The position numbers and the translations under genes were made by a program. Below are positions 1-45,530 of a stretch of DNA of 45,530 nt, piece after piece. A model generated the notes under the pieces. That model made no database searches. It worked only from the letters and a program-made list of their open reading frames with translations, and was not told the DNA's origin. Within the stretch, counting starts at the first letter, position 1; every line of letters starts with the position of its first letter. This DNA comes from Opitutaceae bacterium (lineage in GTDB: Bacteria; Verrucomicrobiota; Verrucomicrobiia; Opitutales; Opitutaceae), in NCBI GenBank assembly GCA_003164715.1, contig PLTZ01000021.1, positions 29,051-74,580 of the forward strand, read 5' to 3'.

Positions 1-1
1 G

Positions 2-421
2 ATCTGCGAGAAGGAGTGCCCGCCGCAGTGCATCTACATCGAGAAGAGCAAGGACAAGAAGCCCGACGCGAGCGGCAAGATGCAGGTCTATCCGGCCGTC
101 TTCGACATCGACACGGCGGTCTGCATGAGCTGCCAAATCTGCGTCGAGGTCTGCCCGTTCGACGCGATCAAGATGGACCAGATCTTCGAGATCGCGGCGA
201 CGGACCGCTTCACGGGCCTTCTGCTTGGCCGCGAGGCCCTGGCCAAGCCCAACGCCTACTACCACACGCTCCACCCGGTCGACGCGGCCGAGGTGGACGA
301 CCGCCTCGCCACCGCGCGCAAGGCCGCCGCGGCGAAGGCGGCCCCGAAGCCGGCCGCCGCGCCCCCGCAACCGCCCGTCGCGCCGAGCGCGCAGGCCCCG
401 GCCCCCAAGCCCGCCGCATGA
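2..421 (+). CDS. nuoI: NADH-quinone oxidoreductase subunit I (5' truncated by window)
   Basis: Iron-sulfur subunit of complex I that passes electrons along two 4Fe-4S clusters towards the quinone site. The window opens inside the gene. What remains of the first cluster motif is its last two cysteines (CEKECP), followed by a complete second motif, CMSCQICVEVCP (C-x2-C-x2-C-x3-C-P). The two motifs are separated by a Lys-rich loop, and the C-terminus is a roughly 45-residue Ala/Pro/Lys-rich tail, longer than in the E. coli protein as I remember it. The stop codon (TGA 419-421) overlaps the nuoH ATG at 418, so the genes are translationally coupled. Identity is secure from the cluster spacing and the operon; the N-terminal half lies outside the window. 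Confidence 0.93.
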   Translation: MCEKECPPQCIYIEKSKDKKPDASGKMQVYPAVFDIDTAVCMSCQICVEVCPFDAIKMDQIFEIAATDRFTGLLLGREALAKPNAYYHTLHPVDAAEVDDRLATARKAAAAKAAPKPAAAPPQPPVAPSAQAPAPKPAA

Positions 422-1623
422 GGCTTCTGGCGACAACGGATTCGTCCCTCCTGGAGCGCGCGCCCGTCCTGCTGCGCGACGCGCTCTCCGGCCTCCTGCC
501 GCCGCCGGCCCGCTGGACGGCCAACGCCCTGATCGAGATCGTGGCGATCCTCGCCGTGTTCGGCACGCTCTTCGCCTTCCTCACGCTCGCCGAGCGCAAG
601 ATCCTCGGCCGCGTCCAGAACCGGCCCGGCCCCAACCGCACCGGATGGTTCGGCCTCCTGCAGCCCTTTGCCGACGGGATCAAGATGCTCACCAAGGAGG
701 ACATCGTCCCGCACGCCGCGGACCCCGTGCTCCACTACCTGGCGCCGGTGGCCCTGATCGCGTTCTCGCTCCTCACCTTCTCGGTGATCCCGTACGGCCG
801 CGACCTGCTGGCCGTCCGCATGGACGCCTCGGTGCTCTTCTTCTTCGCGGCCGGCTCCGCGACGGAGCTTTCGGTCTTCATGGCCGGGTGGTCGAGCCAC
901 AACAAGTACTCTCTCTTCGCGGCGATGCGCGCCCTGGCGCAGCTCATCAGCTACGAGCTGCCGCTGCTCCTCTCGGTCGTGCCGGTCGTCCTGGCGGCGG
1001 GCACGCTCTCGACCGCGGGCGTCGTGGCGGCGCAGTCCGGGTGGAAATGGGGCCTCGTCCCGCACTGGCACGTCTTCACGCCCTGGGGGGCGGCCGGGTT
1101 CGCCATCTTCATGGTCTCCGCCCTGGCGGAGTCCAACCGCTCGCCGTTCGACCTGCCGGAGGCCGAGAGCGAGCTGATCGCCGGGCACCTGACCGAGTAC
1201 TCGGGCTTCAAGTACGCCCTCTTCTTCATGGCCGAGTACTTCGGGATGTGCGCCCTTTCCGGCATGGCGGTGACGCTCTTCCTCGGGGGCTGGCAGGCGC
1301 CGCTTCCCGCGCTCGAGTTTGTCCCCTCCTACGCCTGGTTCGCCCTGAAGCTCCTCGCGCTCATTGCCGGGTTCATGTGGGTGCGCGCCACGCTGCCCCG
1401 CCTGCGGATCGACCAGCTGACGCGCCTCGCCTGGAAGTTCCTCGTGCCGCTGGCGCTCATCAACCTCGGCACGGCGGCCTTCTGGTCGCTCACCTACCCG
1501 TGGGGGGGCTCGCTCCAGCTGCTGCGCTGGGCCGTCGCGCTCGCGCTCGTCATGGGCCCGTTCCTCCTCCTCGGCCGGCGGCTGTCGGCCGGCCTCGGCG
1601 CCCGAACCTACCGCTACGCGTGA
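418..1623 (+). CDS. nuoH: NADH-quinone oxidoreductase subunit H
   Basis: Membrane subunit that forms the quinone-binding cavity of complex I with NuoB/D. The 401-aa product carries the family signature AERKILGRVQNRPGPNRTG (about residues 58-76) and, later, a SNRSPFDLPEAESELIAGH region rich in the conserved acidic loop residues. About eight hydrophobic segments are visible. The N-terminus has about 35 extra residues (LERAPVLLRDALSG...) compared with the usual 325-345 aa, but the ATG at 418 makes an ATGA overlap with nuoI, which supports this start. The end overlaps the nuoJ GTG by four bases (GTGA). Confidence 0.97.
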   Translation: MRLLATTDSSLLERAPVLLRDALSGLLPPPARWTANALIEIVAILAVFGTLFAFLTLAERKILGRVQNRPGPNRTGWFGLLQPFADGIKMLTKEDIVPHAADPVLHYLAPVALIAFSLLTFSVIPYGRDLLAVRMDASVLFFFAAGSATELSVFMAGWSSHNKYSLFAAMRALAQLISYELPLLLSVVPVVLAAGTLSTAGVVAAQSGWKWGLVPHWHVFTPWGAAGFAIFMVSALAESNRSPFDLPEAESELIAGHLTEYSGFKYALFFMAEYFGMCALSGMAVTLFLGGWQAPLPALEFVPSYAWFALKLLALIAGFMWVRATLPRLRIDQLTRLAWKFLVPLALINLGTAAFWSLTYPWGGSLQLLRWAVALALVMGPFLLLGRRLSAGLGARTYRYA

Positions 1624-2135
1624 ACACGGTCCTCGTCATCCTCGCGCTTGCGACGCTCGGCACGGCCGCCGTGGCGATGAGTCTGCGCAACCTCCTGCAC
1701 AGTGTCCTGCTCCTGACGGCCACCTGGGCGGGGGTGGCCGCGTTCTACCTGTGGGCCGGCGCCGAGTTTGTGGCGTTCGCCCAGCTCCTGGTCTACGTGG
1801 GCGCGATCTCGATGGCGGTCCTCTTCGCTGTCCTGCTCACCCGCCACTCGCGCGACGACGTGGCCGCCCCCCCGGCCGCGCGCAGCCGCGGAGTCTACGC
1901 CGCCGCGGCGGGGGCCGCCGTGGCCGGCGTCCTCCTTGCAGCCGTCTCCCTGGCTCCCCTCGCCACGGCGCCGGCCCGCGCGCCCGCCGTGTCCGTGCGC
2001 CAGCTGGGCGGCGAGCTCATGGGCGCGCACGCCGCGTCGCTCCTCGCGGTCGCGGTCCTGCTCACGGTCGCCCTCGTCGGCGCCGTGGTCCTTGCGGCCG
2101 GCGGCCCGCCCGAGAAGCCGGGGGACACGCCATGA
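1620..2135 (+). CDS. nuoJ: NADH-quinone oxidoreductase subunit J
   Basis: Small membrane subunit of complex I (171 aa, about five TM segments) that contributes to the chain of charged residues linking the quinone site to the antiporter subunits. The segment FAQLLVYVGAISMAVLFAVLL (about residues 55-75; first motif residues FAQLLVYVGAIS) is the typical NuoJ TM3 with its pi-bulge glycine and tyrosine. The start is a GTG at 1620 that overlaps the nuoH stop (GTGA); no ATG is available nearby. The loop after TM3 is Arg/Ala/Pro-rich, and the C-terminal tail is short. It ends in an ATGA overlap with nuoK. Confidence 0.94.
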   Translation: MNTVLVILALATLGTAAVAMSLRNLLHSVLLLTATWAGVAAFYLWAGAEFVAFAQLLVYVGAISMAVLFAVLLTRHSRDDVAAPPAARSRGVYAAAAGAAVAGVLLAAVSLAPLATAPARAPAVSVRQLGGELMGAHAASLLAVAVLLTVALVGAVVLAAGGPPEKPGDTP

Positions 2136-2443
2136 GCCCGCTCCAGCTCTGCCTCGCCTTCTCGAGCCTGCTCTTCGCCGTGGGCCTCACCGGCGCGCTC
2201 GCCCGCTCGAACAGCATCCTGGTCCTCCTCGGCCTCGAGCTCATGCTGACGGCGGGCAGCGTCAATTTCATCGCGTTCTGGCGCTTCGGCCCTCCCGCCT
2301 CCCCCGCCACCGGCGTCGTCTTCGCCATCTTCGCGATCGCGGTCGCGGCGGCCGAGACCGCCGTCGGCCTCGCGCTCGTGATCGCCGTCTACCGCCACCA
2401 GAGGAATATCCGCCTGCCGGAGGCCAACCGCCTGAAGGGCTGA
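2132..2443 (+). CDS. nuoK: NADH-quinone oxidoreductase subunit K
   Basis: MrpC-like membrane subunit of complex I, 103 aa, three TM helices, normal family length. The two buried glutamates important for proton transfer are visible: one in LLGLELMLTAGSVNF (TM2) and one in AVAAAETAVGLAL (TM3). ATG at 2132 overlaps the nuoJ stop. Three bases separate the stop from nuoL, the only non-overlapping junction in the visible operon. Confidence 0.96.
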   Translation: MSPLQLCLAFSSLLFAVGLTGALARSNSILVLLGLELMLTAGSVNFIAFWRFGPPASPATGVVFAIFAIAVAAAETAVGLALVIAVYRHQRNIRLPEANRLKG

Positions 2444-2446
2444 CCC

Positions 2447-4471
2447 ATGCCGCCCTCCCTCGAGACCCTCTGGCTTGTCCCCGCGCTGCCGCTTCTGGCG
2501 GCCAGTCTGGGGGCCCTGACCCCGAGGGGCGGCCGGCGCTTCTCGGCGGGCGTCGCCATCGCCGCCATGGCCGGGGCGCTCCTCCTCTCGTGCCTCGCGC
2601 TGCGTGCCGCCCTCCTGGACCCCTCGGCGCACCTCGTCCACAACTTCCGCTGGTTCGACCTGGGCAACGGGGCCGTTGAGCTCGGGTGGCTCCTCGACCC
2701 CTTGAGCGCCCTCATGTGCGTCATGGTGAGCCTGGTGGGGCTCCTCATCTTCATCTTCAGCCTCGGCTACATGTGCGAGGACGAGAACTTCACCCGGTTC
2801 TTCTGCTTCATGAGCCTCTTCGCGGCGGCGATGCTCGGCGTCGTGATCGCGAACAGCCTGCTGCTCCTCTTCATCAGCTGGGAGCTGGTCGGACTCGCCT
2901 CGTACCTGTTGATCGGCTTCTGGTTCCACAAGCCGGCGGCGGCGGCGGCGGCGAAGAAGGCGTTCATCACGACCCGGATCGGCGACCTCGGGCTCCTCCT
3001 CGGGCTCGTGTGGCTCTACGACTCGACCGGCTCCTTGCTCCTCTACGACGGGGGCAACGGCGTCCTCGAGGCCGGCGTCCTCGGCAACCTGGGCACGATG
3101 GCGCTTGCCGGCGGCCTGGCCGTCCCGACCGCGATCAGCCTGCTCATCTTCTGCGGCGCCGCGGGCAAGTCGGGCCAGTTCCCCCTCCATGTCTGGCTGC
3201 CCGACGCGATGGAGGGCCCGACCCCGGTTAGTGCGCTCATCCACGCCGCGACGATGGTGGCGGCGGGCGTGTTCCTGATTGCGCGCGTGTTTCCCCTGAT
3301 CTCGTACGACCAGGCGCTGGCGGCCGACCCCCTCCACGCGCTCACGGTCGTGGCGGCCATCGGCGCCGTGACCGCGCTCCTCGGCGCGGCGATCGCGACC
3401 GCCCAGAGCGACCTGAAGCGCGTCCTGGCCTTCTCCACTATCTCGCAGCTCGGCTACATGATGCTGGCGCTCGGCGTGGGCTCCTGGGTCGCCGCGATCT
3501 TCCACCTGCTGACGCACGCCTTCTTCAAGGCCCTCCTCTTCCTCGCCGCGGGCTCCGTCATCCACGCCGCGCACCACGAGCAGGACATCCGGCGCCTCGG
3601 CGGGCTCGGCCGGACAATGCGCACGACCTATGCGACCTTCGCCGTGGGCATGATGGCGCTCTCCGGGGTGCCGTTCCTCTTCTCGGGGTTCTGGAGCAAG
3701 GAGGCCGTGCTGCACGCCGCCTCCGAATGGGCCGTCTCCCAGCTGCCGCTCTATGCGGGGCTTGTCGGCGTCGTCCTCACGGCCTTCTACATGACCCGCC
3801 TCCTGTGCGAGGTGTTCTGGGGGCCTGCGCGCTCCCCCGAGGCCGCCCACGCCCGCGAGAACACGGGGGTCATCACGGTGCCCCTGGTCATCCTGGCCAT
3901 CGGCTCGGTCGGCCTCGGCTTCCTCGGGACTCCGGCATGGCCCTGGCTCGAGTCGGCCCTGACCGGCCGGCCGGTCGCGCCGCGCTCGCTCCTTGAGGGC
4001 GGCGGCCTCATGGCGCTCTCCATCGTCCTGGTGGCCGCCGGCTTGGGCGCGGGCTGGGCCCTCTACGGCCGGAAGGTCCGCGTCTCTGCGGACGCGAAGG
4101 ACCCCTTCTCGGCCGCTGCCCCCAGGCTCTTCGGGTTCCTCGGCGCCCGGATGAGGCTTGACGAGCTCTACGCCGCGACGCTCGGGCGCCTGAACACCCT
4201 TGGCGCGGCGCTCGCGGACTTCATGGACCGCTGGGTCTGGGGCGGGGCGGTCGGGTTCCTGGCGCTCCTCGGCGAGTTCACAGGGTCGGTCAACAGCGAG
4301 GTCGACGAGTCCGGCCTCAACGCCGGCTTCAACTCGGCCAGCGAGCGGATCCGCGGCGCGGGCCGCGCCTATTCGGGCGCGCAGTCGGGCGACGCCCAGG
4401 GCTATCTGCGCACGGTCGCCGTCGCCTTCGTGGTGCTCGCGCTTCTCGTGCTCCTGGGGGGTGGCCGATGA
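2447..4471 (+). CDS. nuoL: NADH-quinone oxidoreductase subunit L with lengthened lateral helix region
   Basis: Distal antiporter-like proton-pumping subunit of complex I, 674 aa. The TM5 glutamate (E146 in FISWELVGLASY) and TM7 lysine (K241 in GAAGKSGQFPLHVWLP) are present, and so is the conserved HAATMVAAGVFL stretch. E. coli NuoL is 613 aa. The extra length lies mainly between the DELYAATLGRL motif before the lateral helix and the GYLRTVAVAF segment of the last TM: I count 84 residues there against about 51 in E. coli and about 59 in alphaproteobacterial NuoL, comparing with sequences from memory. An elongated lateral helix is the expected companion of a second NuoM, which follows directly downstream. 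The stop overlaps the next ATG (4468). Confidence 0.97.
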   Translation: MPPSLETLWLVPALPLLAASLGALTPRGGRRFSAGVAIAAMAGALLLSCLALRAALLDPSAHLVHNFRWFDLGNGAVELGWLLDPLSALMCVMVSLVGLLIFIFSLGYMCEDENFTRFFCFMSLFAAAMLGVVIANSLLLLFISWELVGLASYLLIGFWFHKPAAAAAAKKAFITTRIGDLGLLLGLVWLYDSTGSLLLYDGGNGVLEAGVLGNLGTMALAGGLAVPTAISLLIFCGAAGKSGQFPLHVWLPDAMEGPTPVSALIHAATMVAAGVFLIARVFPLISYDQALAADPLHALTVVAAIGAVTALLGAAIATAQSDLKRVLAFSTISQLGYMMLALGVGSWVAAIFHLLTHAFFKALLFLAAGSVIHAAHHEQDIRRLGGLGRTMRTTYATFAVGMMALSGVPFLFSGFWSKEAVLHAASEWAVSQLPLYAGLVGVVLTAFYMTRLLCEVFWGPARSPEAAHARENTGVITVPLVILAIGSVGLGFLGTPAWPWLESALTGRPVAPRSLLEGGGLMALSIVLVAAGLGAGWALYGRKVRVSADAKDPFSAAAPRLFGFLGARMRLDELYAATLGRLNTLGAALADFMDRWVWGGAVGFLALLGEFTGSVNSEVDESGLNAGFNSASERIRGAGRAYSGAQSGDAQGYLRTVAVAFVVLALLVLLGGGR

Positions 4472-6009
4472 GCTCCGTTCCGCTGCTCTCCCTCCTGGTC
4501 TTTGTCCCGTGGGCCGGGGCGCTTGTCCTCGCCTGCCTGCCCGGCCTCGGCCGGCGGGCGCTGCGGATCCTGGCGCTCGGCTTCAGCCTGTCGACCCTCG
4601 TCCTCGCGCTGGCGTCCCTCGGCTCCTTCGACCGCGCCTCGACCGGCTACCAGTTCGTCGAGCGGCACGCCTGGATCCCATCCCTCGGCGTGCACTACCA
4701 TCTCGGCATGGACGGGCTGAGCCTGCTGCTCGTGCTGCTGACGGGCCTCCTGGCGCCCGCCGGCCTCCTGGCATCGTGGCGGCAGGAGCGCGACGCGCGG
4801 TTTTTCAACCTGCTCTACCTCCTCCTGCAGGGCGCCGCCGTCGGCGTCTTCCTGGCGCTCGACTTCTTCCACTGGTTCATCTTCTGGGAGCTCAGCCTCA
4901 TCCCCGCGTACTTTCTCATCAGGCTGTGGGGCGGGCCCGCGGCCTCGCGCGCCGCCTATCAGTTCGTGATCTACACGATCGGCGGAAGCGCGTTCCTGCT
5001 GCTCGGCTTCGCGGCCATCTTCGCCGCCACCGGCGCGCTGGATTTTGAGGCGCTCTCCCGGATGGGCGCGGACGGGACCCTTGCGGCCAAGCTCGCCGCG
5101 CTCGGGGGCTGGTGGCCGCAGGCCGTATTCCTGGGCGTCTTCCTGGGGTTCGCCGTCAAGGTCCCCCTCTATCCCTTCCACACCTGGCTGCCCCTGGCCT
5201 ACGCCGAGGCGCCCACCGGGGTCTCGATGTTCCTGACCGGGGTGATGTCCAAGATGGGCGTCTACGGCTTCCTGAGGATCCTCTGGCCCCTTTTCCCGGG
5301 GCCCCTGCACGCCGCCGCCGTGCCGCTCCTCTGGCTCGCCCTCGGAGGCGCTGTCCTGGGCGCGTTCGCGGCCATGCGCCAGACCGACCTGAAGCGGATG
5401 GTCGCCTACTCCTCGGTCAACCACCTGAGCTACTGCCTCCTCGCGCTCTTCGCCGTCTGCGCGGCCACCGGGCGCCCGCACCCGACGAGCGAGGCGGCGG
5501 CGGCGGCGCTGAGCGGGACCCTCCTGCAGCTGTTCAACCACGGCCTCTCGGCAGGCGCCCTGTTCTACTGCGTCGGGATGCTCGAGGCCCGCTCCGGCGG
5601 CAGGCGCGGCATCGGCGACTTCGGCGGGGTGCGGACGGCCGCGCCGGTGTTCGCGGGGCTGTGCGGCATCGCGATGTTCTCGTCCCTCGGCCTGCCCGGG
5701 CTTAACGGGTTCATCGGCGAGTTCCTGATCTTCCGCGGCGTGTGGGGCCTCGTCCCGTGGGCGGCCGCGGTGGCCTGCCTTGGCCTCTTCGCCACGGCCT
5801 TCTTCCTGCTCACGTTCTGGCAGCGGGTCTTCCACGGCCCGCGCTCGGGCGCGGCCTCCGGGGTGTTCGCCGACGCGTCGCGCCTTGATCTCGCGGTCCT
5901 CCTCCCCCTGGTCGCCCTCATGTTCCTCTTGGGCGTGCTCCCGCAGCTCCTCACCGGGCTCTTCAACCCGCTCATCACCTCGTGGGCGAACCACATGCCG
6001 CTGCCATGA
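4468..6009 (+). CDS. nuoM: NADH-quinone oxidoreductase subunit M, first copy
   Basis: Antiporter-like proton-pumping subunit (513 aa, about 14 TMs). The hallmark residues are intact: E141 in FIFWELSLIPAYFLI (TM5), K231 in FAVKVPLYPFHTWLP (TM7), a lysine in VMSKMGVYGFL (TM8) and the glutamate of NGFIGEFLIF (TM12). The start overlaps the nuoL stop as ATGA, and the stop overlaps the ATG of a second NuoM. This copy is the more canonical of the two and should be a working proton channel. Confidence 0.96.
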   Translation: MSSVPLLSLLVFVPWAGALVLACLPGLGRRALRILALGFSLSTLVLALASLGSFDRASTGYQFVERHAWIPSLGVHYHLGMDGLSLLLVLLTGLLAPAGLLASWRQERDARFFNLLYLLLQGAAVGVFLALDFFHWFIFWELSLIPAYFLIRLWGGPAASRAAYQFVIYTIGGSAFLLLGFAAIFAATGALDFEALSRMGADGTLAAKLAALGGWWPQAVFLGVFLGFAVKVPLYPFHTWLPLAYAEAPTGVSMFLTGVMSKMGVYGFLRILWPLFPGPLHAAAVPLLWLALGGAVLGAFAAMRQTDLKRMVAYSSVNHLSYCLLALFAVCAATGRPHPTSEAAAAALSGTLLQLFNHGLSAGALFYCVGMLEARSGGRRGIGDFGGVRTAAPVFAGLCGIAMFSSLGLPGLNGFIGEFLIFRGVWGLVPWAAAVACLGLFATAFFLLTFWQRVFHGPRSGAASGVFADASRLDLAVLLPLVALMFLLGVLPQLLTGLFNPLITSWANHMPLP

Positions 6010-7505
6010 GCCTGCTGCCCTGGACCATCTATACGTCGCTGGCCGGAGCGCTCCTCGCGCTCGTTGCCGGCGCGCGCTCGGCCCGGGCGGCGCGGTGGAT
6101 CGCGCTCCTTTCGGCCGGCGGCGCGTGGGCCCTGACGCTCGCGGCCGCGAGCCGCTTTGTGCCCGGTCCCTCGCTCCAGACGCTTGTCGACCTCCCCTGG
6201 GTCCCGTCCATGGGCGTCCGCTACCACCTCGCGGCCGACGGGATCAGCCTCACCCTCCTCGTCCTGACGGGGCTGGCGTCAACCGCGGGCGTCCTCTTCT
6301 CCTGGAACGTCACGGAGCGCGCCGGCGAATTCTTCGCCCTCTTCCTGACCCTCGTGGCCGGGGTCTACGGGGTGTTCCTGAGCGCGGACGCGCTCCTCTT
6401 CTTCGCCTTCTACGAGATCGCCATCGTGCCGAAGTATTTCCTGATCGCGGTCTGGGGTTCCACGAACCGCGAGTACGGGGCGATGAAGCTCGCGCTCTAC
6501 TCCTTCGCCGGGAGCGCCATGGTCCTGGCCGGCCTGCTGTGGGTCTACGCGGCGGGAGGCGGGCACGGCTTCGGCTTCGCCGACCTGGCGCAGGCGGCCG
6601 CCACGCTGCCGAGGCGCCAGCAGATCGTCGTCTTCGCCTTCGTGTTCTTCGGGTTCGCCACGCTTGCCGGCCTCTTCCCCCTGCACACGTGGGCCCCGAC
6701 GGGCCACGTGGCCGCCCCGACCGCGGCGTCGATGCTTCTGGCCGGCGTCGTGATGAAGCTCGGGGCCTACGGCTGCCTGCGGGTGGCGCTCCCCCTCTCG
6801 CCGGTCGGATTCGCCTACTGGCAGACGCCGATCGCGTGGCTGGCGGTGGTCGGCATCGTCTACGCGGGGCTCGTGGCGCTCATGCAGGCGGACCTGAAGT
6901 TCGTCATCGGGTACTCGAGCGTGAGCCACATGGGCTTTGTCATGCTGGGGCTCGCCGCAGCGAACCTCCAGTCGGCCGGGGGCGCGGTGCTGCAGATGTT
7001 CTCCCACGGGGTCATTGCGGGCCTCCTCTTCGCCGTCGTCGGCCGGATGGTCTACGACCGCACCCACACCCGGCAGCTGGCCGACCTGCGCGCGATGCAA
7101 CTCTACCGGCGCCTGCCCTTCGCGGCCGCGGTGTTTGTCATCGCGGGCATCGCCTCGATGGGACTGCCGGGATTCAGCGGCTTCCCCGCCGAGCTCACGA
7201 TCCTGGTGGGCGCATGGAAGACCCGTCCGGCGTGGGCGGCCGTCGGCGCCCTGGGTGTCCTCGTGGCCGCCGCCTTCACCCTGCGCGCCATCCAGCTGGG
7301 CTTCTTCGGGTCGGCCGACAAGGCCGCGCCCGCGGGTGACGCGGCCCCCCTGGCGCCGATCACGCTCGCGGAGAAGCTCGGGGCGTTCCTCCTCGTGGGC
7401 GCGACCGTCCTAATCGGGATCAGGCCGGATCTCCTGCTTAACTGGATCAACCCGGCGCTGCAGTCGCCGCTGCTGCAGACGGTCCTCAAGGGAGGCGCAT
7501 CATGA
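6006..7505 (+). CDS. nuoM: NADH-quinone oxidoreductase subunit M, second copy, TM7 lysine replaced
   Basis: Second antiporter-like subunit, 499 aa, in tandem with the first and diverged from it. The fold and the TM5 glutamate (E137 in FAFYEIAIVPKYFLI), the TM8 lysine (K251 in VVMKLGAYG) and the TM12 glutamate (SGFPAELTIL) are conserved. The TM7 lysine is not: FAVKVPLYPFHTW of copy 1 aligns with FATLAGLFPLHTW here, putting Leu220 at the lysine position. The ATG at 6006 makes the operon-typical ATGA overlap; an in-frame ATG 24 bases upstream would overlap nuoM more and is less likely. The ATGA overlap with nuoN shows it is kept in the operon and not a decaying duplicate. Confidence 0.94.
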   Translation: MSLLPWTIYTSLAGALLALVAGARSARAARWIALLSAGGAWALTLAAASRFVPGPSLQTLVDLPWVPSMGVRYHLAADGISLTLLVLTGLASTAGVLFSWNVTERAGEFFALFLTLVAGVYGVFLSADALLFFAFYEIAIVPKYFLIAVWGSTNREYGAMKLALYSFAGSAMVLAGLLWVYAAGGGHGFGFADLAQAAATLPRRQQIVVFAFVFFGFATLAGLFPLHTWAPTGHVAAPTAASMLLAGVVMKLGAYGCLRVALPLSPVGFAYWQTPIAWLAVVGIVYAGLVALMQADLKFVIGYSSVSHMGFVMLGLAAANLQSAGGAVLQMFSHGVIAGLLFAVVGRMVYDRTHTRQLADLRAMQLYRRLPFAAAVFVIAGIASMGLPGFSGFPAELTILVGAWKTRPAWAAVGALGVLVAAAFTLRAIQLGFFGSADKAAPAGDAAPLAPITLAEKLGAFLLVGATVLIGIRPDLLLNWINPALQSPLLQTVLKGGAS

Positions 7506-8968
7506 GCCCCGACTATGCGGGCCTCTTCCGCGCGCTCGGGCCCGAGGCGGCCCTGGTGGTGGGCGCCCTGGCCGTCCTGGGACTCGACCTGACGCTCTTT
7601 CGGCGCCACAGCCTCGGCGAGCGCCTGCGGCTCGCCCTCTGGGTCGGAAGCCTGGCGGTCCTTGCCGCCGGCGTGCACGTCTGGAGGGGCGGCGCGCCCG
7701 GGCCGGTCTTCGGCGCCGTCCTGATGCTCGACCCCCTGGCCGTGGCGACCCGGTTCGGCGTCCTGGTCCTCACGCTTCTCACGCTCGGGGTGGCGCGCAG
7801 CTCCACCGCGCAGCGCCAGCCGGCCGAGTACGTCGCCTTGATCCTCTTCGCCGCGACCGGCCTCATCCTGATGGCCGCCGCCCAGCAGCTGCTCCTTGTC
7901 TTCCTTGCGCTCGAGCTGGCGAGCCTCTCCCTCTACGTGATCGCGGGCTTTGACCGGAATAGGCCCGAGACCGCGGAGGCGGCGCTCAAGTACTTCCTGT
8001 TTGGCGGGATCGCCGCGGCGTTTCTCCTCTTTGGGTTCAGCCTGATCTACGGGGTCACCGGCTCGATCGAGCTGCCGCAGATCGCGGCGCAGATCGCCGT
8101 CCAGGGCGCCAATCCCCTGCTCCTGGTCGCCCTGGCCATGGTCCTCGTGGCCTTCGGCTTCAAGACCGCCGCGGCCCCGTTCCACCTGTGGGCCCCCGAC
8201 GTCTACCAGGGCGCCCCGGCGCCGTCCGCGGCGCTGGTCGCATCCGCGTCGAAACTCGCCGGCTTCACCCTCTTCACCCGGCTCCTCTGGCCGGGCCTCG
8301 GCGCGGCGGCCGGAAGCACCGCGTCCTTCAACGCCGGTCCGGGCTGGCTGCCGGCCGTGGCCGTGATCGCGGCTGCCTCGCTCCTCTTGGGCAACCTGGT
8401 CGCGCTCGCCCAGACCAACCTGCGCCGCCTCCTCGCGTACTCGGCGATCGCCCACTCCGGGGCCATGCTCCTTGGTGTCATGGCCGCCGGCCGCGCGGGC
8501 CCGGCTCCGCTCTTCTACTACGCGTCGACCTACGGGCTCGCGACCGTCGGGGCGTTCGGCGTCATCTGCGCTGCCGAGCGCGGGGGCCGCTGCGAGGCCA
8601 TTTCGGACCTAGCGGGGCTTTACAAGCGCTCCCCGTTCCTGGCGGGGTGTCTCGCCGTTTTCATCCTGTCTCTGGCCGGCATCCCCCCGCTCGCCGGCTT
8701 CTTCGGCAAGTTCACGGTGTTTGCAGCCGCGCTGCGCCTGGGCGGTGTGGCGGCCCCTGCGGGCTCCCTGGCCATACTGGCGATCGCGCTAAGCGCCGTG
8801 GCGCTCTACTACTACCTGATCGTCCTGAAGCAGGCGCTGGTCGCCAAGCCGACGGCCGGCGCCCAGCCCATCAAGGTTGCTCCGGCCACGGCGCTGGCCC
8901 TATTCGCCGCAGCCGGCCTCATCGTCTGGTTCGGACTGTTCCCCGCCGAGCTTCTCGGGCTCTTCTAG
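7502..8968 (+). CDS. nuoN: NADH-quinone oxidoreductase subunit N
   Basis: Antiporter-like subunit closest to NuoK, 488 aa, 14 predicted TMs. Visible functional residues are E139 in VFLALELASLSLYVI, K221 in AFGFKTAAAPFHLWAPD, the lysine in ASASKLAGF and the TM12 lysine of PPLAGFFGKFTVF, which is typical of NuoN and distinguishes it from NuoL/M. Last gene of the operon; it is followed seven bases later by a GC-rich hairpin. Convergent with the cytochrome operon on the other strand. Confidence 0.97.
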   Translation: MSPDYAGLFRALGPEAALVVGALAVLGLDLTLFRRHSLGERLRLALWVGSLAVLAAGVHVWRGGAPGPVFGAVLMLDPLAVATRFGVLVLTLLTLGVARSSTAQRQPAEYVALILFAATGLILMAAAQQLLLVFLALELASLSLYVIAGFDRNRPETAEAALKYFLFGGIAAAFLLFGFSLIYGVTGSIELPQIAAQIAVQGANPLLLVALAMVLVAFGFKTAAAPFHLWAPDVYQGAPAPSAALVASASKLAGFTLFTRLLWPGLGAAAGSTASFNAGPGWLPAVAVIAAASLLLGNLVALAQTNLRRLLAYSAIAHSGAMLLGVMAAGRAGPAPLFYYASTYGLATVGAFGVICAAERGGRCEAISDLAGLYKRSPFLAGCLAVFILSLAGIPPLAGFFGKFTVFAAALRLGGVAAPAGSLAILAIALSAVALYYYLIVLKQALVAKPTAGAQPIKVAPATALALFAAAGLIVWFGLFPAELLGLF

Positions 8969-8974
8969 GGCCGG

Positions 8975-8996
8975 CCGCGGGGGATTTTCCCCGCGG
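8975..8996. terminator. Hairpin between convergent nuoN and cytochrome gene
   Basis: Perfect 8-bp stem CCGCGGGG / CCCCGCGG with a six-base loop (GATTTT), starting seven bases after the nuoN stop. There is no T-run on either strand, so it is terminator-like by position and stability only; it could serve both converging transcripts. A second, weaker inverted repeat (GGGCGG / CCGCCC) follows at 9003-9020 and lies closer to the end of the minus-strand cytochrome gene. Confidence 0.55.
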
Positions 8997-9056
8997 GCTA
9001 ACGGGCGGAGTTGGCCGCCCTTGGGGTCATCCCGGTCCCGCGACTGCGGCGCCCCT

Positions 9057-10559
9057 TCAGTTGTCCTGGTTCTTGCCGTTGTGGCAGTCGCTGCAGATGA
9101 GGCCCAGGCCGTCGATCTCGGTCGAGGGGTGCTTGAAGGCGACGCCGTTCGGCGCCATCTTCGCAAGCTCCGCCCCAGCGCCCTGCGCCAGGATGACGTG
9201 GCAGCTGTTGCACTCCGTCGCCGGCATGGGCCGACCGTTGTCCGAGACGTGCTTCCCGTCGTGGCAGCGGAAGCAGCCCGCATTGTCCATGTGCCCGATG
9301 TTTTCGGGATACTTGCTCCAGTCGGCCTTCATCTCCGGGAAGAAATTGGCGCGGTAGACCGCGACGACGGCCTGCACCGAGTCGTCGATCTGCCTGCCGG
9401 GATACTTCGCGCGCAGGCCACTCGCGATCTTCGACTCGCCCTCGGCCTTCGTGGCGTAGGCCTGGGTGAGCAGGTCGACCGCGTTGCGCTTGATCGACGG
9501 GAGCGTGCTGTCGATCCGCCTCAGGTCGAGCGCCTCGTCGACGGCGTCGTTGGGCGAGCTGTAGCGGTGGGCCGGGCGGTTGTGGCAGTCGATGCAGTCC
9601 ATCTGCCGGATCGCCGCCGGGTCGGGTTCGCCCTTGAACCCCTTGTTGCGGTAGGTCGTGACTGTCCCGGTGCTGTCGGTCACCCGGACCCAGGGGATTG
9701 TCTGGCGCTGGGGATCGGACGCGACGTACTCGACCTTCGTGTCCTTTCCCGTGTGCCAGTGGATGCCGCTTGGCTTGCCGTGCTCCTTGTCGCTGCCCCC
9801 CACCATCAGCAGCAGGCGCACCGTGTAAGGCGTGTTCGCCTCGTCCGCAAGGAAGCGCGGGAGCGTGCGCTCCAGGTTCCCGGAGTGCCTCTCGGGCCAG
9901 TGGCATTTCTCGCAGGTCTCGCGGGCGGGGCGCAGGTTGTGGATCGGCGTCGGGATCGGCCGGGGGAACGCGTTGAACGTGATGGCGTAGAGCTGGTGGA
10001 CCCCGTTGATCTTCGCGTCGATGTAGTTCGCCGCCCCCTGCCCCACGTGGCAGTCGACGCAGGCCACCCGGGCGTGGGCGTTTCGGCGGTACTCGGTGAG
10101 CTCGGGGCCCATGGCCGAGTGGCAGACCATCCCGCAGAAGCTGTCCGACTCCGTGTAGATGTAGGTCTGGTAGCTCCCGATGGCCGTCAGGAGCAGGTAG
10201 ACGAAGCTCCCCGTGATGAAGACCGCGAGGATCCTGCGGTCGCGCCCGCGCGATAGGTCGATCGCAAGGGGCGCCGGCTCGCCCAGGCCCCGGAGCCTCG
10301 CAAGCTCCCTCCTCTGCCTCCACCAGCCGATGAAGACCAGCGCCAGGCCGGAGGCCAGGAACGCGGGGGCGACGACATACGAGAGGATGCCGAGGTACGG
10401 GTTGGACCTCCCGCTCCCCGTCATGTCGAGCGTGAACAGGAAGAAGAACGCGAACAGGCTGCCGGTGGCTACGATCGCCCCGGCGAGGCTGCACCAGTTG
10501 CGCCAGCTGGAATGACGACCGAGATCGCCCGGATCGGGGCCTGGCGCGGGCTCAGTCAC
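9057..10559 (-). CDS. Seven-heme NapC/NirT-type inner-membrane cytochrome c (ImcH-like)
   Basis: Predicted quinol-oxidising multiheme cytochrome, 500 aa. Three hydrophobic segments (about 24-46, 55-80 and 109-132) are followed by a periplasmic heme domain. There are seven heme-attachment motifs: one expanded CGMVCH (142-147, C-x3-C-H) and six CxxCH (CVDCH 167, CEKCH 216, CIDCH 322, CFRCH 429, CNSCH 450, CSDCH 489). Three TM helices plus seven hemes in about 500 aa match my recollection of the Geobacter inner-membrane cytochrome ImcH, which links the menaquinone pool to high-potential acceptors; the functional transfer is inference. The start is a GTG at 10559 forming a GTGA overlap with the preceding small cytochrome gene, so the two are probably made together. 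A general cytochrome c3/NapC family assignment is the safe fallback. Confidence 0.88.
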   Translation of the reverse strand: MTEPAPGPDPGDLGRHSSWRNWCSLAGAIVATGSLFAFFFLFTLDMTGSGRSNPYLGILSYVVAPAFLASGLALVFIGWWRQRRELARLRGLGEPAPLAIDLSRGRDRRILAVFITGSFVYLLLTAIGSYQTYIYTESDSFCGMVCHSAMGPELTEYRRNAHARVACVDCHVGQGAANYIDAKINGVHQLYAITFNAFPRPIPTPIHNLRPARETCEKCHWPERHSGNLERTLPRFLADEANTPYTVRLLLMVGGSDKEHGKPSGIHWHTGKDTKVEYVASDPQRQTIPWVRVTDSTGTVTTYRNKGFKGEPDPAAIRQMDCIDCHNRPAHRYSSPNDAVDEALDLRRIDSTLPSIKRNAVDLLTQAYATKAEGESKIASGLRAKYPGRQIDDSVQAVVAVYRANFFPEMKADWSKYPENIGHMDNAGCFRCHDGKHVSDNGRPMPATECNSCHVILAQGAGAELAKMAPNGVAFKHPSTEIDGLGLICSDCHNGKNQDN

Positions 10560-10885
10560 TTGCCCATCGCGCGGACGTACGCCACGAGCGCCTTGATGTC
10601 GTCATCCGAGAGCTTCTCGGCGAACGACTTCATCTTCTCGGTTCCGTCGGCCGCCTTGAAGCCGTTCTTGAGCGAGTTGAAGGCATCCGCGTCGCTGAAG
10701 GTCTTCTGGTAGTCGGCCGCGGTCAGGTCCTTCACCTCGAGCCGCTTGCCCGCCTTCGTATGGCCCGCGCCGTCCTTGCCGTGGCATGAGGCGCAGAGCG
10801 TACCCCAGTTTGCTGAGGCGTCGGCGGCGATCGCTGCGCTGGCCGAGAATGCGAGCACGGAGACAATGGAAAGGAGCGTTTTCAT
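10556..10885 (-). CDS. Small class I c-type cytochrome, exported
   Basis: Monoheme electron carrier, 109 aa. A signal peptide occupies about residues 1-20 (cleavage near AIA-AD), the heme motif is CASCH at 31-35, and the likely axial methionine is M85 in GTEKMKSFAEKL, followed by the typical last helix DDDIKALVAYVRAMGK. It should be a soluble periplasmic carrier. Its stop codon overlaps the start of the seven-heme cytochrome gene by four bases, which suggests that it accepts electrons from, or donates them to, that protein. It lies 99 bases downstream of korB on the same strand. No clear Shine-Dalgarno sequence precedes the ATG. Confidence 0.92.
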   Translation of the reverse strand: MKTLLSIVSVLAFSASAAIAADASANWGTLCASCHGKDGAGHTKAGKRLEVKDLTAADYQKTFSDADAFNSLKNGFKAADGTEKMKSFAEKLSDDDIKALVAYVRAMGK

Positions 10886-10984
10886 GATGGGTCGATGGTG
10901 ACGGGGGTTGGGGTTGTTGTCGACAAAAGGCGGCGGAATACGCTGGGAATCAGGCCGGTTTACGCAGGCATCAGGCCGCGGCGC

Positions 10985-11932
10985 CTAGCGCATGCGCCGG
11001 AACGTCGCCTGGAGCACCTCGAGGTCCGAGGCGGACTTCGTCTTCTCCCTGGCCTTGGCGATCAGGCCGGCCTCGAGCTTGTTCTTGGTCGGCCGGTTCG
11101 ACTCATAGAACACCCCGAACACGCCGGGCCACGGCTCGGAGGCTAGCCGGAAGGCCGCCACCTCGTCGGACGGGTCGTGACGCAGGGCATCCTCGGGGGT
11201 GCCGTCGTTCTTCCTGAGCTCGATCGTCCTGAACTGGCCGCCCTTGCGCGGGACGGCGGCGTCAAACGCGCCCTCGTAGAACTCCACGCACTCGGAGAGG
11301 ATCTCGACCACCGAAAAGCCCTCGTGGCGGGCGGCGCGCTCCATCATCTCGGTCATGTGGTTCACCTGCCCTGCGTGGCTGCGGGCGACGAAGGTCGCGC
11401 CGCTGTTAACGAGGGTCTGCATGGGGTTGATCGGCTGGTCGATCGATCCCGTGGGGTCGGTCTTCGACTTGAAGCCGATGGGCGACGTCGGCGACGTCTG
11501 CTTCTTCGTCAGGCCGTACACGAAGTTGTCCATGATGACGTACGTCAGGTTCACGTTCTTGCGGCCCGTGTGGACCAGGTGGTTGCCGCCGATCGAGAAG
11601 CCGTCGCCATCGCCGCCGAAGACAAACACGTGCACATCGTCGCGGCCGAGGCTCACGCCGGCGGCGAACGGCAGCGAGCGGCCGTGGATGTAGTGCACGC
11701 CGTGCGTGTTGACGAAGTACGGGAAGCGCGACGAGCAGCCGATCCCCGCGAGCGTGACGATGTTCTCATGCGGGTACTGGAGCTTCTCCAGCACCCGGTA
11801 GTAGGAGGCGAGGACGGCGAAGTCGCCGCACCCCGGGCACCAGGTCGGGTGGTCGGCCGTGAGGGCCTTCTTGGTGAGCGGGACCCTGGGTGCGGTCCCG
11901 GCGGTTGCGAGCGCTGCGGAGGAGGATGACAT
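10985..11932 (-). CDS. korB: 2-oxoacid:ferredoxin oxidoreductase, beta subunit
   Basis: Thiamine-diphosphate-binding subunit that, with the alpha/gamma subunit, oxidatively decarboxylates a 2-oxoacid (probably 2-oxoglutarate) to the acyl-CoA and reduced ferredoxin. The 315-aa product shows the N-terminal WCPGCG motif (31-36) and the ThDP/Mg signature GGDGDGFSIGGN (107-117) with the following MDN. I chose ATG 11932; a TTG at 11941 would overlap the korA stop and add three residues. The gene lies five bases after korA. Substrate choice between 2-oxoglutarate and other oxoacids cannot be read from the sequence. Confidence 0.92.
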   Translation of the reverse strand: MSSSSAALATAGTAPRVPLTKKALTADHPTWCPGCGDFAVLASYYRVLEKLQYPHENIVTLAGIGCSSRFPYFVNTHGVHYIHGRSLPFAAGVSLGRDDVHVFVFGGDGDGFSIGGNHLVHTGRKNVNLTYVIMDNFVYGLTKKQTSPTSPIGFKSKTDPTGSIDQPINPMQTLVNSGATFVARSHAGQVNHMTEMMERAARHEGFSVVEILSECVEFYEGAFDAAVPRKGGQFRTIELRKNDGTPEDALRHDPSDEVAAFRLASEPWPGVFGVFYESNRPTKNKLEAGLIAKAREKTKSASDLEVLQATFRRMR

Positions 11933-11937
11933 GGCGG

Positions 11938-13791
11938 TCAAATTCTGGAGGGTTTGGCGTAGCCGCCGTCGGTGCCGGCGCGGCCCAGCCTTTGCAGGAC
12001 CCCGTTCACGATCTCCGAGATCCTGAACGTGAGGCCGTCCGTCTTGGTGAGGCTGCCGATGGACGGCAGGGAGTAGCGCGCCCGAAGCAGCGTCGCCAGC
12101 TGCCCGAATCCGTAGAGGCCCTCGTCGTTCATCTCGACCACCAAGACCTTCTTGAAGCGGGCGAAGATCTCCTCGAGCGACGGCGGCAGCGGGTGCAGGT
12201 TTCGCAGGTGGATCTGCCCCACCCTCGTCCCTACGGCCCGCAGCTGGCCAACCGCCTCGCGGATGGGGCCCCAGGTCGAGCCCCAGCCCACGATCAGGAC
12301 GTCGCCTTCGGGGTCGCCGAACACCTCGGGCACCGGAAGCGATGCGCCGAGCGCCTTGATCTTCTCGCGGCGCTTGGCCGTCATCTTCATGTGGAGGGCG
12401 GGGTTGCCCGTGGGGTGCCCCAGCTCGTCATGCTCGAGCCCGCTCACCGACGGGTACTTTCCCGTGGCGATCGAGGCGCCGGGCGGCGCGTGGCGCGTGA
12501 TCTTGTCGAGGGGATAGGGCTCGAAGTCCGCGCCGCGGGGCGAAAGGTCCGGCTTCGGGTCGACCATGAGCTTCGCGAGGTCCGGCTCGTCGAAAGCCTC
12601 GATCCGGGTCGCGAGGGCCTGGTCGGTGAGGATGAGAACGGGGGTGCTGTACTTGCGCGCGATCCGGCCCGCCTCGAGGGCCACGTAGAAGCAGTCCTCG
12701 ACGTCCTTCGGCGCAAGGACGACGCGGGGCGCGTCCCCGTGGCTCCCGTAGATCGCCTGCATGAGATCGCTCTGCTCGACATTGGTTGGCAGGCCCGTGC
12801 TCGGCCCTCCCCGCTGCACGTTGATCACGATGAGCGGCATCTCGGCCATGACCGCCCAGCCGAGGGCCTCCATCTTGAGCGAGAGCCCCGGCCCCGAGCT
12901 TCCGGTCACCGCGAGGTGCCCCGAATAGGCGAAGCCGAGCGCGTAGCCGGCCGCCGCCAGCTCGTCCTCGGCCTGCACGAAGATCCCGCCGTACTTGCCG
13001 AGCTCGGACCGGAGCGTCTCCATCACGGTCGTCCACGGCGTGATCGGGTATCCCGCGCCGTGGCGCACGCCGGCGGCGATGAGCCCATAGGTCAGCGCCA
13101 GGTTCCCGTCGGTCGTGATCTGCGGCCGGCCCCCGGAGACGGCCGGCGCCTCGAATTGGTACAGGCAATCGTGAAGGTTGTCCGCCGGCGTCGCGTACCC
13201 GGCGTCGAAGGCCAGCATCGCATTGCGCACGATGTCCTCGGACTTCCCCCCGAAGCGCTCCGAGATGAGCCCCCCGATCTTGGCGACGTCCAGGCTGAAG
13301 ATGCGCGCCAAAAGACCGAGCACGAAGAGGTTCTTTCCCTTGTCCTTCGACGACCCGCCCACCGCCTCGACCGTAGCCCCGGTGATCGGGATCCCGATGG
13401 CCCTGAAACGGCGGTCCTCCGGGTTGGGCGCGACGTGGTCGCTGTCGTAGATCAGGACGCCGCCCGGCCGCAGCGAGTTGATGTGGCTCTCGTAGCTGTG
13501 CTGGTAGAAGGCGACGAGGACGTCGGCCTGGTCGCCGGACGACAGGATGTCGCCGTTGCCCATGCGAACCTGAAAGATCGACGGCCCCCCGGAGATCGTC
13601 GACGGGATCGTCATGTACGTCATGACCTCCTGGTCGGAGCGGCCGGCGAGGCGGGCGAGGAAGCCCCCGATCGTCTGGATTCCGTCCTGGGAATTGCCCG
13701 CAAGGCGGATGACGACGTCGTTTACGGCGCGTCTCTCTTTTGCTGATTCTGGGCTGGCCCCAGGGGTTGGGGTGGTAGCGGGCAAGACCAT
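11938..13791 (-). CDS. korA: 2-oxoacid:ferredoxin oxidoreductase, fused gamma-alpha subunit
   Basis: Large subunit of Kor, 617 aa, made of an N-terminal gamma domain (about residues 20-190, starting VNDVVIRLAGNSQDGIQT) fused to an alpha domain (from about 220) with the GAGYPITPWTTVMETL motif that caps the thiamine site. The fused architecture is the common bacterial KorA form and pairs with the separate korB directly downstream. ATG 13791 is preferred; the frame stays open up to a TTG at 13833. That TTG lies inside a TTGACA hexamer on the minus strand, with a weak -10-like ACTTTT 17 bases later, so the upstream stretch may be promoter rather than coding. Electrons leave on ferredoxin, whose consumer is not visible in the window. 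Confidence 0.91.
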   Translation of the reverse strand: MVLPATTPTPGASPESAKERRAVNDVVIRLAGNSQDGIQTIGGFLARLAGRSDQEVMTYMTIPSTISGGPSIFQVRMGNGDILSSGDQADVLVAFYQHSYESHINSLRPGGVLIYDSDHVAPNPEDRRFRAIGIPITGATVEAVGGSSKDKGKNLFVLGLLARIFSLDVAKIGGLISERFGGKSEDIVRNAMLAFDAGYATPADNLHDCLYQFEAPAVSGGRPQITTDGNLALTYGLIAAGVRHGAGYPITPWTTVMETLRSELGKYGGIFVQAEDELAAAGYALGFAYSGHLAVTGSSGPGLSLKMEALGWAVMAEMPLIVINVQRGGPSTGLPTNVEQSDLMQAIYGSHGDAPRVVLAPKDVEDCFYVALEAGRIARKYSTPVLILTDQALATRIEAFDEPDLAKLMVDPKPDLSPRGADFEPYPLDKITRHAPPGASIATGKYPSVSGLEHDELGHPTGNPALHMKMTAKRREKIKALGASLPVPEVFGDPEGDVLIVGWGSTWGPIREAVGQLRAVGTRVGQIHLRNLHPLPPSLEEIFARFKKVLVVEMNDEGLYGFGQLATLLRARYSLPSIGSLTKTDGLTFRISEIVNGVLQRLGRAGTDGGYAKPSRI

Positions 13792-13934
13792 TTTGGGGAG
13801 TTTCAAAAGTGCTGGGCCCACCCCCGATGTCAACGTGTTCGATCCGACATAAGCCGGGCGTCGTCCTCGCCCCTTCCAGCGTTAGGGGTTCTAATGTTTA
13901 CGGCGAAAAACGCCGCCGTTTTGACACCGCGGAA

Positions 13935-13961
13935 GGCTGCCGCCCCCGGTGGGCGGCGGCC
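13935..13961 (-). terminator. GC-rich hairpin downstream of the efflux operon
   Basis: An 11-bp stem with one G-U pair (GGCTGCCGCCC / GGGCGGCGGCC, five-base loop) lies 33 bases past the end of the SDR gene and before korA. A smaller CGGCG-AAAAA-CGCCG hairpin sits at 13901-13915. Together they plausibly end the tetR-hlyD-MFS-SDR transcript before korA. The rest of 13792-13993 shows no gene. Confidence 0.45.
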
Positions 13962-13993
13962 CCTGAGCGGTCCTTGCCATTCAATTAGTGCTG

Positions 13994-14734
13994 CTAATGT
14001 TTTGGCGCATTCAGCTGCTTGAAGAGGGCGTCGAGCTCCGCCCGCGAGGCGCGGCTCGCCTTCGTCGAGAAGCCGCAGGTGATCTCGGGGTCCCCGCGCG
14101 CGAAGCCGGCCATCGCGGCGTCCGCGAATTCGTCCAAGGGCATCCCCGAGGCGTTCGACCCGGGAGCGCCGAGGTCGGTGTTCACGTGGGGAGGGGCGAT
14201 CTCGACGACCGCGATCGGGCCCGAGCTCAGCTGTTGGCGCAAGGAGAGCGCGAAGGAGTGCAGCGCCGCCTTCGTCGCGCAGTAGACGGGGACGCTCGCC
14301 ATCGGCACGAAGGCCAGCCCCGAGGTCACAAGCACGATGACCGGGGACTCCTGCGCGTGGAGGTGCTGGATGAAGAGCTGCGAGAGGTGGATCGGGGCCT
14401 CCAGGTTGATGGCGATGTCCTGGTGGATCCGCTCAAAGGGCCCGGCCTGGGCGATCTGCAGCGGGCTCCAGACGCCCGCGTTGTTGACCAGGACGTTGAG
14501 CCTCGGGAACTCGGCCGTGGCCCAAGCGAGGAGCGAGCGGCGGTCGGCCTCGTTAGACACGTCGCAAATCCTCGTGTGCAGGCGCGGATGCCGCTGCTTT
14601 GCCTCGCGCAGCTTATCCTCGCGCCGCCCGCAGACAATCACCTCGCTGCCCGCCCGCAGGAACCTCTCGGCGAGCGCCAGGCCGATGCCGGTGGCTCCGC
14701 CGGTGATCAGGACCGTGTTGGATTCGATTTTCAT
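13994..14734 (-). CDS. Short-chain dehydrogenase/reductase (DltE-like)
   Basis: NAD(P)-dependent oxidoreductase, 246 aa, classical SDR. The cofactor motif TGGATGIG is at 11-18, NNAG at 84-87, and the catalytic residues are S138, Y151 and K155 (YCATK). The sequence resembles the DltE-type 'uncharacterised oxidoreductase' group; the substrate is unknown. ATG 14734 was chosen because the SDR motif follows at the usual distance. It is the last gene of the efflux operon, ten bases after the transporter, so it may modify or detoxify the compound that induces the operon (inference). Confidence 0.88.
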   Translation of the reverse strand: MKIESNTVLITGGATGIGLALAERFLRAGSEVIVCGRREDKLREAKQRHPRLHTRICDVSNEADRRSLLAWATAEFPRLNVLVNNAGVWSPLQIAQAGPFERIHQDIAINLEAPIHLSQLFIQHLHAQESPVIVLVTSGLAFVPMASVPVYCATKAALHSFALSLRQQLSSGPIAVVEIAPPHVNTDLGAPGSNASGMPLDEFADAAMAGFARGDPEITCGFSTKASRASRAELDALFKQLNAPKH

Positions 14735-14744
14735 GGGATAGCGA

Positions 14745-16334
14745 CTAATCGGCCAGGAACTCGGCTGCAACGGTTCCCGCGGCTTTCTCGTCCTCCTCGA
14801 CGTGGTGGGCGGCGGGCTTGAGCAGGAAGCACAGCGGGATCGCGGACAGCAGGATCAGGCCCGCCAGTACGAAGCCGTTGTTGAAGCCGAGCACCTGGGC
14901 GCGCTGGGAGATGCCCTGGGCCGCCGCGAAGATCACCTTGCTCTGGGCGTGGGCGACCAGGCCCGGCTCGTGCCGGGCGACCATTGGCAGCACCCGGTAG
15001 CCGAGGCGCACGGCGAATGCCTGGGACTCCACCGGGATCGTCTCGCCGATGCGAATGGCGTGCACGTGGATAGAGTTGGTGACGAAGGTGTTAAGCAGGG
15101 CGATTCCCAGCGATCCGCCGACGTTCTGGAACACGTTTAGGAAGCTGCTGGCCATCGGCATCTCGCGGCGCGGCACCGCGTTGAGCGACGCCGCCATGAG
15201 GGGCGCCATCATGAGCGCGAGCCCGGCGCCGCGGGTGATCTGGGGCAGCACCAGCATCGGCCACTCCGACAGCGGATCCATGAGGCCGAAGACGAGGAGG
15301 GACGTGCCGACGAGGAGGCACCCCACGGACGTGAGCGCCGCCGGAGGGTACCGGTCCGCGAGCCAGCCCGCGACCGGCATCGTCACGCCGACCGCCAGCG
15401 CCCCCGGGAGCATCCAGAGGCCAGCCTCCACGGGCGTGTACCCCATCAGGTTCTGCAGGAAGATCGGGAACAGGAAGACGCTGCCGAACAGGCCGATGGC
15501 GCGGAAGATGGCCAGCAGGTTGCTCAGCAGGTAGTTTCGGATGAGGAACAGGCGCAGGTCGAGGATCGGCTGGTCGACCGCCATCTCGACCGCGATGAAC
15601 ATCACGGCGCCCACGACGGTGATCGCCTCGCAGATGTGGATATAATCGGAATCCCAGCCCTTGGTCTGCCCGTTGGAGAGTGCGGTGAGCCCGGCGATGA
15701 GCGCCATCGACAGGAAGATGTAGCCGTACAGGTCGAAGGCCTGCTTCTCCCCCTGGGCGCGCAGCGGGCGCATGACGATCATGCCGGCCAGGAGCGTCAG
15801 GACCCCCACCGGCAGGTTGACCGAGAAGATGGTCCTCCAGCTGTAGGCGTCGGTCAGGTACCCGCCGAGGGTCGGCCCTATGGCCGGCCCCGCCATGATG
15901 CCCATCCCCCAGATGCCGAGCGCCCTTCCCCGCTCCCGCGGCTCGAAGAGCTCGGCCACGATGGACATGCCGATCGGCTGGATGGCGCCGCCGCCCATTG
16001 CCTGGAGCACGCGGGCCGCGATCAGCGACTCGTAGCTCCACGACATGGCGCAGAGCGCGCTCGCCAGCGTGAAGACCGTGAGGCTCCCCAGGTAGAGGAC
16101 CTTGTAGTTGATCCGGCTCGTCAGCCAGCCGACGAAGGGCATGACGACGGCCGAGGTCAGCATGAAGCCCGTCGCGACCCACTCGATCTGCTCCCGGTCG
16201 ACCCCGAAGGTGCTCATCATGTGCGGGAGCGCCACGTTGACGATGCTCGAGTCGAGCACCGCCATGAAGGTGCCGAGCATGATGATGCCCAGCACCCCCC
16301 ACCGGTTGGCCCGCAGGCTCTGGTCGCTAGTCAT
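14745..16334 (-). CDS. DHA2-family (EmrB/QacA type) multidrug efflux MFS transporter
   Basis: Inner-membrane drug/proton antiporter, 529 aa, 14 predicted TMs. It has the TM1 motif LDSSIVNVALP, a loop 2-3 motif A (GWLTSRINYK), and the antiporter motif C in TM5 (GIMAGPAIGPTLGGYL), all usual for EmrB. The gene overlaps the membrane-fusion gene upstream by eight bases, giving the classic EmrA-EmrB pair. No outer-membrane TolC-like partner is encoded nearby, so one must come from elsewhere in the genome. Expression is expected to be controlled by the adjacent TetR repressor. Confidence 0.94.
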   Translation of the reverse strand: MTSDQSLRANRWGVLGIIMLGTFMAVLDSSIVNVALPHMMSTFGVDREQIEWVATGFMLTSAVVMPFVGWLTSRINYKVLYLGSLTVFTLASALCAMSWSYESLIAARVLQAMGGGAIQPIGMSIVAELFEPRERGRALGIWGMGIMAGPAIGPTLGGYLTDAYSWRTIFSVNLPVGVLTLLAGMIVMRPLRAQGEKQAFDLYGYIFLSMALIAGLTALSNGQTKGWDSDYIHICEAITVVGAVMFIAVEMAVDQPILDLRLFLIRNYLLSNLLAIFRAIGLFGSVFLFPIFLQNLMGYTPVEAGLWMLPGALAVGVTMPVAGWLADRYPPAALTSVGCLLVGTSLLVFGLMDPLSEWPMLVLPQITRGAGLALMMAPLMAASLNAVPRREMPMASSFLNVFQNVGGSLGIALLNTFVTNSIHVHAIRIGETIPVESQAFAVRLGYRVLPMVARHEPGLVAHAQSKVIFAAAQGISQRAQVLGFNNGFVLAGLILLSAIPLCFLLKPAAHHVEEDEKAAGTVAAEFLAD

Positions 16335-17493
16335 GCGCGGCCCCCGCGCGCGCCGAGCTCCCGGAGTGGATCCGCACCTCGACCGAAAGGCCCGGCCCGA
16401 TCGCCAGATCGGGCGGCGCCGTGACGGCGATCCTGAGCGGCACGCGCTGCGTCACCTTGATGAAGGTCCCGGAGACGCCCTCGGCGGGAATGAGGCTGAA
16501 CTGGGAGTTGGCGGCGCGCAGGATCTCGGTCACGCGGCCGTGCAGCCGCAGCGAGGGAAAGGCGTCGACCGAGATGTCCGCCATGTCGCCGATCGCGACG
16601 TCGTGCAGGTACTTCTCCTCGATGTTCGCGTCCACGCGCAGCGTGGCCGGGTCGAACAGGCTCACGACCGGCTGGGCCGTGAGCGGCATCGCGCCCGGGT
16701 CAAGCCAGCGCCTCACGACCCAGGCATCGAATGGCGCCTTCACCGTGCACCGGGCCAGGTCGCTGCGGGCGTTCTCCACGGCGGCCTCGGCCTCCTTCAC
16801 CCGGCTGCGCGCGAGCTCGACGGCCGCCTTCGAGGCCGAGATGTCCTCCCGGCGCGTGCCGTGCTGGAGGAGCGCCAGGTTCTGGGCGGCGTTCTCCGAG
16901 GCCTGGCGCGCCGACTCGTACACGGACGCCGCCCGGTCGAGCTCGGCCTGGGACACGGCACTGTCCTTGAAGAGCGCCTTCGCCCGCTCGAAATCGAGGT
17001 GCGCCTGCCCCTCGTCGCTCTGCAGGCGCCTGGCGTTGGCCTCGGCCGCCTTGATCTCCTCGGGCCTGCTGCCGTTCACGGCCTTCTCGTTCATCGCGCT
17101 GCTCGAGGCCACGCTGGCCTCGGCGGAGGCCAGGAGCGCCTCGGCCCGGCTGAGGGCCGCCTGGGGCATCGCCGGGTCCAACTGGAAGATGACCACGCCC
17201 CTGCGGACAAACTGCCCCTCGTGCACGGCGACCTCCGTCAGGCGGCCGCTGATCTCCGGGGCGATGTCAACCAGGTGCCCGGCAAACCGCGCGTCATCGG
17301 TATAGACGATCCCCCACATGAAGATGAGCCAGTAGCCGAGGACCCCGAGTCCGATGGCTGCCACCGTGGCGATCCCGACCAAGATGCTCTTGCGACGGCG
17401 CATTCCGTTGGGGCCCGGCGCGGGGCTCCCGGCTTCGCGGGGCTCGGCACCCGCGCCAGCGGGGAGCGAGGAGGGTCTGTCATCGGTGTTCAT
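16327..17493 (-). CDS. HlyD/EmrA-type membrane fusion protein
   Basis: Periplasmic adaptor of a tripartite efflux pump, 388 aa. A Pro/Gly-rich cytoplasmic N-terminus is followed by one TM anchor (about 38-59), a first lipoyl half (VDIAPEISGRLTEVAVHEGQFVRRG region), a long Ala/Glu-rich helical hairpin (about 110-235), the second lipoyl half (CTVKAPFDAWVVRR) and a C-terminal beta-barrel. A good ribosome-binding site (AAAGGAAAC) directly precedes the ATG. The gene begins 12 bases after tetR and overlaps the transporter gene. Confidence 0.94.
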   Translation of the reverse strand: MNTDDRPSSLPAGAGAEPREAGSPAPGPNGMRRRKSILVGIATVAAIGLGVLGYWLIFMWGIVYTDDARFAGHLVDIAPEISGRLTEVAVHEGQFVRRGVVIFQLDPAMPQAALSRAEALLASAEASVASSSAMNEKAVNGSRPEEIKAAEANARRLQSDEGQAHLDFERAKALFKDSAVSQAELDRAASVYESARQASENAAQNLALLQHGTRREDISASKAAVELARSRVKEAEAAVENARSDLARCTVKAPFDAWVVRRWLDPGAMPLTAQPVVSLFDPATLRVDANIEEKYLHDVAIGDMADISVDAFPSLRLHGRVTEILRAANSQFSLIPAEGVSGTFIKVTQRVPLRIAVTAPPDLAIGPGLSVEVRIHSGSSARAGAAHD

Positions 17494-17505
17494 GTTTCCT
17501 TTAGG

Positions 17506-18102
17506 TCATTTCCCGGCCGGAGCGGACCTGCCCGCGCCGTTCATGAAAAGGTCCACCACCCCGGCGAGGCTGCGCTGCGCCGCGGGCCAATCCTCGAGCT
17601 CCCACGAGCGGGTCCGCAGCATGCCGAGAAGGTACTCGGCGAGGATGCCGTTCGGCACGTCCGCCCGGATCTCCGTCGTCGCGACCCCCCGTGCGAGGAT
17701 CGCCGACACCGCGTCGGTCATCGTCCTTCGGCGCCCGCGCCAGCGCTGCTGCAGGCCGCCCGAGGCGCTCTCCATGTCGCGGTCGCCCTCGGACAGGATG
17801 ATCCGAAAAAGCGGGCGCCTTGCCCGGAAGAAGACGCTGAGGGTCTCGCAGGTGCGCAGGAGCGTCCCGCGGAACCCCTCGCCCTCGGGGGGAGCCTGGC
17901 GGAGCTCCAGGCACATCGCGTCGAAGCCCTCGACAGCGGCCTGGAAGATCAGGTCCTCCTTGTCGGAAAAGTAGAGGTAGATGGTGCCCTTTCCCACGTC
18001 CGCCGCCTTGGCGATCTCGTCCAGCGTGGTCTCGTGAAAGCGGCGCGTGCGGAACAGCTGCTCCGCCGCCTGCATGATCCGCTGTTTCTTGTCCAGTTTC
18101 AT
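17506..18102 (-). CDS. TetR/AcrR-family transcriptional repressor of the efflux operon
   Basis: 198-aa regulator with an N-terminal helix-turn-helix (about residues 5-50). It includes TTLDEIAKAADVGKGTIYLY, the usual TetR recognition helix region, followed by a variable ligand-binding domain. The frame is open to 18132, but the ATG at 18102 is the real start: the longer version would translate through a near-perfect palindrome at 18111-18130 that has the form of a TetR-type operator. First gene of the operon, so it is probably autoregulated and released by a pump substrate. Confidence 0.93.
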   Translation of the reverse strand: MKLDKKQRIMQAAEQLFRTRRFHETTLDEIAKAADVGKGTIYLYFSDKEDLIFQAAVEGFDAMCLELRQAPPEGEGFRGTLLRTCETLSVFFRARRPLFRIILSEGDRDMESASGGLQQRWRGRRRTMTDAVSAILARGVATTEIRADVPNGILAEYLLGMLRTRSWELEDWPAAQRSLAGVVDLFMNGAGRSAPAGK

Positions 18103-18110
18103 GGATACAC

Positions 18111-18130
18111 GACTGACTGACCAGTCAGTC
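18111..18130. promoter_or_regulatory. Palindromic operator for the TetR regulator
   Basis: GACTGACTGACCAGTCAGTC: two perfect 9-bp arms (GACTGACTG / CAGTCAGTC) around two central bases, eight bases upstream of the tetR ATG. The core TGACTGACCAGTCA form is typical for TetR/AcrR operators in several phyla. A possible minus-strand -35 (TTGACT, 18150-18145) lies just upstream, so a bound repressor would cover the -10 and start region. This is the only such palindrome I noticed in the window. Confidence 0.85.
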
Positions 18131-18240
18131 ATAATCTGACATCAAGTCAAATCCAGAGAACATCGATGGGCGCTCGGCAAGCCCAATTATTTTGTATCTT
18201 ATTCTCTGTGAGCGTCTTTTGCCTCAAAGACTGCAGCCAA

Positions 18241-18263
18241 CGTCCGGCCTTCGATGGCCGACG
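18241..18263 (-). terminator. Bulged hairpin downstream of flavin reductase gene
   Basis: Stem CGTC-GGCC / GGCC-GACG with a one-base bulge and a six-base loop, 39 bases past the flavin reductase stop on the minus strand. No T-run follows. The DNA between it and the tetR operator (about 18131-18240) is comparatively AT-rich and holds no gene. Confidence 0.3.
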
Positions 18264-18301
18264 CCGGAAGCGCCGAGCCACCCTCGAACGACCCACTTCC
18301 T

Positions 18302-18871
18302 TCAAAGCAGCGCGTTGCCCACGGAGAACGCCTGCCCCACCGGCCGCCCAATGCCGTAATACATCTGTGTATCCGGCGCGAAAACGAGCGGCGCCATCTT
18401 CTTTAAGTCCACCAGGCCCTTCCCCGCCAGGATCGACTCATCAGCCTTCACGTCGAGGATCTCCCCGACGAACTGCGTGTGCAGCCCGAGCTCAATCTTG
18501 TGCGTGAGCCGGCACTCGAGCACCAGGGGGAACTCCTTGACATAAGGCGCGTCGACCAGGTCGCTCTTCACGGGCGTCAGCTTTGCCGCCAGGAATTTAT
18601 TCGCCGTCCTGCCCGTGGCCAGTCCGAGATAGTCCGCCGCCTGGACATGCTCCTCGGAGGGAATGCTCACCGTGAACGCCTTTCGCGCAACGATGCACCC
18701 GTGGGTGTAGGTCGCCTTGCGCAGGGAAACGGCGACGCAGGGCGGCTGCGAGCAGCAGATGCCGCCCCAGGCGGCGGTCATCGCGTTGGGCTTGCCGGCC
18801 TTGTCGTAGGTTCCGATGACAAACACGGGGGTTGGGTAAAGCAGGGCCTTGGCCCCAAGGGATTTTTTCAT
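18302..18871 (-). CDS. Flavin reductase-like FMN-binding protein
   Basis: 189-aa member of the flavin reductase-like (FMN-binding split-barrel) family. The N-terminal PTPVFVIGTYDKAGKPNAMT is the usual substrate/flavin strand, followed by AAWGGICCSQPPCVAVSLR and the AFTVSIPSEEHV loop. Homologues with this N-terminus are often annotated 'flavin reductase family' and may bind FMN for reductase or oxygenase-partner roles; no partner oxygenase is near. The reading frame continues 96 codons upstream with composition unlike protein, so the ATG at 18871, where homology begins, is taken as start. Monocistronic by context. Confidence 0.88.
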   Translation of the reverse strand: MKKSLGAKALLYPTPVFVIGTYDKAGKPNAMTAAWGGICCSQPPCVAVSLRKATYTHGCIVARKAFTVSIPSEEHVQAADYLGLATGRTANKFLAAKLTPVKSDLVDAPYVKEFPLVLECRLTHKIELGLHTQFVGEILDVKADESILAGKGLVDLKKMAPLVFAPDTQMYYGIGRPVGQAFSVGNALL

Positions 18872-19016
18872 GCGGATTCTGTTTAGCCGGATTATGCGCC
18901 GAAACGCGGCCAACCGCAGTCCAAAAATGGCGAAATACGCGGCACCGTCCGGCCGGGCCTCCTTGGGGAGCAACGGGGGCGCCGTCCCGCCTGGGGTCAC
19001 GGACGCCCCGGCCGCC

Positions 19017-19388
19017 TCACTTCGTCTTCGGAAGGGCAAGCACCCGGGCCACGGTCTCCAGAAGCGCCTCGGAGCGGATTGGCTTGGCGAGCACGCCGAG
19101 CTGGCGAGCGGTCGGCAGGTAGAGCGACTCGCTGAACTGGGAGTTGCCCGAGATGGCAATCAGGCGCGCTGCCGGATCGAGGCGCGATAGGCTTATGATG
19201 AGCTCCAGTCCGTCCATGTCGGGCATCGCGATGTCCGTGATGACGAGGTCGTGCAGCCCCGCCTCGTAGAGCGCGCGCGCTCTCTTCCCGTCGGGCGCCT
19301 CGTCCACCGTGTAGCCCGCCTCGCTCAGGATCTCCGCGGTCACCGTCCGCAGGGCGGCGGCGGCGTCAATGAGAAAAATGGAGGCCAC
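19017..19388 (-). CDS. REC-only response regulator with eroded acidic pocket
   Basis: Single-domain CheY-like receiver, 123 aa, no output domain. The phosphoacceptor D52 (VITDIAMPDMDG), S80 and K102 are present. The acidic pair at the end of strand 1 is damaged: the family has IDDDKI (as in the relative at 30463-30864), here it is IDAAAA, so D8 remains and the neighbouring Asp is Ala. Three residues are also missing before the conserved Lys-Pro (GVLAKP against GVERILAKP). Mg2+ binding and phosphorylation may be impaired. The start is a GTG. The sequence CCCGATTTCCC sits immediately upstream, exactly as in front of the regulator at 30864, supporting a common origin. Confidence 0.85.
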   Translation of the reverse strand: MASIFLIDAAAALRTVTAEILSEAGYTVDEAPDGKRARALYEAGLHDLVITDIAMPDMDGLELIISLSRLDPAARLIAISGNSQFSESLYLPTARQLGVLAKPIRSEALLETVARVLALPKTK

Positions 19389-19670
19389 GCGGGAAATCGG
19401 GATTAAGGCATCCGGACCCCTTTAATCGCGCGCCATACGATCGACCGCACAAGCCCCAAGCGCGGGCCTTCCCCGGGGGTGAGCCGGCGGCTCGACAGGC
19501 TGGCGCTTTCGAAGCCCCGTGACAGCGCGCACCTTCGCTGCTAGCGTGTTGCGATCACAAGCGATCTAGAGCCAGCCCAGCCGTCCCCGCCCGAAGGGGA
19601 TCGCACCAAGCCGCCCCTCCTCCCCGCGCCGGCGGCCGGGGGCGCGCATGCCCAGGAGGATCCGGCGCAC

Positions 19671-19754
19671 GTGAAGGAACTCACGCCCGAGGAGCAGATG
19701 GCACTGTTCGAGAAGGAGCTTAGGGAGAAGGACTGGGGCCACCAGCCCTGCTGA
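19671..19754 (+). CDS. Candidate tiny protein ending in WGHQPC
   Basis: A 27-codon frame starting with GTG, encoding VKELTPEEQMALFEKELR followed by EKDWGHQPC and stop. An AGGAGG at 19654-19659 lies 11 bases before the GTG. The peptide is highly charged and helix-like with a conserved-looking C-terminus, quite unlike the random Arg/Pro/Ala products of GC-rich shadow frames. The same frame stays open back to 19545 without an ATG, GTG or TTG, and its nearest part (AQEDPAH) also looks protein-like, so the true start could lie upstream with a rare codon. Function unknown. It lies alone between two minus-strand genes. Confidence 0.45.
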   Translation: MKELTPEEQMALFEKELREKDWGHQPC

Positions 19755-19821
19755 TCGCGCAGGCGAACCCTCTCCCCTTGGGGCAGCCTCTCCCAAGCGT
19801 GGCCTCCCCGGGGGCCGTAAA

Positions 19822-20346
19822 TCAGCGCGCCTCGGGATTGGCCTGCCTTCCAGCCGCCCTCAGAAATGCGGGGCAGACGGCCCTCTGATCACAATGGGGG
19901 CAGCCGAGTCCGCAGGTGACCGCGCGCGTGGCCCCCAACGCCAGGACTCCGAAAGCCAGGGTTGATCCAAGACGCCACCACGTGAAGTGAACGGCGCAGA
20001 GGACAACGCCGGCCACCAGGGGCGCCAGGAAGACCGGCGCCGCAAACCTCGCGAGCTTGAAGCGCGAGCTGAATTCGGCCGGATCCCCCCGGGCGAACAG
20101 AAGCCCGGATATCCTGCCCTGCCCCGAGTGGCAGGTCCGGCCATAGTAGGAGCAGCGGGTGCACAACCCCCAAGGCAGAAACAGGTACATGCAGGCGAGT
20201 GAGTAGCCAAGATAGGCCGCCGCGGCCCAGCCGCTCGCCACGGAGAAGATGGTCGAGCCGAGGGCGAACACCGCAAGCCACACCCCGTTCTCCAGGAGCG
20301 GTGTCGTCCAGGGATAGTCGTCGTAGCCGGTGGTCACGTGGCTCAT
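19822..20346 (-). CDS. Membrane protein with two cysteine clusters
   Basis: 174-aa protein I do not assign to a named family. About four hydrophobic segments are visible (roughly 20-36, 40-60, 102-121 and 125-143). Two cysteine groups lie just after membrane segments: C62-x2-C65-x6-C72 (CTRCSYYGRTC) and C145-x3-C149-x2-C152-x5-C158 (CGLGCPHCDQRAVC). The spacing suggests zinc or an iron-sulfur cluster, or disulfides, depending on the side. The start is ATG 20346; the frame is open further upstream but reaches into the end of the GH2 gene. It is 34 bases downstream of the glycosidase on the same strand, though a shared role is not obvious. Confidence 0.7.
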   Translation of the reverse strand: MSHVTTGYDDYPWTTPLLENGVWLAVFALGSTIFSVASGWAAAAYLGYSLACMYLFLPWGLCTRCSYYGRTCHSGQGRISGLLFARGDPAEFSSRFKLARFAAPVFLAPLVAGVVLCAVHFTWWRLGSTLAFGVLALGATRAVTCGLGCPHCDQRAVCPAFLRAAGRQANPEAR

Positions 20347-20380
20347 GTCGGCTCTCGCGAGAATTTGGCCTACCTCGGGA

Positions 20381-23300
20381 CTAGTGGGCCAAATCGCCGG
20401 CGTCCGCAACGTTGAATCCGTCCACGGCGATCGCGGGATTCTCTCCGCGGGTGTCGGCTTCCTGCAGCTCGGTCCTCAGGGTGCGCTTCTCGCCGGGCAG
20501 GAGCGTGATAAAGTTGTCGTTGTAGAGCGCCGGCAGGATCCGGTCGCCGGTCGTCCCCCGCACGGCCTTCAGGTGCACGAGCAAGGCCGGGGTCTTCGAG
20601 GTGTTCTCAAGCTCCGTCCGCAGGACCCACGTGCCCCCCTCGCGCCCGGTGGTCGTCGCACTGCGCACGGCCGCCTTCGGCAGGGCGCGGATCGAGCGGA
20701 AGTCAAACGCCGGGTAGTCGGGGATATGGAACGGGCCGCGCGAGAATCCCGGGACCGTGTAGGTCGCGAGGCTGCGCATGTAGGTGTTTTCCGACACGGT
20801 CCTGCCGCCCTCGGTGAGCTTGAGGCGCACGAAGTGGACGGGCGTCAGCCCCGCCTTGGGAAAGGCGAGCGTGAACGGCGACTGGACGCTGTCCTCGGCG
20901 CTGTCGACCGTCGCGGTCTTCTCCCACTGCACGGATCCGTCGAGGTTGAGGACGGCGGCCGAGACCCCGAGGCCGGACCGGAGGCCGGCGCTGTAGTTGA
21001 CGACCTCGACCGTGCCCTCCAGCGAGTTCCACTGGATGTGCAGGGGCTCGCACCCCTTCTTCGCCCCGAAGTAGCCGGCGGTCGGCTCAAGGTAGTAGTC
21101 GTAGGTCTGCCACACGAACGACGGCCAGCACGGGTGGCTCATCCACATGAGGACGCCCATGCGGTGCTTGCTCTGGGCCTCCATCATCGCCCGGTGGCCG
21201 TCGTAGTTGGTGAACTGCGCCAGCTCGACCCACTCCTGCGCGTTCGCGGCCCCGCCGTAGGACCTCTCGATCGTGCTCCGCAGCTCCCCTCCCGACTGGG
21301 CCCCGTGAGTCGTGAAGTCGTGCAGGCCCCAGACCTCGCCCTGCGGCCACTGGTCCTTGGCCGGCATCATCTGGCGCAGGCTATCCATGCTCACGATGTT
21401 CGCCATGCCGAGCTCGCTGTGGAGCTTCGGCGTGGCGCGCTGGCCGAAGTAGAAGTCGGTCGGCATCAGGTGGTAGGGGCCGCCGCCGCTCACGACCCCG
21501 AAGGCCGAGTTCGCGATGTAGCGGATGCCGGGGTGAAGCCTGGCAACGAGGCCCTTCAGACCCTCGTTGATGACCGGGGGCGGGTCACCCTCGTTGCGGC
21601 CGCAGTAAAGGCCGACGGACGGGTGGCTGCGGATGCGCTGGATGTAGTCCTGCGCGTTCCCAAGGAACATGGCGTTGTCCTCCGGATCCGGGCCGTCCAG
21701 CGGGTTCGCGAGCCAGAAATCCTGCCAGACCACGACGCCGTTTCGGTCACAGGCCTCGTAGAACGCGTCGTCGCCGACCTGGCCCACCCAGTTGCGGATC
21801 ATGGTGAAGCCCATGTCCCGGTGGTAGCGCACGGCGGCCTCGTACTCGCGGGCGCGGTACAGGAGGTTCGACTCCGAGAACCCCCAGTTTCCGCCCCGGC
21901 CGACAAACCGCCTGCCGTTGATGAAGATCCTGAGCGCGCCGTCCTCCTCCGTGTAGGTGAACTGCCTCACGCCCGCCTTGAACGACTTTGAGTCGGAGCG
22001 CGCCCCGTCGGCGGTGTCGAACTCGACGCGCACGTCGTAGAGGCTCGGCTCGCCGTAGCCGACCGGCCACCAGAGCCTGGGATTGCGAAGGTGGAGCTCC
22101 GGGACGCAAGCCGAGTCGATCCTCACCACGGACGCCCCCGCGGGCGCCTCGACCCGCCGCTCGAACCGCACGTCGCCGAACTGGACGTGCAGCGTGCCCG
22201 ACACGGCCTTCGGCCCGGTGTTCCGAAGGCCCACCTCAACCGCCAGGTCGGCGCTGCTCGTGTCCGGCAGCGGCAGCCTTGCGCAGACCCACGGGTTCTC
22301 GATCGCGACCGGCCCGGTCGTGGTCAGGTAGACGTCGGACCAGATCCCGATGTCATGGCCGCGGATGCTGGGGATCCAGTCCCACCCCGCCGTGGCGTGG
22401 AACGTGGGGTTATCCAGGCCGAGTGCGCCGCCGTTGGCCCCCGTCGTGTCGGCCGTCTTCTCCCGCACGCTTCCCGGCGTGTCGGGCTTGTGGATGAGGA
22501 CGGCGAGCGCGTTGACCGAGCCCGGCCGGGCCAGCGCCGTCACGTCGAAGCGCGCCCGCGTGAAGGCGCCGTCGATCCTGCCCACGTGCGAGCCATTCAG
22601 GTAGACGTCGGCCTTCCAGTTGATCCCGTCGAAGTTGAGCCAGAGCTTCCCCCCGGAGTCCGGGGCGGCGATCGTGAACTCGTCGCGGTACCAGAAATCA
22701 GCGTAGAAGAAGGAGTCCGAGATCTGCAGCTGGTTGTCGCCGTAGTTCGGGTCGGGCAGCGCGCCCGCGTTCAGGTAGCTCGCGAGCACGGTGCCGGGGA
22801 CGGTGGCCGCCAGCCAGTCCCCGCAGTCCGCCCCGGGCAGCGAGAGCGCCTCGCCGCCGAGGCTCACGAGCGAGTCTCGCTGGAGGCGCCAGGCGCCGCG
22901 CACGAGGTCCTGGCGCCCGCCGGGACAGGCGGCTGGCGCCGGCCGAGCCTGGGGCACCGGCCCTCCCCTGCCGAAGACCTGCAGCTCGCTCATGATGTAC
23001 CCGTCGGCCGCGACGGGCCTGTCCATCTGCACCCGAACGAAGCGGGCGCTCTCAGGCTTTGGCAGCGGGTAGTCGTCCGCGGCCGCCGAGAGGGCCAGAA
23101 ACGTCCGCCAGCCCTCGCCGTCATTGGAGACCCGGATCGAGCCCTCGGCCGCCCTCTGGATCCAGTGCAGGGTCACGCGGTCAAATGTGCACACCGCCCC
23201 CAAGTCCACCTGGACCCACTCGGTACCGTTACCTGCGCTCTTCCAGGCGCTCGTGAAGTCATAGGGGCCGCCCAGATCGACGCGCCTTCCCTTGGCGAAC

Positions 23301-24016
23301 GTGTTGATGCCCTGGACGCGCCAGCCGGCCACCGATGGCGCATCCAGCTGCACGCGGTAGAAGCGGGCCCTCCCCCTCCCCGGCACGTCGAATGCGGGCT
23401 TCAGGACCTTCTGCGTAAAGAAGGTCGCCGACGCCAGGCTTTCCTCGCCACCCGCGCGCCCGAGCTCCCGCCACGATTTCCCGTCGTCGGAGGCGCTTAC
23501 GACGCAGGTCCACCGCTGCGGCCTCTTGTCCTCCGTGCGCGGCGCCGCGACCACCTCGATTCGGTCGACATCGGGCACGTCCCCGCGCCCGGCCTGCTCG
23601 ACCTGGACCCAGCCTCCCGCGGCCGGAAGGGCGAGCGCCGTCCCCAGGTAGTCGTCGACAAGGTGCTCCCTCTCGGACCTCGGCACGACGCCCTCGTCGC
23701 TTGAGGACACGATGAGAAACCGGGGCATGCGCAGGTCGATGATCCCGTCGGTGACCAGCTGGGCCGTAAGGCTGTAGTCGTAGTTGCTGGACGCGGTCGC
23801 GGGTCGATGCAGCGCCAGGTCGCGGTACGCGGCGCCGTCGAGGACGGTGGTCGGGCCCTGAAACGCCGCGGGCTCGCCCGGATAGACGCCGACTCCGCGA
23901 GTGAATTCGCCCGCCGCGCACGCCTGGGCCCCGCAAAGGAGCGCCCCAGAAAACATCAGGGCGGCCGGGAGGAAGATAGACGCAGCAGCGCGTCGCGAAA
24001 CGTCGGGCGGGGGCAT
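20381..24016 (-). CDS. Exported discoidin / glycoside hydrolase family 2 enzyme
   Basis: Large secreted glycosidase, 1211 aa. Signal peptide about 1-30 (ends CGAQACAA); two discoidin (F5/8 type C)-like regions in the first ~350 residues (LALHRPATASSNYDYS; later WVQVDLGAVCTFDRVTLHW); then a GH2 sugar-binding domain (LWLNFDGINWKADVYLNG), an Ig-like domain and the TIM barrel. The acid/base is E809 in CGRNEGDPP and the probable nucleophile E868 in LHSELGMAN. The motif set resembles GH2 exo-beta-glucosaminidases and mannosylglycoprotein endo-beta-mannosidases more than beta-galactosidase; the exact substrate is open. ATG 24016 is preferred; another in-frame ATG at 24028 sits right after GGGGGG. 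It is transcribed divergently from the gene at 24142. Confidence 0.9.
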   Translation of the reverse strand: MPPPDVSRRAAASIFLPAALMFSGALLCGAQACAAGEFTRGVGVYPGEPAAFQGPTTVLDGAAYRDLALHRPATASSNYDYSLTAQLVTDGIIDLRMPRFLIVSSSDEGVVPRSEREHLVDDYLGTALALPAAGGWVQVEQAGRGDVPDVDRIEVVAAPRTEDKRPQRWTCVVSASDDGKSWRELGRAGGEESLASATFFTQKVLKPAFDVPGRGRARFYRVQLDAPSVAGWRVQGINTFAKGRRVDLGGPYDFTSAWKSAGNGTEWVQVDLGAVCTFDRVTLHWIQRAAEGSIRVSNDGEGWRTFLALSAAADDYPLPKPESARFVRVQMDRPVAADGYIMSELQVFGRGGPVPQARPAPAACPGGRQDLVRGAWRLQRDSLVSLGGEALSLPGADCGDWLAATVPGTVLASYLNAGALPDPNYGDNQLQISDSFFYADFWYRDEFTIAAPDSGGKLWLNFDGINWKADVYLNGSHVGRIDGAFTRARFDVTALARPGSVNALAVLIHKPDTPGSVREKTADTTGANGGALGLDNPTFHATAGWDWIPSIRGHDIGIWSDVYLTTTGPVAIENPWVCARLPLPDTSSADLAVEVGLRNTGPKAVSGTLHVQFGDVRFERRVEAPAGASVVRIDSACVPELHLRNPRLWWPVGYGEPSLYDVRVEFDTADGARSDSKSFKAGVRQFTYTEEDGALRIFINGRRFVGRGGNWGFSESNLLYRAREYEAAVRYHRDMGFTMIRNWVGQVGDDAFYEACDRNGVVVWQDFWLANPLDGPDPEDNAMFLGNAQDYIQRIRSHPSVGLYCGRNEGDPPPVINEGLKGLVARLHPGIRYIANSAFGVVSGGGPYHLMPTDFYFGQRATPKLHSELGMANIVSMDSLRQMMPAKDQWPQGEVWGLHDFTTHGAQSGGELRSTIERSYGGAANAQEWVELAQFTNYDGHRAMMEAQSKHRMGVLMWMSHPCWPSFVWQTYDYYLEPTAGYFGAKKGCEPLHIQWNSLEGTVEVVNYSAGLRSGLGVSAAVLNLDGSVQWEKTATVDSAEDSVQSPFTLAFPKAGLTPVHFVRLKLTEGGRTVSENTYMRSLATYTVPGFSRGPFHIPDYPAFDFRSIRALPKAAVRSATTTGREGGTWVLRTELENTSKTPALLVHLKAVRGTTGDRILPALYNDNFITLLPGEKRTLRTELQEADTRGENPAIAVDGFNVADAGDLAH

Positions 24017-24141
24017 GGCCCGATACATCCCCCCAGCTCGCCCTAATCTCAAGGCAAATGCTCCCGCGCGCGATCGGTCCCCGGGGGCTGGGAAGCAAGG
24101 TTGACCTGCGGATCGGCGCATTCAGAATCGCCGGAACCCCC

Positions 24142-24534
24142 ATGCACTCTCCTACCCGTCTGCTCCTGGCGCTCGGCGCCGCGTTCTGTTTCGCCGGGCT
24201 CGCCCGCGCCGCCGACATTTCCGGCAAATGGCAGTCCCAATTCGACTCGCAGGTCGGTGTTCAGAAGTACGTCTACACCTTCAAGGTCGACGGGGAGAAG
24301 CTGACCGGCACGGCGGAGGGCGAGCGGAGCGACGGCAAGAGCTCGGTCGCGATCGAGCAGGGAAAGGTCACAAAGGACGGGATCTTTTTCGTCGAGAAGC
24401 TGGATTTCCAGGGCAATGACCTCGTGATCGAGTACACCGGGAAGATGGCCGGCGACAATGAGATCCATTTCACCCGCAAGGTCGGCGACTTCGCGACCGA
24501 GGAGATCGTGGCCAAGCGGGTCGTGTCAAAGTAG
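24142..24534 (+). CDS. Small exported beta-rich protein of unknown function
   Basis: 130 aa with a clear signal peptide (MHSPTRLLLALGAAF..., cleavage near ARA-AD). The mature part starts with DISGKWQSQFDSQVG and continues with alternating strands (KYVYTFKVDGEKLTGTAEG; DLVIEYTGKMAGDNEIHFTRK), a lipocalin-like or small beta-barrel pattern seen in many 'hypothetical' exported proteins. No catalytic residues can be named. The start at 24142 fits the signal peptide; the frame is open to 24058. A possible promoter is TTGACC (24101) and CAGAAT (24123) with a 16-base spacer, which would give a very short leader. Confidence 0.82.
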   Translation: MHSPTRLLLALGAAFCFAGLARAADISGKWQSQFDSQVGVQKYVYTFKVDGEKLTGTAEGERSDGKSSVAIEQGKVTKDGIFFVEKLDFQGNDLVIEYTGKMAGDNEIHFTRKVGDFATEEIVAKRVVSK

Positions 24535-24562
24535 CTTGGCCGTTCCGTCCCGGACGCGGCCC

Positions 24563-24859
24563 TCAGCCGCCCGCGATGGCGCCGATGATGAGGAAGGGCT
24601 CCTTCCCGCTGGCCACGGCCTCCGGAAGCGGCGCATCCGGGGATTCGAGGGACACGTCCTCGCCGCAGGCGAAGAACCGCACAAAGGCCCTTCGCTTCTG
24701 CGTCGCGCGGTCGCGGATCGTCCCGGCAAGCACCGGGTAGGAGGCCTCAACCGCGTCGAGGATCGCGCGCTGCGTCACCTGGCCTCGGATTTCGACCCGC
24801 ACCGCGCCCTCCACCCCGGCTAGGGTGCGCAGGTGCTGCGGGAGCGCGACCTGGATCAC
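24563..24859 (-). CDS. MoaD/ThiS-like ubiquitin-fold protein
   Basis: 98-aa beta-grasp protein ending in the diagnostic double glycine (...IIGAIAGG), the tail that E1-like enzymes adenylate in sulfur-carrier proteins. The length and the internal [13 protein letters not shown] / [10 protein letters not shown] strands fit MoaD/ThiS. The GTG start at 24859 overlaps the stop of the BNR-repeat gene (GTGA), so the two are translationally coupled. No moaE, thiG, thiF or other sulfur-transfer gene is nearby, so a role in molybdopterin or thiamine synthesis is not supported by context; a role tied to the BNR-repeat partner is more likely but unknown. Confidence 0.85.
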
Positions 24860-25971
24860 GGGAGCGTCTGCACCTCGACCGACAGGACGGCCGGAAGGTC
24901 GCGCACGATCGGGGCCCAGCTGTCCCCGGAATCGGCCGAGGCGTAGACCTGCCCGCCCGTCGTCCCGAAATAGACCCCGCAGGAATCCAGCGAATCGACG
25001 GCCATCGCGTCGCGCAGCACATTGACAAAGCAGTCCCGCTGCGGAAGTCCCTTTGACAGGGCCTCCCACTCGTTGCCCCCCTGCCGGCTCCGGTAGACGC
25101 GCAGCCTCCCGTCGGGGGGATAGTGCTCGGAGTCGCTCTTGATCGGAACCACGTAGATAGTCTCGGGCTCATGGGCGTGGACCTCGATCGGGAAACCGAA
25201 GTCGCTCGGAAGGTTCCCGCTCACCTCCCGCCAGGTGTCGCCCGCGTCGTCGCTGCGCATGATGTCCCAGTGCTTCTGCATGAAGAGCACGCTCGGGCGC
25301 GAGCGGTGCATCGCGATCCGGTGGACGCAGTGGCCGACCTCCGCCTCCGGGTCTGGGATGTGCTCGGAGCGGAGCCCCCGATTGATCGCCTTCCACGTTT
25401 TCCCAGCGTCGTCGCTGCGGAACGCCCCCGCTGCCGAAATCGCGATGAAGATCCGGCCTGCGTTGGCCGGATCGAGGAGGATCGTGTGCAGGCACATTCC
25501 CCCCGCGCCAGGCTGCCAGCGGGGTCCCGAGCCGTGGCCGCGCAGGCCGGAGAGCTCGGTCCACGTGAGGCCGGCGTCGCCCGAACGAAACAGGGCGGCG
25601 TCCTCGGCGCCGGCATAGACCGTGTCCGGGTCAGTCAGCGACGGCTCGAGGTGCCAGACGCGCTTGAACTCCCAGGGATGCGCCGTCCCGTCGTACCACT
25701 GGTGGGTGCCCTTAATGCCGTCGTACCTAAAGTCGTTTCCCACCGCCTCCCAGGTGCGGCCGCCGTCGCTCGATCGCTGGATCATCTGGCCGAACCAGCC
25801 GCTGCACTGCGAGGCGTAGAGCCGGTGTGGGTCGGCGGGCGAGCCCTTCAGGTGGTAGATCTCCCAGCCGCCGAAATGGGGCCCGTCGATCCTCCACTTC
25901 CTGCGGGCGCCGTCGGACGAGAGGATGAACGCACCCTTTCGCGTGCCGACGAGAACGCGCACCCCGCTCAT
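24856..25971 (-). CDS. BNR/Asp-box repeat protein (sialidase-like propeller)
   Basis: 371 aa with several Asp-box repeats ([55 protein letters not shown]), the hallmark of a BNR beta-propeller. There is no signal peptide (starts [17 protein letters not shown]), so it is probably cytoplasmic. The sialidase catalytic arginine triad and FRIP motif are not evident, so the automatic name 'exo-alpha-sialidase' would be misleading. A GGGGAGGGG ribosome site precedes the ATG. It is coupled by a 4-base overlap to the MoaD-like gene, a pairing that suggests a functional unit. Confidence 0.85.
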
Positions 25972-26027
25972 CGGCCGCCCCTCCCCGCGTCCCTGGCTGC
26001 CCAGCCCGAATCGTCATGCATGAACAT
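25968..26027 (-). CDS. Possible 19-aa leader peptide ahead of the BNR gene
   Basis: Short frame [19 protein letters not shown] whose ATG (26027) lies six bases after an AAGGGGGG purine run and whose TGA overlaps the BNR-gene ATG as ATGA. Composition is ordinary and the BNR gene has its own ribosome site inside it, so this may be chance; listed because both the start signal and the overlap are good. Confidence 0.25.
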
Positions 26028-26092
26028 GATATGCCCCCCTTTTTTTTGGTTTCCGCCCCGGATTGCCCCCCGGAACGGATGCCGTCAATGCA

Positions 26093-27490
26093 CTAAATGT
26101 CCTGCGCGATCAAGAACTGTTCATAGAGCCCCTGGGGGGTCAGGTACACGGTCACGTCGACGGACCCCTTCTTCATCTGGACCGCGTAGTCGCGGAAGGT
26201 CATCCCGCCCCGCTTGGCCGACCATTTGCGCTCGACCGCCTTCACCGGCCCCATGGGCCTAAGCGACGCGCGGATGTCCTCGATCGCCCCGACGCTGAAA
26301 TACCCGCTGGCGTTGGCCGTGAAGAGCGCGCGGTCGATCCGGCCTCTCCTAAGCCCCTCCACGATCGCCTGCACCTGGGAGAGCTCCGCCGCCGGCGCCT
26401 TCTCGGCCACGCGGCGCTCCGGCTCCAGGAGCCACTTCGCGACCTGCCGGGCGATGGTGCGGAAGACAAAGACGCTGTCCTGGTTCGTGCAGACGACGAC
26501 GGCCGCGTCCCGCGTGGGGTAGATCGCGTTCGACGTGAGGAACCCCGTGACTTCCCCGGTGTGCGAGATCTCCGGAATCCCGTCCATGTCGCCCAGGCCG
26601 AGCCCGAGCGCGTAATGAGTGAGGTCCCCGTTCCTCAGGCGCACCTCCCCGGTCAAGTCCCGGTACGACGCCTCGCTCAGGATCCGGTGGTTGAGGAGCG
26701 CAATGTCCCACCGGGCGAGGTCCGAGGGGGTCATCGCCAGCTGGGCCGCTCCGTAGTACCAATTCGGCGCCTCTGGGGTGATCGATCGGGGCGGCCCGAG
26801 GCCGAAGCGCGTGTACGGTAACGCGTCCTGCGTTCGCCGCTCGAGGTAGCCGTCGGTCGCGCTCGCCATCCCCAGGGGCTCGAAGATCCTGCGCCTGAGG
26901 AAGGGGACCAGGGTCTCACCGGTCGCCCTCTCGAAGATCCGCGCAGCCAGGACGTAGTTCGTGTTGCTGTACTGCCAGCGCGTGCCCGGCTCGAAGTCCA
27001 GCGGCCTGCCCGCCCACACCTTGATGACGGCGTCGGGCGTCGTCGGCCGGGTCCACTCGGGGATGAGGTAGTCCTGCGGGGCGAAGTCCTCGTAGCCGGA
27101 CGAGTGGCTCAAAAGCTCCCTCACCGTGATGTCGCCCGCCCGGGTGAGCTCCGGGTAGAACCTCGAAACACGGTCATCGAGCGAGAGCTTCCCTTCCTCG
27201 GCCGCCAGCAGGATGGCGGCCGCCGTGAACTGCTTGCTGACAGAGCCGACGAAGTAGCGCGTCGACGCATCCGCCGCCCGCTCGGGCGCGAGCGAGGCCT
27301 TCCCGAACGCCTTGGCATACACCAGTTCGCCGTGCTCGACGACCGCCACCGATGCGCTCGGTATCCCGCTCGCCCTTACGAGCTCGGCTATCCTCGCCTC
27401 CTCGTCGGCGCCCAGGGCGCCCTGGGCCCCGGCGAAGGGCCCGGTGGCGGCGGCAATGACGCAGGCGGCAAGGGTCCAAAGGGAGCACAT
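26093..27490 (-). CDS. Serine beta-lactamase-fold hydrolase (class C / esterase type), exported
   Basis: 465 aa with a signal peptide (to about residue 23, GPFAGAQG). The penicillin-binding fold motifs are SVSK (83-86, nucleophile S83 and K86), YSN (174-176) and HTG (310-312, the third motif with His in place of Lys). The HTG form is usual in the 'beta-lactamase family' esterases, D-aminopeptidases and carboxypeptidases rather than true AmpC. A C-terminal extension of about 100 residues follows the catalytic domain. The ATG at 27490 is chosen over an upstream TTG (27535). Physiological substrate unknown; antibiotic resistance should not be assumed. Confidence 0.88.
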   Translation of the reverse strand: MCSLWTLAACVIAAATGPFAGAQGALGADEEARIAELVRASGIPSASVAVVEHGELVYAKAFGKASLAPERAADASTRYFVGSVSKQFTAAAILLAAEEGKLSLDDRVSRFYPELTRAGDITVRELLSHSSGYEDFAPQDYLIPEWTRPTTPDAVIKVWAGRPLDFEPGTRWQYSNTNYVLAARIFERATGETLVPFLRRRIFEPLGMASATDGYLERRTQDALPYTRFGLGPPRSITPEAPNWYYGAAQLAMTPSDLARWDIALLNHRILSEASYRDLTGEVRLRNGDLTHYALGLGLGDMDGIPEISHTGEVTGFLTSNAIYPTRDAAVVVCTNQDSVFVFRTIARQVAKWLLEPERRVAEKAPAAELSQVQAIVEGLRRGRIDRALFTANASGYFSVGAIEDIRASLRPMGPVKAVERKWSAKRGGMTFRDYAVQMKKGSVDVTVYLTPQGLYEQFLIAQDI

Positions 27491-27643
27491 AGTGGGGCCA
27501 TTTTCTGGGGGCTTGTGCCCCGGCAAACGAGCCAATTCTCCCCCGGGGAAAGAGCGGGGCCCCCCTCACGCACCCGCCGCCCAAGGGGGCGGCAGTAGGA
27601 GCAACCGCCGGGACGGCATGGCGCGTGGCGTCTCTTGGGCTGG

Positions 27644-27662
27644 GAACTGCCGCAGGCAGTTC
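27644..27662 (-). terminator. Perfect hairpin downstream of the S9 peptidase gene
   Basis: GAACTGCC / GGCAGTTC, 8 bp with a three-base loop, 85 bases beyond the prolyl oligopeptidase stop on the minus strand. A second GC stem (GCCGCCC / GGGCGGC) lies at 27576-27593. Neither has a T-run. The interval 27491-27746 contains no gene I can support. Confidence 0.4.
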
Positions 27663-27746
27663 TTTGGCGGCACTCGAAGCGGGATCCGACGTTGATCGAC
27701 CGACACGATTCGACCGGCACGCCGCTTCCCCGCCTCCCTATGCCTC

Positions 27747-29858
27747 TTAATCCATCAGTTTCCGTGCAAAATAGGTCATCTCCAGGGCGGTGGTGTGCGC
27801 CTTCTCCTTCAAGTTCGCACCCGAGCCGTGCCCGCCCTCGGTCACCTCGTAGAAATAATAGGGAATGCCAAATTCCGCGAGCCGGGCGGCGAACTTCCGC
27901 GCGTGCTGGGGCCCGACGCGGTCATCCTTGGTTGTGGTCCAGATAAACGGCTGGGGATAGGCCGCCCCCCGCCGGATATTCGCGTACGGAGAAATCTTCG
28001 CAAGGAAGGCCGCCTCGCCCGGATTGGACACGCTCCCGTATTCCCCCACCCACGAGCTGCCGGCCGCAATCTTCTCGTACCGGATCATGTCCAGGAGCGG
28101 CACCTGGATGTCCACCGCGTTCCACATCTCGGGATGCTGGTTGAATTCGACGCCCATGAGCAGCCCGCCGTTGGATCCGCCCTCGATCCCCAGGCGCCTC
28201 GGGCTCGTGATGCCGCGCGCGATCAGGTCCCCGGCCACGGCCGCGAAATCGTCATAGATCCGCTGCCGGTGCGTCGTCAGGCCCGCCTCGTGCCAGGCGG
28301 GCCCGAATTCCCCGCCGCCCCGGATGTTCGCCATGACGAACACGCCCCCCTTCTCGAGCCAGAGCTTGCCCATCGTCCCCGAATATCGGGGCGTCTCCGA
28401 GATCTGAAACCCGCCGTAGGCGTTCAGGATGGTCGGATTGCTCCCGTCGAGCTTCATCGGCGCTGAATGCACCACAAAGTACGGCACTTTCGTCCCGTCC
28501 TTCGACGTCGCCTCCATCTGCTCGGCTGCCAGGTGGGACGCGTCGAACTTGGGCGGCAGCGTCTTCACCTCGGTGACCCCGTAGTCCGAGGCGCTGACGA
28601 GCCAGAGGCTGCTCGGCTGCAGGAAACCGGCGATGTTCAGGAACGCGTCGTCGCCGTGGAGGTTGGAGTCGGCGATGCCGATGGTCGCATTGTCGGCCAG
28701 GTTCAGCCGCTGCGACGCCCACGTGCCGTCCGCCTTCGGCAGGTACACGAAGGCCCGTCCCCGCACGTTGTCGAACGTCGTCACGAGCAGCCGATCCCTG
28801 GCCGCGCTCACGTCGCCCAGCGTCTCGCGCGGGCCCGGAACAAAGATCGCGACCGGCTTCAGGTGCCCCGGGTCCTCCGCCATCGCCGCAATGTCCAGCG
28901 ACACCAGAGAACCCGCCGTGAACACGGATTGGCCCGGCTTCCAGTCCTCCGCCAGGCTCACGACCAGGCGGCCCTCCACCAGGTCGCGGATCTCGGATTT
29001 TTTCGGCAGCATGAGTTGCCGCACCTGGTCGCCCGTCACGAGGTACTTCTCGGACTCGAACGTGGTCAGGGGCCGATTGATCAGAACGACCCGGTTCCCG
29101 CGGGCGTCATGGAGCACGACCGGGTCCACCCCGTAGCCCCCGTCGTCAGCCCGCCCGCGGAAGACCTCCCTCGCCGCCGCCGGGGCGTCGCCCCTCCTGA
29201 GCCGCTTGACGATGAACGGATATCCGGACGCCGTGAGGTCGCCCGGCGCCCACTCGCGAGACACCAGGAGCGTGTCGTCGTCCTCCCAGGCGAAGCGCTG
29301 CTTCGCACGAGGCAGGACGAAACCGCCGTCGACAAACTTCGCCGAGGGAATGTCGAACTCCCGCACGGTCACGGCGTCCTCCCCGCCGTCGGAAAGGGCG
29401 AGCAGGCACCGGCGCTCCGCCGGCTCGGCCGTCGTGATCCCCTTGAGGAACCAGTTGGCCTTCTCCGTTTGGGCCAGTAGGTCAAGGTCGAGGACGGTCG
29501 CCCACTCGGGAGTCGCGGTCCTGTAGGATTCAAGCGTGGTCTTCCGCCAGTAGCCGCGCACGTGCCCCTTCCCTTGCCAGAAATTGTACACCGCCCCGCC
29601 GACGACGGTCGGCTCCGGGATCCGGTCCTCCGCCTCCGCGATTGCGAGCGCCTCGGCGTAGAGCTCCGCGTAGCGCGGATCCTTCTCCAGCACCGCAAGG
29701 GTCTTCTCATTCTCGGCCTGTACCCACGCCATCGACCTGGCGCCGTGGGCGTCCTCAAGCCATAGGTAGGGATCGCTCTCCGAATCCGCGGCCACGACCG
29801 GCCGGGTGAGAAGCATCAGCGCAACGGGTGCAGCCAAACAGAGAATTCTTCTTTGCAT
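27747..29858 (-). CDS. Prolyl oligopeptidase family (S9A) serine peptidase, exported
   Basis: 703 aa: a signal peptide (about 1-23, ending VVAAD), an N-terminal seven-bladed propeller (from DPYLWLEDAHGARSMAWV, the classic S9A opening) and a C-terminal alpha/beta hydrolase domain. Catalytic triad: S562 in GGSNGG, the Asp of KDDRVGP (D645/D646) and H677 in EGGHGSG. It should cleave short peptides, typically after proline, in the periplasm. Length and motifs are complete. It is the last clearly high-GC gene before the lower-GC element that begins at 29982. Confidence 0.93.
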   Translation of the reverse strand: MQRRILCLAAPVALMLLTRPVVAADSESDPYLWLEDAHGARSMAWVQAENEKTLAVLEKDPRYAELYAEALAIAEAEDRIPEPTVVGGAVYNFWQGKGHVRGYWRKTTLESYRTATPEWATVLDLDLLAQTEKANWFLKGITTAEPAERRCLLALSDGGEDAVTVREFDIPSAKFVDGGFVLPRAKQRFAWEDDDTLLVSREWAPGDLTASGYPFIVKRLRRGDAPAAAREVFRGRADDGGYGVDPVVLHDARGNRVVLINRPLTTFESEKYLVTGDQVRQLMLPKKSEIRDLVEGRLVVSLAEDWKPGQSVFTAGSLVSLDIAAMAEDPGHLKPVAIFVPGPRETLGDVSAARDRLLVTTFDNVRGRAFVYLPKADGTWASQRLNLADNATIGIADSNLHGDDAFLNIAGFLQPSSLWLVSASDYGVTEVKTLPPKFDASHLAAEQMEATSKDGTKVPYFVVHSAPMKLDGSNPTILNAYGGFQISETPRYSGTMGKLWLEKGGVFVMANIRGGGEFGPAWHEAGLTTHRQRIYDDFAAVAGDLIARGITSPRRLGIEGGSNGGLLMGVEFNQHPEMWNAVDIQVPLLDMIRYEKIAAGSSWVGEYGSVSNPGEAAFLAKISPYANIRRGAAYPQPFIWTTTKDDRVGPQHARKFAARLAEFGIPYYFYEVTEGGHGSGANLKEKAHTTALEMTYFARKLMD

Positions 29859-29981
29859 AGCGAATGGAGGGCCGGGATACAGAGCCTTACGGTGCGGTCA
29901 GGCGCCTGAACGACAAGCCATTAAGATGATCTGTGCCTCACCATTCTGCTTTGCGGTGAAGGTGCGTCCTGTCCGCTAACC

Positions 29982-30009
29982 TGGTGCGAATGCCGGGAGT
30001 TGAAATCGG
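29982..30009 (-). repeat. Direct repeat of the tRNA-Arg 3' end (distal attachment-site copy)
   Basis: TGGTGCGAATGCCGGGAGT at 29982-30000 is identical to 34773-34791, the last 19 bases of the tRNA-Arg gene including its CCA, in the same orientation. The next nine bases match with three differences. No other part of a tRNA can be folded here, so this is a fragment, as expected for the far attachment site of an element integrated into a tRNA 3' end. Confidence 0.8.
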
Positions 30010-30462
30010 GCGTGTTCTCAATTTTCAGAGCGTGATCACAAGACAGCGACTCGGCAGCGATTAGCTGGTGTGTGCATGGCGCTGCACGATTCTGGGCGGA
30101 AATCGGACAGGAGTTTACCCCGGAGGGCGCATGCTGTGGCGTCGAGGCCTCACCGCACCGACTCCCGCGAAGTTGCGGCTTTGGCGGCGCGCTGTTGCCG
30201 TTGGCTGCTCCAAAAGAGCGGGTTTCAGAACACCATGCTTCTCGTTGCGCACCGAGGCCAAGGCGAGGCGTGCGAAGAGTCAGTGTTTCTCTGCGAAACC
30301 CTGAACGTTTTCCTCTAAGCGCATTTGCCCTGCCACCGGAATTCCGTTCCGCTTCATTTGCCGCACCGGTATCGAGTCAGAGTGATCCAATTCCAGATTC
30401 GGTACGCTGACGCGGTTGGCAGTGGATCCCACTGCTTGGAGGACTATTCCAATCCGCCTTTC
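30010..30462. other. Non-coding or decayed stretch inside the element
   Basis: About 450 bases without a supportable gene; together with 29859-29981 the gap is about 600 bases. Short plus-strand frames exist here (for example 30070-30318), but their products are Arg/Cys-rich with no recognisable motif. If the element once had an integrase, this attachment-proximal segment is one place its remains could be; I cannot identify any. Confidence 0.5.
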
Positions 30463-30864
30463 TCACGGCTTAGCCTGCGTTTTCGTGGCCTGAGGAGGTT
30501 TAGTGAGAACATCGGCCACGGTTCGCAGCAACACGCCGGGCATTACCGGCTTGGCGAGGATTCGCTCGACACCGAGGTCTTTCGCGAGCGGCAAGAAGCT
30601 CGACTGACTCAACTGGGAGCCACCAGAAAAGGCGATCACGCGAGGCCTCGGCGTCGTGTAGGAAAGCTGTTCGATCAGCTGCAACCCATTCATCTCGGGC
30701 ATCATAATGTCTGTGATGACCAGATCGTACTGCCCAGATTTATAAAGCTCTAGTCCCGCGTTGCCGTCATTCGCAGTGTCCACGGCGTGGCCGCCCGCTC
30801 GCAGCAACTCGGTGGTCATGACGCGCAGAATCTTGTCGTCGTCAATCAGAAGGATGGATGCCAT
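30463..30864 (-). CDS. REC-only response regulator
   Basis: 133-aa CheY-like receiver with a complete active site: acidic residues in LLIDDDKIL (8-10), phosphoacceptor D52 (VITDIMMPEMNG), S80 and K105. A short Lys/Thr/Pro-rich tail (about residues 122-133) follows; no output domain. It is a close relative of the eroded regulator at 19017-19388, sharing SGxSQxSxSxxLPxA and the CCCGATTTCCC leader directly before the start codon. It lies downstream of the hybrid kinase and of a second receiver, so it probably takes part in that phosphorelay as a phosphate sink or diffusible messenger (inference). Confidence 0.92.
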   Translation of the reverse strand: MASILLIDDDKILRVMTTELLRAGGHAVDTANDGNAGLELYKSGQYDLVITDIMMPEMNGLQLIEQLSYTTPRPRVIAFSGGSQLSQSSFLPLAKDLGVERILAKPVMPGVLLRTVADVLTKPPQATKTQAKP

Positions 30865-31034
30865 AAGGGAAATCGGGGGTTTGGTGAAAATGGATCGGAC
30901 GCCATGGACTTGTCGAGGGTTCGCCGCACTATTTTCAGCAAACTGTGGCTACAAACGGCTTGGGCAGACAAACAGTCGCGAGCTTTCCCGTTCCTCCTCG
31001 CCTTGAATCATTGTGTCGGCTGCGCAGAGCCCCA

Positions 31035-31433
31035 TTATGATCGCGCGGGCTCCCCACCACCTGCTTGGACCGAGGTCAAACTGGACACGGCTGCCAGCAG
31101 ATCCTTCCCTGAAAAGGGCTTGGAAAGGGTTTTCGATGCACCGAGTTTTTCGGCAAGATCCAGATAGTCCCTTGCATTGATCCTGCCGCCGCCTGAAATT
31201 GCGATGATCTTCATCGCGGGAAATTTTCGATGCAGCTCAATTATGGTCTCGATGCCCTCTTTCTCGGGCATGACCAAGTCCGTGATGAGAAGCTCGAACG
31301 ATTCTCGCTGAGCCTGCTCCACAGCCTCCTTCCCATTGGTCGCAGTGGTCACCACGTGCCCTCCATGTTCCAGGAATCCTCTCTGCATCGCAAGAAGCCC
31401 GGGGTTGTCATCGACCAAAAGTATCTTTGCCAT
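31035..31433 (-). CDS. REC-only response regulator
   Basis: 132-aa single receiver domain: LLVDDNPGL acidic pocket, phosphoacceptor D52 (LITDLVMPEKEG), S80 (AISGGG) and K105 (LSKPFSG). It lacks any DNA-binding or enzymatic output. It starts 43 bases after the hybrid kinase stop on the same strand, so the two are probably cotranscribed. It is less similar to the receiver at 30463 than that one is to 19017. Likely partner of the kinase in a His-Asp relay. Confidence 0.92.
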   Translation of the reverse strand: MAKILLVDDNPGLLAMQRGFLEHGGHVVTTATNGKEAVEQAQRESFELLITDLVMPEKEGIETIIELHRKFPAMKIIAISGGGRINARDYLDLAEKLGASKTLSKPFSGKDLLAAVSSLTSVQAGGGEPARS

Positions 31434-31476
31434 AAAGCGTTTGTTAAGAGAAGGAACCCGCGTCCGGCGCCGCGCG

Positions 31477-34400
31477 TCAGATCGAAAATGTCACATCGCT
31501 TTGGAGAACTGATTGCAGAGCTGTAATGAGCTTCTCCCTGCTGAATGGCTTTTCCAGGATCACGGTCACACCGAGTTCGTTGAACGCCAGCCGGTCTCGC
31601 TCTTCCACGCGCCCGCTGGACACGATAATGCCAACGTCGGGCATCATGTGCCTAAGAACACGCACAAAGGTCAGCCCATCCATGTTAGGCATGTGCAAGT
31701 CCGTGATGACAACCCGAAGGTCGGCCCGCCTCTCCGCCACCTGCATCAAGGCTTCGGTGCCGTCGGATGCAGTGACCACCTGGAACTTCATGGCTGTTAG
31801 GACCGCGCGGGATATCTTCCGCACGGTGACTTCATCGTCTACAACGAGGACCATTTCGCCATGGGCAAAGAACGGATTGCTCGTGATCGTAGGCGCCACG
31901 CGGCTTGCGGAGGCTGACGGGTCTGCAGGCAGATAGATTGCAAAGGTTGAGCCCTTGCCGGCTACCGAGTAGACTCGAACAAAGCCGCCGTGGCTCCTGA
32001 CGATTCCCAGGACCGTCGATAGCCCGAGTCCGGTTCCTTTGTCGGGGCCCTTCGTGCTGTAGAATGGCTCGAAGATGCGCTCGAGCACCTCGGGTGGAAT
32101 GCCGGTACCGGTGTCCTGGACGCGCCACACGACATAGCTCCCCGGCTTAGCGTCCGGGAAGGAGCTCGCATAGGTTTCGTCAATGTCGGTATTGCCAGCG
32201 TCCAACGTCAAGGCGCCGCCACTCGGCATGGCATCGCGGGCATTGACGCAAAGGTTTAGCAAAACTTGATAGAGCTGGGTGGCGTCGCCCAGTATCGCGT
32301 GGAGGTCACTCGGGCACCGTTTTCGCAGCACGATACTCTTGGGGAAGGTGCCCTCGACAATGGCCCCGATCTGGTCGAACAGGTGCCGAGGATTGATGAG
32401 GACTCGCTCTCCCTCGATGCCTTTCGCGAATGTAAGCAATTGCCTAACCATGCCCGCTCCATGCCGGGCGCTCGCCTCCATGATGTCCACGGTCCCCGAT
32501 GCGTGCGGGTAATCCAACCGAATCAGCTCGACTCCCATCAGGATAGGAGCCAGCGCGTTGTTCAGGTCGTGAGCAATGCCGCCCGCCAATGTGCCTATGC
32601 TCTCCAGCCTTTGGGTTCGCAGCTTAAGCGCCTCTGAATCCCGGTGCTCGGTGATATCGCGCGCAACCTTCGCAAAACCGCGCAGCCTCCCGGTCGTGTC
32701 GTGCAGGGCTGTGATTACGACGCTTTCCCAGAATCGCGAGCCGTCCTTTCGAATTCGCCAGCCCTCATCCTCAAATCGGCCTTCGGTTGCGGCGGTCTCA
32801 AGCGCCTTCTGCGGTTTGCCCAGCTTGACATCCTCGGGCACGTAGAATGTCGAAAAGTGCTTCCCGATGATCTCCTCATCCGAGTAGCCCTTGAATCTTT
32901 GCGCGCCGGCGTTCCAGCTGACTACCAACCCCTCCGCATCCAGCATGATGATCGCATAGTCCTTTACGCCCTCCACCATGAGGCGGAAACGCTCCTCTGT
33001 TTCGAGCAGCTTTTCCGTCCGGTCGATCACAAGCTGGTCAAGGTGCGCATTCATCTCCCGCAATTTGGATTCGCTCTCACCAAGCGCCGCGGTGGCCTGA
33101 TTGATCTGTGACAAATCTCGCGCGACCCCTAAAAAGCCGGCAATTCCGCCTTTTTCGTCATGGATGGCGCCAACCGATACCAAAGCGGGGACCCGGGATC
33201 CGTCCTTGCGGACGTAGTTCCACTCTCGGGTCTCGGATCTTCCCAGTCGACTGATGGCGACAAAGACCTCGAAGCCAGGCTCGATTTTCCTGCCCAATTC
33301 ACGAGTCAGATCCTGTGCGCGGGCGGCAATCTCGACGCTGTCGTGATACAAGCTGGGATTCGCTTTGCCCACGACCTCGGCCGCCGTGTAGCCAAGCAGG
33401 TCCTCCGCACCCCGGCTGAAGCTAGTGATGACTCCGTCTACCGTGGTGGAAATGATGGCGAAATCGGCGCTGTCTAGCAGCGCCTGTTGGAAGCTGGCTT
33501 TGCGGGCAAGGTCGTCGGCTGCTTGCTTCATGGGAGTTATATCCCAATTCGTTCCGACGACGCGTAACAGCCGTCCTGAATGGTCACGCTGCCCAAGGAA
33601 AAACGCTCGGATATAATGGATGCTCCCGTCCGGCCATACGATGCGGTGTTCCAATTCGATTATCCTGTTTTTCTCAACTAGGTATCTGGTTTTTTCATGC
33701 ACCTGTTGCCGGTCCTCCGGATGGACCATTTCGTACCATGCCTCGTTCGTGCCCGCAAACGAGCCCGGCGCTATTCCGTAAAGGCGGCACATCTGCTCAT
33801 CCCAGCTCACGCGATTCTCGGAGAGATAGTCGACCCATACGCCCACTCCCCCTGCGCGGGTTGCAAGGGTCAAGCGATCGGTGATTTCTTCAAGTTCGCG
33901 ATTCGTCCGGCGAACCGATCGAACAAACGTGAAGAACGCTCCCGAACTCAATCCAACAGTAAGAAACAAGAGGCTCCATACGATGGGGAAGCCAACGGCT
34001 ACGGAGTGGATCGCATCCTTGGAAAGGCGGTCACCGCGTTCCTTGTCGATGACTGCGAGGTAATCTTCCATCCTCCGACGCTCAAGCGTCGCCTGCATGA
34101 GCTTGGTGTTGTAGATCTCTTGGGCCTCCTTTTTCTTCCCCGCCTTGACCAGGTCTTTGATCTCCAACCATGCCTGAAAGAACCGGCCCTGCGCATCAGC
34201 ACTAATATTAATGGCCTCTTGATCGCGGGGATCAAATTTGGGGTAACTATTCCTGATCTCCCTTAGATCCTCCTCGGCCTTCAGTACGAGCGCTTCATAA
34301 GTGTCCCATTCAGCACCGGTGGTGGCGTTAAGGAAATTGACAATGGCGATGCGCTGGTCCTTGGCCACGCCCTTCAATTTCCCGGCCCAATAGAGCGCCG

Positions 34401-34551
34401 CGTACGTGTCACTGTTGAGGGCATTGACGGTGTTTCGGGTCCGATAAAGATTCATCAGGGAGATGGTGCCCTGGAGAACGTTTAGCATTCCCAAAATCAG
34501 ACCAATCAGCAGCGCGGTCCGACCAAACGTTAATCCTCTAGTCGGCTTCAT
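31477..34551 (-). CDS. Hybrid sensor histidine kinase with three PAS domains and C-terminal receiver
   Basis: Membrane sensor kinase, 1024 aa from ATG 34551 (the frame is open to a TTG at 34719). Order: TM1 (about 12-34), a helical periplasmic sensor resembling four-helix-bundle domains (36-180), TM2 (184-211), three PAS/PAC domains (about 225-345, 355-485, 520-635), HisKA with H661 (GGIAHDLNNALAP), HATPase with N770 (NLCVNARDAM), G1 DTGTGIPP (813-820) and G2 GTGLGLS (839-845), then a receiver (902-1020) with D905/D906 and phosphoacceptor D951 (ITDLHMPNMDG). It autophosphorylates and passes phosphate to its own receiver and probably to the two receivers downstream. The signal is unknown. Base composition is lower in GC than in neighbouring core genes, in line with transfer. 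Confidence 0.92.
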   Translation of the reverse strand: MKPTRGLTFGRTALLIGLILGMLNVLQGTISLMNLYRTRNTVNALNSDTYAALYWAGKLKGVAKDQRIAIVNFLNATTGAEWDTYEALVLKAEEDLREIRNSYPKFDPRDQEAINISADAQGRFFQAWLEIKDLVKAGKKKEAQEIYNTKLMQATLERRRMEDYLAVIDKERGDRLSKDAIHSVAVGFPIVWSLLFLTVGLSSGAFFTFVRSVRRTNRELEEITDRLTLATRAGGVGVWVDYLSENRVSWDEQMCRLYGIAPGSFAGTNEAWYEMVHPEDRQQVHEKTRYLVEKNRIIELEHRIVWPDGSIHYIRAFFLGQRDHSGRLLRVVGTNWDITPMKQAADDLARKASFQQALLDSADFAIISTTVDGVITSFSRGAEDLLGYTAAEVVGKANPSLYHDSVEIAARAQDLTRELGRKIEPGFEVFVAISRLGRSETREWNYVRKDGSRVPALVSVGAIHDEKGGIAGFLGVARDLSQINQATAALGESESKLREMNAHLDQLVIDRTEKLLETEERFRLMVEGVKDYAIIMLDAEGLVVSWNAGAQRFKGYSDEEIIGKHFSTFYVPEDVKLGKPQKALETAATEGRFEDEGWRIRKDGSRFWESVVITALHDTTGRLRGFAKVARDITEHRDSEALKLRTQRLESIGTLAGGIAHDLNNALAPILMGVELIRLDYPHASGTVDIMEASARHGAGMVRQLLTFAKGIEGERVLINPRHLFDQIGAIVEGTFPKSIVLRKRCPSDLHAILGDATQLYQVLLNLCVNARDAMPSGGALTLDAGNTDIDETYASSFPDAKPGSYVVWRVQDTGTGIPPEVLERIFEPFYSTKGPDKGTGLGLSTVLGIVRSHGGFVRVYSVAGKGSTFAIYLPADPSASASRVAPTITSNPFFAHGEMVLVVDDEVTVRKISRAVLTAMKFQVVTASDGTEALMQVAERRADLRVVITDLHMPNMDGLTFVRVLRHMMPDVGIIVSSGRVEERDRLAFNELGVTVILEKPFSREKLITALQSVLQSDVTFSI

Positions 34552-34772
34552 TCGTAAATGTTCAAGATTCTGAGCGGATCCACCTTTTAGCGCCACCTTC
34601 TGTTCCGATCTGGACGGGTTAATGTTATACACCTGACGCTGGTTGTCCATCCTTAGCGGGGGAAGGCCCGGCTCGGCGGCCCTGACCGGAGCCAGGAATG
34701 CATATAGAAAAAATAGCAACGGTTATGTAAACGTTGCCTTCGGTCCCCAAACCGTGGTGGAGATCCATTACA

Positions 34773-34800
34773 TGGTGCGAATGCCGGGAGTCGAACCCGG
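34773..34800 (-). repeat. tRNA-side copy of the attachment direct repeat
   Basis: The 19 identical bases 34773-34791 span CCA, the discriminator, the 3' acceptor strand and part of the T-arm; similarity to 29982-30009 continues to 34800 with three mismatches. This copy keeps the tRNA functional. Confidence 0.8.
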
Positions 34801-34847
34801 ATCGACGGCTTCGGAGGCCGCTACACTATCCATTGTGCTACATTCGC
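34773..34847 (-). tRNA. tRNA-Arg, anticodon CCG
   Basis: A 75-base cloverleaf on the minus strand: acceptor GCGAATG/CATTCGC, D-stem GCAC/GTGT, anticodon stem GCGGC/GCCGT around loop CTCCGAA (anticodon CCG, reading CGG), T-arm CCGGG-TTCGACT-CCCGG, discriminator A, and CCA encoded in the DNA. All stems pair, with G-U pairs only in the D and anticodon stems. It lies 46 bases downstream of gltX on the same strand. Its 3' end doubles as the attachment site of the adjacent element. Confidence 0.96.
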
Positions 34848-34893
34848 AGAATCTTGCTCCGAGCGTTGAGCAAACCGCCCGCCAAACCCGAGG

Positions 34894-36210
34894 TCAAGCC
34901 GTAGCGAGGAACCGCGCAATCCGCCTTTCGACCCTTTCGCGGCCGAGTACGCGCAGGAGTCCGTAGAAGCTAGGCCCCACCGCCGTTCCCGAGAGGGCGA
35001 GCCTTGCGGGGTGGATGTAGTCCCCCGTTCCCGCCGCGTGCTGGGCGGCGAGCCCCTGGATGAGCGCCTCGAGCGTTGTGTCGCTTGAGAAGTCCGCCTG
35101 GGGGAGTGCCGCAAGCAGCTCGCCAAGACGCGCCTTCGGGTCGCCCTTCGAGAAGACCTTCTCCCTCGCCTTGGGGTCGATCGCGTACTCGTCGCTGAAG
35201 AAGTAGCCGATGAACCCGGGCAGGTCCTCGACCGCCCGCACCTTGGGCTGGCAGAGCGCGATCACCTCGCGTAGGTAGGCCTCTTCCGGCTCGGCGCCCG
35301 CGAAGTAGTTTCGCGACTTGAGGTAGTCCCGCGCAAAGCTGAAGCATTTCCCGGGGTCCATCTCGTGCAGGTAGACCATGTTCATGTGGGCCAGCTTCTT
35401 CTCGTCAAAGCGGGCGTTGCTCTGGTTCACCCCGGGCAGGTCAAAGAGGCGCACGATCTCGGCGAGGGGCAGCTTCTCGCGGTCGTCCTTCGGCGACCAT
35501 CCTAGGAGGCAGAGGAAGTTGACGAGGGCCTCCGGCAGGAAGCCCCGCTTCTGGTACTCCTCGACGAGGGCGCCCTGGTCCCGCTTCGACATCTTGCCGG
35601 GACCGTTCTGCTTAAGGATGAGCGGAATGTGGGCGTAGGTCGGAAGCGGCGCCCCAAACGCCTTGAAGAGCTCCGTGTGCTTGCTCGTGTTCGAGAGGTG
35701 GTCCTCGCCCCGGATCACATGGGTCACCTTCATCGCGATGTCGTCGACGACGTTCACGAAATGGAAGACCGGGTTGCCGTCGGAGCGCACGATGACGAAG
35801 TCCTTCTCCTCGGTCCGCTCGACCCTGCCGCGGATCGCGTCCTCGATCACCTGCGGCTCGCCCGAGATCCTGAAGTACAGGGCGCCGTCCTTCTCGTAGG
35901 TGCGCCCAGAGGCCTTCAGCCTCTCCAGGTACTCCTTGTAGACGGAGGCCCGCTCGCTCTGGCGGTAGGGGCCAAAGTCGCCGCCCTTGCCCGGGCCCTC
36001 GTCCCAGTCCAGTCCCAGCCAGCGAAGGCTGTCGTAGATCAGCCGCAGGAACTCGTCGCTATTGCGCGTCTGGTCCGTGTCCTCGACCCTGAGGATGAAG
36101 ACGCCCCCGTTGTGCCGGGCGTAGAGCCAGTTGAAGAGGGCGGTCCTGGCGCTTCCGATATGGAAGAAGCCCGTGGGACTGGGGGCGAAGCGGACGCGGA
36201 CCTGGGGCAT
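34894..36210 (-). CDS. gltX: Glutamyl-tRNA synthetase
   Basis: Class I aminoacyl-tRNA synthetase charging tRNA-Glu, 438 aa. The HIGH-type motif is in [20 protein letters not shown] and the KMSKR loop in [14 protein letters not shown], and the RVEDTDQTR signature is complete. It is somewhat shorter than the usual 460-500 aa, mainly in the C-terminal anticodon-binding part, which ends [18 protein letters not shown]. The start is ATG 36210, where homology begins; the frame is open another 73 codons upstream without protein-like content. Divergent from the M14 peptidase gene, with 58 bases between the start codons. Confidence 0.95.
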
Positions 36211-36268
36211 GGAGGGGAGTGTGGTTTGCGGCTTGTGATTCGGGCGAAGGGCAAGCAAGAACCAACCC

Positions 36269-37030
36269 ATGTCCCCTGTCAAAGCCGCACCCTTCGATCC
36301 CGCCGCCCTCGCGGCCCGGTTCGAAGGCGCCGGGGCCAAGGCCGGGTTCAGGACCGAGGTGTTCGGCTCCGCGGACAATTGCCCCCTCTTCGCGCTGACG
36401 AAGCGCACACCGGGGCCGCGGCCCCGCATCTACCTGTCCGCCGGCAGCCACGGGGACGAGCCCGCCCCGCCCCGGGCGCTCCTCGCCCTTCTCGAATCGG
36501 GCGCCCTGGATGCGAGGGCAGTCTGGTTCCTCTGCCCGATCCTCAATCCCGACGGCCTCTCGCGGGGGACCCGCGAGAACGCCGGGGGGCTGGACCTCAA
36601 CAGGGATTACCGCCACCTGAATTCGCCCGAGGTCCGTGCGCATGTCGGCTGGCTCCGGCGCCAGCCGAACTTCGACCTCGCGGTCTGCGTCCACGAGGAC
36701 TGGGAGTCCAAGGGGTTCTATCTCTACGAGCTCAATCCCGACAAGCGGCCGAGCCTCGCCGAGGCCCTGACCGCCGCGGCGGCCAGGGTTTGTCCGATTG
36801 ACATGAGCCCCGAGATCGAGGGCCGCGAGGCGAAGGCGGGGATCATCCGCCCCCTCTTCGACCCGCCGAGCCGCGAGAAATGGCCCGAATCGATCTACCT
36901 GCAGGTGAACCACACGCGCCTCTCCTATACGATCGAGACGCCGTCGTCCCTCCCGCTCGAGACCCGCGTCGAGGCGCTGCGGGCGGTCCTCGGCAAGGCG
37001 ATCGACCTGGCCGTCCGGGCCAAGCGCTGA
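36269..37030 (+). CDS. M14-family zinc peptidase / amidase
   Basis: 253-aa cytoplasmic carboxypeptidase-fold enzyme. Zinc ligands are H61 and E64 in [10 protein letters not shown] and H142 in VCVHEDWE; N111-R112 (LDLNRDYR) bind the substrate carboxylate; E223 (SYTIETPSS) is the catalytic glutamate. The compact size and HGDE motif resemble murein tripeptide amidase MpaA or succinylglutamate desuccinylase-like members rather than digestive carboxypeptidases; a role in cell-wall peptide recycling is possible. It converges on the pseudouridine synthase gene with no intergenic bases. Confidence 0.86.
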
Positions 37031-37852
37031 TTAGGCGGCCGGAGCCGTGGCCCTCCCCGCGTCCAGGCCGTGGAGCGCGCAGAAGCCGGCCATGTCCGCA
37101 GGCAGCGGCGCCTCGAAGACAAAGGGCTGCCCCGCGCCCCTGAGGTCAATCCGCGCGCAGTGCAGCGCCTGGCGCGGGAGCAGGAGGCGGCGGGCGAGCT
37201 CCGGCGTCCATCCCCCGTCCACAAACTCGATGTAGAGCCGGGCGTCCGGCCCGTAGATCTTGTCGCCGACGACGCAGTGCCCGAGCCACTGGGCGTGGGC
37301 GCGGATCTGGTGCTTGCGGCCGGTCTCGGTCCGGACCCTCGCGAGCGTGAAGCCCCCGCCGCTTGCGAGCGGCTCGAACCGGGTGACCGACGGCTGGCCG
37401 TCCGCCCGGACGGCCGACTTCATGAAGACGGGGCTCGCCGTGTCGGCGCCGAGCGGCTGGTCGACCGTCACCGGCGCGGCGAGCACGCCCGTGAGGATCG
37501 CAAGGTAGGTCTTCCCCACCCGCCTGTCCTGCATCGCCGTCTGCAGGACGCTCGCCATCCGGGGCTCCTTCGCGAGAACGACCACCCCGCTCGTCTCGCG
37601 GTCGAGCCTGAAGACCAGGTGGGTCCGCTCGAGCCTGAAGTGCTCCCGCGCAGCCCCGACCAGGCTCGACCATGGGCCGTGCTTCGAGGGGTGGCACACG
37701 ACATCGCCCGGCTTGTTGATGGCCAGGATCCGCTCGTCCTCGTGGATCACCCACGAGGCGAGTTCCCCCGGGGTGATCATACGGGCCGGCCCCTGCAAGA
37801 GGCGCCTTGGCCAGGCAGAGGCCCGCGGACCCGCGTATCCGGGCTCGGTCAC
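37031..37852 (-). CDS. RluA-family pseudouridine synthase
   Basis: 273 aa, converts uridine to pseudouridine in rRNA or tRNA. The catalytic Asp is D84 in FRLDRETSGVVVLAK; most RluA proteins have His at the first position of that motif, here Phe. It also shows INKPGDVVCHPS and GRKHQIRAH. There is no S4 domain. The start is uncertain: GTG 37852 gives a GTGA overlap with the SDR gene upstream, a junction style frequent in this genome, while ATG 37780 gives a 249-aa protein starting just before the conserved domain. The RNA target cannot be predicted. Confidence 0.88.
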   Translation of the reverse strand: MTEPGYAGPRASAWPRRLLQGPARMITPGELASWVIHEDERILAINKPGDVVCHPSKHGPWSSLVGAAREHFRLERTHLVFRLDRETSGVVVLAKEPRMASVLQTAMQDRRVGKTYLAILTGVLAAPVTVDQPLGADTASPVFMKSAVRADGQPSVTRFEPLASGGGFTLARVRTETGRKHQIRAHAQWLGHCVVGDKIYGPDARLYIEFVDGGWTPELARRLLLPRQALHCARIDLRGAGQPFVFEAPLPADMAGFCALHGLDAGRATAPAA

Positions 37853-38667
37853 TTCTTCACCCGCTTCAGCCGCCAGCGCGCGAGCGCAAGGGCGGCCATC
37901 CTGGACACGAAAGGCTTGGGGAGCTTCGACGAGACCGCCGTTTGCAGCTTGTTCTTCCAGCCGCTGACGACCAAGGGCTTGCCCGCCGCCAGGGCCCGCA
38001 GCGCGGCCAAGACGACCTGCTCGCTCGTCTCCCCGAACATGCCCGGCACGGAGCCCTTCTCGAGGCCCGCGCGCATGAAGAAGTCGGTCGACGTGGGCCC
38101 TGGGCAGAGTGCCAGTGCCCGCACCCCCGAGCCGCGGAGTTCCTCGTTAAGCGCCAGGCTCCAGTGGAGGACAAACGCCTTGCTCGCGCCGTAGGCGGCG
38201 AGGTACGGGGTCGGCTGGAACGCGGCCGTGGACGCCACTGTGACGATGGCCCCCCCGCGGGCCTTGAGGGTCGGCAGGAGGGCGCCCGTCAGGTGGAGCA
38301 CGGCCCGCACATTCAGGTCGACCATCTCAAGCTGCTCTTTCGTTGCGGGTTCGGGAAAGCTGCCGTAGAGGCCGAAACCGCTGTTGTTGACGAGCAGGAT
38401 CCCCCCCTTCGGGGCGTCCACCGCGAGGAAGTCCATCACCTGTACGAGGGCGCGCGAAACCTGCGCCGAATCCGACAGATCGCACGCGACATGGCGCAGC
38501 TTAAGCTTTGGAATATTTATGACAGGGTCGCGCCGAGAGAGGTTGCAAAACGCCAAGTCCGGGCGGAGCTTCGCGCAGAGCTCGATGAAAGATTTTCCAA
38601 TACCGGAAGATCCGCCGGTGATGATCACCGCTGAGAGGTTCTTAAGGGCGGATTCGGGCGATGGCAT
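37849..38667 (-). CDS. Short-chain dehydrogenase/reductase
   Basis: 272-aa SDR: cofactor motif TGGSSGIG (17-24), NNSG (94-97, Ser for the usual Ala), catalytic S146, Y159 and K163 (YGASK). The LCPGPTSTDFF stretch after the active site is typical of the DltE/'SDR family NAD(P)-dependent' group that acts on acyl or lipid-like substrates. The C-terminal ~35 residues are Lys/Arg-rich and might touch membrane or RNA. It is translationally coupled to the pseudouridine synthase by a four-base overlap. Divergent from the hibernation factor gene, 77 bases away. Confidence 0.88.
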   Translation of the reverse strand: MPSPESALKNLSAVIITGGSSGIGKSFIELCAKLRPDLAFCNLSRRDPVINIPKLKLRHVACDLSDSAQVSRALVQVMDFLAVDAPKGGILLVNNSGFGLYGSFPEPATKEQLEMVDLNVRAVLHLTGALLPTLKARGGAIVTVASTAAFQPTPYLAAYGASKAFVLHWSLALNEELRGSGVRALALCPGPTSTDFFMRAGLEKGSVPGMFGETSEQVVLAALRALAAGKPLVVSGWKNKLQTAVSSKLPKPFVSRMAALALARWRLKRVKK

Positions 38668-38744
38668 TGGAAACGAGCGGGTTTATTTCGCAGCCGGTAC
38701 TTGTTCCGGCCGCGCAGGGCACAACCAAAAACAAAGCCACAGAC

Positions 38745-39116
38745 ATGAACAGACAAAATCGTCAGGAACTGATCGTTTCGGGAATACACCTCGAACTCAC
38801 TCCATCGCTGAAAATCTTTGTGAACGAGAAATCCGACCGATTGTTCCGACACGAGGAGCGCATCCTGCGGCTGCGTGTGGAGTTGGAGTGTGACCGAAAG
38901 GAGAAGTTCGGGACCCGGTTCAAGGCGAAGGGCCATGTGACGATCCACGGACCGGGCCTGGACGCCAGCGTCGAGTCCGACGAGTGCCACAAGGCGGTCT
39001 CCCTGCTTGTCGACAAGCTGGACCGGATGCTATGCCGCCGGGCGCAGATGTTCAAAGTCAAGCGGCACTACCTTCACGGGGTCGAGTTCGACGCGGCGCT
39101 GCCGAAGGCGGGCTAA
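38745..39116 (+). CDS. hpf: Ribosome hibernation promoting factor, short form
   Basis: 123-aa HPF/RaiA-type protein that binds the small ribosomal subunit in stationary phase. The opening ELIVSGIHLELTPSLKIFVNEK, the RLRVELECDRKE strand and the HKAVSLLVDKLDRML helix are the standard fold. Its length fits short HPF without the C-terminal dimerisation domain of long HPF. ATG 38745 is the start; an in-frame ATG at 38661 would add an unrelated N-terminus. It converges on the gene at 39119 with two bases between. Confidence 0.9.
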   Translation: MNRQNRQELIVSGIHLELTPSLKIFVNEKSDRLFRHEERILRLRVELECDRKEKFGTRFKAKGHVTIHGPGLDASVESDECHKAVSLLVDKLDRMLCRRAQMFKVKRHYLHGVEFDAALPKAG

Positions 39117-39118
39117 CC

Positions 39119-39784
39119 TCACCAGCGGACCTCGGCCGCCAGGCCGAGTTTCGCAACAAGCTCGGCTGGCGGCCCGTCGAAATGGGCGAGCGGCACGTTG
39201 CCGACGTAGCCGAGGTCCCTCATCCCCGCGGGCGTCGTGTAGAAGCCGCCGCACGCGAGGTCCCTGAAGCGCCTGAGGAAGCTCGAGGCCGCGGAGGGCT
39301 CCGAGCCCTCGGCCGGAGCGCGGGCCATTTCCTCGCAGAGCGCCAGGCGCTCCGCGCCGCTCGAGTCGGCGAACCCCGAGCCGAAGCGCCTCCTCGACTC
39401 CGCCTCGAGCCACGCCAGGCCCTCGATGACCGGCCTCCTGTCCGCGGCCGTCATCGGGTACGGCGCGCTGATCCACTCGTCGATGAAGTCCTGGACCCCG
39501 AGCGCCGACGCGCTCGGGCAGTCCCCCTCGACCGGCAGGATCATGTCGCAGAGGGCGGCGGCCTCGCGGCGCTCGGCGTCCGTGAAGGTGAGGGGCCAGT
39601 ACTCCCCGGGCTTGTGGGCCTTCACGAGGTCCGGATCCACGCCGTAGCCCTGCCGCGCGGCGGCCGGGGCCGGCGCGGCCGCCCCAAGGGCCATGCGGTC
39701 GGCCAGGAGCGCGCCCGCGCCCGCGGCGAGCATCCACTTGATCGCAAGGCGCCGGTCGATACGCGGGGGGAGCTCGGGGGTCAT
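39119..39784 (-). CDS. Gluconate 2-dehydrogenase subunit 3-like protein, Tat-exported
   Basis: 221 aa with a twin-arginine type N-terminus (DRRLAIKWMLAAGAGALLADRMALG), so it is exported folded. The mature part (LTFTDAERREAAALCDMILPVEGDCPSA... region) matches the gluconate 2-dehydrogenase subunit 3 family, the small partner of membrane GMC-type dehydrogenases. It starts nine bases after the GMC oxidoreductase gene on the same strand. In this family the small subunit carries the Tat signal for the pair. No cytochrome subunit gene accompanies them here. Confidence 0.88.
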   Translation of the reverse strand: MTPELPPRIDRRLAIKWMLAAGAGALLADRMALGAAAPAPAAARQGYGVDPDLVKAHKPGEYWPLTFTDAERREAAALCDMILPVEGDCPSASALGVQDFIDEWISAPYPMTAADRRPVIEGLAWLEAESRRRFGSGFADSSGAERLALCEEMARAPAEGSEPSAASSFLRRFRDLACGGFYTTPAGMRDLGYVGNVPLAHFDGPPAELVAKLGLAAEVRW

Positions 39785-39793
39785 CGTTGTCGC

Positions 39794-41593
39794 TTAAAGG
39801 TTGCCCCGGCGCATCTCATCCAGGATGCGGTCGGCGGTGCGCCACGCGAGCGCCATGATCGTGAGCGTCGGGTTCTTGTCGGCGTTCGAGGCGAAGACCG
39901 CTCCGTCGGCGATGAAGACGTTCTTCACGTCCCAGGTCTGCGCCCAGGAATTCGTGACCGAGCGCGCCGCGTCGGAGCCCATGACGGCGCCCCCCACCTC
40001 GTGGATCACGAAGCCGCCGTTCAAGATCGCCTTCGTCCCGTCGGGGTCGGGCCTGCGCGCGTTCGTGCCGCCCATGGCCTCGATCCAGTCGGCGAACGTC
40101 CGCTGCATGTGCGCGACCTGGCGGATCTCGTGCTCGGACCACTTCCAGTGGAAGCGCAGGACGGGGACCCCCCACTTGTCGACCACCGCGGGGTCCAGAT
40201 CGCAGAACGAGTCCGCGTTCGGGATCATCTCGCCGCGGCCCGTGAACGTGACCTGGGAGCCGTAGTAGCGCCGGGCCTCCTCCTTCATCCGGGGCCCGAA
40301 GCTCGTCCGCCCGTCCGCGTCCGGCAGGTAGGGCGCGCCGCCCGGCATCCCCTTGCCCGTCCCGAATTCCACGTGGTAGCCGCGCGCGAAGCCGAGCTTG
40401 CCGGCGCGCTGCTCCTTGTAGAGCCACCAGGGCGCGTAGACGTGAAGGCCCCCCGCGCCGTCCTCGTTGTGCGCCGGAAGGTTCTCAAGGAGCGGGATCT
40501 GGCCTCCCCAGCTGGCCCCGACCGTGTCCATGATGTATTTGCCGAGCAGGCCGCTCGAGTTGCCGAGGCCGTTCGGGAACTGGCTGCTCCTGGAATTGAG
40601 CATGAGGCGCACGGTCTCGCACGCGCTTGCCGCGAGGACCACCACCCTCGCCTTCGCGTGGTGCTCCCGGCCGGTCGCCTTGTCGATGTAGGTGACCCCG
40701 GTCGCGTTGCCCGAAGGGCCGACCGTGACCTCGCGCGCCATTCCGTTGACGACGAGGTCGAGGTTGCCGCTCGCCAAGGCCGGCGGCAGGTGCACGGTCG
40801 TCGACTGGTAGTTCGCGCGAATGGAGCAGCCCCGCCCGCACGAGGTGGCCCAGAAGCACGCGGCCCTGCTTTGCATGTCCTCGGCGAGGATGCGCTGGGC
40901 CTTGGCGTTACCGGGATGGAGCCTGGCGGGGAGCGTCTTGTGGTCGAGCGGCCGCGTGAGGACGGCCCGCCGCACGGGGATGACGGGGATCCCGAGCGTG
41001 CGGCCCCGCTGGCGGGCCAGGAGTTCGCCGATCCTCGCCTTCGGCGGCGGCAGGAGGCACCCCTCCGGAGAGTCGGGCGTGTTTTCAAGTCCGTCGTTCG
41101 TCCCGTAGACGCCGACGAGCATCTCGACCTTGTCGTAGTAGGGGGCCACGTCCTCGTAGGAGATCGGCCAGTCGAGCCCCAAGCCGTCGCGGCTCCGCGG
41201 CTTGAAGTCGTAGGGACCGTTTCGAAGCGCGATCCGGCCCCAGTGGTTCGTCCTGCCGCCGAGCATCCTCGCCCGGTACCACTTGAACTGGCGGCCCTCC
41301 TCCGCCGCGGCGTTCGTGTAGGGCTCCCCGGGGACTGTCCAGCCGCCTCCGGCTGTGGCGTCGAAGAAGCCGAAATACTTGTCCGGGGTGGCGACCCCGC
41401 GAAGCGGCGCCGTGTCGGGGGTCTGGAACATCGGCGTCTCGCTCCCCGGGTCGTAGTTGCGCCCCGCCTCGAGCATGAGGACCCGGGCGCCGTCCATCGT
41501 CAGCGTGTAGGCCGCCTGCCCCCCGGCCGCCCCGGATCCTACGACGATCACGTCGTAAGCTTCCGCGGCCGATGAGGGGGTGACATACGCCAT
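39794..41593 (-). CDS. GMC-family FAD-dependent oxidoreductase
   Basis: 599-aa flavoenzyme of the glucose-methanol-choline family, the catalytic partner of the subunit-3-like protein. Rossmann motif GSGAAGG (19-25), an acidic end at strand 2 (LMLEAGRNY), the GGRTNHWGR flavin loop, and the active-site pair H531 (IHEVGGAVMG) and N574 (KNPTLTIMA). It should oxidise a sugar or polyol in the periplasm, exported by hitch-hiking on the Tat signal of its partner because it has none of its own. ATG 41593 is chosen; upstream frame (to 41725) runs into the divergent receptor gene. Substrate unknown. Confidence 0.9.
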   Translation of the reverse strand: MAYVTPSSAAEAYDVIVVGSGAAGGQAAYTLTMDGARVLMLEAGRNYDPGSETPMFQTPDTAPLRGVATPDKYFGFFDATAGGGWTVPGEPYTNAAAEEGRQFKWYRARMLGGRTNHWGRIALRNGPYDFKPRSRDGLGLDWPISYEDVAPYYDKVEMLVGVYGTNDGLENTPDSPEGCLLPPPKARIGELLARQRGRTLGIPVIPVRRAVLTRPLDHKTLPARLHPGNAKAQRILAEDMQSRAACFWATSCGRGCSIRANYQSTTVHLPPALASGNLDLVVNGMAREVTVGPSGNATGVTYIDKATGREHHAKARVVVLAASACETVRLMLNSRSSQFPNGLGNSSGLLGKYIMDTVGASWGGQIPLLENLPAHNEDGAGGLHVYAPWWLYKEQRAGKLGFARGYHVEFGTGKGMPGGAPYLPDADGRTSFGPRMKEEARRYYGSQVTFTGRGEMIPNADSFCDLDPAVVDKWGVPVLRFHWKWSEHEIRQVAHMQRTFADWIEAMGGTNARRPDPDGTKAILNGGFVIHEVGGAVMGSDAARSVTNSWAQTWDVKNVFIADGAVFASNADKNPTLTIMALAWRTADRILDEMRRGNL

Positions 41594-41706
41594 GGGGTGT
41601 TCCTTCGCGGCCGCATACCAAACGGGGATTCCCGCCAATGTCCACTCCCGGAGTTGGAAGACCAAGGTGTTGATTGTCTCCGGACTTGCGCCAAAGTCCC
41701 CAGCCC

Positions 41707-43770
41707 GTGCGTTCCCTAAAGGCATTAGCCGCCCTGGCCGTCCTGTCCCCCGCCTTCGGGCAGGTCCAGGTCATGGACCCGCTCACCGTGAGCGCAACCC
41801 GCGCCCCCGAGCCGCAGTCTCAAGTGCCGTTCACGGTGGAGGTCCTCCCCGCCGACGCGTTCGCGGACGGCGCGTCGCCCACCGTGGACGACGCGCTCCG
41901 GGGCCTCGCCGACTTCAGCCTCTTCCGGCGCAACGACAGCGTTACGGCGAACCCGACCTCGCAGGGCGTCTCGCTCCGCGGACTTGGCCCAAGCGGCGCC
42001 AGCCGCTCGCTCGTCCTCCTGGACGGCGTCCCGCTGAACGATCCCTTCGGGGGATGGGTCCCGTGGAGTTCCGTGCCCGTCGACTCGCTCGGGGGCGCGG
42101 AGGTCGTGCCCGGGGGCGGGGCCTCGGCCTGGGGAAACGAGGCCCTGTCGGGCGTCATCCAGCTCTTCTCGGCGCGGCCGCTCCCCGGGGAAGGCGCCTT
42201 TGCTGTGGACGTGGCCGACTTCGGAACAAGGAGCGCGGAAGTCTCGCAGGCCGTGACCGCGGGCCCGGGGACCCTCGAAATCCGGGGCCAGGATTTCGCG
42301 ACGGACGGGATCGTCCTCGTGGCCCCTGAGGGCCGGGGCCCCATCGACGTCGCCGCCGCGAGCCGCCACAACCTCGAGTCGGCCCGCTGGTCGGGGGACA
42401 TAGGGGACGGCGTGACCGCCACGGTCACGCTCCGGCGTTTCGAGGAGTGGCGCGACAACGGGACCCCCTACCAGCAGAACGGACTCCGGCAGCTTCTGGC
42501 TTCCGTGACCCTGTCCGGACGGGCGACCCCCGGCGAGGCCTGGTCCGCGACCGCTTACCTGCAGGGGCAGAGTTCCTGGCAGACCTTCAGCTCGGTCAAC
42601 TCTACCCGCTCGTCCGAAACGCCGGCAAGCGACCAGTTCGACGTGCCCGCGACCGCGGCTGGCATTGCCGGCTCGTCCACGTGGAGGGACGCGGCAGGCG
42701 CCTCGACGACCGTGGGCGCCGACATCCGGGACGTCCGCGGCGAGACGCGCGAGGACTTCCTGTACTCGAGGGGCGCCTACACCGAGCAGCGCTTCGCCGG
42801 CGGCCGCCAGACCCTTGCCGGGCTCTTCGCCGAGCGAAGCCAGCCGCTCGGGGCCGACGCCCACGCGACGGCCGGGGTGCGCCTCGACCGCTCGGAGGAC
42901 AGCGACGGCCACCTGCGAAACGTCGCCCTGTCGACCGGCGCCCTCCTCCAGGGCGACGCCTACCCCACGAGGACGGGCACGGAGCTTAGCCCGGGCGCCG
43001 GGATCGCGTGGCAGGCGGCTCGCGAGCTTGAGCTGCACCTCTCGGGCCAGCGCGCCTTCAGGCAGCCGACGCTAAACGAGCTCTACCGGCCCTTCCGCCA
43101 GGGGACGACGACCACGCTCTCCAACCCGGAGCTCTCCACCGAGCACGCGGACTCCGCCGAGATCGGCGCCACGTGGAAGCACGGGGGCCTGAGCGCCACG
43201 GCGACCGCCTTCGCGGCGCGCCTCGACGACGCCGTCGCCAACGTCACCCTGGCGCAGGGGCCCGGCACCTTCCCGCTCTTCGGCGCGCTGGCCGCGGGCG
43301 CGGTCGGCCAGGAAAGGCTGAACCTGGGCCGTGTCGACACCCGGGGCCTTCAGCTCGGGGTGGACTGGAAGCTCTCCGACACCCTGAGCCTCGAGCTTTC
43401 GGCCATCGACGAGGAGGCCACGGTCGGCGCGGCCTCGGTCGCCCCGGGCCTCGTCGGCAAGACGCTCCCCGAGGTGCCGCGCACCAGCGCCTCCCTCGGC
43501 CTCGCGTGGCGCCCGACCCAAAGGCTCCAAATCGAGGGGCGCGTCCGGCGGACCGGCTCGCAGTTCGATGACGACCAGAACCTGCTCCCGCTCGCCGCGG
43601 CCACGGTGGCCGACGTTTCGCTTCGCCTGAGGCTCACGGAGCGGGCCGAGCTCTTCGCCGGCGCGCAGAACCTGGGGAGCGCCCGGGTGGAGACCGCGCA
43701 CAGCGCGCTCGGCGTCTACAACCTGGCCCCCCCGAGGACCGCGGGCGCGGGAGCGCGGCTCAATTGGTGA
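41707..43770 (+). CDS. TonB-dependent outer-membrane receptor
   Basis: 687 aa from GTG 41707. Signal peptide RSLKALAALAVLSPAFGQ, then a TonB-box-like DPLTVSATR, a plug domain (about 45-150, GVSLRGLGPSGASRSLVLLDGVPLND... region) and a 22-strand type barrel, ending in the usual aromatic ARLNW. Plug and barrel resemble siderophore/vitamin B12 (BtuB-like) receptors; the ligand is not determinable. TTG codons at 41674 and 41686 are alternative starts, but the GTG best fits the signal peptide. Its start region faces that of the GMC gene (41593), so the two share a short divergent promoter region, which hints at co-regulation. Confidence 0.9.
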   Translation: MRSLKALAALAVLSPAFGQVQVMDPLTVSATRAPEPQSQVPFTVEVLPADAFADGASPTVDDALRGLADFSLFRRNDSVTANPTSQGVSLRGLGPSGASRSLVLLDGVPLNDPFGGWVPWSSVPVDSLGGAEVVPGGGASAWGNEALSGVIQLFSARPLPGEGAFAVDVADFGTRSAEVSQAVTAGPGTLEIRGQDFATDGIVLVAPEGRGPIDVAAASRHNLESARWSGDIGDGVTATVTLRRFEEWRDNGTPYQQNGLRQLLASVTLSGRATPGEAWSATAYLQGQSSWQTFSSVNSTRSSETPASDQFDVPATAAGIAGSSTWRDAAGASTTVGADIRDVRGETREDFLYSRGAYTEQRFAGGRQTLAGLFAERSQPLGADAHATAGVRLDRSEDSDGHLRNVALSTGALLQGDAYPTRTGTELSPGAGIAWQAARELELHLSGQRAFRQPTLNELYRPFRQGTTTTLSNPELSTEHADSAEIGATWKHGGLSATATAFAARLDDAVANVTLAQGPGTFPLFGALAAGAVGQERLNLGRVDTRGLQLGVDWKLSDTLSLELSAIDEEATVGAASVAPGLVGKTLPEVPRTSASLGLAWRPTQRLQIEGRVRRTGSQFDDDQNLLPLAAATVADVSLRLRLTERAELFAGAQNLGSARVETAHSALGVYNLAPPRTAGAGARLNW

Positions 43771-43789
43771 GCCCAATCGGCGGGTTTTT
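43757..43789 (+). terminator. Terminator candidate at the end of the TonB receptor gene
   Basis: Stem GGCTCA / TGAGCC (43757-43762 / 43768-43773) with a five-base loop spans the stop codon; a T5 run follows at 43785-43789. The gap of 11 bases between stem and T-run makes it imperfect. Confidence 0.45.
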
Positions 43790-43841
43790 AGCGGTCTGTT
43801 AAGGGGAGAAGTGAGCCTCTTAATCTTTTCTTTACGGTTTG

Positions 43842-43874
43842 GGCGGCCCTATTGACTGAGGGGTTTGGGCCGCC
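43842..43874. promoter_or_regulatory. Inverted repeat upstream of the kdp genes
   Basis: Perfect 8-bp arms GGCGGCCC (43842-43849) and GGGCCGCC (43867-43874) around 17 bases that include TTGACT. It lies about 90 bases before the first kdp-associated frame. It could be a regulator site or a leader hairpin; no KdpE site or c-di-AMP riboswitch core could be recognised. Confidence 0.35.
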
Positions 43875-43963
43875 GGTGCTACGATGGCCGGCGTGAACAC
43901 AGACTCCTTTTTCTCCGGCCCGCTCCCAACACGGCCACAGCCTATCGGCAGGGGGACACTCCT

Positions 43964-44050
43964 GTGAGCGACACGGCCTTCATCATCCTCTCGGTCGCCT
44001 TCTTTGTCCTCGCCGCGGCCTTCGCCTATTTCTGCGACAAGGTGCGCTAA
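43964..44050 (+). CDS. Small kdp-associated membrane peptide
   Basis: 28-aa peptide from GTG 43964: a single hydrophobic helix (AFIILSVAFFVLAAAFAYF) followed by CDKVR. An AGGGGG ribosome site lies about ten bases upstream. Similar tiny ORFs (one TM followed by a Cys and basic residues) occur upstream of kdpF/kdpA in several bacterial groups as I recall; they are usually unannotated. It is 36 bases ahead of kdpF and in line with the operon, so it may be an extra stabilising subunit of the pump. Confidence 0.65.
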   Translation: MSDTAFIILSVAFFVLAAAFAYFCDKVR

Positions 44051-44086
44051 GAAGGCGCCCTCCACGCTCCAACCCGCCCGCCACCC

Positions 44087-44170
44087 ATGGAAACTGCAAT
44101 CTTCGGCACCATCGCCGTCCTCCTCCTCGTCTACCTCGTCGTCGCCGTCCTGCGGCCCGAGTGGTTCTAA
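44087..44170 (+). CDS. kdpF: K+-transporting ATPase small subunit KdpF
   Basis: 27-aa single-TM peptide, METAIFGTIAVLLLVYLVV followed by AVLRPEWF. The YLxxAVLRPExF ending is the KdpF signature. It stabilises the KdpABC complex in the inner membrane. It begins 36 bases after the 28-aa peptide and lies 14 bases before kdpA. Confidence 0.92.
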   Translation: METAIFGTIAVLLLVYLVVAVLRPEWF

Positions 44171-44184
44171 AGTAGCCCACCGAA

Positions 44185-45530
44185 ATGAACACTCCCCTGC
44201 CTTGGTTCCAGCTCGCCCTCTACGTGGGCGCGCTGCTCCTCATCACGAAGCCCCTCGGGCTCTACCTGGTCCGGGTGCTGGACGCCCAGGGCGCGACCTT
44301 CCTCGACCGGATCGTAAGGCCCATTGAGCGGGCCACGTACCGGATCTGCGGCATCGACCCGGCCAAGGAGCAGGGATGGATCGGCTACGCGATCTCGCTC
44401 CTAGCCTTCAGCCTCGTGGGGATGCTGGCGACCTACTTCATCCTGCGCTTCCAGGACCACCTGCCGCTCAACCCCCAGGCGCTTCCCGGCCTCGTGCCGC
44501 ACCTTGCGTTCAACACCGCGGCCAGCTTCACGACGAACACCAACTGGCAGAGCTACACGGGCGAGTCGACGATGTCGTACTTCTCGCAGATGGTGGCGCT
44601 CGCGATCCACAACTTCACCTCCGCCGCGTCCGGGATCGCCGTCGCGGCCGCCCTTGTCCGGGGGATCGCCCGCCAGTCGGTGAGGACGATCGGCAACTTC
44701 TGGGTCGATGTGGTGCGGGTCACCTACTACCTGCTGGTCCCGATCTGCCTGGTCTTCGCCCTCCTCCTCGCCTCCCAGGGCATGATCCAGAACTTCAAGC
44801 CGTACACGGTCGCGAAGACGTACGAGCCGTACACGATCCAGGTGCCGAAGACCGACGCGGCGGGAAAGCCGGTCATGGCCGCCGACGGCAAGACCCCCGT
44901 CATGGTCGACCAGTCGGTCGACACCCAGACGATCGTCCAGGGCCCGATGGCCTCGCAGATGGCGATCAAGATGCTGGGGACCAACGGCGGCGGCTACACG
45001 AACGCGAACGCCGCCCATCCCTTCGAGAACCCGACCCCGCTCTCCAATTTCCTGCAGATCCTCTCCATCTTCGCGATCCCGAGCGCCCTCACCTATTACC
45101 TCGGCCGGATGGTCAAGAACCAGAGGCACGGCTGGGCGGTGTGGGGCGCCATGTTCGCCATGTTCATCGCGGGCGTCCTCGTGTGCTGGAGGGCCGAGGC
45201 GAACGGCAACCCGATCCACCAGAAGCTGGGGGTCGCCGCGGCCGACGGGAACATGGAGGGCAAGGAGGTGCGCTTCGGCATCTTCAACTCCGCCCTCTTC
45301 GCCACCATCACGACGGACGCCTCGTGCGGGGCCGTGAACGCGATGCATGACTCCTTCACGCCGCTCGGCGGCCTGGTGCCCCTCTTCAACATTGAGACCG
45401 GGGAAGTGATCTTCGGCGGCGTGGGCGCGGGCCTCTACGGCATGCTGATCTTCGTCGTCCTGGCGGTCTTCATCGCGGGGCTCATGGTCGGCCGGACGCC
45501 CGAGTACCTCGGCAAGAAGATCGAGGCCTA
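44185..45530 (+). CDS. kdpA: K+-transporting ATPase subunit A (3' end outside window)
   Basis: Potassium-binding channel-like subunit of the high-affinity Kdp P-type ATPase. From ATG 44185 the frame is open to the window edge (448 codons seen; family length about 560-600). Three of the four selectivity-filter regions are visible: FTTNTNWQSYTGE, LGTNGGGYTNANAAHP and TTDASCGAVNAMHDSF. A periplasmic loop with KTDAAGKPVMAADGKTPVM separates the second repeat. kdpB, kdpC and the kdpDE regulators are expected downstream but are not in the window. Confidence 0.95.
   Translation, partial: MNTPLPWFQLALYVGALLLITKPLGLYLVRVLDAQGATFLDRIVRPIERATYRICGIDPAKEQGWIGYAISLLAFSLVGMLATYFILRFQDHLPLNPQALPGLVPHLAFNTAASFTTNTNWQSYTGESTMSYFSQMVALAIHNFTSAASGIAVAAALVRGIARQSVRTIGNFWVDVVRVTYYLLVPICLVFALLLASQGMIQNFKPYTVAKTYEPYTIQVPKTDAAGKPVMAADGKTPVMVDQSVDTQTIVQGPMASQMAIKMLGTNGGGYTNANAAHPFENPTPLSNFLQILSIFAIPSALTYYLGRMVKNQRHGWAVWGAMFAMFIAGVLVCWRAEANGNPIHQKLGVAAADGNMEGKEVRFGIFNSALFATITTDASCGAVNAMHDSFTPLGGLVPLFNIETGEVIFGGVGAGLYGMLIFVVLAVFIAGLMVGRTPEYLGKKIEA

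Follow-up and report, generated by a model that had tools for sequence, protein, structure and literature searches.

Islander-type tDNA islands regenerate the tRNA gene that they enter, and the 3′ fragment that they displace lies downstream, oriented like the gene; as set out in PMC4383910, an integrase gene inside the island is required. Tycheposons, as described in PMC10872708, also have a tRNA gene as border, and span 4–200 kb with a tyrosine recombinase. Cis-mobilizable elements (CIMEs), by the account in PMC5704250, keep attL and attR and have no integration or transfer genes. The locus described here, in a 45 530-nucleotide stretch (the whole of the analysed DNA, hereafter the window) of a draft Opitutaceae assembly, is best read as a tRNA-integrated, non-autonomous mini-island akin to a CIME. 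We put the probability at roughly 0.8 that positions 30001–34772 are a small integrative element that entered site-specifically at the 3′ end of tRNA-Arg(CCG), by a recombination event and an enzyme that we infer. The features are as follows.

27747–29858, minus strand: prolyl oligopeptidase gene of native composition, beyond the distal copy (Pfam, composition)
29982–30000, minus strand: putative distal attachment-site copy, an exact 19-nt match to the tRNA 3′ end (repeat search)
30001–34772, no strand: candidate mini-island, the low-GC segment between both repeat copies (GC 0.569)
30001–30462, no strand: left end, without a recognisable gene (ORF, Pfam and PHROG searches)
30463–30864, minus strand: RR2, stand-alone receiver, 133 aa, D52 (Pfam, sequence)
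31035–31433, minus strand: RR1, stand-alone receiver, 132 aa, D52 (Pfam, sequence)
31477–34551, minus strand: hybrid histidine kinase, 1024 aa (Pfam; residues and hydrophobic segments from sequence)
34735–34766, minus strand: motif A, a repeat similar to the terminal inverted repeat of an ISL3-like IS (sequence comparison)
34773–34791, minus strand: putative tRNA-side attachment-site copy, the 19-nt tRNA 3′ end (repeat search)
34773–34847, minus strand: tRNA-Arg(CCG), the probable integration target, still complete, CCA encoded (ARAGORN, Rfam, sequence)
34894–36429, minus strand: gltX (glutamyl-tRNA synthetase), upstream neighbour of the tRNA here and in five congeners

The sequence TGGTGCGAATGCCGGGAGT occurs in direct orientation at 29982–30000 and 34773–34791, and is the longest of the 12 exact direct repeats of at least 16 bases in the window. 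Throughout the 3.79-Mb genome it is found at these two sites only, with up to two mismatches allowed, and a reversed-pattern control gave no match genome-wide. Read in the sense of the tRNA, the distal copy is preceded by GATTTCA, where the tRNA itself has GGGTTCG. A complete tRNA with a copy of its 3′ end downstream is the arrangement expected of a tRNA-integrated island. The tRNA was the sole Rfam match in the window at gathering thresholds (two sub-threshold matches were read as chance). The DNA between the copies is foreign in composition: GC is 0.569 compared with 0.665–0.719 (mean 0.687) in 4772-bp stretches taken every 250 bases of the window outside the element, and GC3 is 0.62–0.72 in the three island genes compared with 0.87–0.90 in two neighbouring genes. 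The first-pass annotation had reported the exact direct repeat 4.8 kb away, the clearly lower GC, a hybrid kinase and two receivers in one strand order, and no visible integrase, and all of this was borne out, with equal composition, which it had named as an argument against the element, not being observed. The observation holds, with a small correction to the extent, the segment between the copies being 30001–34772.

The three genes all lie on the minus strand. The kinase has two hydrophobic segments flanking a sensor region, followed by PAS domains, HisKA (H661), HATPase and a receiver (D951); a four-helix-bundle match (4HB_MCP_1) fell under the curated cut-off. Judging from the membrane segment, its start is more likely the ATG at 34551 (1024 aa) than the TTG at 34719. 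The kinase and RR1 had no PADLOC match, and a PADLOC match of RR2 to SduA (E 8e-4) was read as spurious. In viral contigs 10 stretches fitted a pattern, with no kinase relatives among them. From the conserved residues, the membrane kinase would autophosphorylate at H661 and transfer the phosphate to D951 in the receiver domain of the same protein, and from there to D52 of RR1 and D52 of RR2, probably via a host HPt protein. As stand-alone receivers without an output domain, RR1 and RR2 would exert their effect by binding to host proteins. A phosphorelay without an output gene is unexpected as sole cargo, and would have to plug into the signalling proteins of each new host.

The kinase was absent from every congener tRNA locus compared, and the only trace of the module at these loci was a lone receiver (42% identity) about 10 kb beyond the tRNA in G005. 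Elsewhere in congener genomes, kinase relatives among the matches listed (three candidates scored per genome) reached 41–46% identity, over the PAS-kinase-receiver half only. On the distal side, the closest congener relatives of the neighbouring gene are at most 57% identical, and the farther flank matched only G017 among 12 genomes compared, at a distance and inverted. Because the distal flank is not conserved in congeners, the two sides could not be brought together into an exact empty site, and a search by shared distal flanks found no allele lacking the element between these flanks. Together with the repeat and the composition, absence at the congener loci supports site-specific integration at the tRNA 3′ end, as had been proposed. 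The same annotation held that the element would fall if relatives kept the kinase and receiver genes here; the compared congener loci do not have the module, but a homologous pair lies beside gltX in G087, a genome of another genus, where the kinase is 52% identical over 533 aa (the best family match among the matches listed) and the adjacent receiver 61% identical to RR1; no tRNA, nor any tRNA fragment above background, was found there.

This pair suggests that the module may have an older history in the neighbourhood, and it raises the improbable alternative that a kinase-receiver pair ancestral to the gltX/glnS neighbourhood of the family was rearranged here, the tRNA-end copy having nothing to do with its arrival. 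Four genomes of another genus carry an RR1-like receiver (44–50%) between glnS and gltX, which also fits such a history. However, the G087 locus was picked via its kinase, the N-terminal part of that kinase differs, and the gene order is inverted relative to the window. No comparable kinase was found in 40 further gltX neighbourhoods (several shortened by contig ends), which were chosen regardless of kinase from 48 genomes minus the seven already compared and G256; a 25% match in L308 lies 2 kb away. Ancestral residence also conflicts with the foreign composition and leaves the exact tRNA-end copy unexplained.

Elements of the same kind recur in the genus. At the same tRNA, two congeners carry repeat-flanked elements without an integrase, one with a PIN-type toxin-antitoxin (1.07 kb) and the other with HepT/MntA (1.10 kb), each filled by one operon. 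A downstream copy was found at three of seven tRNA-Arg(CCG) loci in the genus (own genome included) and at none of eight in other genera, each locus having at least 1.2 kb of downstream sequence and some stretches falling short of 4.8 kb. In three genomes the distal copy reproduces the genome's own tRNA variant (ATTCG, ACTCG or ATCTG before CACCA); each copy therefore originated from the tRNA of its own genome. All three tRNA-Arg(CCG) elements have a T just 5′ of TTC, where the tRNA has G; this suggests a common attachment sequence, with a chance of about 1 in 9 that the agreement is fortuitous. Four further tRNA genes of the source genome have 3′-end copies 0.9–3.7 kb downstream, two of them imperfect. 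Controls using the tRNA 3′ end upstream, the inverted 3′ end or the 5′ end downstream gave no matches, while the 5′ end upstream gave two. The element boundaries found across the genus are tRNA ends.

No recombinase was recognisable in nine of the ten tRNA-end-flanked stretches of the genus; among the loci compared, mini-islands lacking an integrase are more numerous than those in which one is visible, and the cargo is mostly a single small operon, toxin-antitoxin-like, for signalling or of another kind. An integrase-less signalling element had been called unusual: phosphorelay cargo is indeed uncommon, but the integrase-less state recurs. Integrase-like genes adjoin the tRNA in all four loci that show one (G006, G014, G002 and G005). 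At the same tRNA-Arg(CCG), the G006 gene, interrupted by a contig end, is a tyrosine integrase above the Pfam cut-off, and that of G014 is below the cut-off with a PHROG integrase match at E 8e-29; a cognate recombinase lineage thus exists. G006 also has two contigs with identical tRNA and upstream DNA and differing downstream DNA, i.e. two alleles.

In the window element, Pfam and PHROG searches at E 0.1 returned nothing for any left-end ORF of at least 60 aa. A single 23-aa integrase match there (E 0.066) is read as chance, despite none of 60 shuffles reaching E 0.07. The earlier suggestion that an integrase had been lost from 30010–30462 is weakened, because the integrase-like genes of relatives adjoin the tRNA, at the opposite end. 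Decay of a larger island has not far short of an even chance: after integrating here, an integrase-bearing island would have shed the integrase along with its transfer genes, perhaps in an IS-linked deletion at the tRNA side for which the ISL3-like motif A would be a plausible scar, so that only the kinase and the two receivers remained between the attachment sites. The tRNA-proximal position of the integrase-like genes in relatives, the 6.5-kb relative in G002, which retains an integrase-like gene, and the 23-aa match are in line with such decay. On the other hand, no integrase remnant was recognisable here or in eight other integrase-less stretches, repeated decay would have to yield single-operon elements of 1.07 and 1.10 kb at the same tRNA, and motif A also occurs near tRNAs without a visible element.

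The nine recombinase-free stretches, their mostly single-operon cargo, the cognate lineage in G006 and G014 and the common T would suit an element that never had its own integrase since its formation and used that of another element with the same tRNA-end specificity, as CALIN arrays do with an integron integrase and MITEs with a transposase (PMC11389934). We regard this origin as possible, at somewhat less than even odds. The common T may be chance, and no helper recombinase for the element was found in the source genome by PF00589, six genes having this domain, of which three cluster on contig C58 and none lies near the window. Two of the six we take to be XerC/D-like, and a 341-aa gene on contig C51, with domain matches to PF00589 and PF13495 only, presumably resembles an integron integrase. 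PF00589 fails to detect divergent members of this integrase family, so a helper may have been overlooked. The integrases of G006, G014 and G002 had no match at E 1e-3 in 544 kb of the source genome (overlaps included).

Motif A resembles the ISL3-like IS end at 20 of 28 positions, and no second ISL3-like end was found in the window. Of 252 family genomes, 4 have the motif, all of them among the 13 members of the genus; the remaining 239 gave no match. In the genus it lies directly downstream of other tRNAs as well, and the ISL3-like terminal repeat adjoins several tRNAs of the source genome. Because it also lies beside tRNAs without a visible element, motif A was dropped as the element's own end; an RNA element or coding sequence was likewise set aside (no Rfam match; variable spacers to the tRNA). 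Two other contigs of the source genome terminate inside motif A, so the low-GC segment could conceivably have been misjoined to the tRNA through this repeat during assembly. We consider such an artefact very improbable, as on the side away from the tRNA the segment is bordered by the 3′ end of precisely this tRNA variant, present in only two copies in the genome.

Under the preferred reading of an integrated mini-island, the element's attachment site would have contained a 19-nt core identical to the tRNA-Arg(CCG) 3′ end, and recombination between the two would have preserved the tRNA while placing another copy of its end on the distal side. A tyrosine integrase like that of the congener at the same tRNA probably catalysed this, either provided in trans or encoded by a gene that has since disappeared. 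Having no recognisable recombinase, the element would be unable to move itself. If such elements are moved in trans, they would offer toxin-antitoxin and signalling modules a compact route into genomes. A broader proposal, which we hold to be rather unlikely, is that tRNA 3′ ends in this genus (T-loop to CCA) dock recombinase-free single-operon cassettes, mostly toxin-antitoxin pairs and also this phosphorelay, which would be exchanged by trans-acting integrases of larger elements with the same tRNA specificity, as a tRNA-based counterpart of integron cassettes.

A search of licensed PMC texts found no description of such mini-elements, which is not proof of their absence from the literature. 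The element shares with Islander-type islands the regenerated target and displaced fragment, and with Tycheposons the bordering tRNA gene, yet no integrase gene and no tyrosine recombinase was recognised in it; finders of the Islander type, needing an integrase gene (PMC4383910), would pass over it by design. IMEX elements are also integrative with a recombinase not their own (host XerCD), but at dif-like sites, as reported in PMC5357621, whereas the site here is a tRNA 3′ end. Like CIMEs, the element is bounded at a gene 3′ end by attL- and attR-like repeats and has no integration or transfer genes. CIMEs are presented in PMC5704250 as products of ICE or IME decay that often sit in tandem with a second element; here neither such an origin nor such a neighbour is visible, and no ICE or IME remnants were recognised in it by Pfam, PHROG or a remnant search. 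The ssrA islands of Dehalococcoides, in the description of PMC3146451, share direct repeats of an RNA-gene 3′ end, a conserved mismatch between gene and repeat copies, and islands with and without a recombinase side by side. They differ in being tandem islands at one tmRNA gene, with a serine recombinase family and many dehalogenase genes (PMC3146451), whereas the genus analysed here has single small elements at several tRNA genes, and its recombinases are tyrosine recombinases.

The last 19 nt of tRNA-Arg(CCG) (34773-34791) recur exactly and in the same orientation at 29982-30000, as the first-pass annotation had claimed, and the segment between the two copies (30001-34772, hereafter the element) lies in the following setting:

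34894-36429, minus strand, gltX, the upstream neighbour
34773-34847, minus strand, tRNA-Arg(CCG), CCA encoded
34735-34766, minus strand, motif A, a repeat
31477-34551, minus strand, hybrid histidine kinase
31035-31433, minus strand, receiver RR1
30463-30864, minus strand, receiver RR2
29982-30000, distal copy of the tRNA 3' end

At up to two mismatches, this end occurs at just two sites in the whole genome (3,788,902 bases in 92 contigs, 98.8% complete) and a control pattern at none; it is also the longest of the 12 exact direct repeats of at least 16 bases in the 45.5-kb window. The lower GC described between the copies was likewise found, at 0.569 vs 0.665-0.719 in 4772-bp stretches of the window (one per 250 bases, element excluded), with GC3 values of 0.69 (kinase), 0.62 (RR1) and 0.72 (RR2) vs 0.90 for gltX and 0.87 for the prolyl oligopeptidase gene.

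Pfam searches agreed with a cargo of one hybrid kinase and two receivers, and we too judge a phosphorelay to be uncommon cargo. The kinase, most likely starting at ATG 34551, contains PAS domains, HisKA, HATPase_c and a receiver, together with a weak N-terminal 4HB_MCP_1 match under the curated cut-off and a region (residues ~34-178) bounded by two hydrophobic segments, while RR1 and RR2 have one receiver domain each. By residue count, H661 and D951 are present in the kinase and D52 in both RR1 and RR2. Within the element we recognised neither an output gene nor an HPt gene, and PADLOC returned no match for the kinase or RR1. Elsewhere in the window, a receiver-like frame (19029-19388, minus strand) shares 52% identity with RR2; its N-terminal acidic pair is DA instead of DD, so it may be inactive.

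The reported lack of a visible integrase stood, as neither Pfam nor PHROG gave a match at E 0.1 to the ORFs of at least 60 aa in 30001-30462. The best tblastn match of four recombinases to the element covered 23 aa (30296-30364, minus strand; E 0.066) and had no collinear neighbours; E 0.07 was never reached in 60 shuffles, against an expectation of about four. A search of the rest of the genome for a tyrosine recombinase using this site had been suggested; we found six PF00589 genes, none near the window. Since this profile misses the integrase-like gene beside tRNA-Ser(GCT) of the congener G002, a helper may have escaped it.

A search with 34700-35000 matched 29 of 38 genomes (this one counted), and tRNA-Arg(CCG) has gltX at its side not only here but also in G004, G005, G006, G008 and G010, five congeners among which the DNA beyond the tRNA differs. 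Where at least 1.2 kb downstream was available, a second tRNA-Arg(CCG) end was present at three of seven loci in the genus (own genome counted) vs none of eight in other genera (Fisher p 0.077); three loci cover less than 4.8 kb downstream, so that a larger element there would be missed. Every distal copy fits the tRNA variant of its own genome, and in the three tRNA-Arg(CCG) elements the base preceding the T-loop TTC is T vs G in the tRNA, which suggests a shared attachment sequence (chance about one in nine). Downstream of the tRNA in G006 comes a tyrosine integrase gene broken at a contig end; two G006 contigs (L033 and L034) have this same tRNA and identical 45-bp upstream DNA with different downstream DNA, and are two alleles within one assembly. 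A tyrosine recombinase also adjoins this tRNA in G014, of another genus (PF00589 under cut-off; PHROG integrase, E 8e-29). The G014 integrase occurs in two copies, 98% identical (L048:8242-9483 and L046:1442-2719), one adjoining the tRNA and the other a tRNA-Arg 3' fragment. Separately, window ~478-7490, part of which looks like NADH dehydrogenase genes, matches in inverted orientation a G017 block (L049) that lies 5-12.5 kb past tRNA-Arg(CCG) on its downstream side.

We scanned 77 tRNA predictions (74 distinct) for the last 17 nt of the tRNA at no more than one mismatch within 9 kb. Of the distinct tRNAs, 53 have at least 1.2 kb downstream: 25 belong to this genome, 13 to congeners and 15 to other genera. 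Downstream copies were found at eight distinct loci, of which this genome has five and congeners three, other genera having none. Upstream or inverted, the same 17 nt gave no match among the scanned tRNAs; searches with the first 17 nt found nothing downstream but had two matches upstream (L281 tRNA-Ser(GCT) and L283 tRNA-Asp(GTC)). In a further 400 kb of G002, copies were sought within 20 kb of three tRNAs, two of which have one.

Copies at tRNA 3' ends, with distance and enclosed genes
This genome, tRNA-Asp(GTC): 3.68 kb; AbiEi/AbiEii-like pair (AbiEii just under cut-off) and a DUF7309/DUF6930 gene
This genome, tRNA-Arg(ACG): 0.93 kb; Phd-type antitoxin and PIN; repeat imperfect
This genome, tRNA-Gly(TCC): 1.17 kb; ThuA; composition nearly native
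This genome, tRNA-Gly(GCC): 1.95 kb; TPR protein; repeat imperfect, composition nearly native
G008, tRNA-Arg(CCG): 1072 bp; PIN-domain gene and a preceding 89-aa ORF, without a family match and read from its position as the antitoxin; GC 0.584
G008, tRNA-Val(TAC): 1.67-kb stretch; Fic-type gene
G011, tRNA-Arg(CCG): 1096 bp; HepT-like gene and a nucleotidyltransferase, which we take to be MntA-like; GC 0.569
G002, tRNA-Ser(GCT): 6.5 kb; tRNA-adjoining gene matching the G014 integrase (26% over 356 aa, E 1e-25)
G002, tRNA-Ala(GGC): 5.8 kb, weak repeat; PIN and TIR-domain genes

With two repeats imperfect and the ThuA and TPR segments nearly native, the five loci of this genome are not equally convincing. 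Exact repeats (19, 23, 23, 35, 23, 26 and 25 nt) mostly run from in or near the T-loop (TTCGA) through CCA. Pooled, copies occur at 10 of 41 tRNAs in the genus vs 0 of 15 elsewhere (p 0.048), in a non-random sample: the window's tRNA prompted the search and loci were picked partly for tRNA-Arg(CCG). A recognisable integrase is missing from nine of the 10 stretches, and the pool takes in one locus, G002 tRNA-Ser(GCT), that does have an integrase-like gene; next to the same tRNA, G005 has a gene 61% identical to the latter, and the divergent tyrosine-recombinase-like genes of these two congeners lie at L281:2801-4143 and L344:4885-6291. On G008 contig C108 (L056 ~2477-7377, same contig as L279), four tRNA-3'-end-like copies, 0.9-2.7 kb apart and with 0-4 mismatches over 26 nt, resemble small elements arrayed in tandem.

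Motif A begins 6 nt beyond tRNA-Arg(CCG) and recurs in this genome 52 nt beyond tRNA-Ala(CGC) and 70 nt beyond tRNA-Leu(GAG), both at contig ends; G004, G008 and G010 also have it close to tRNAs or tRNA-like ends. It is similar to the end of a 1.28-kb IS, judged ISL3-like by reading the sequence of its product rather than by database match; one complete copy of this IS (L124:16017-17378) lies 6 nt beyond tRNA-Pro(TGG), and its terminal repeat alone lies 4-52 nt past tRNAs Pro(CGG), Ala(GGC), Leu(CAA), Pro(GGG) and Glu(CTC), at contig ends (L105, L106, L109, L129 and L134). Motif A may be the scar of an IS-linked deletion that took out a tRNA-proximal integrase. In this genome, a contig end falls within 100 bp of the 3' side of nine of 38 tRNAs vs three on the 5' side, the pattern one might see if the sampled population had repeats or polymorphism in this downstream DNA. 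Several tRNAs of G000 (this genome), G004 and G010 have, within ~60 nt of their 3' ends, a recurrent short GGGTCTAG-type motif, apparently another repeat family.

Broadly similar kinases are widespread in the family (matches at E 1e-60 in 189 of 252 genomes, three candidates scored per genome). The first-pass annotation had held that relatives keeping the module here would argue against an inserted element: the kinase is absent from all congener tRNA-Arg(CCG) loci examined (G005 has a receiver of 42% identity ~10 kb past its tRNA), but in G087, of another genus, the best kinase match listed outside this genome (52% over 533 aa) and a neighbour 61% identical to RR1 adjoin gltX in inverted order. 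No tRNA-Arg fragment above the background of three other loci was found at that locus, the contig of which has a GC of 0.58; the element would also fit a donor from inside the family whose GC is near 0.58. An RR1-like receiver (44-50%) lies between glnS and gltX in four of 40 gltX neighbourhoods, chosen independently of the kinase from 48 listed genomes (seven previously included, G256 left out), and the 40 contain no comparable kinase (one 25% match, L308). A tree of 42 kinase cores gives the window branch no firmly supported sister, its nearest neighbours being G087 (59% identity) and a MAG of the Verrucomicrobiales (62%). An older association of kinase/receiver pairs with the gltX neighbourhood is therefore conceivable, though we consider it improbable.

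Of the two origins first put forward, loss of the integrase and its supply in trans, both are retained as about equally likely and neither is preferred. The pattern recurs within one genus and is passed over by integrase-based finders; the element itself is best read as a non-autonomous one of the cis-mobilizable (CIME) sort, arising through the ordinary mechanism of site-specific integration at a tRNA.
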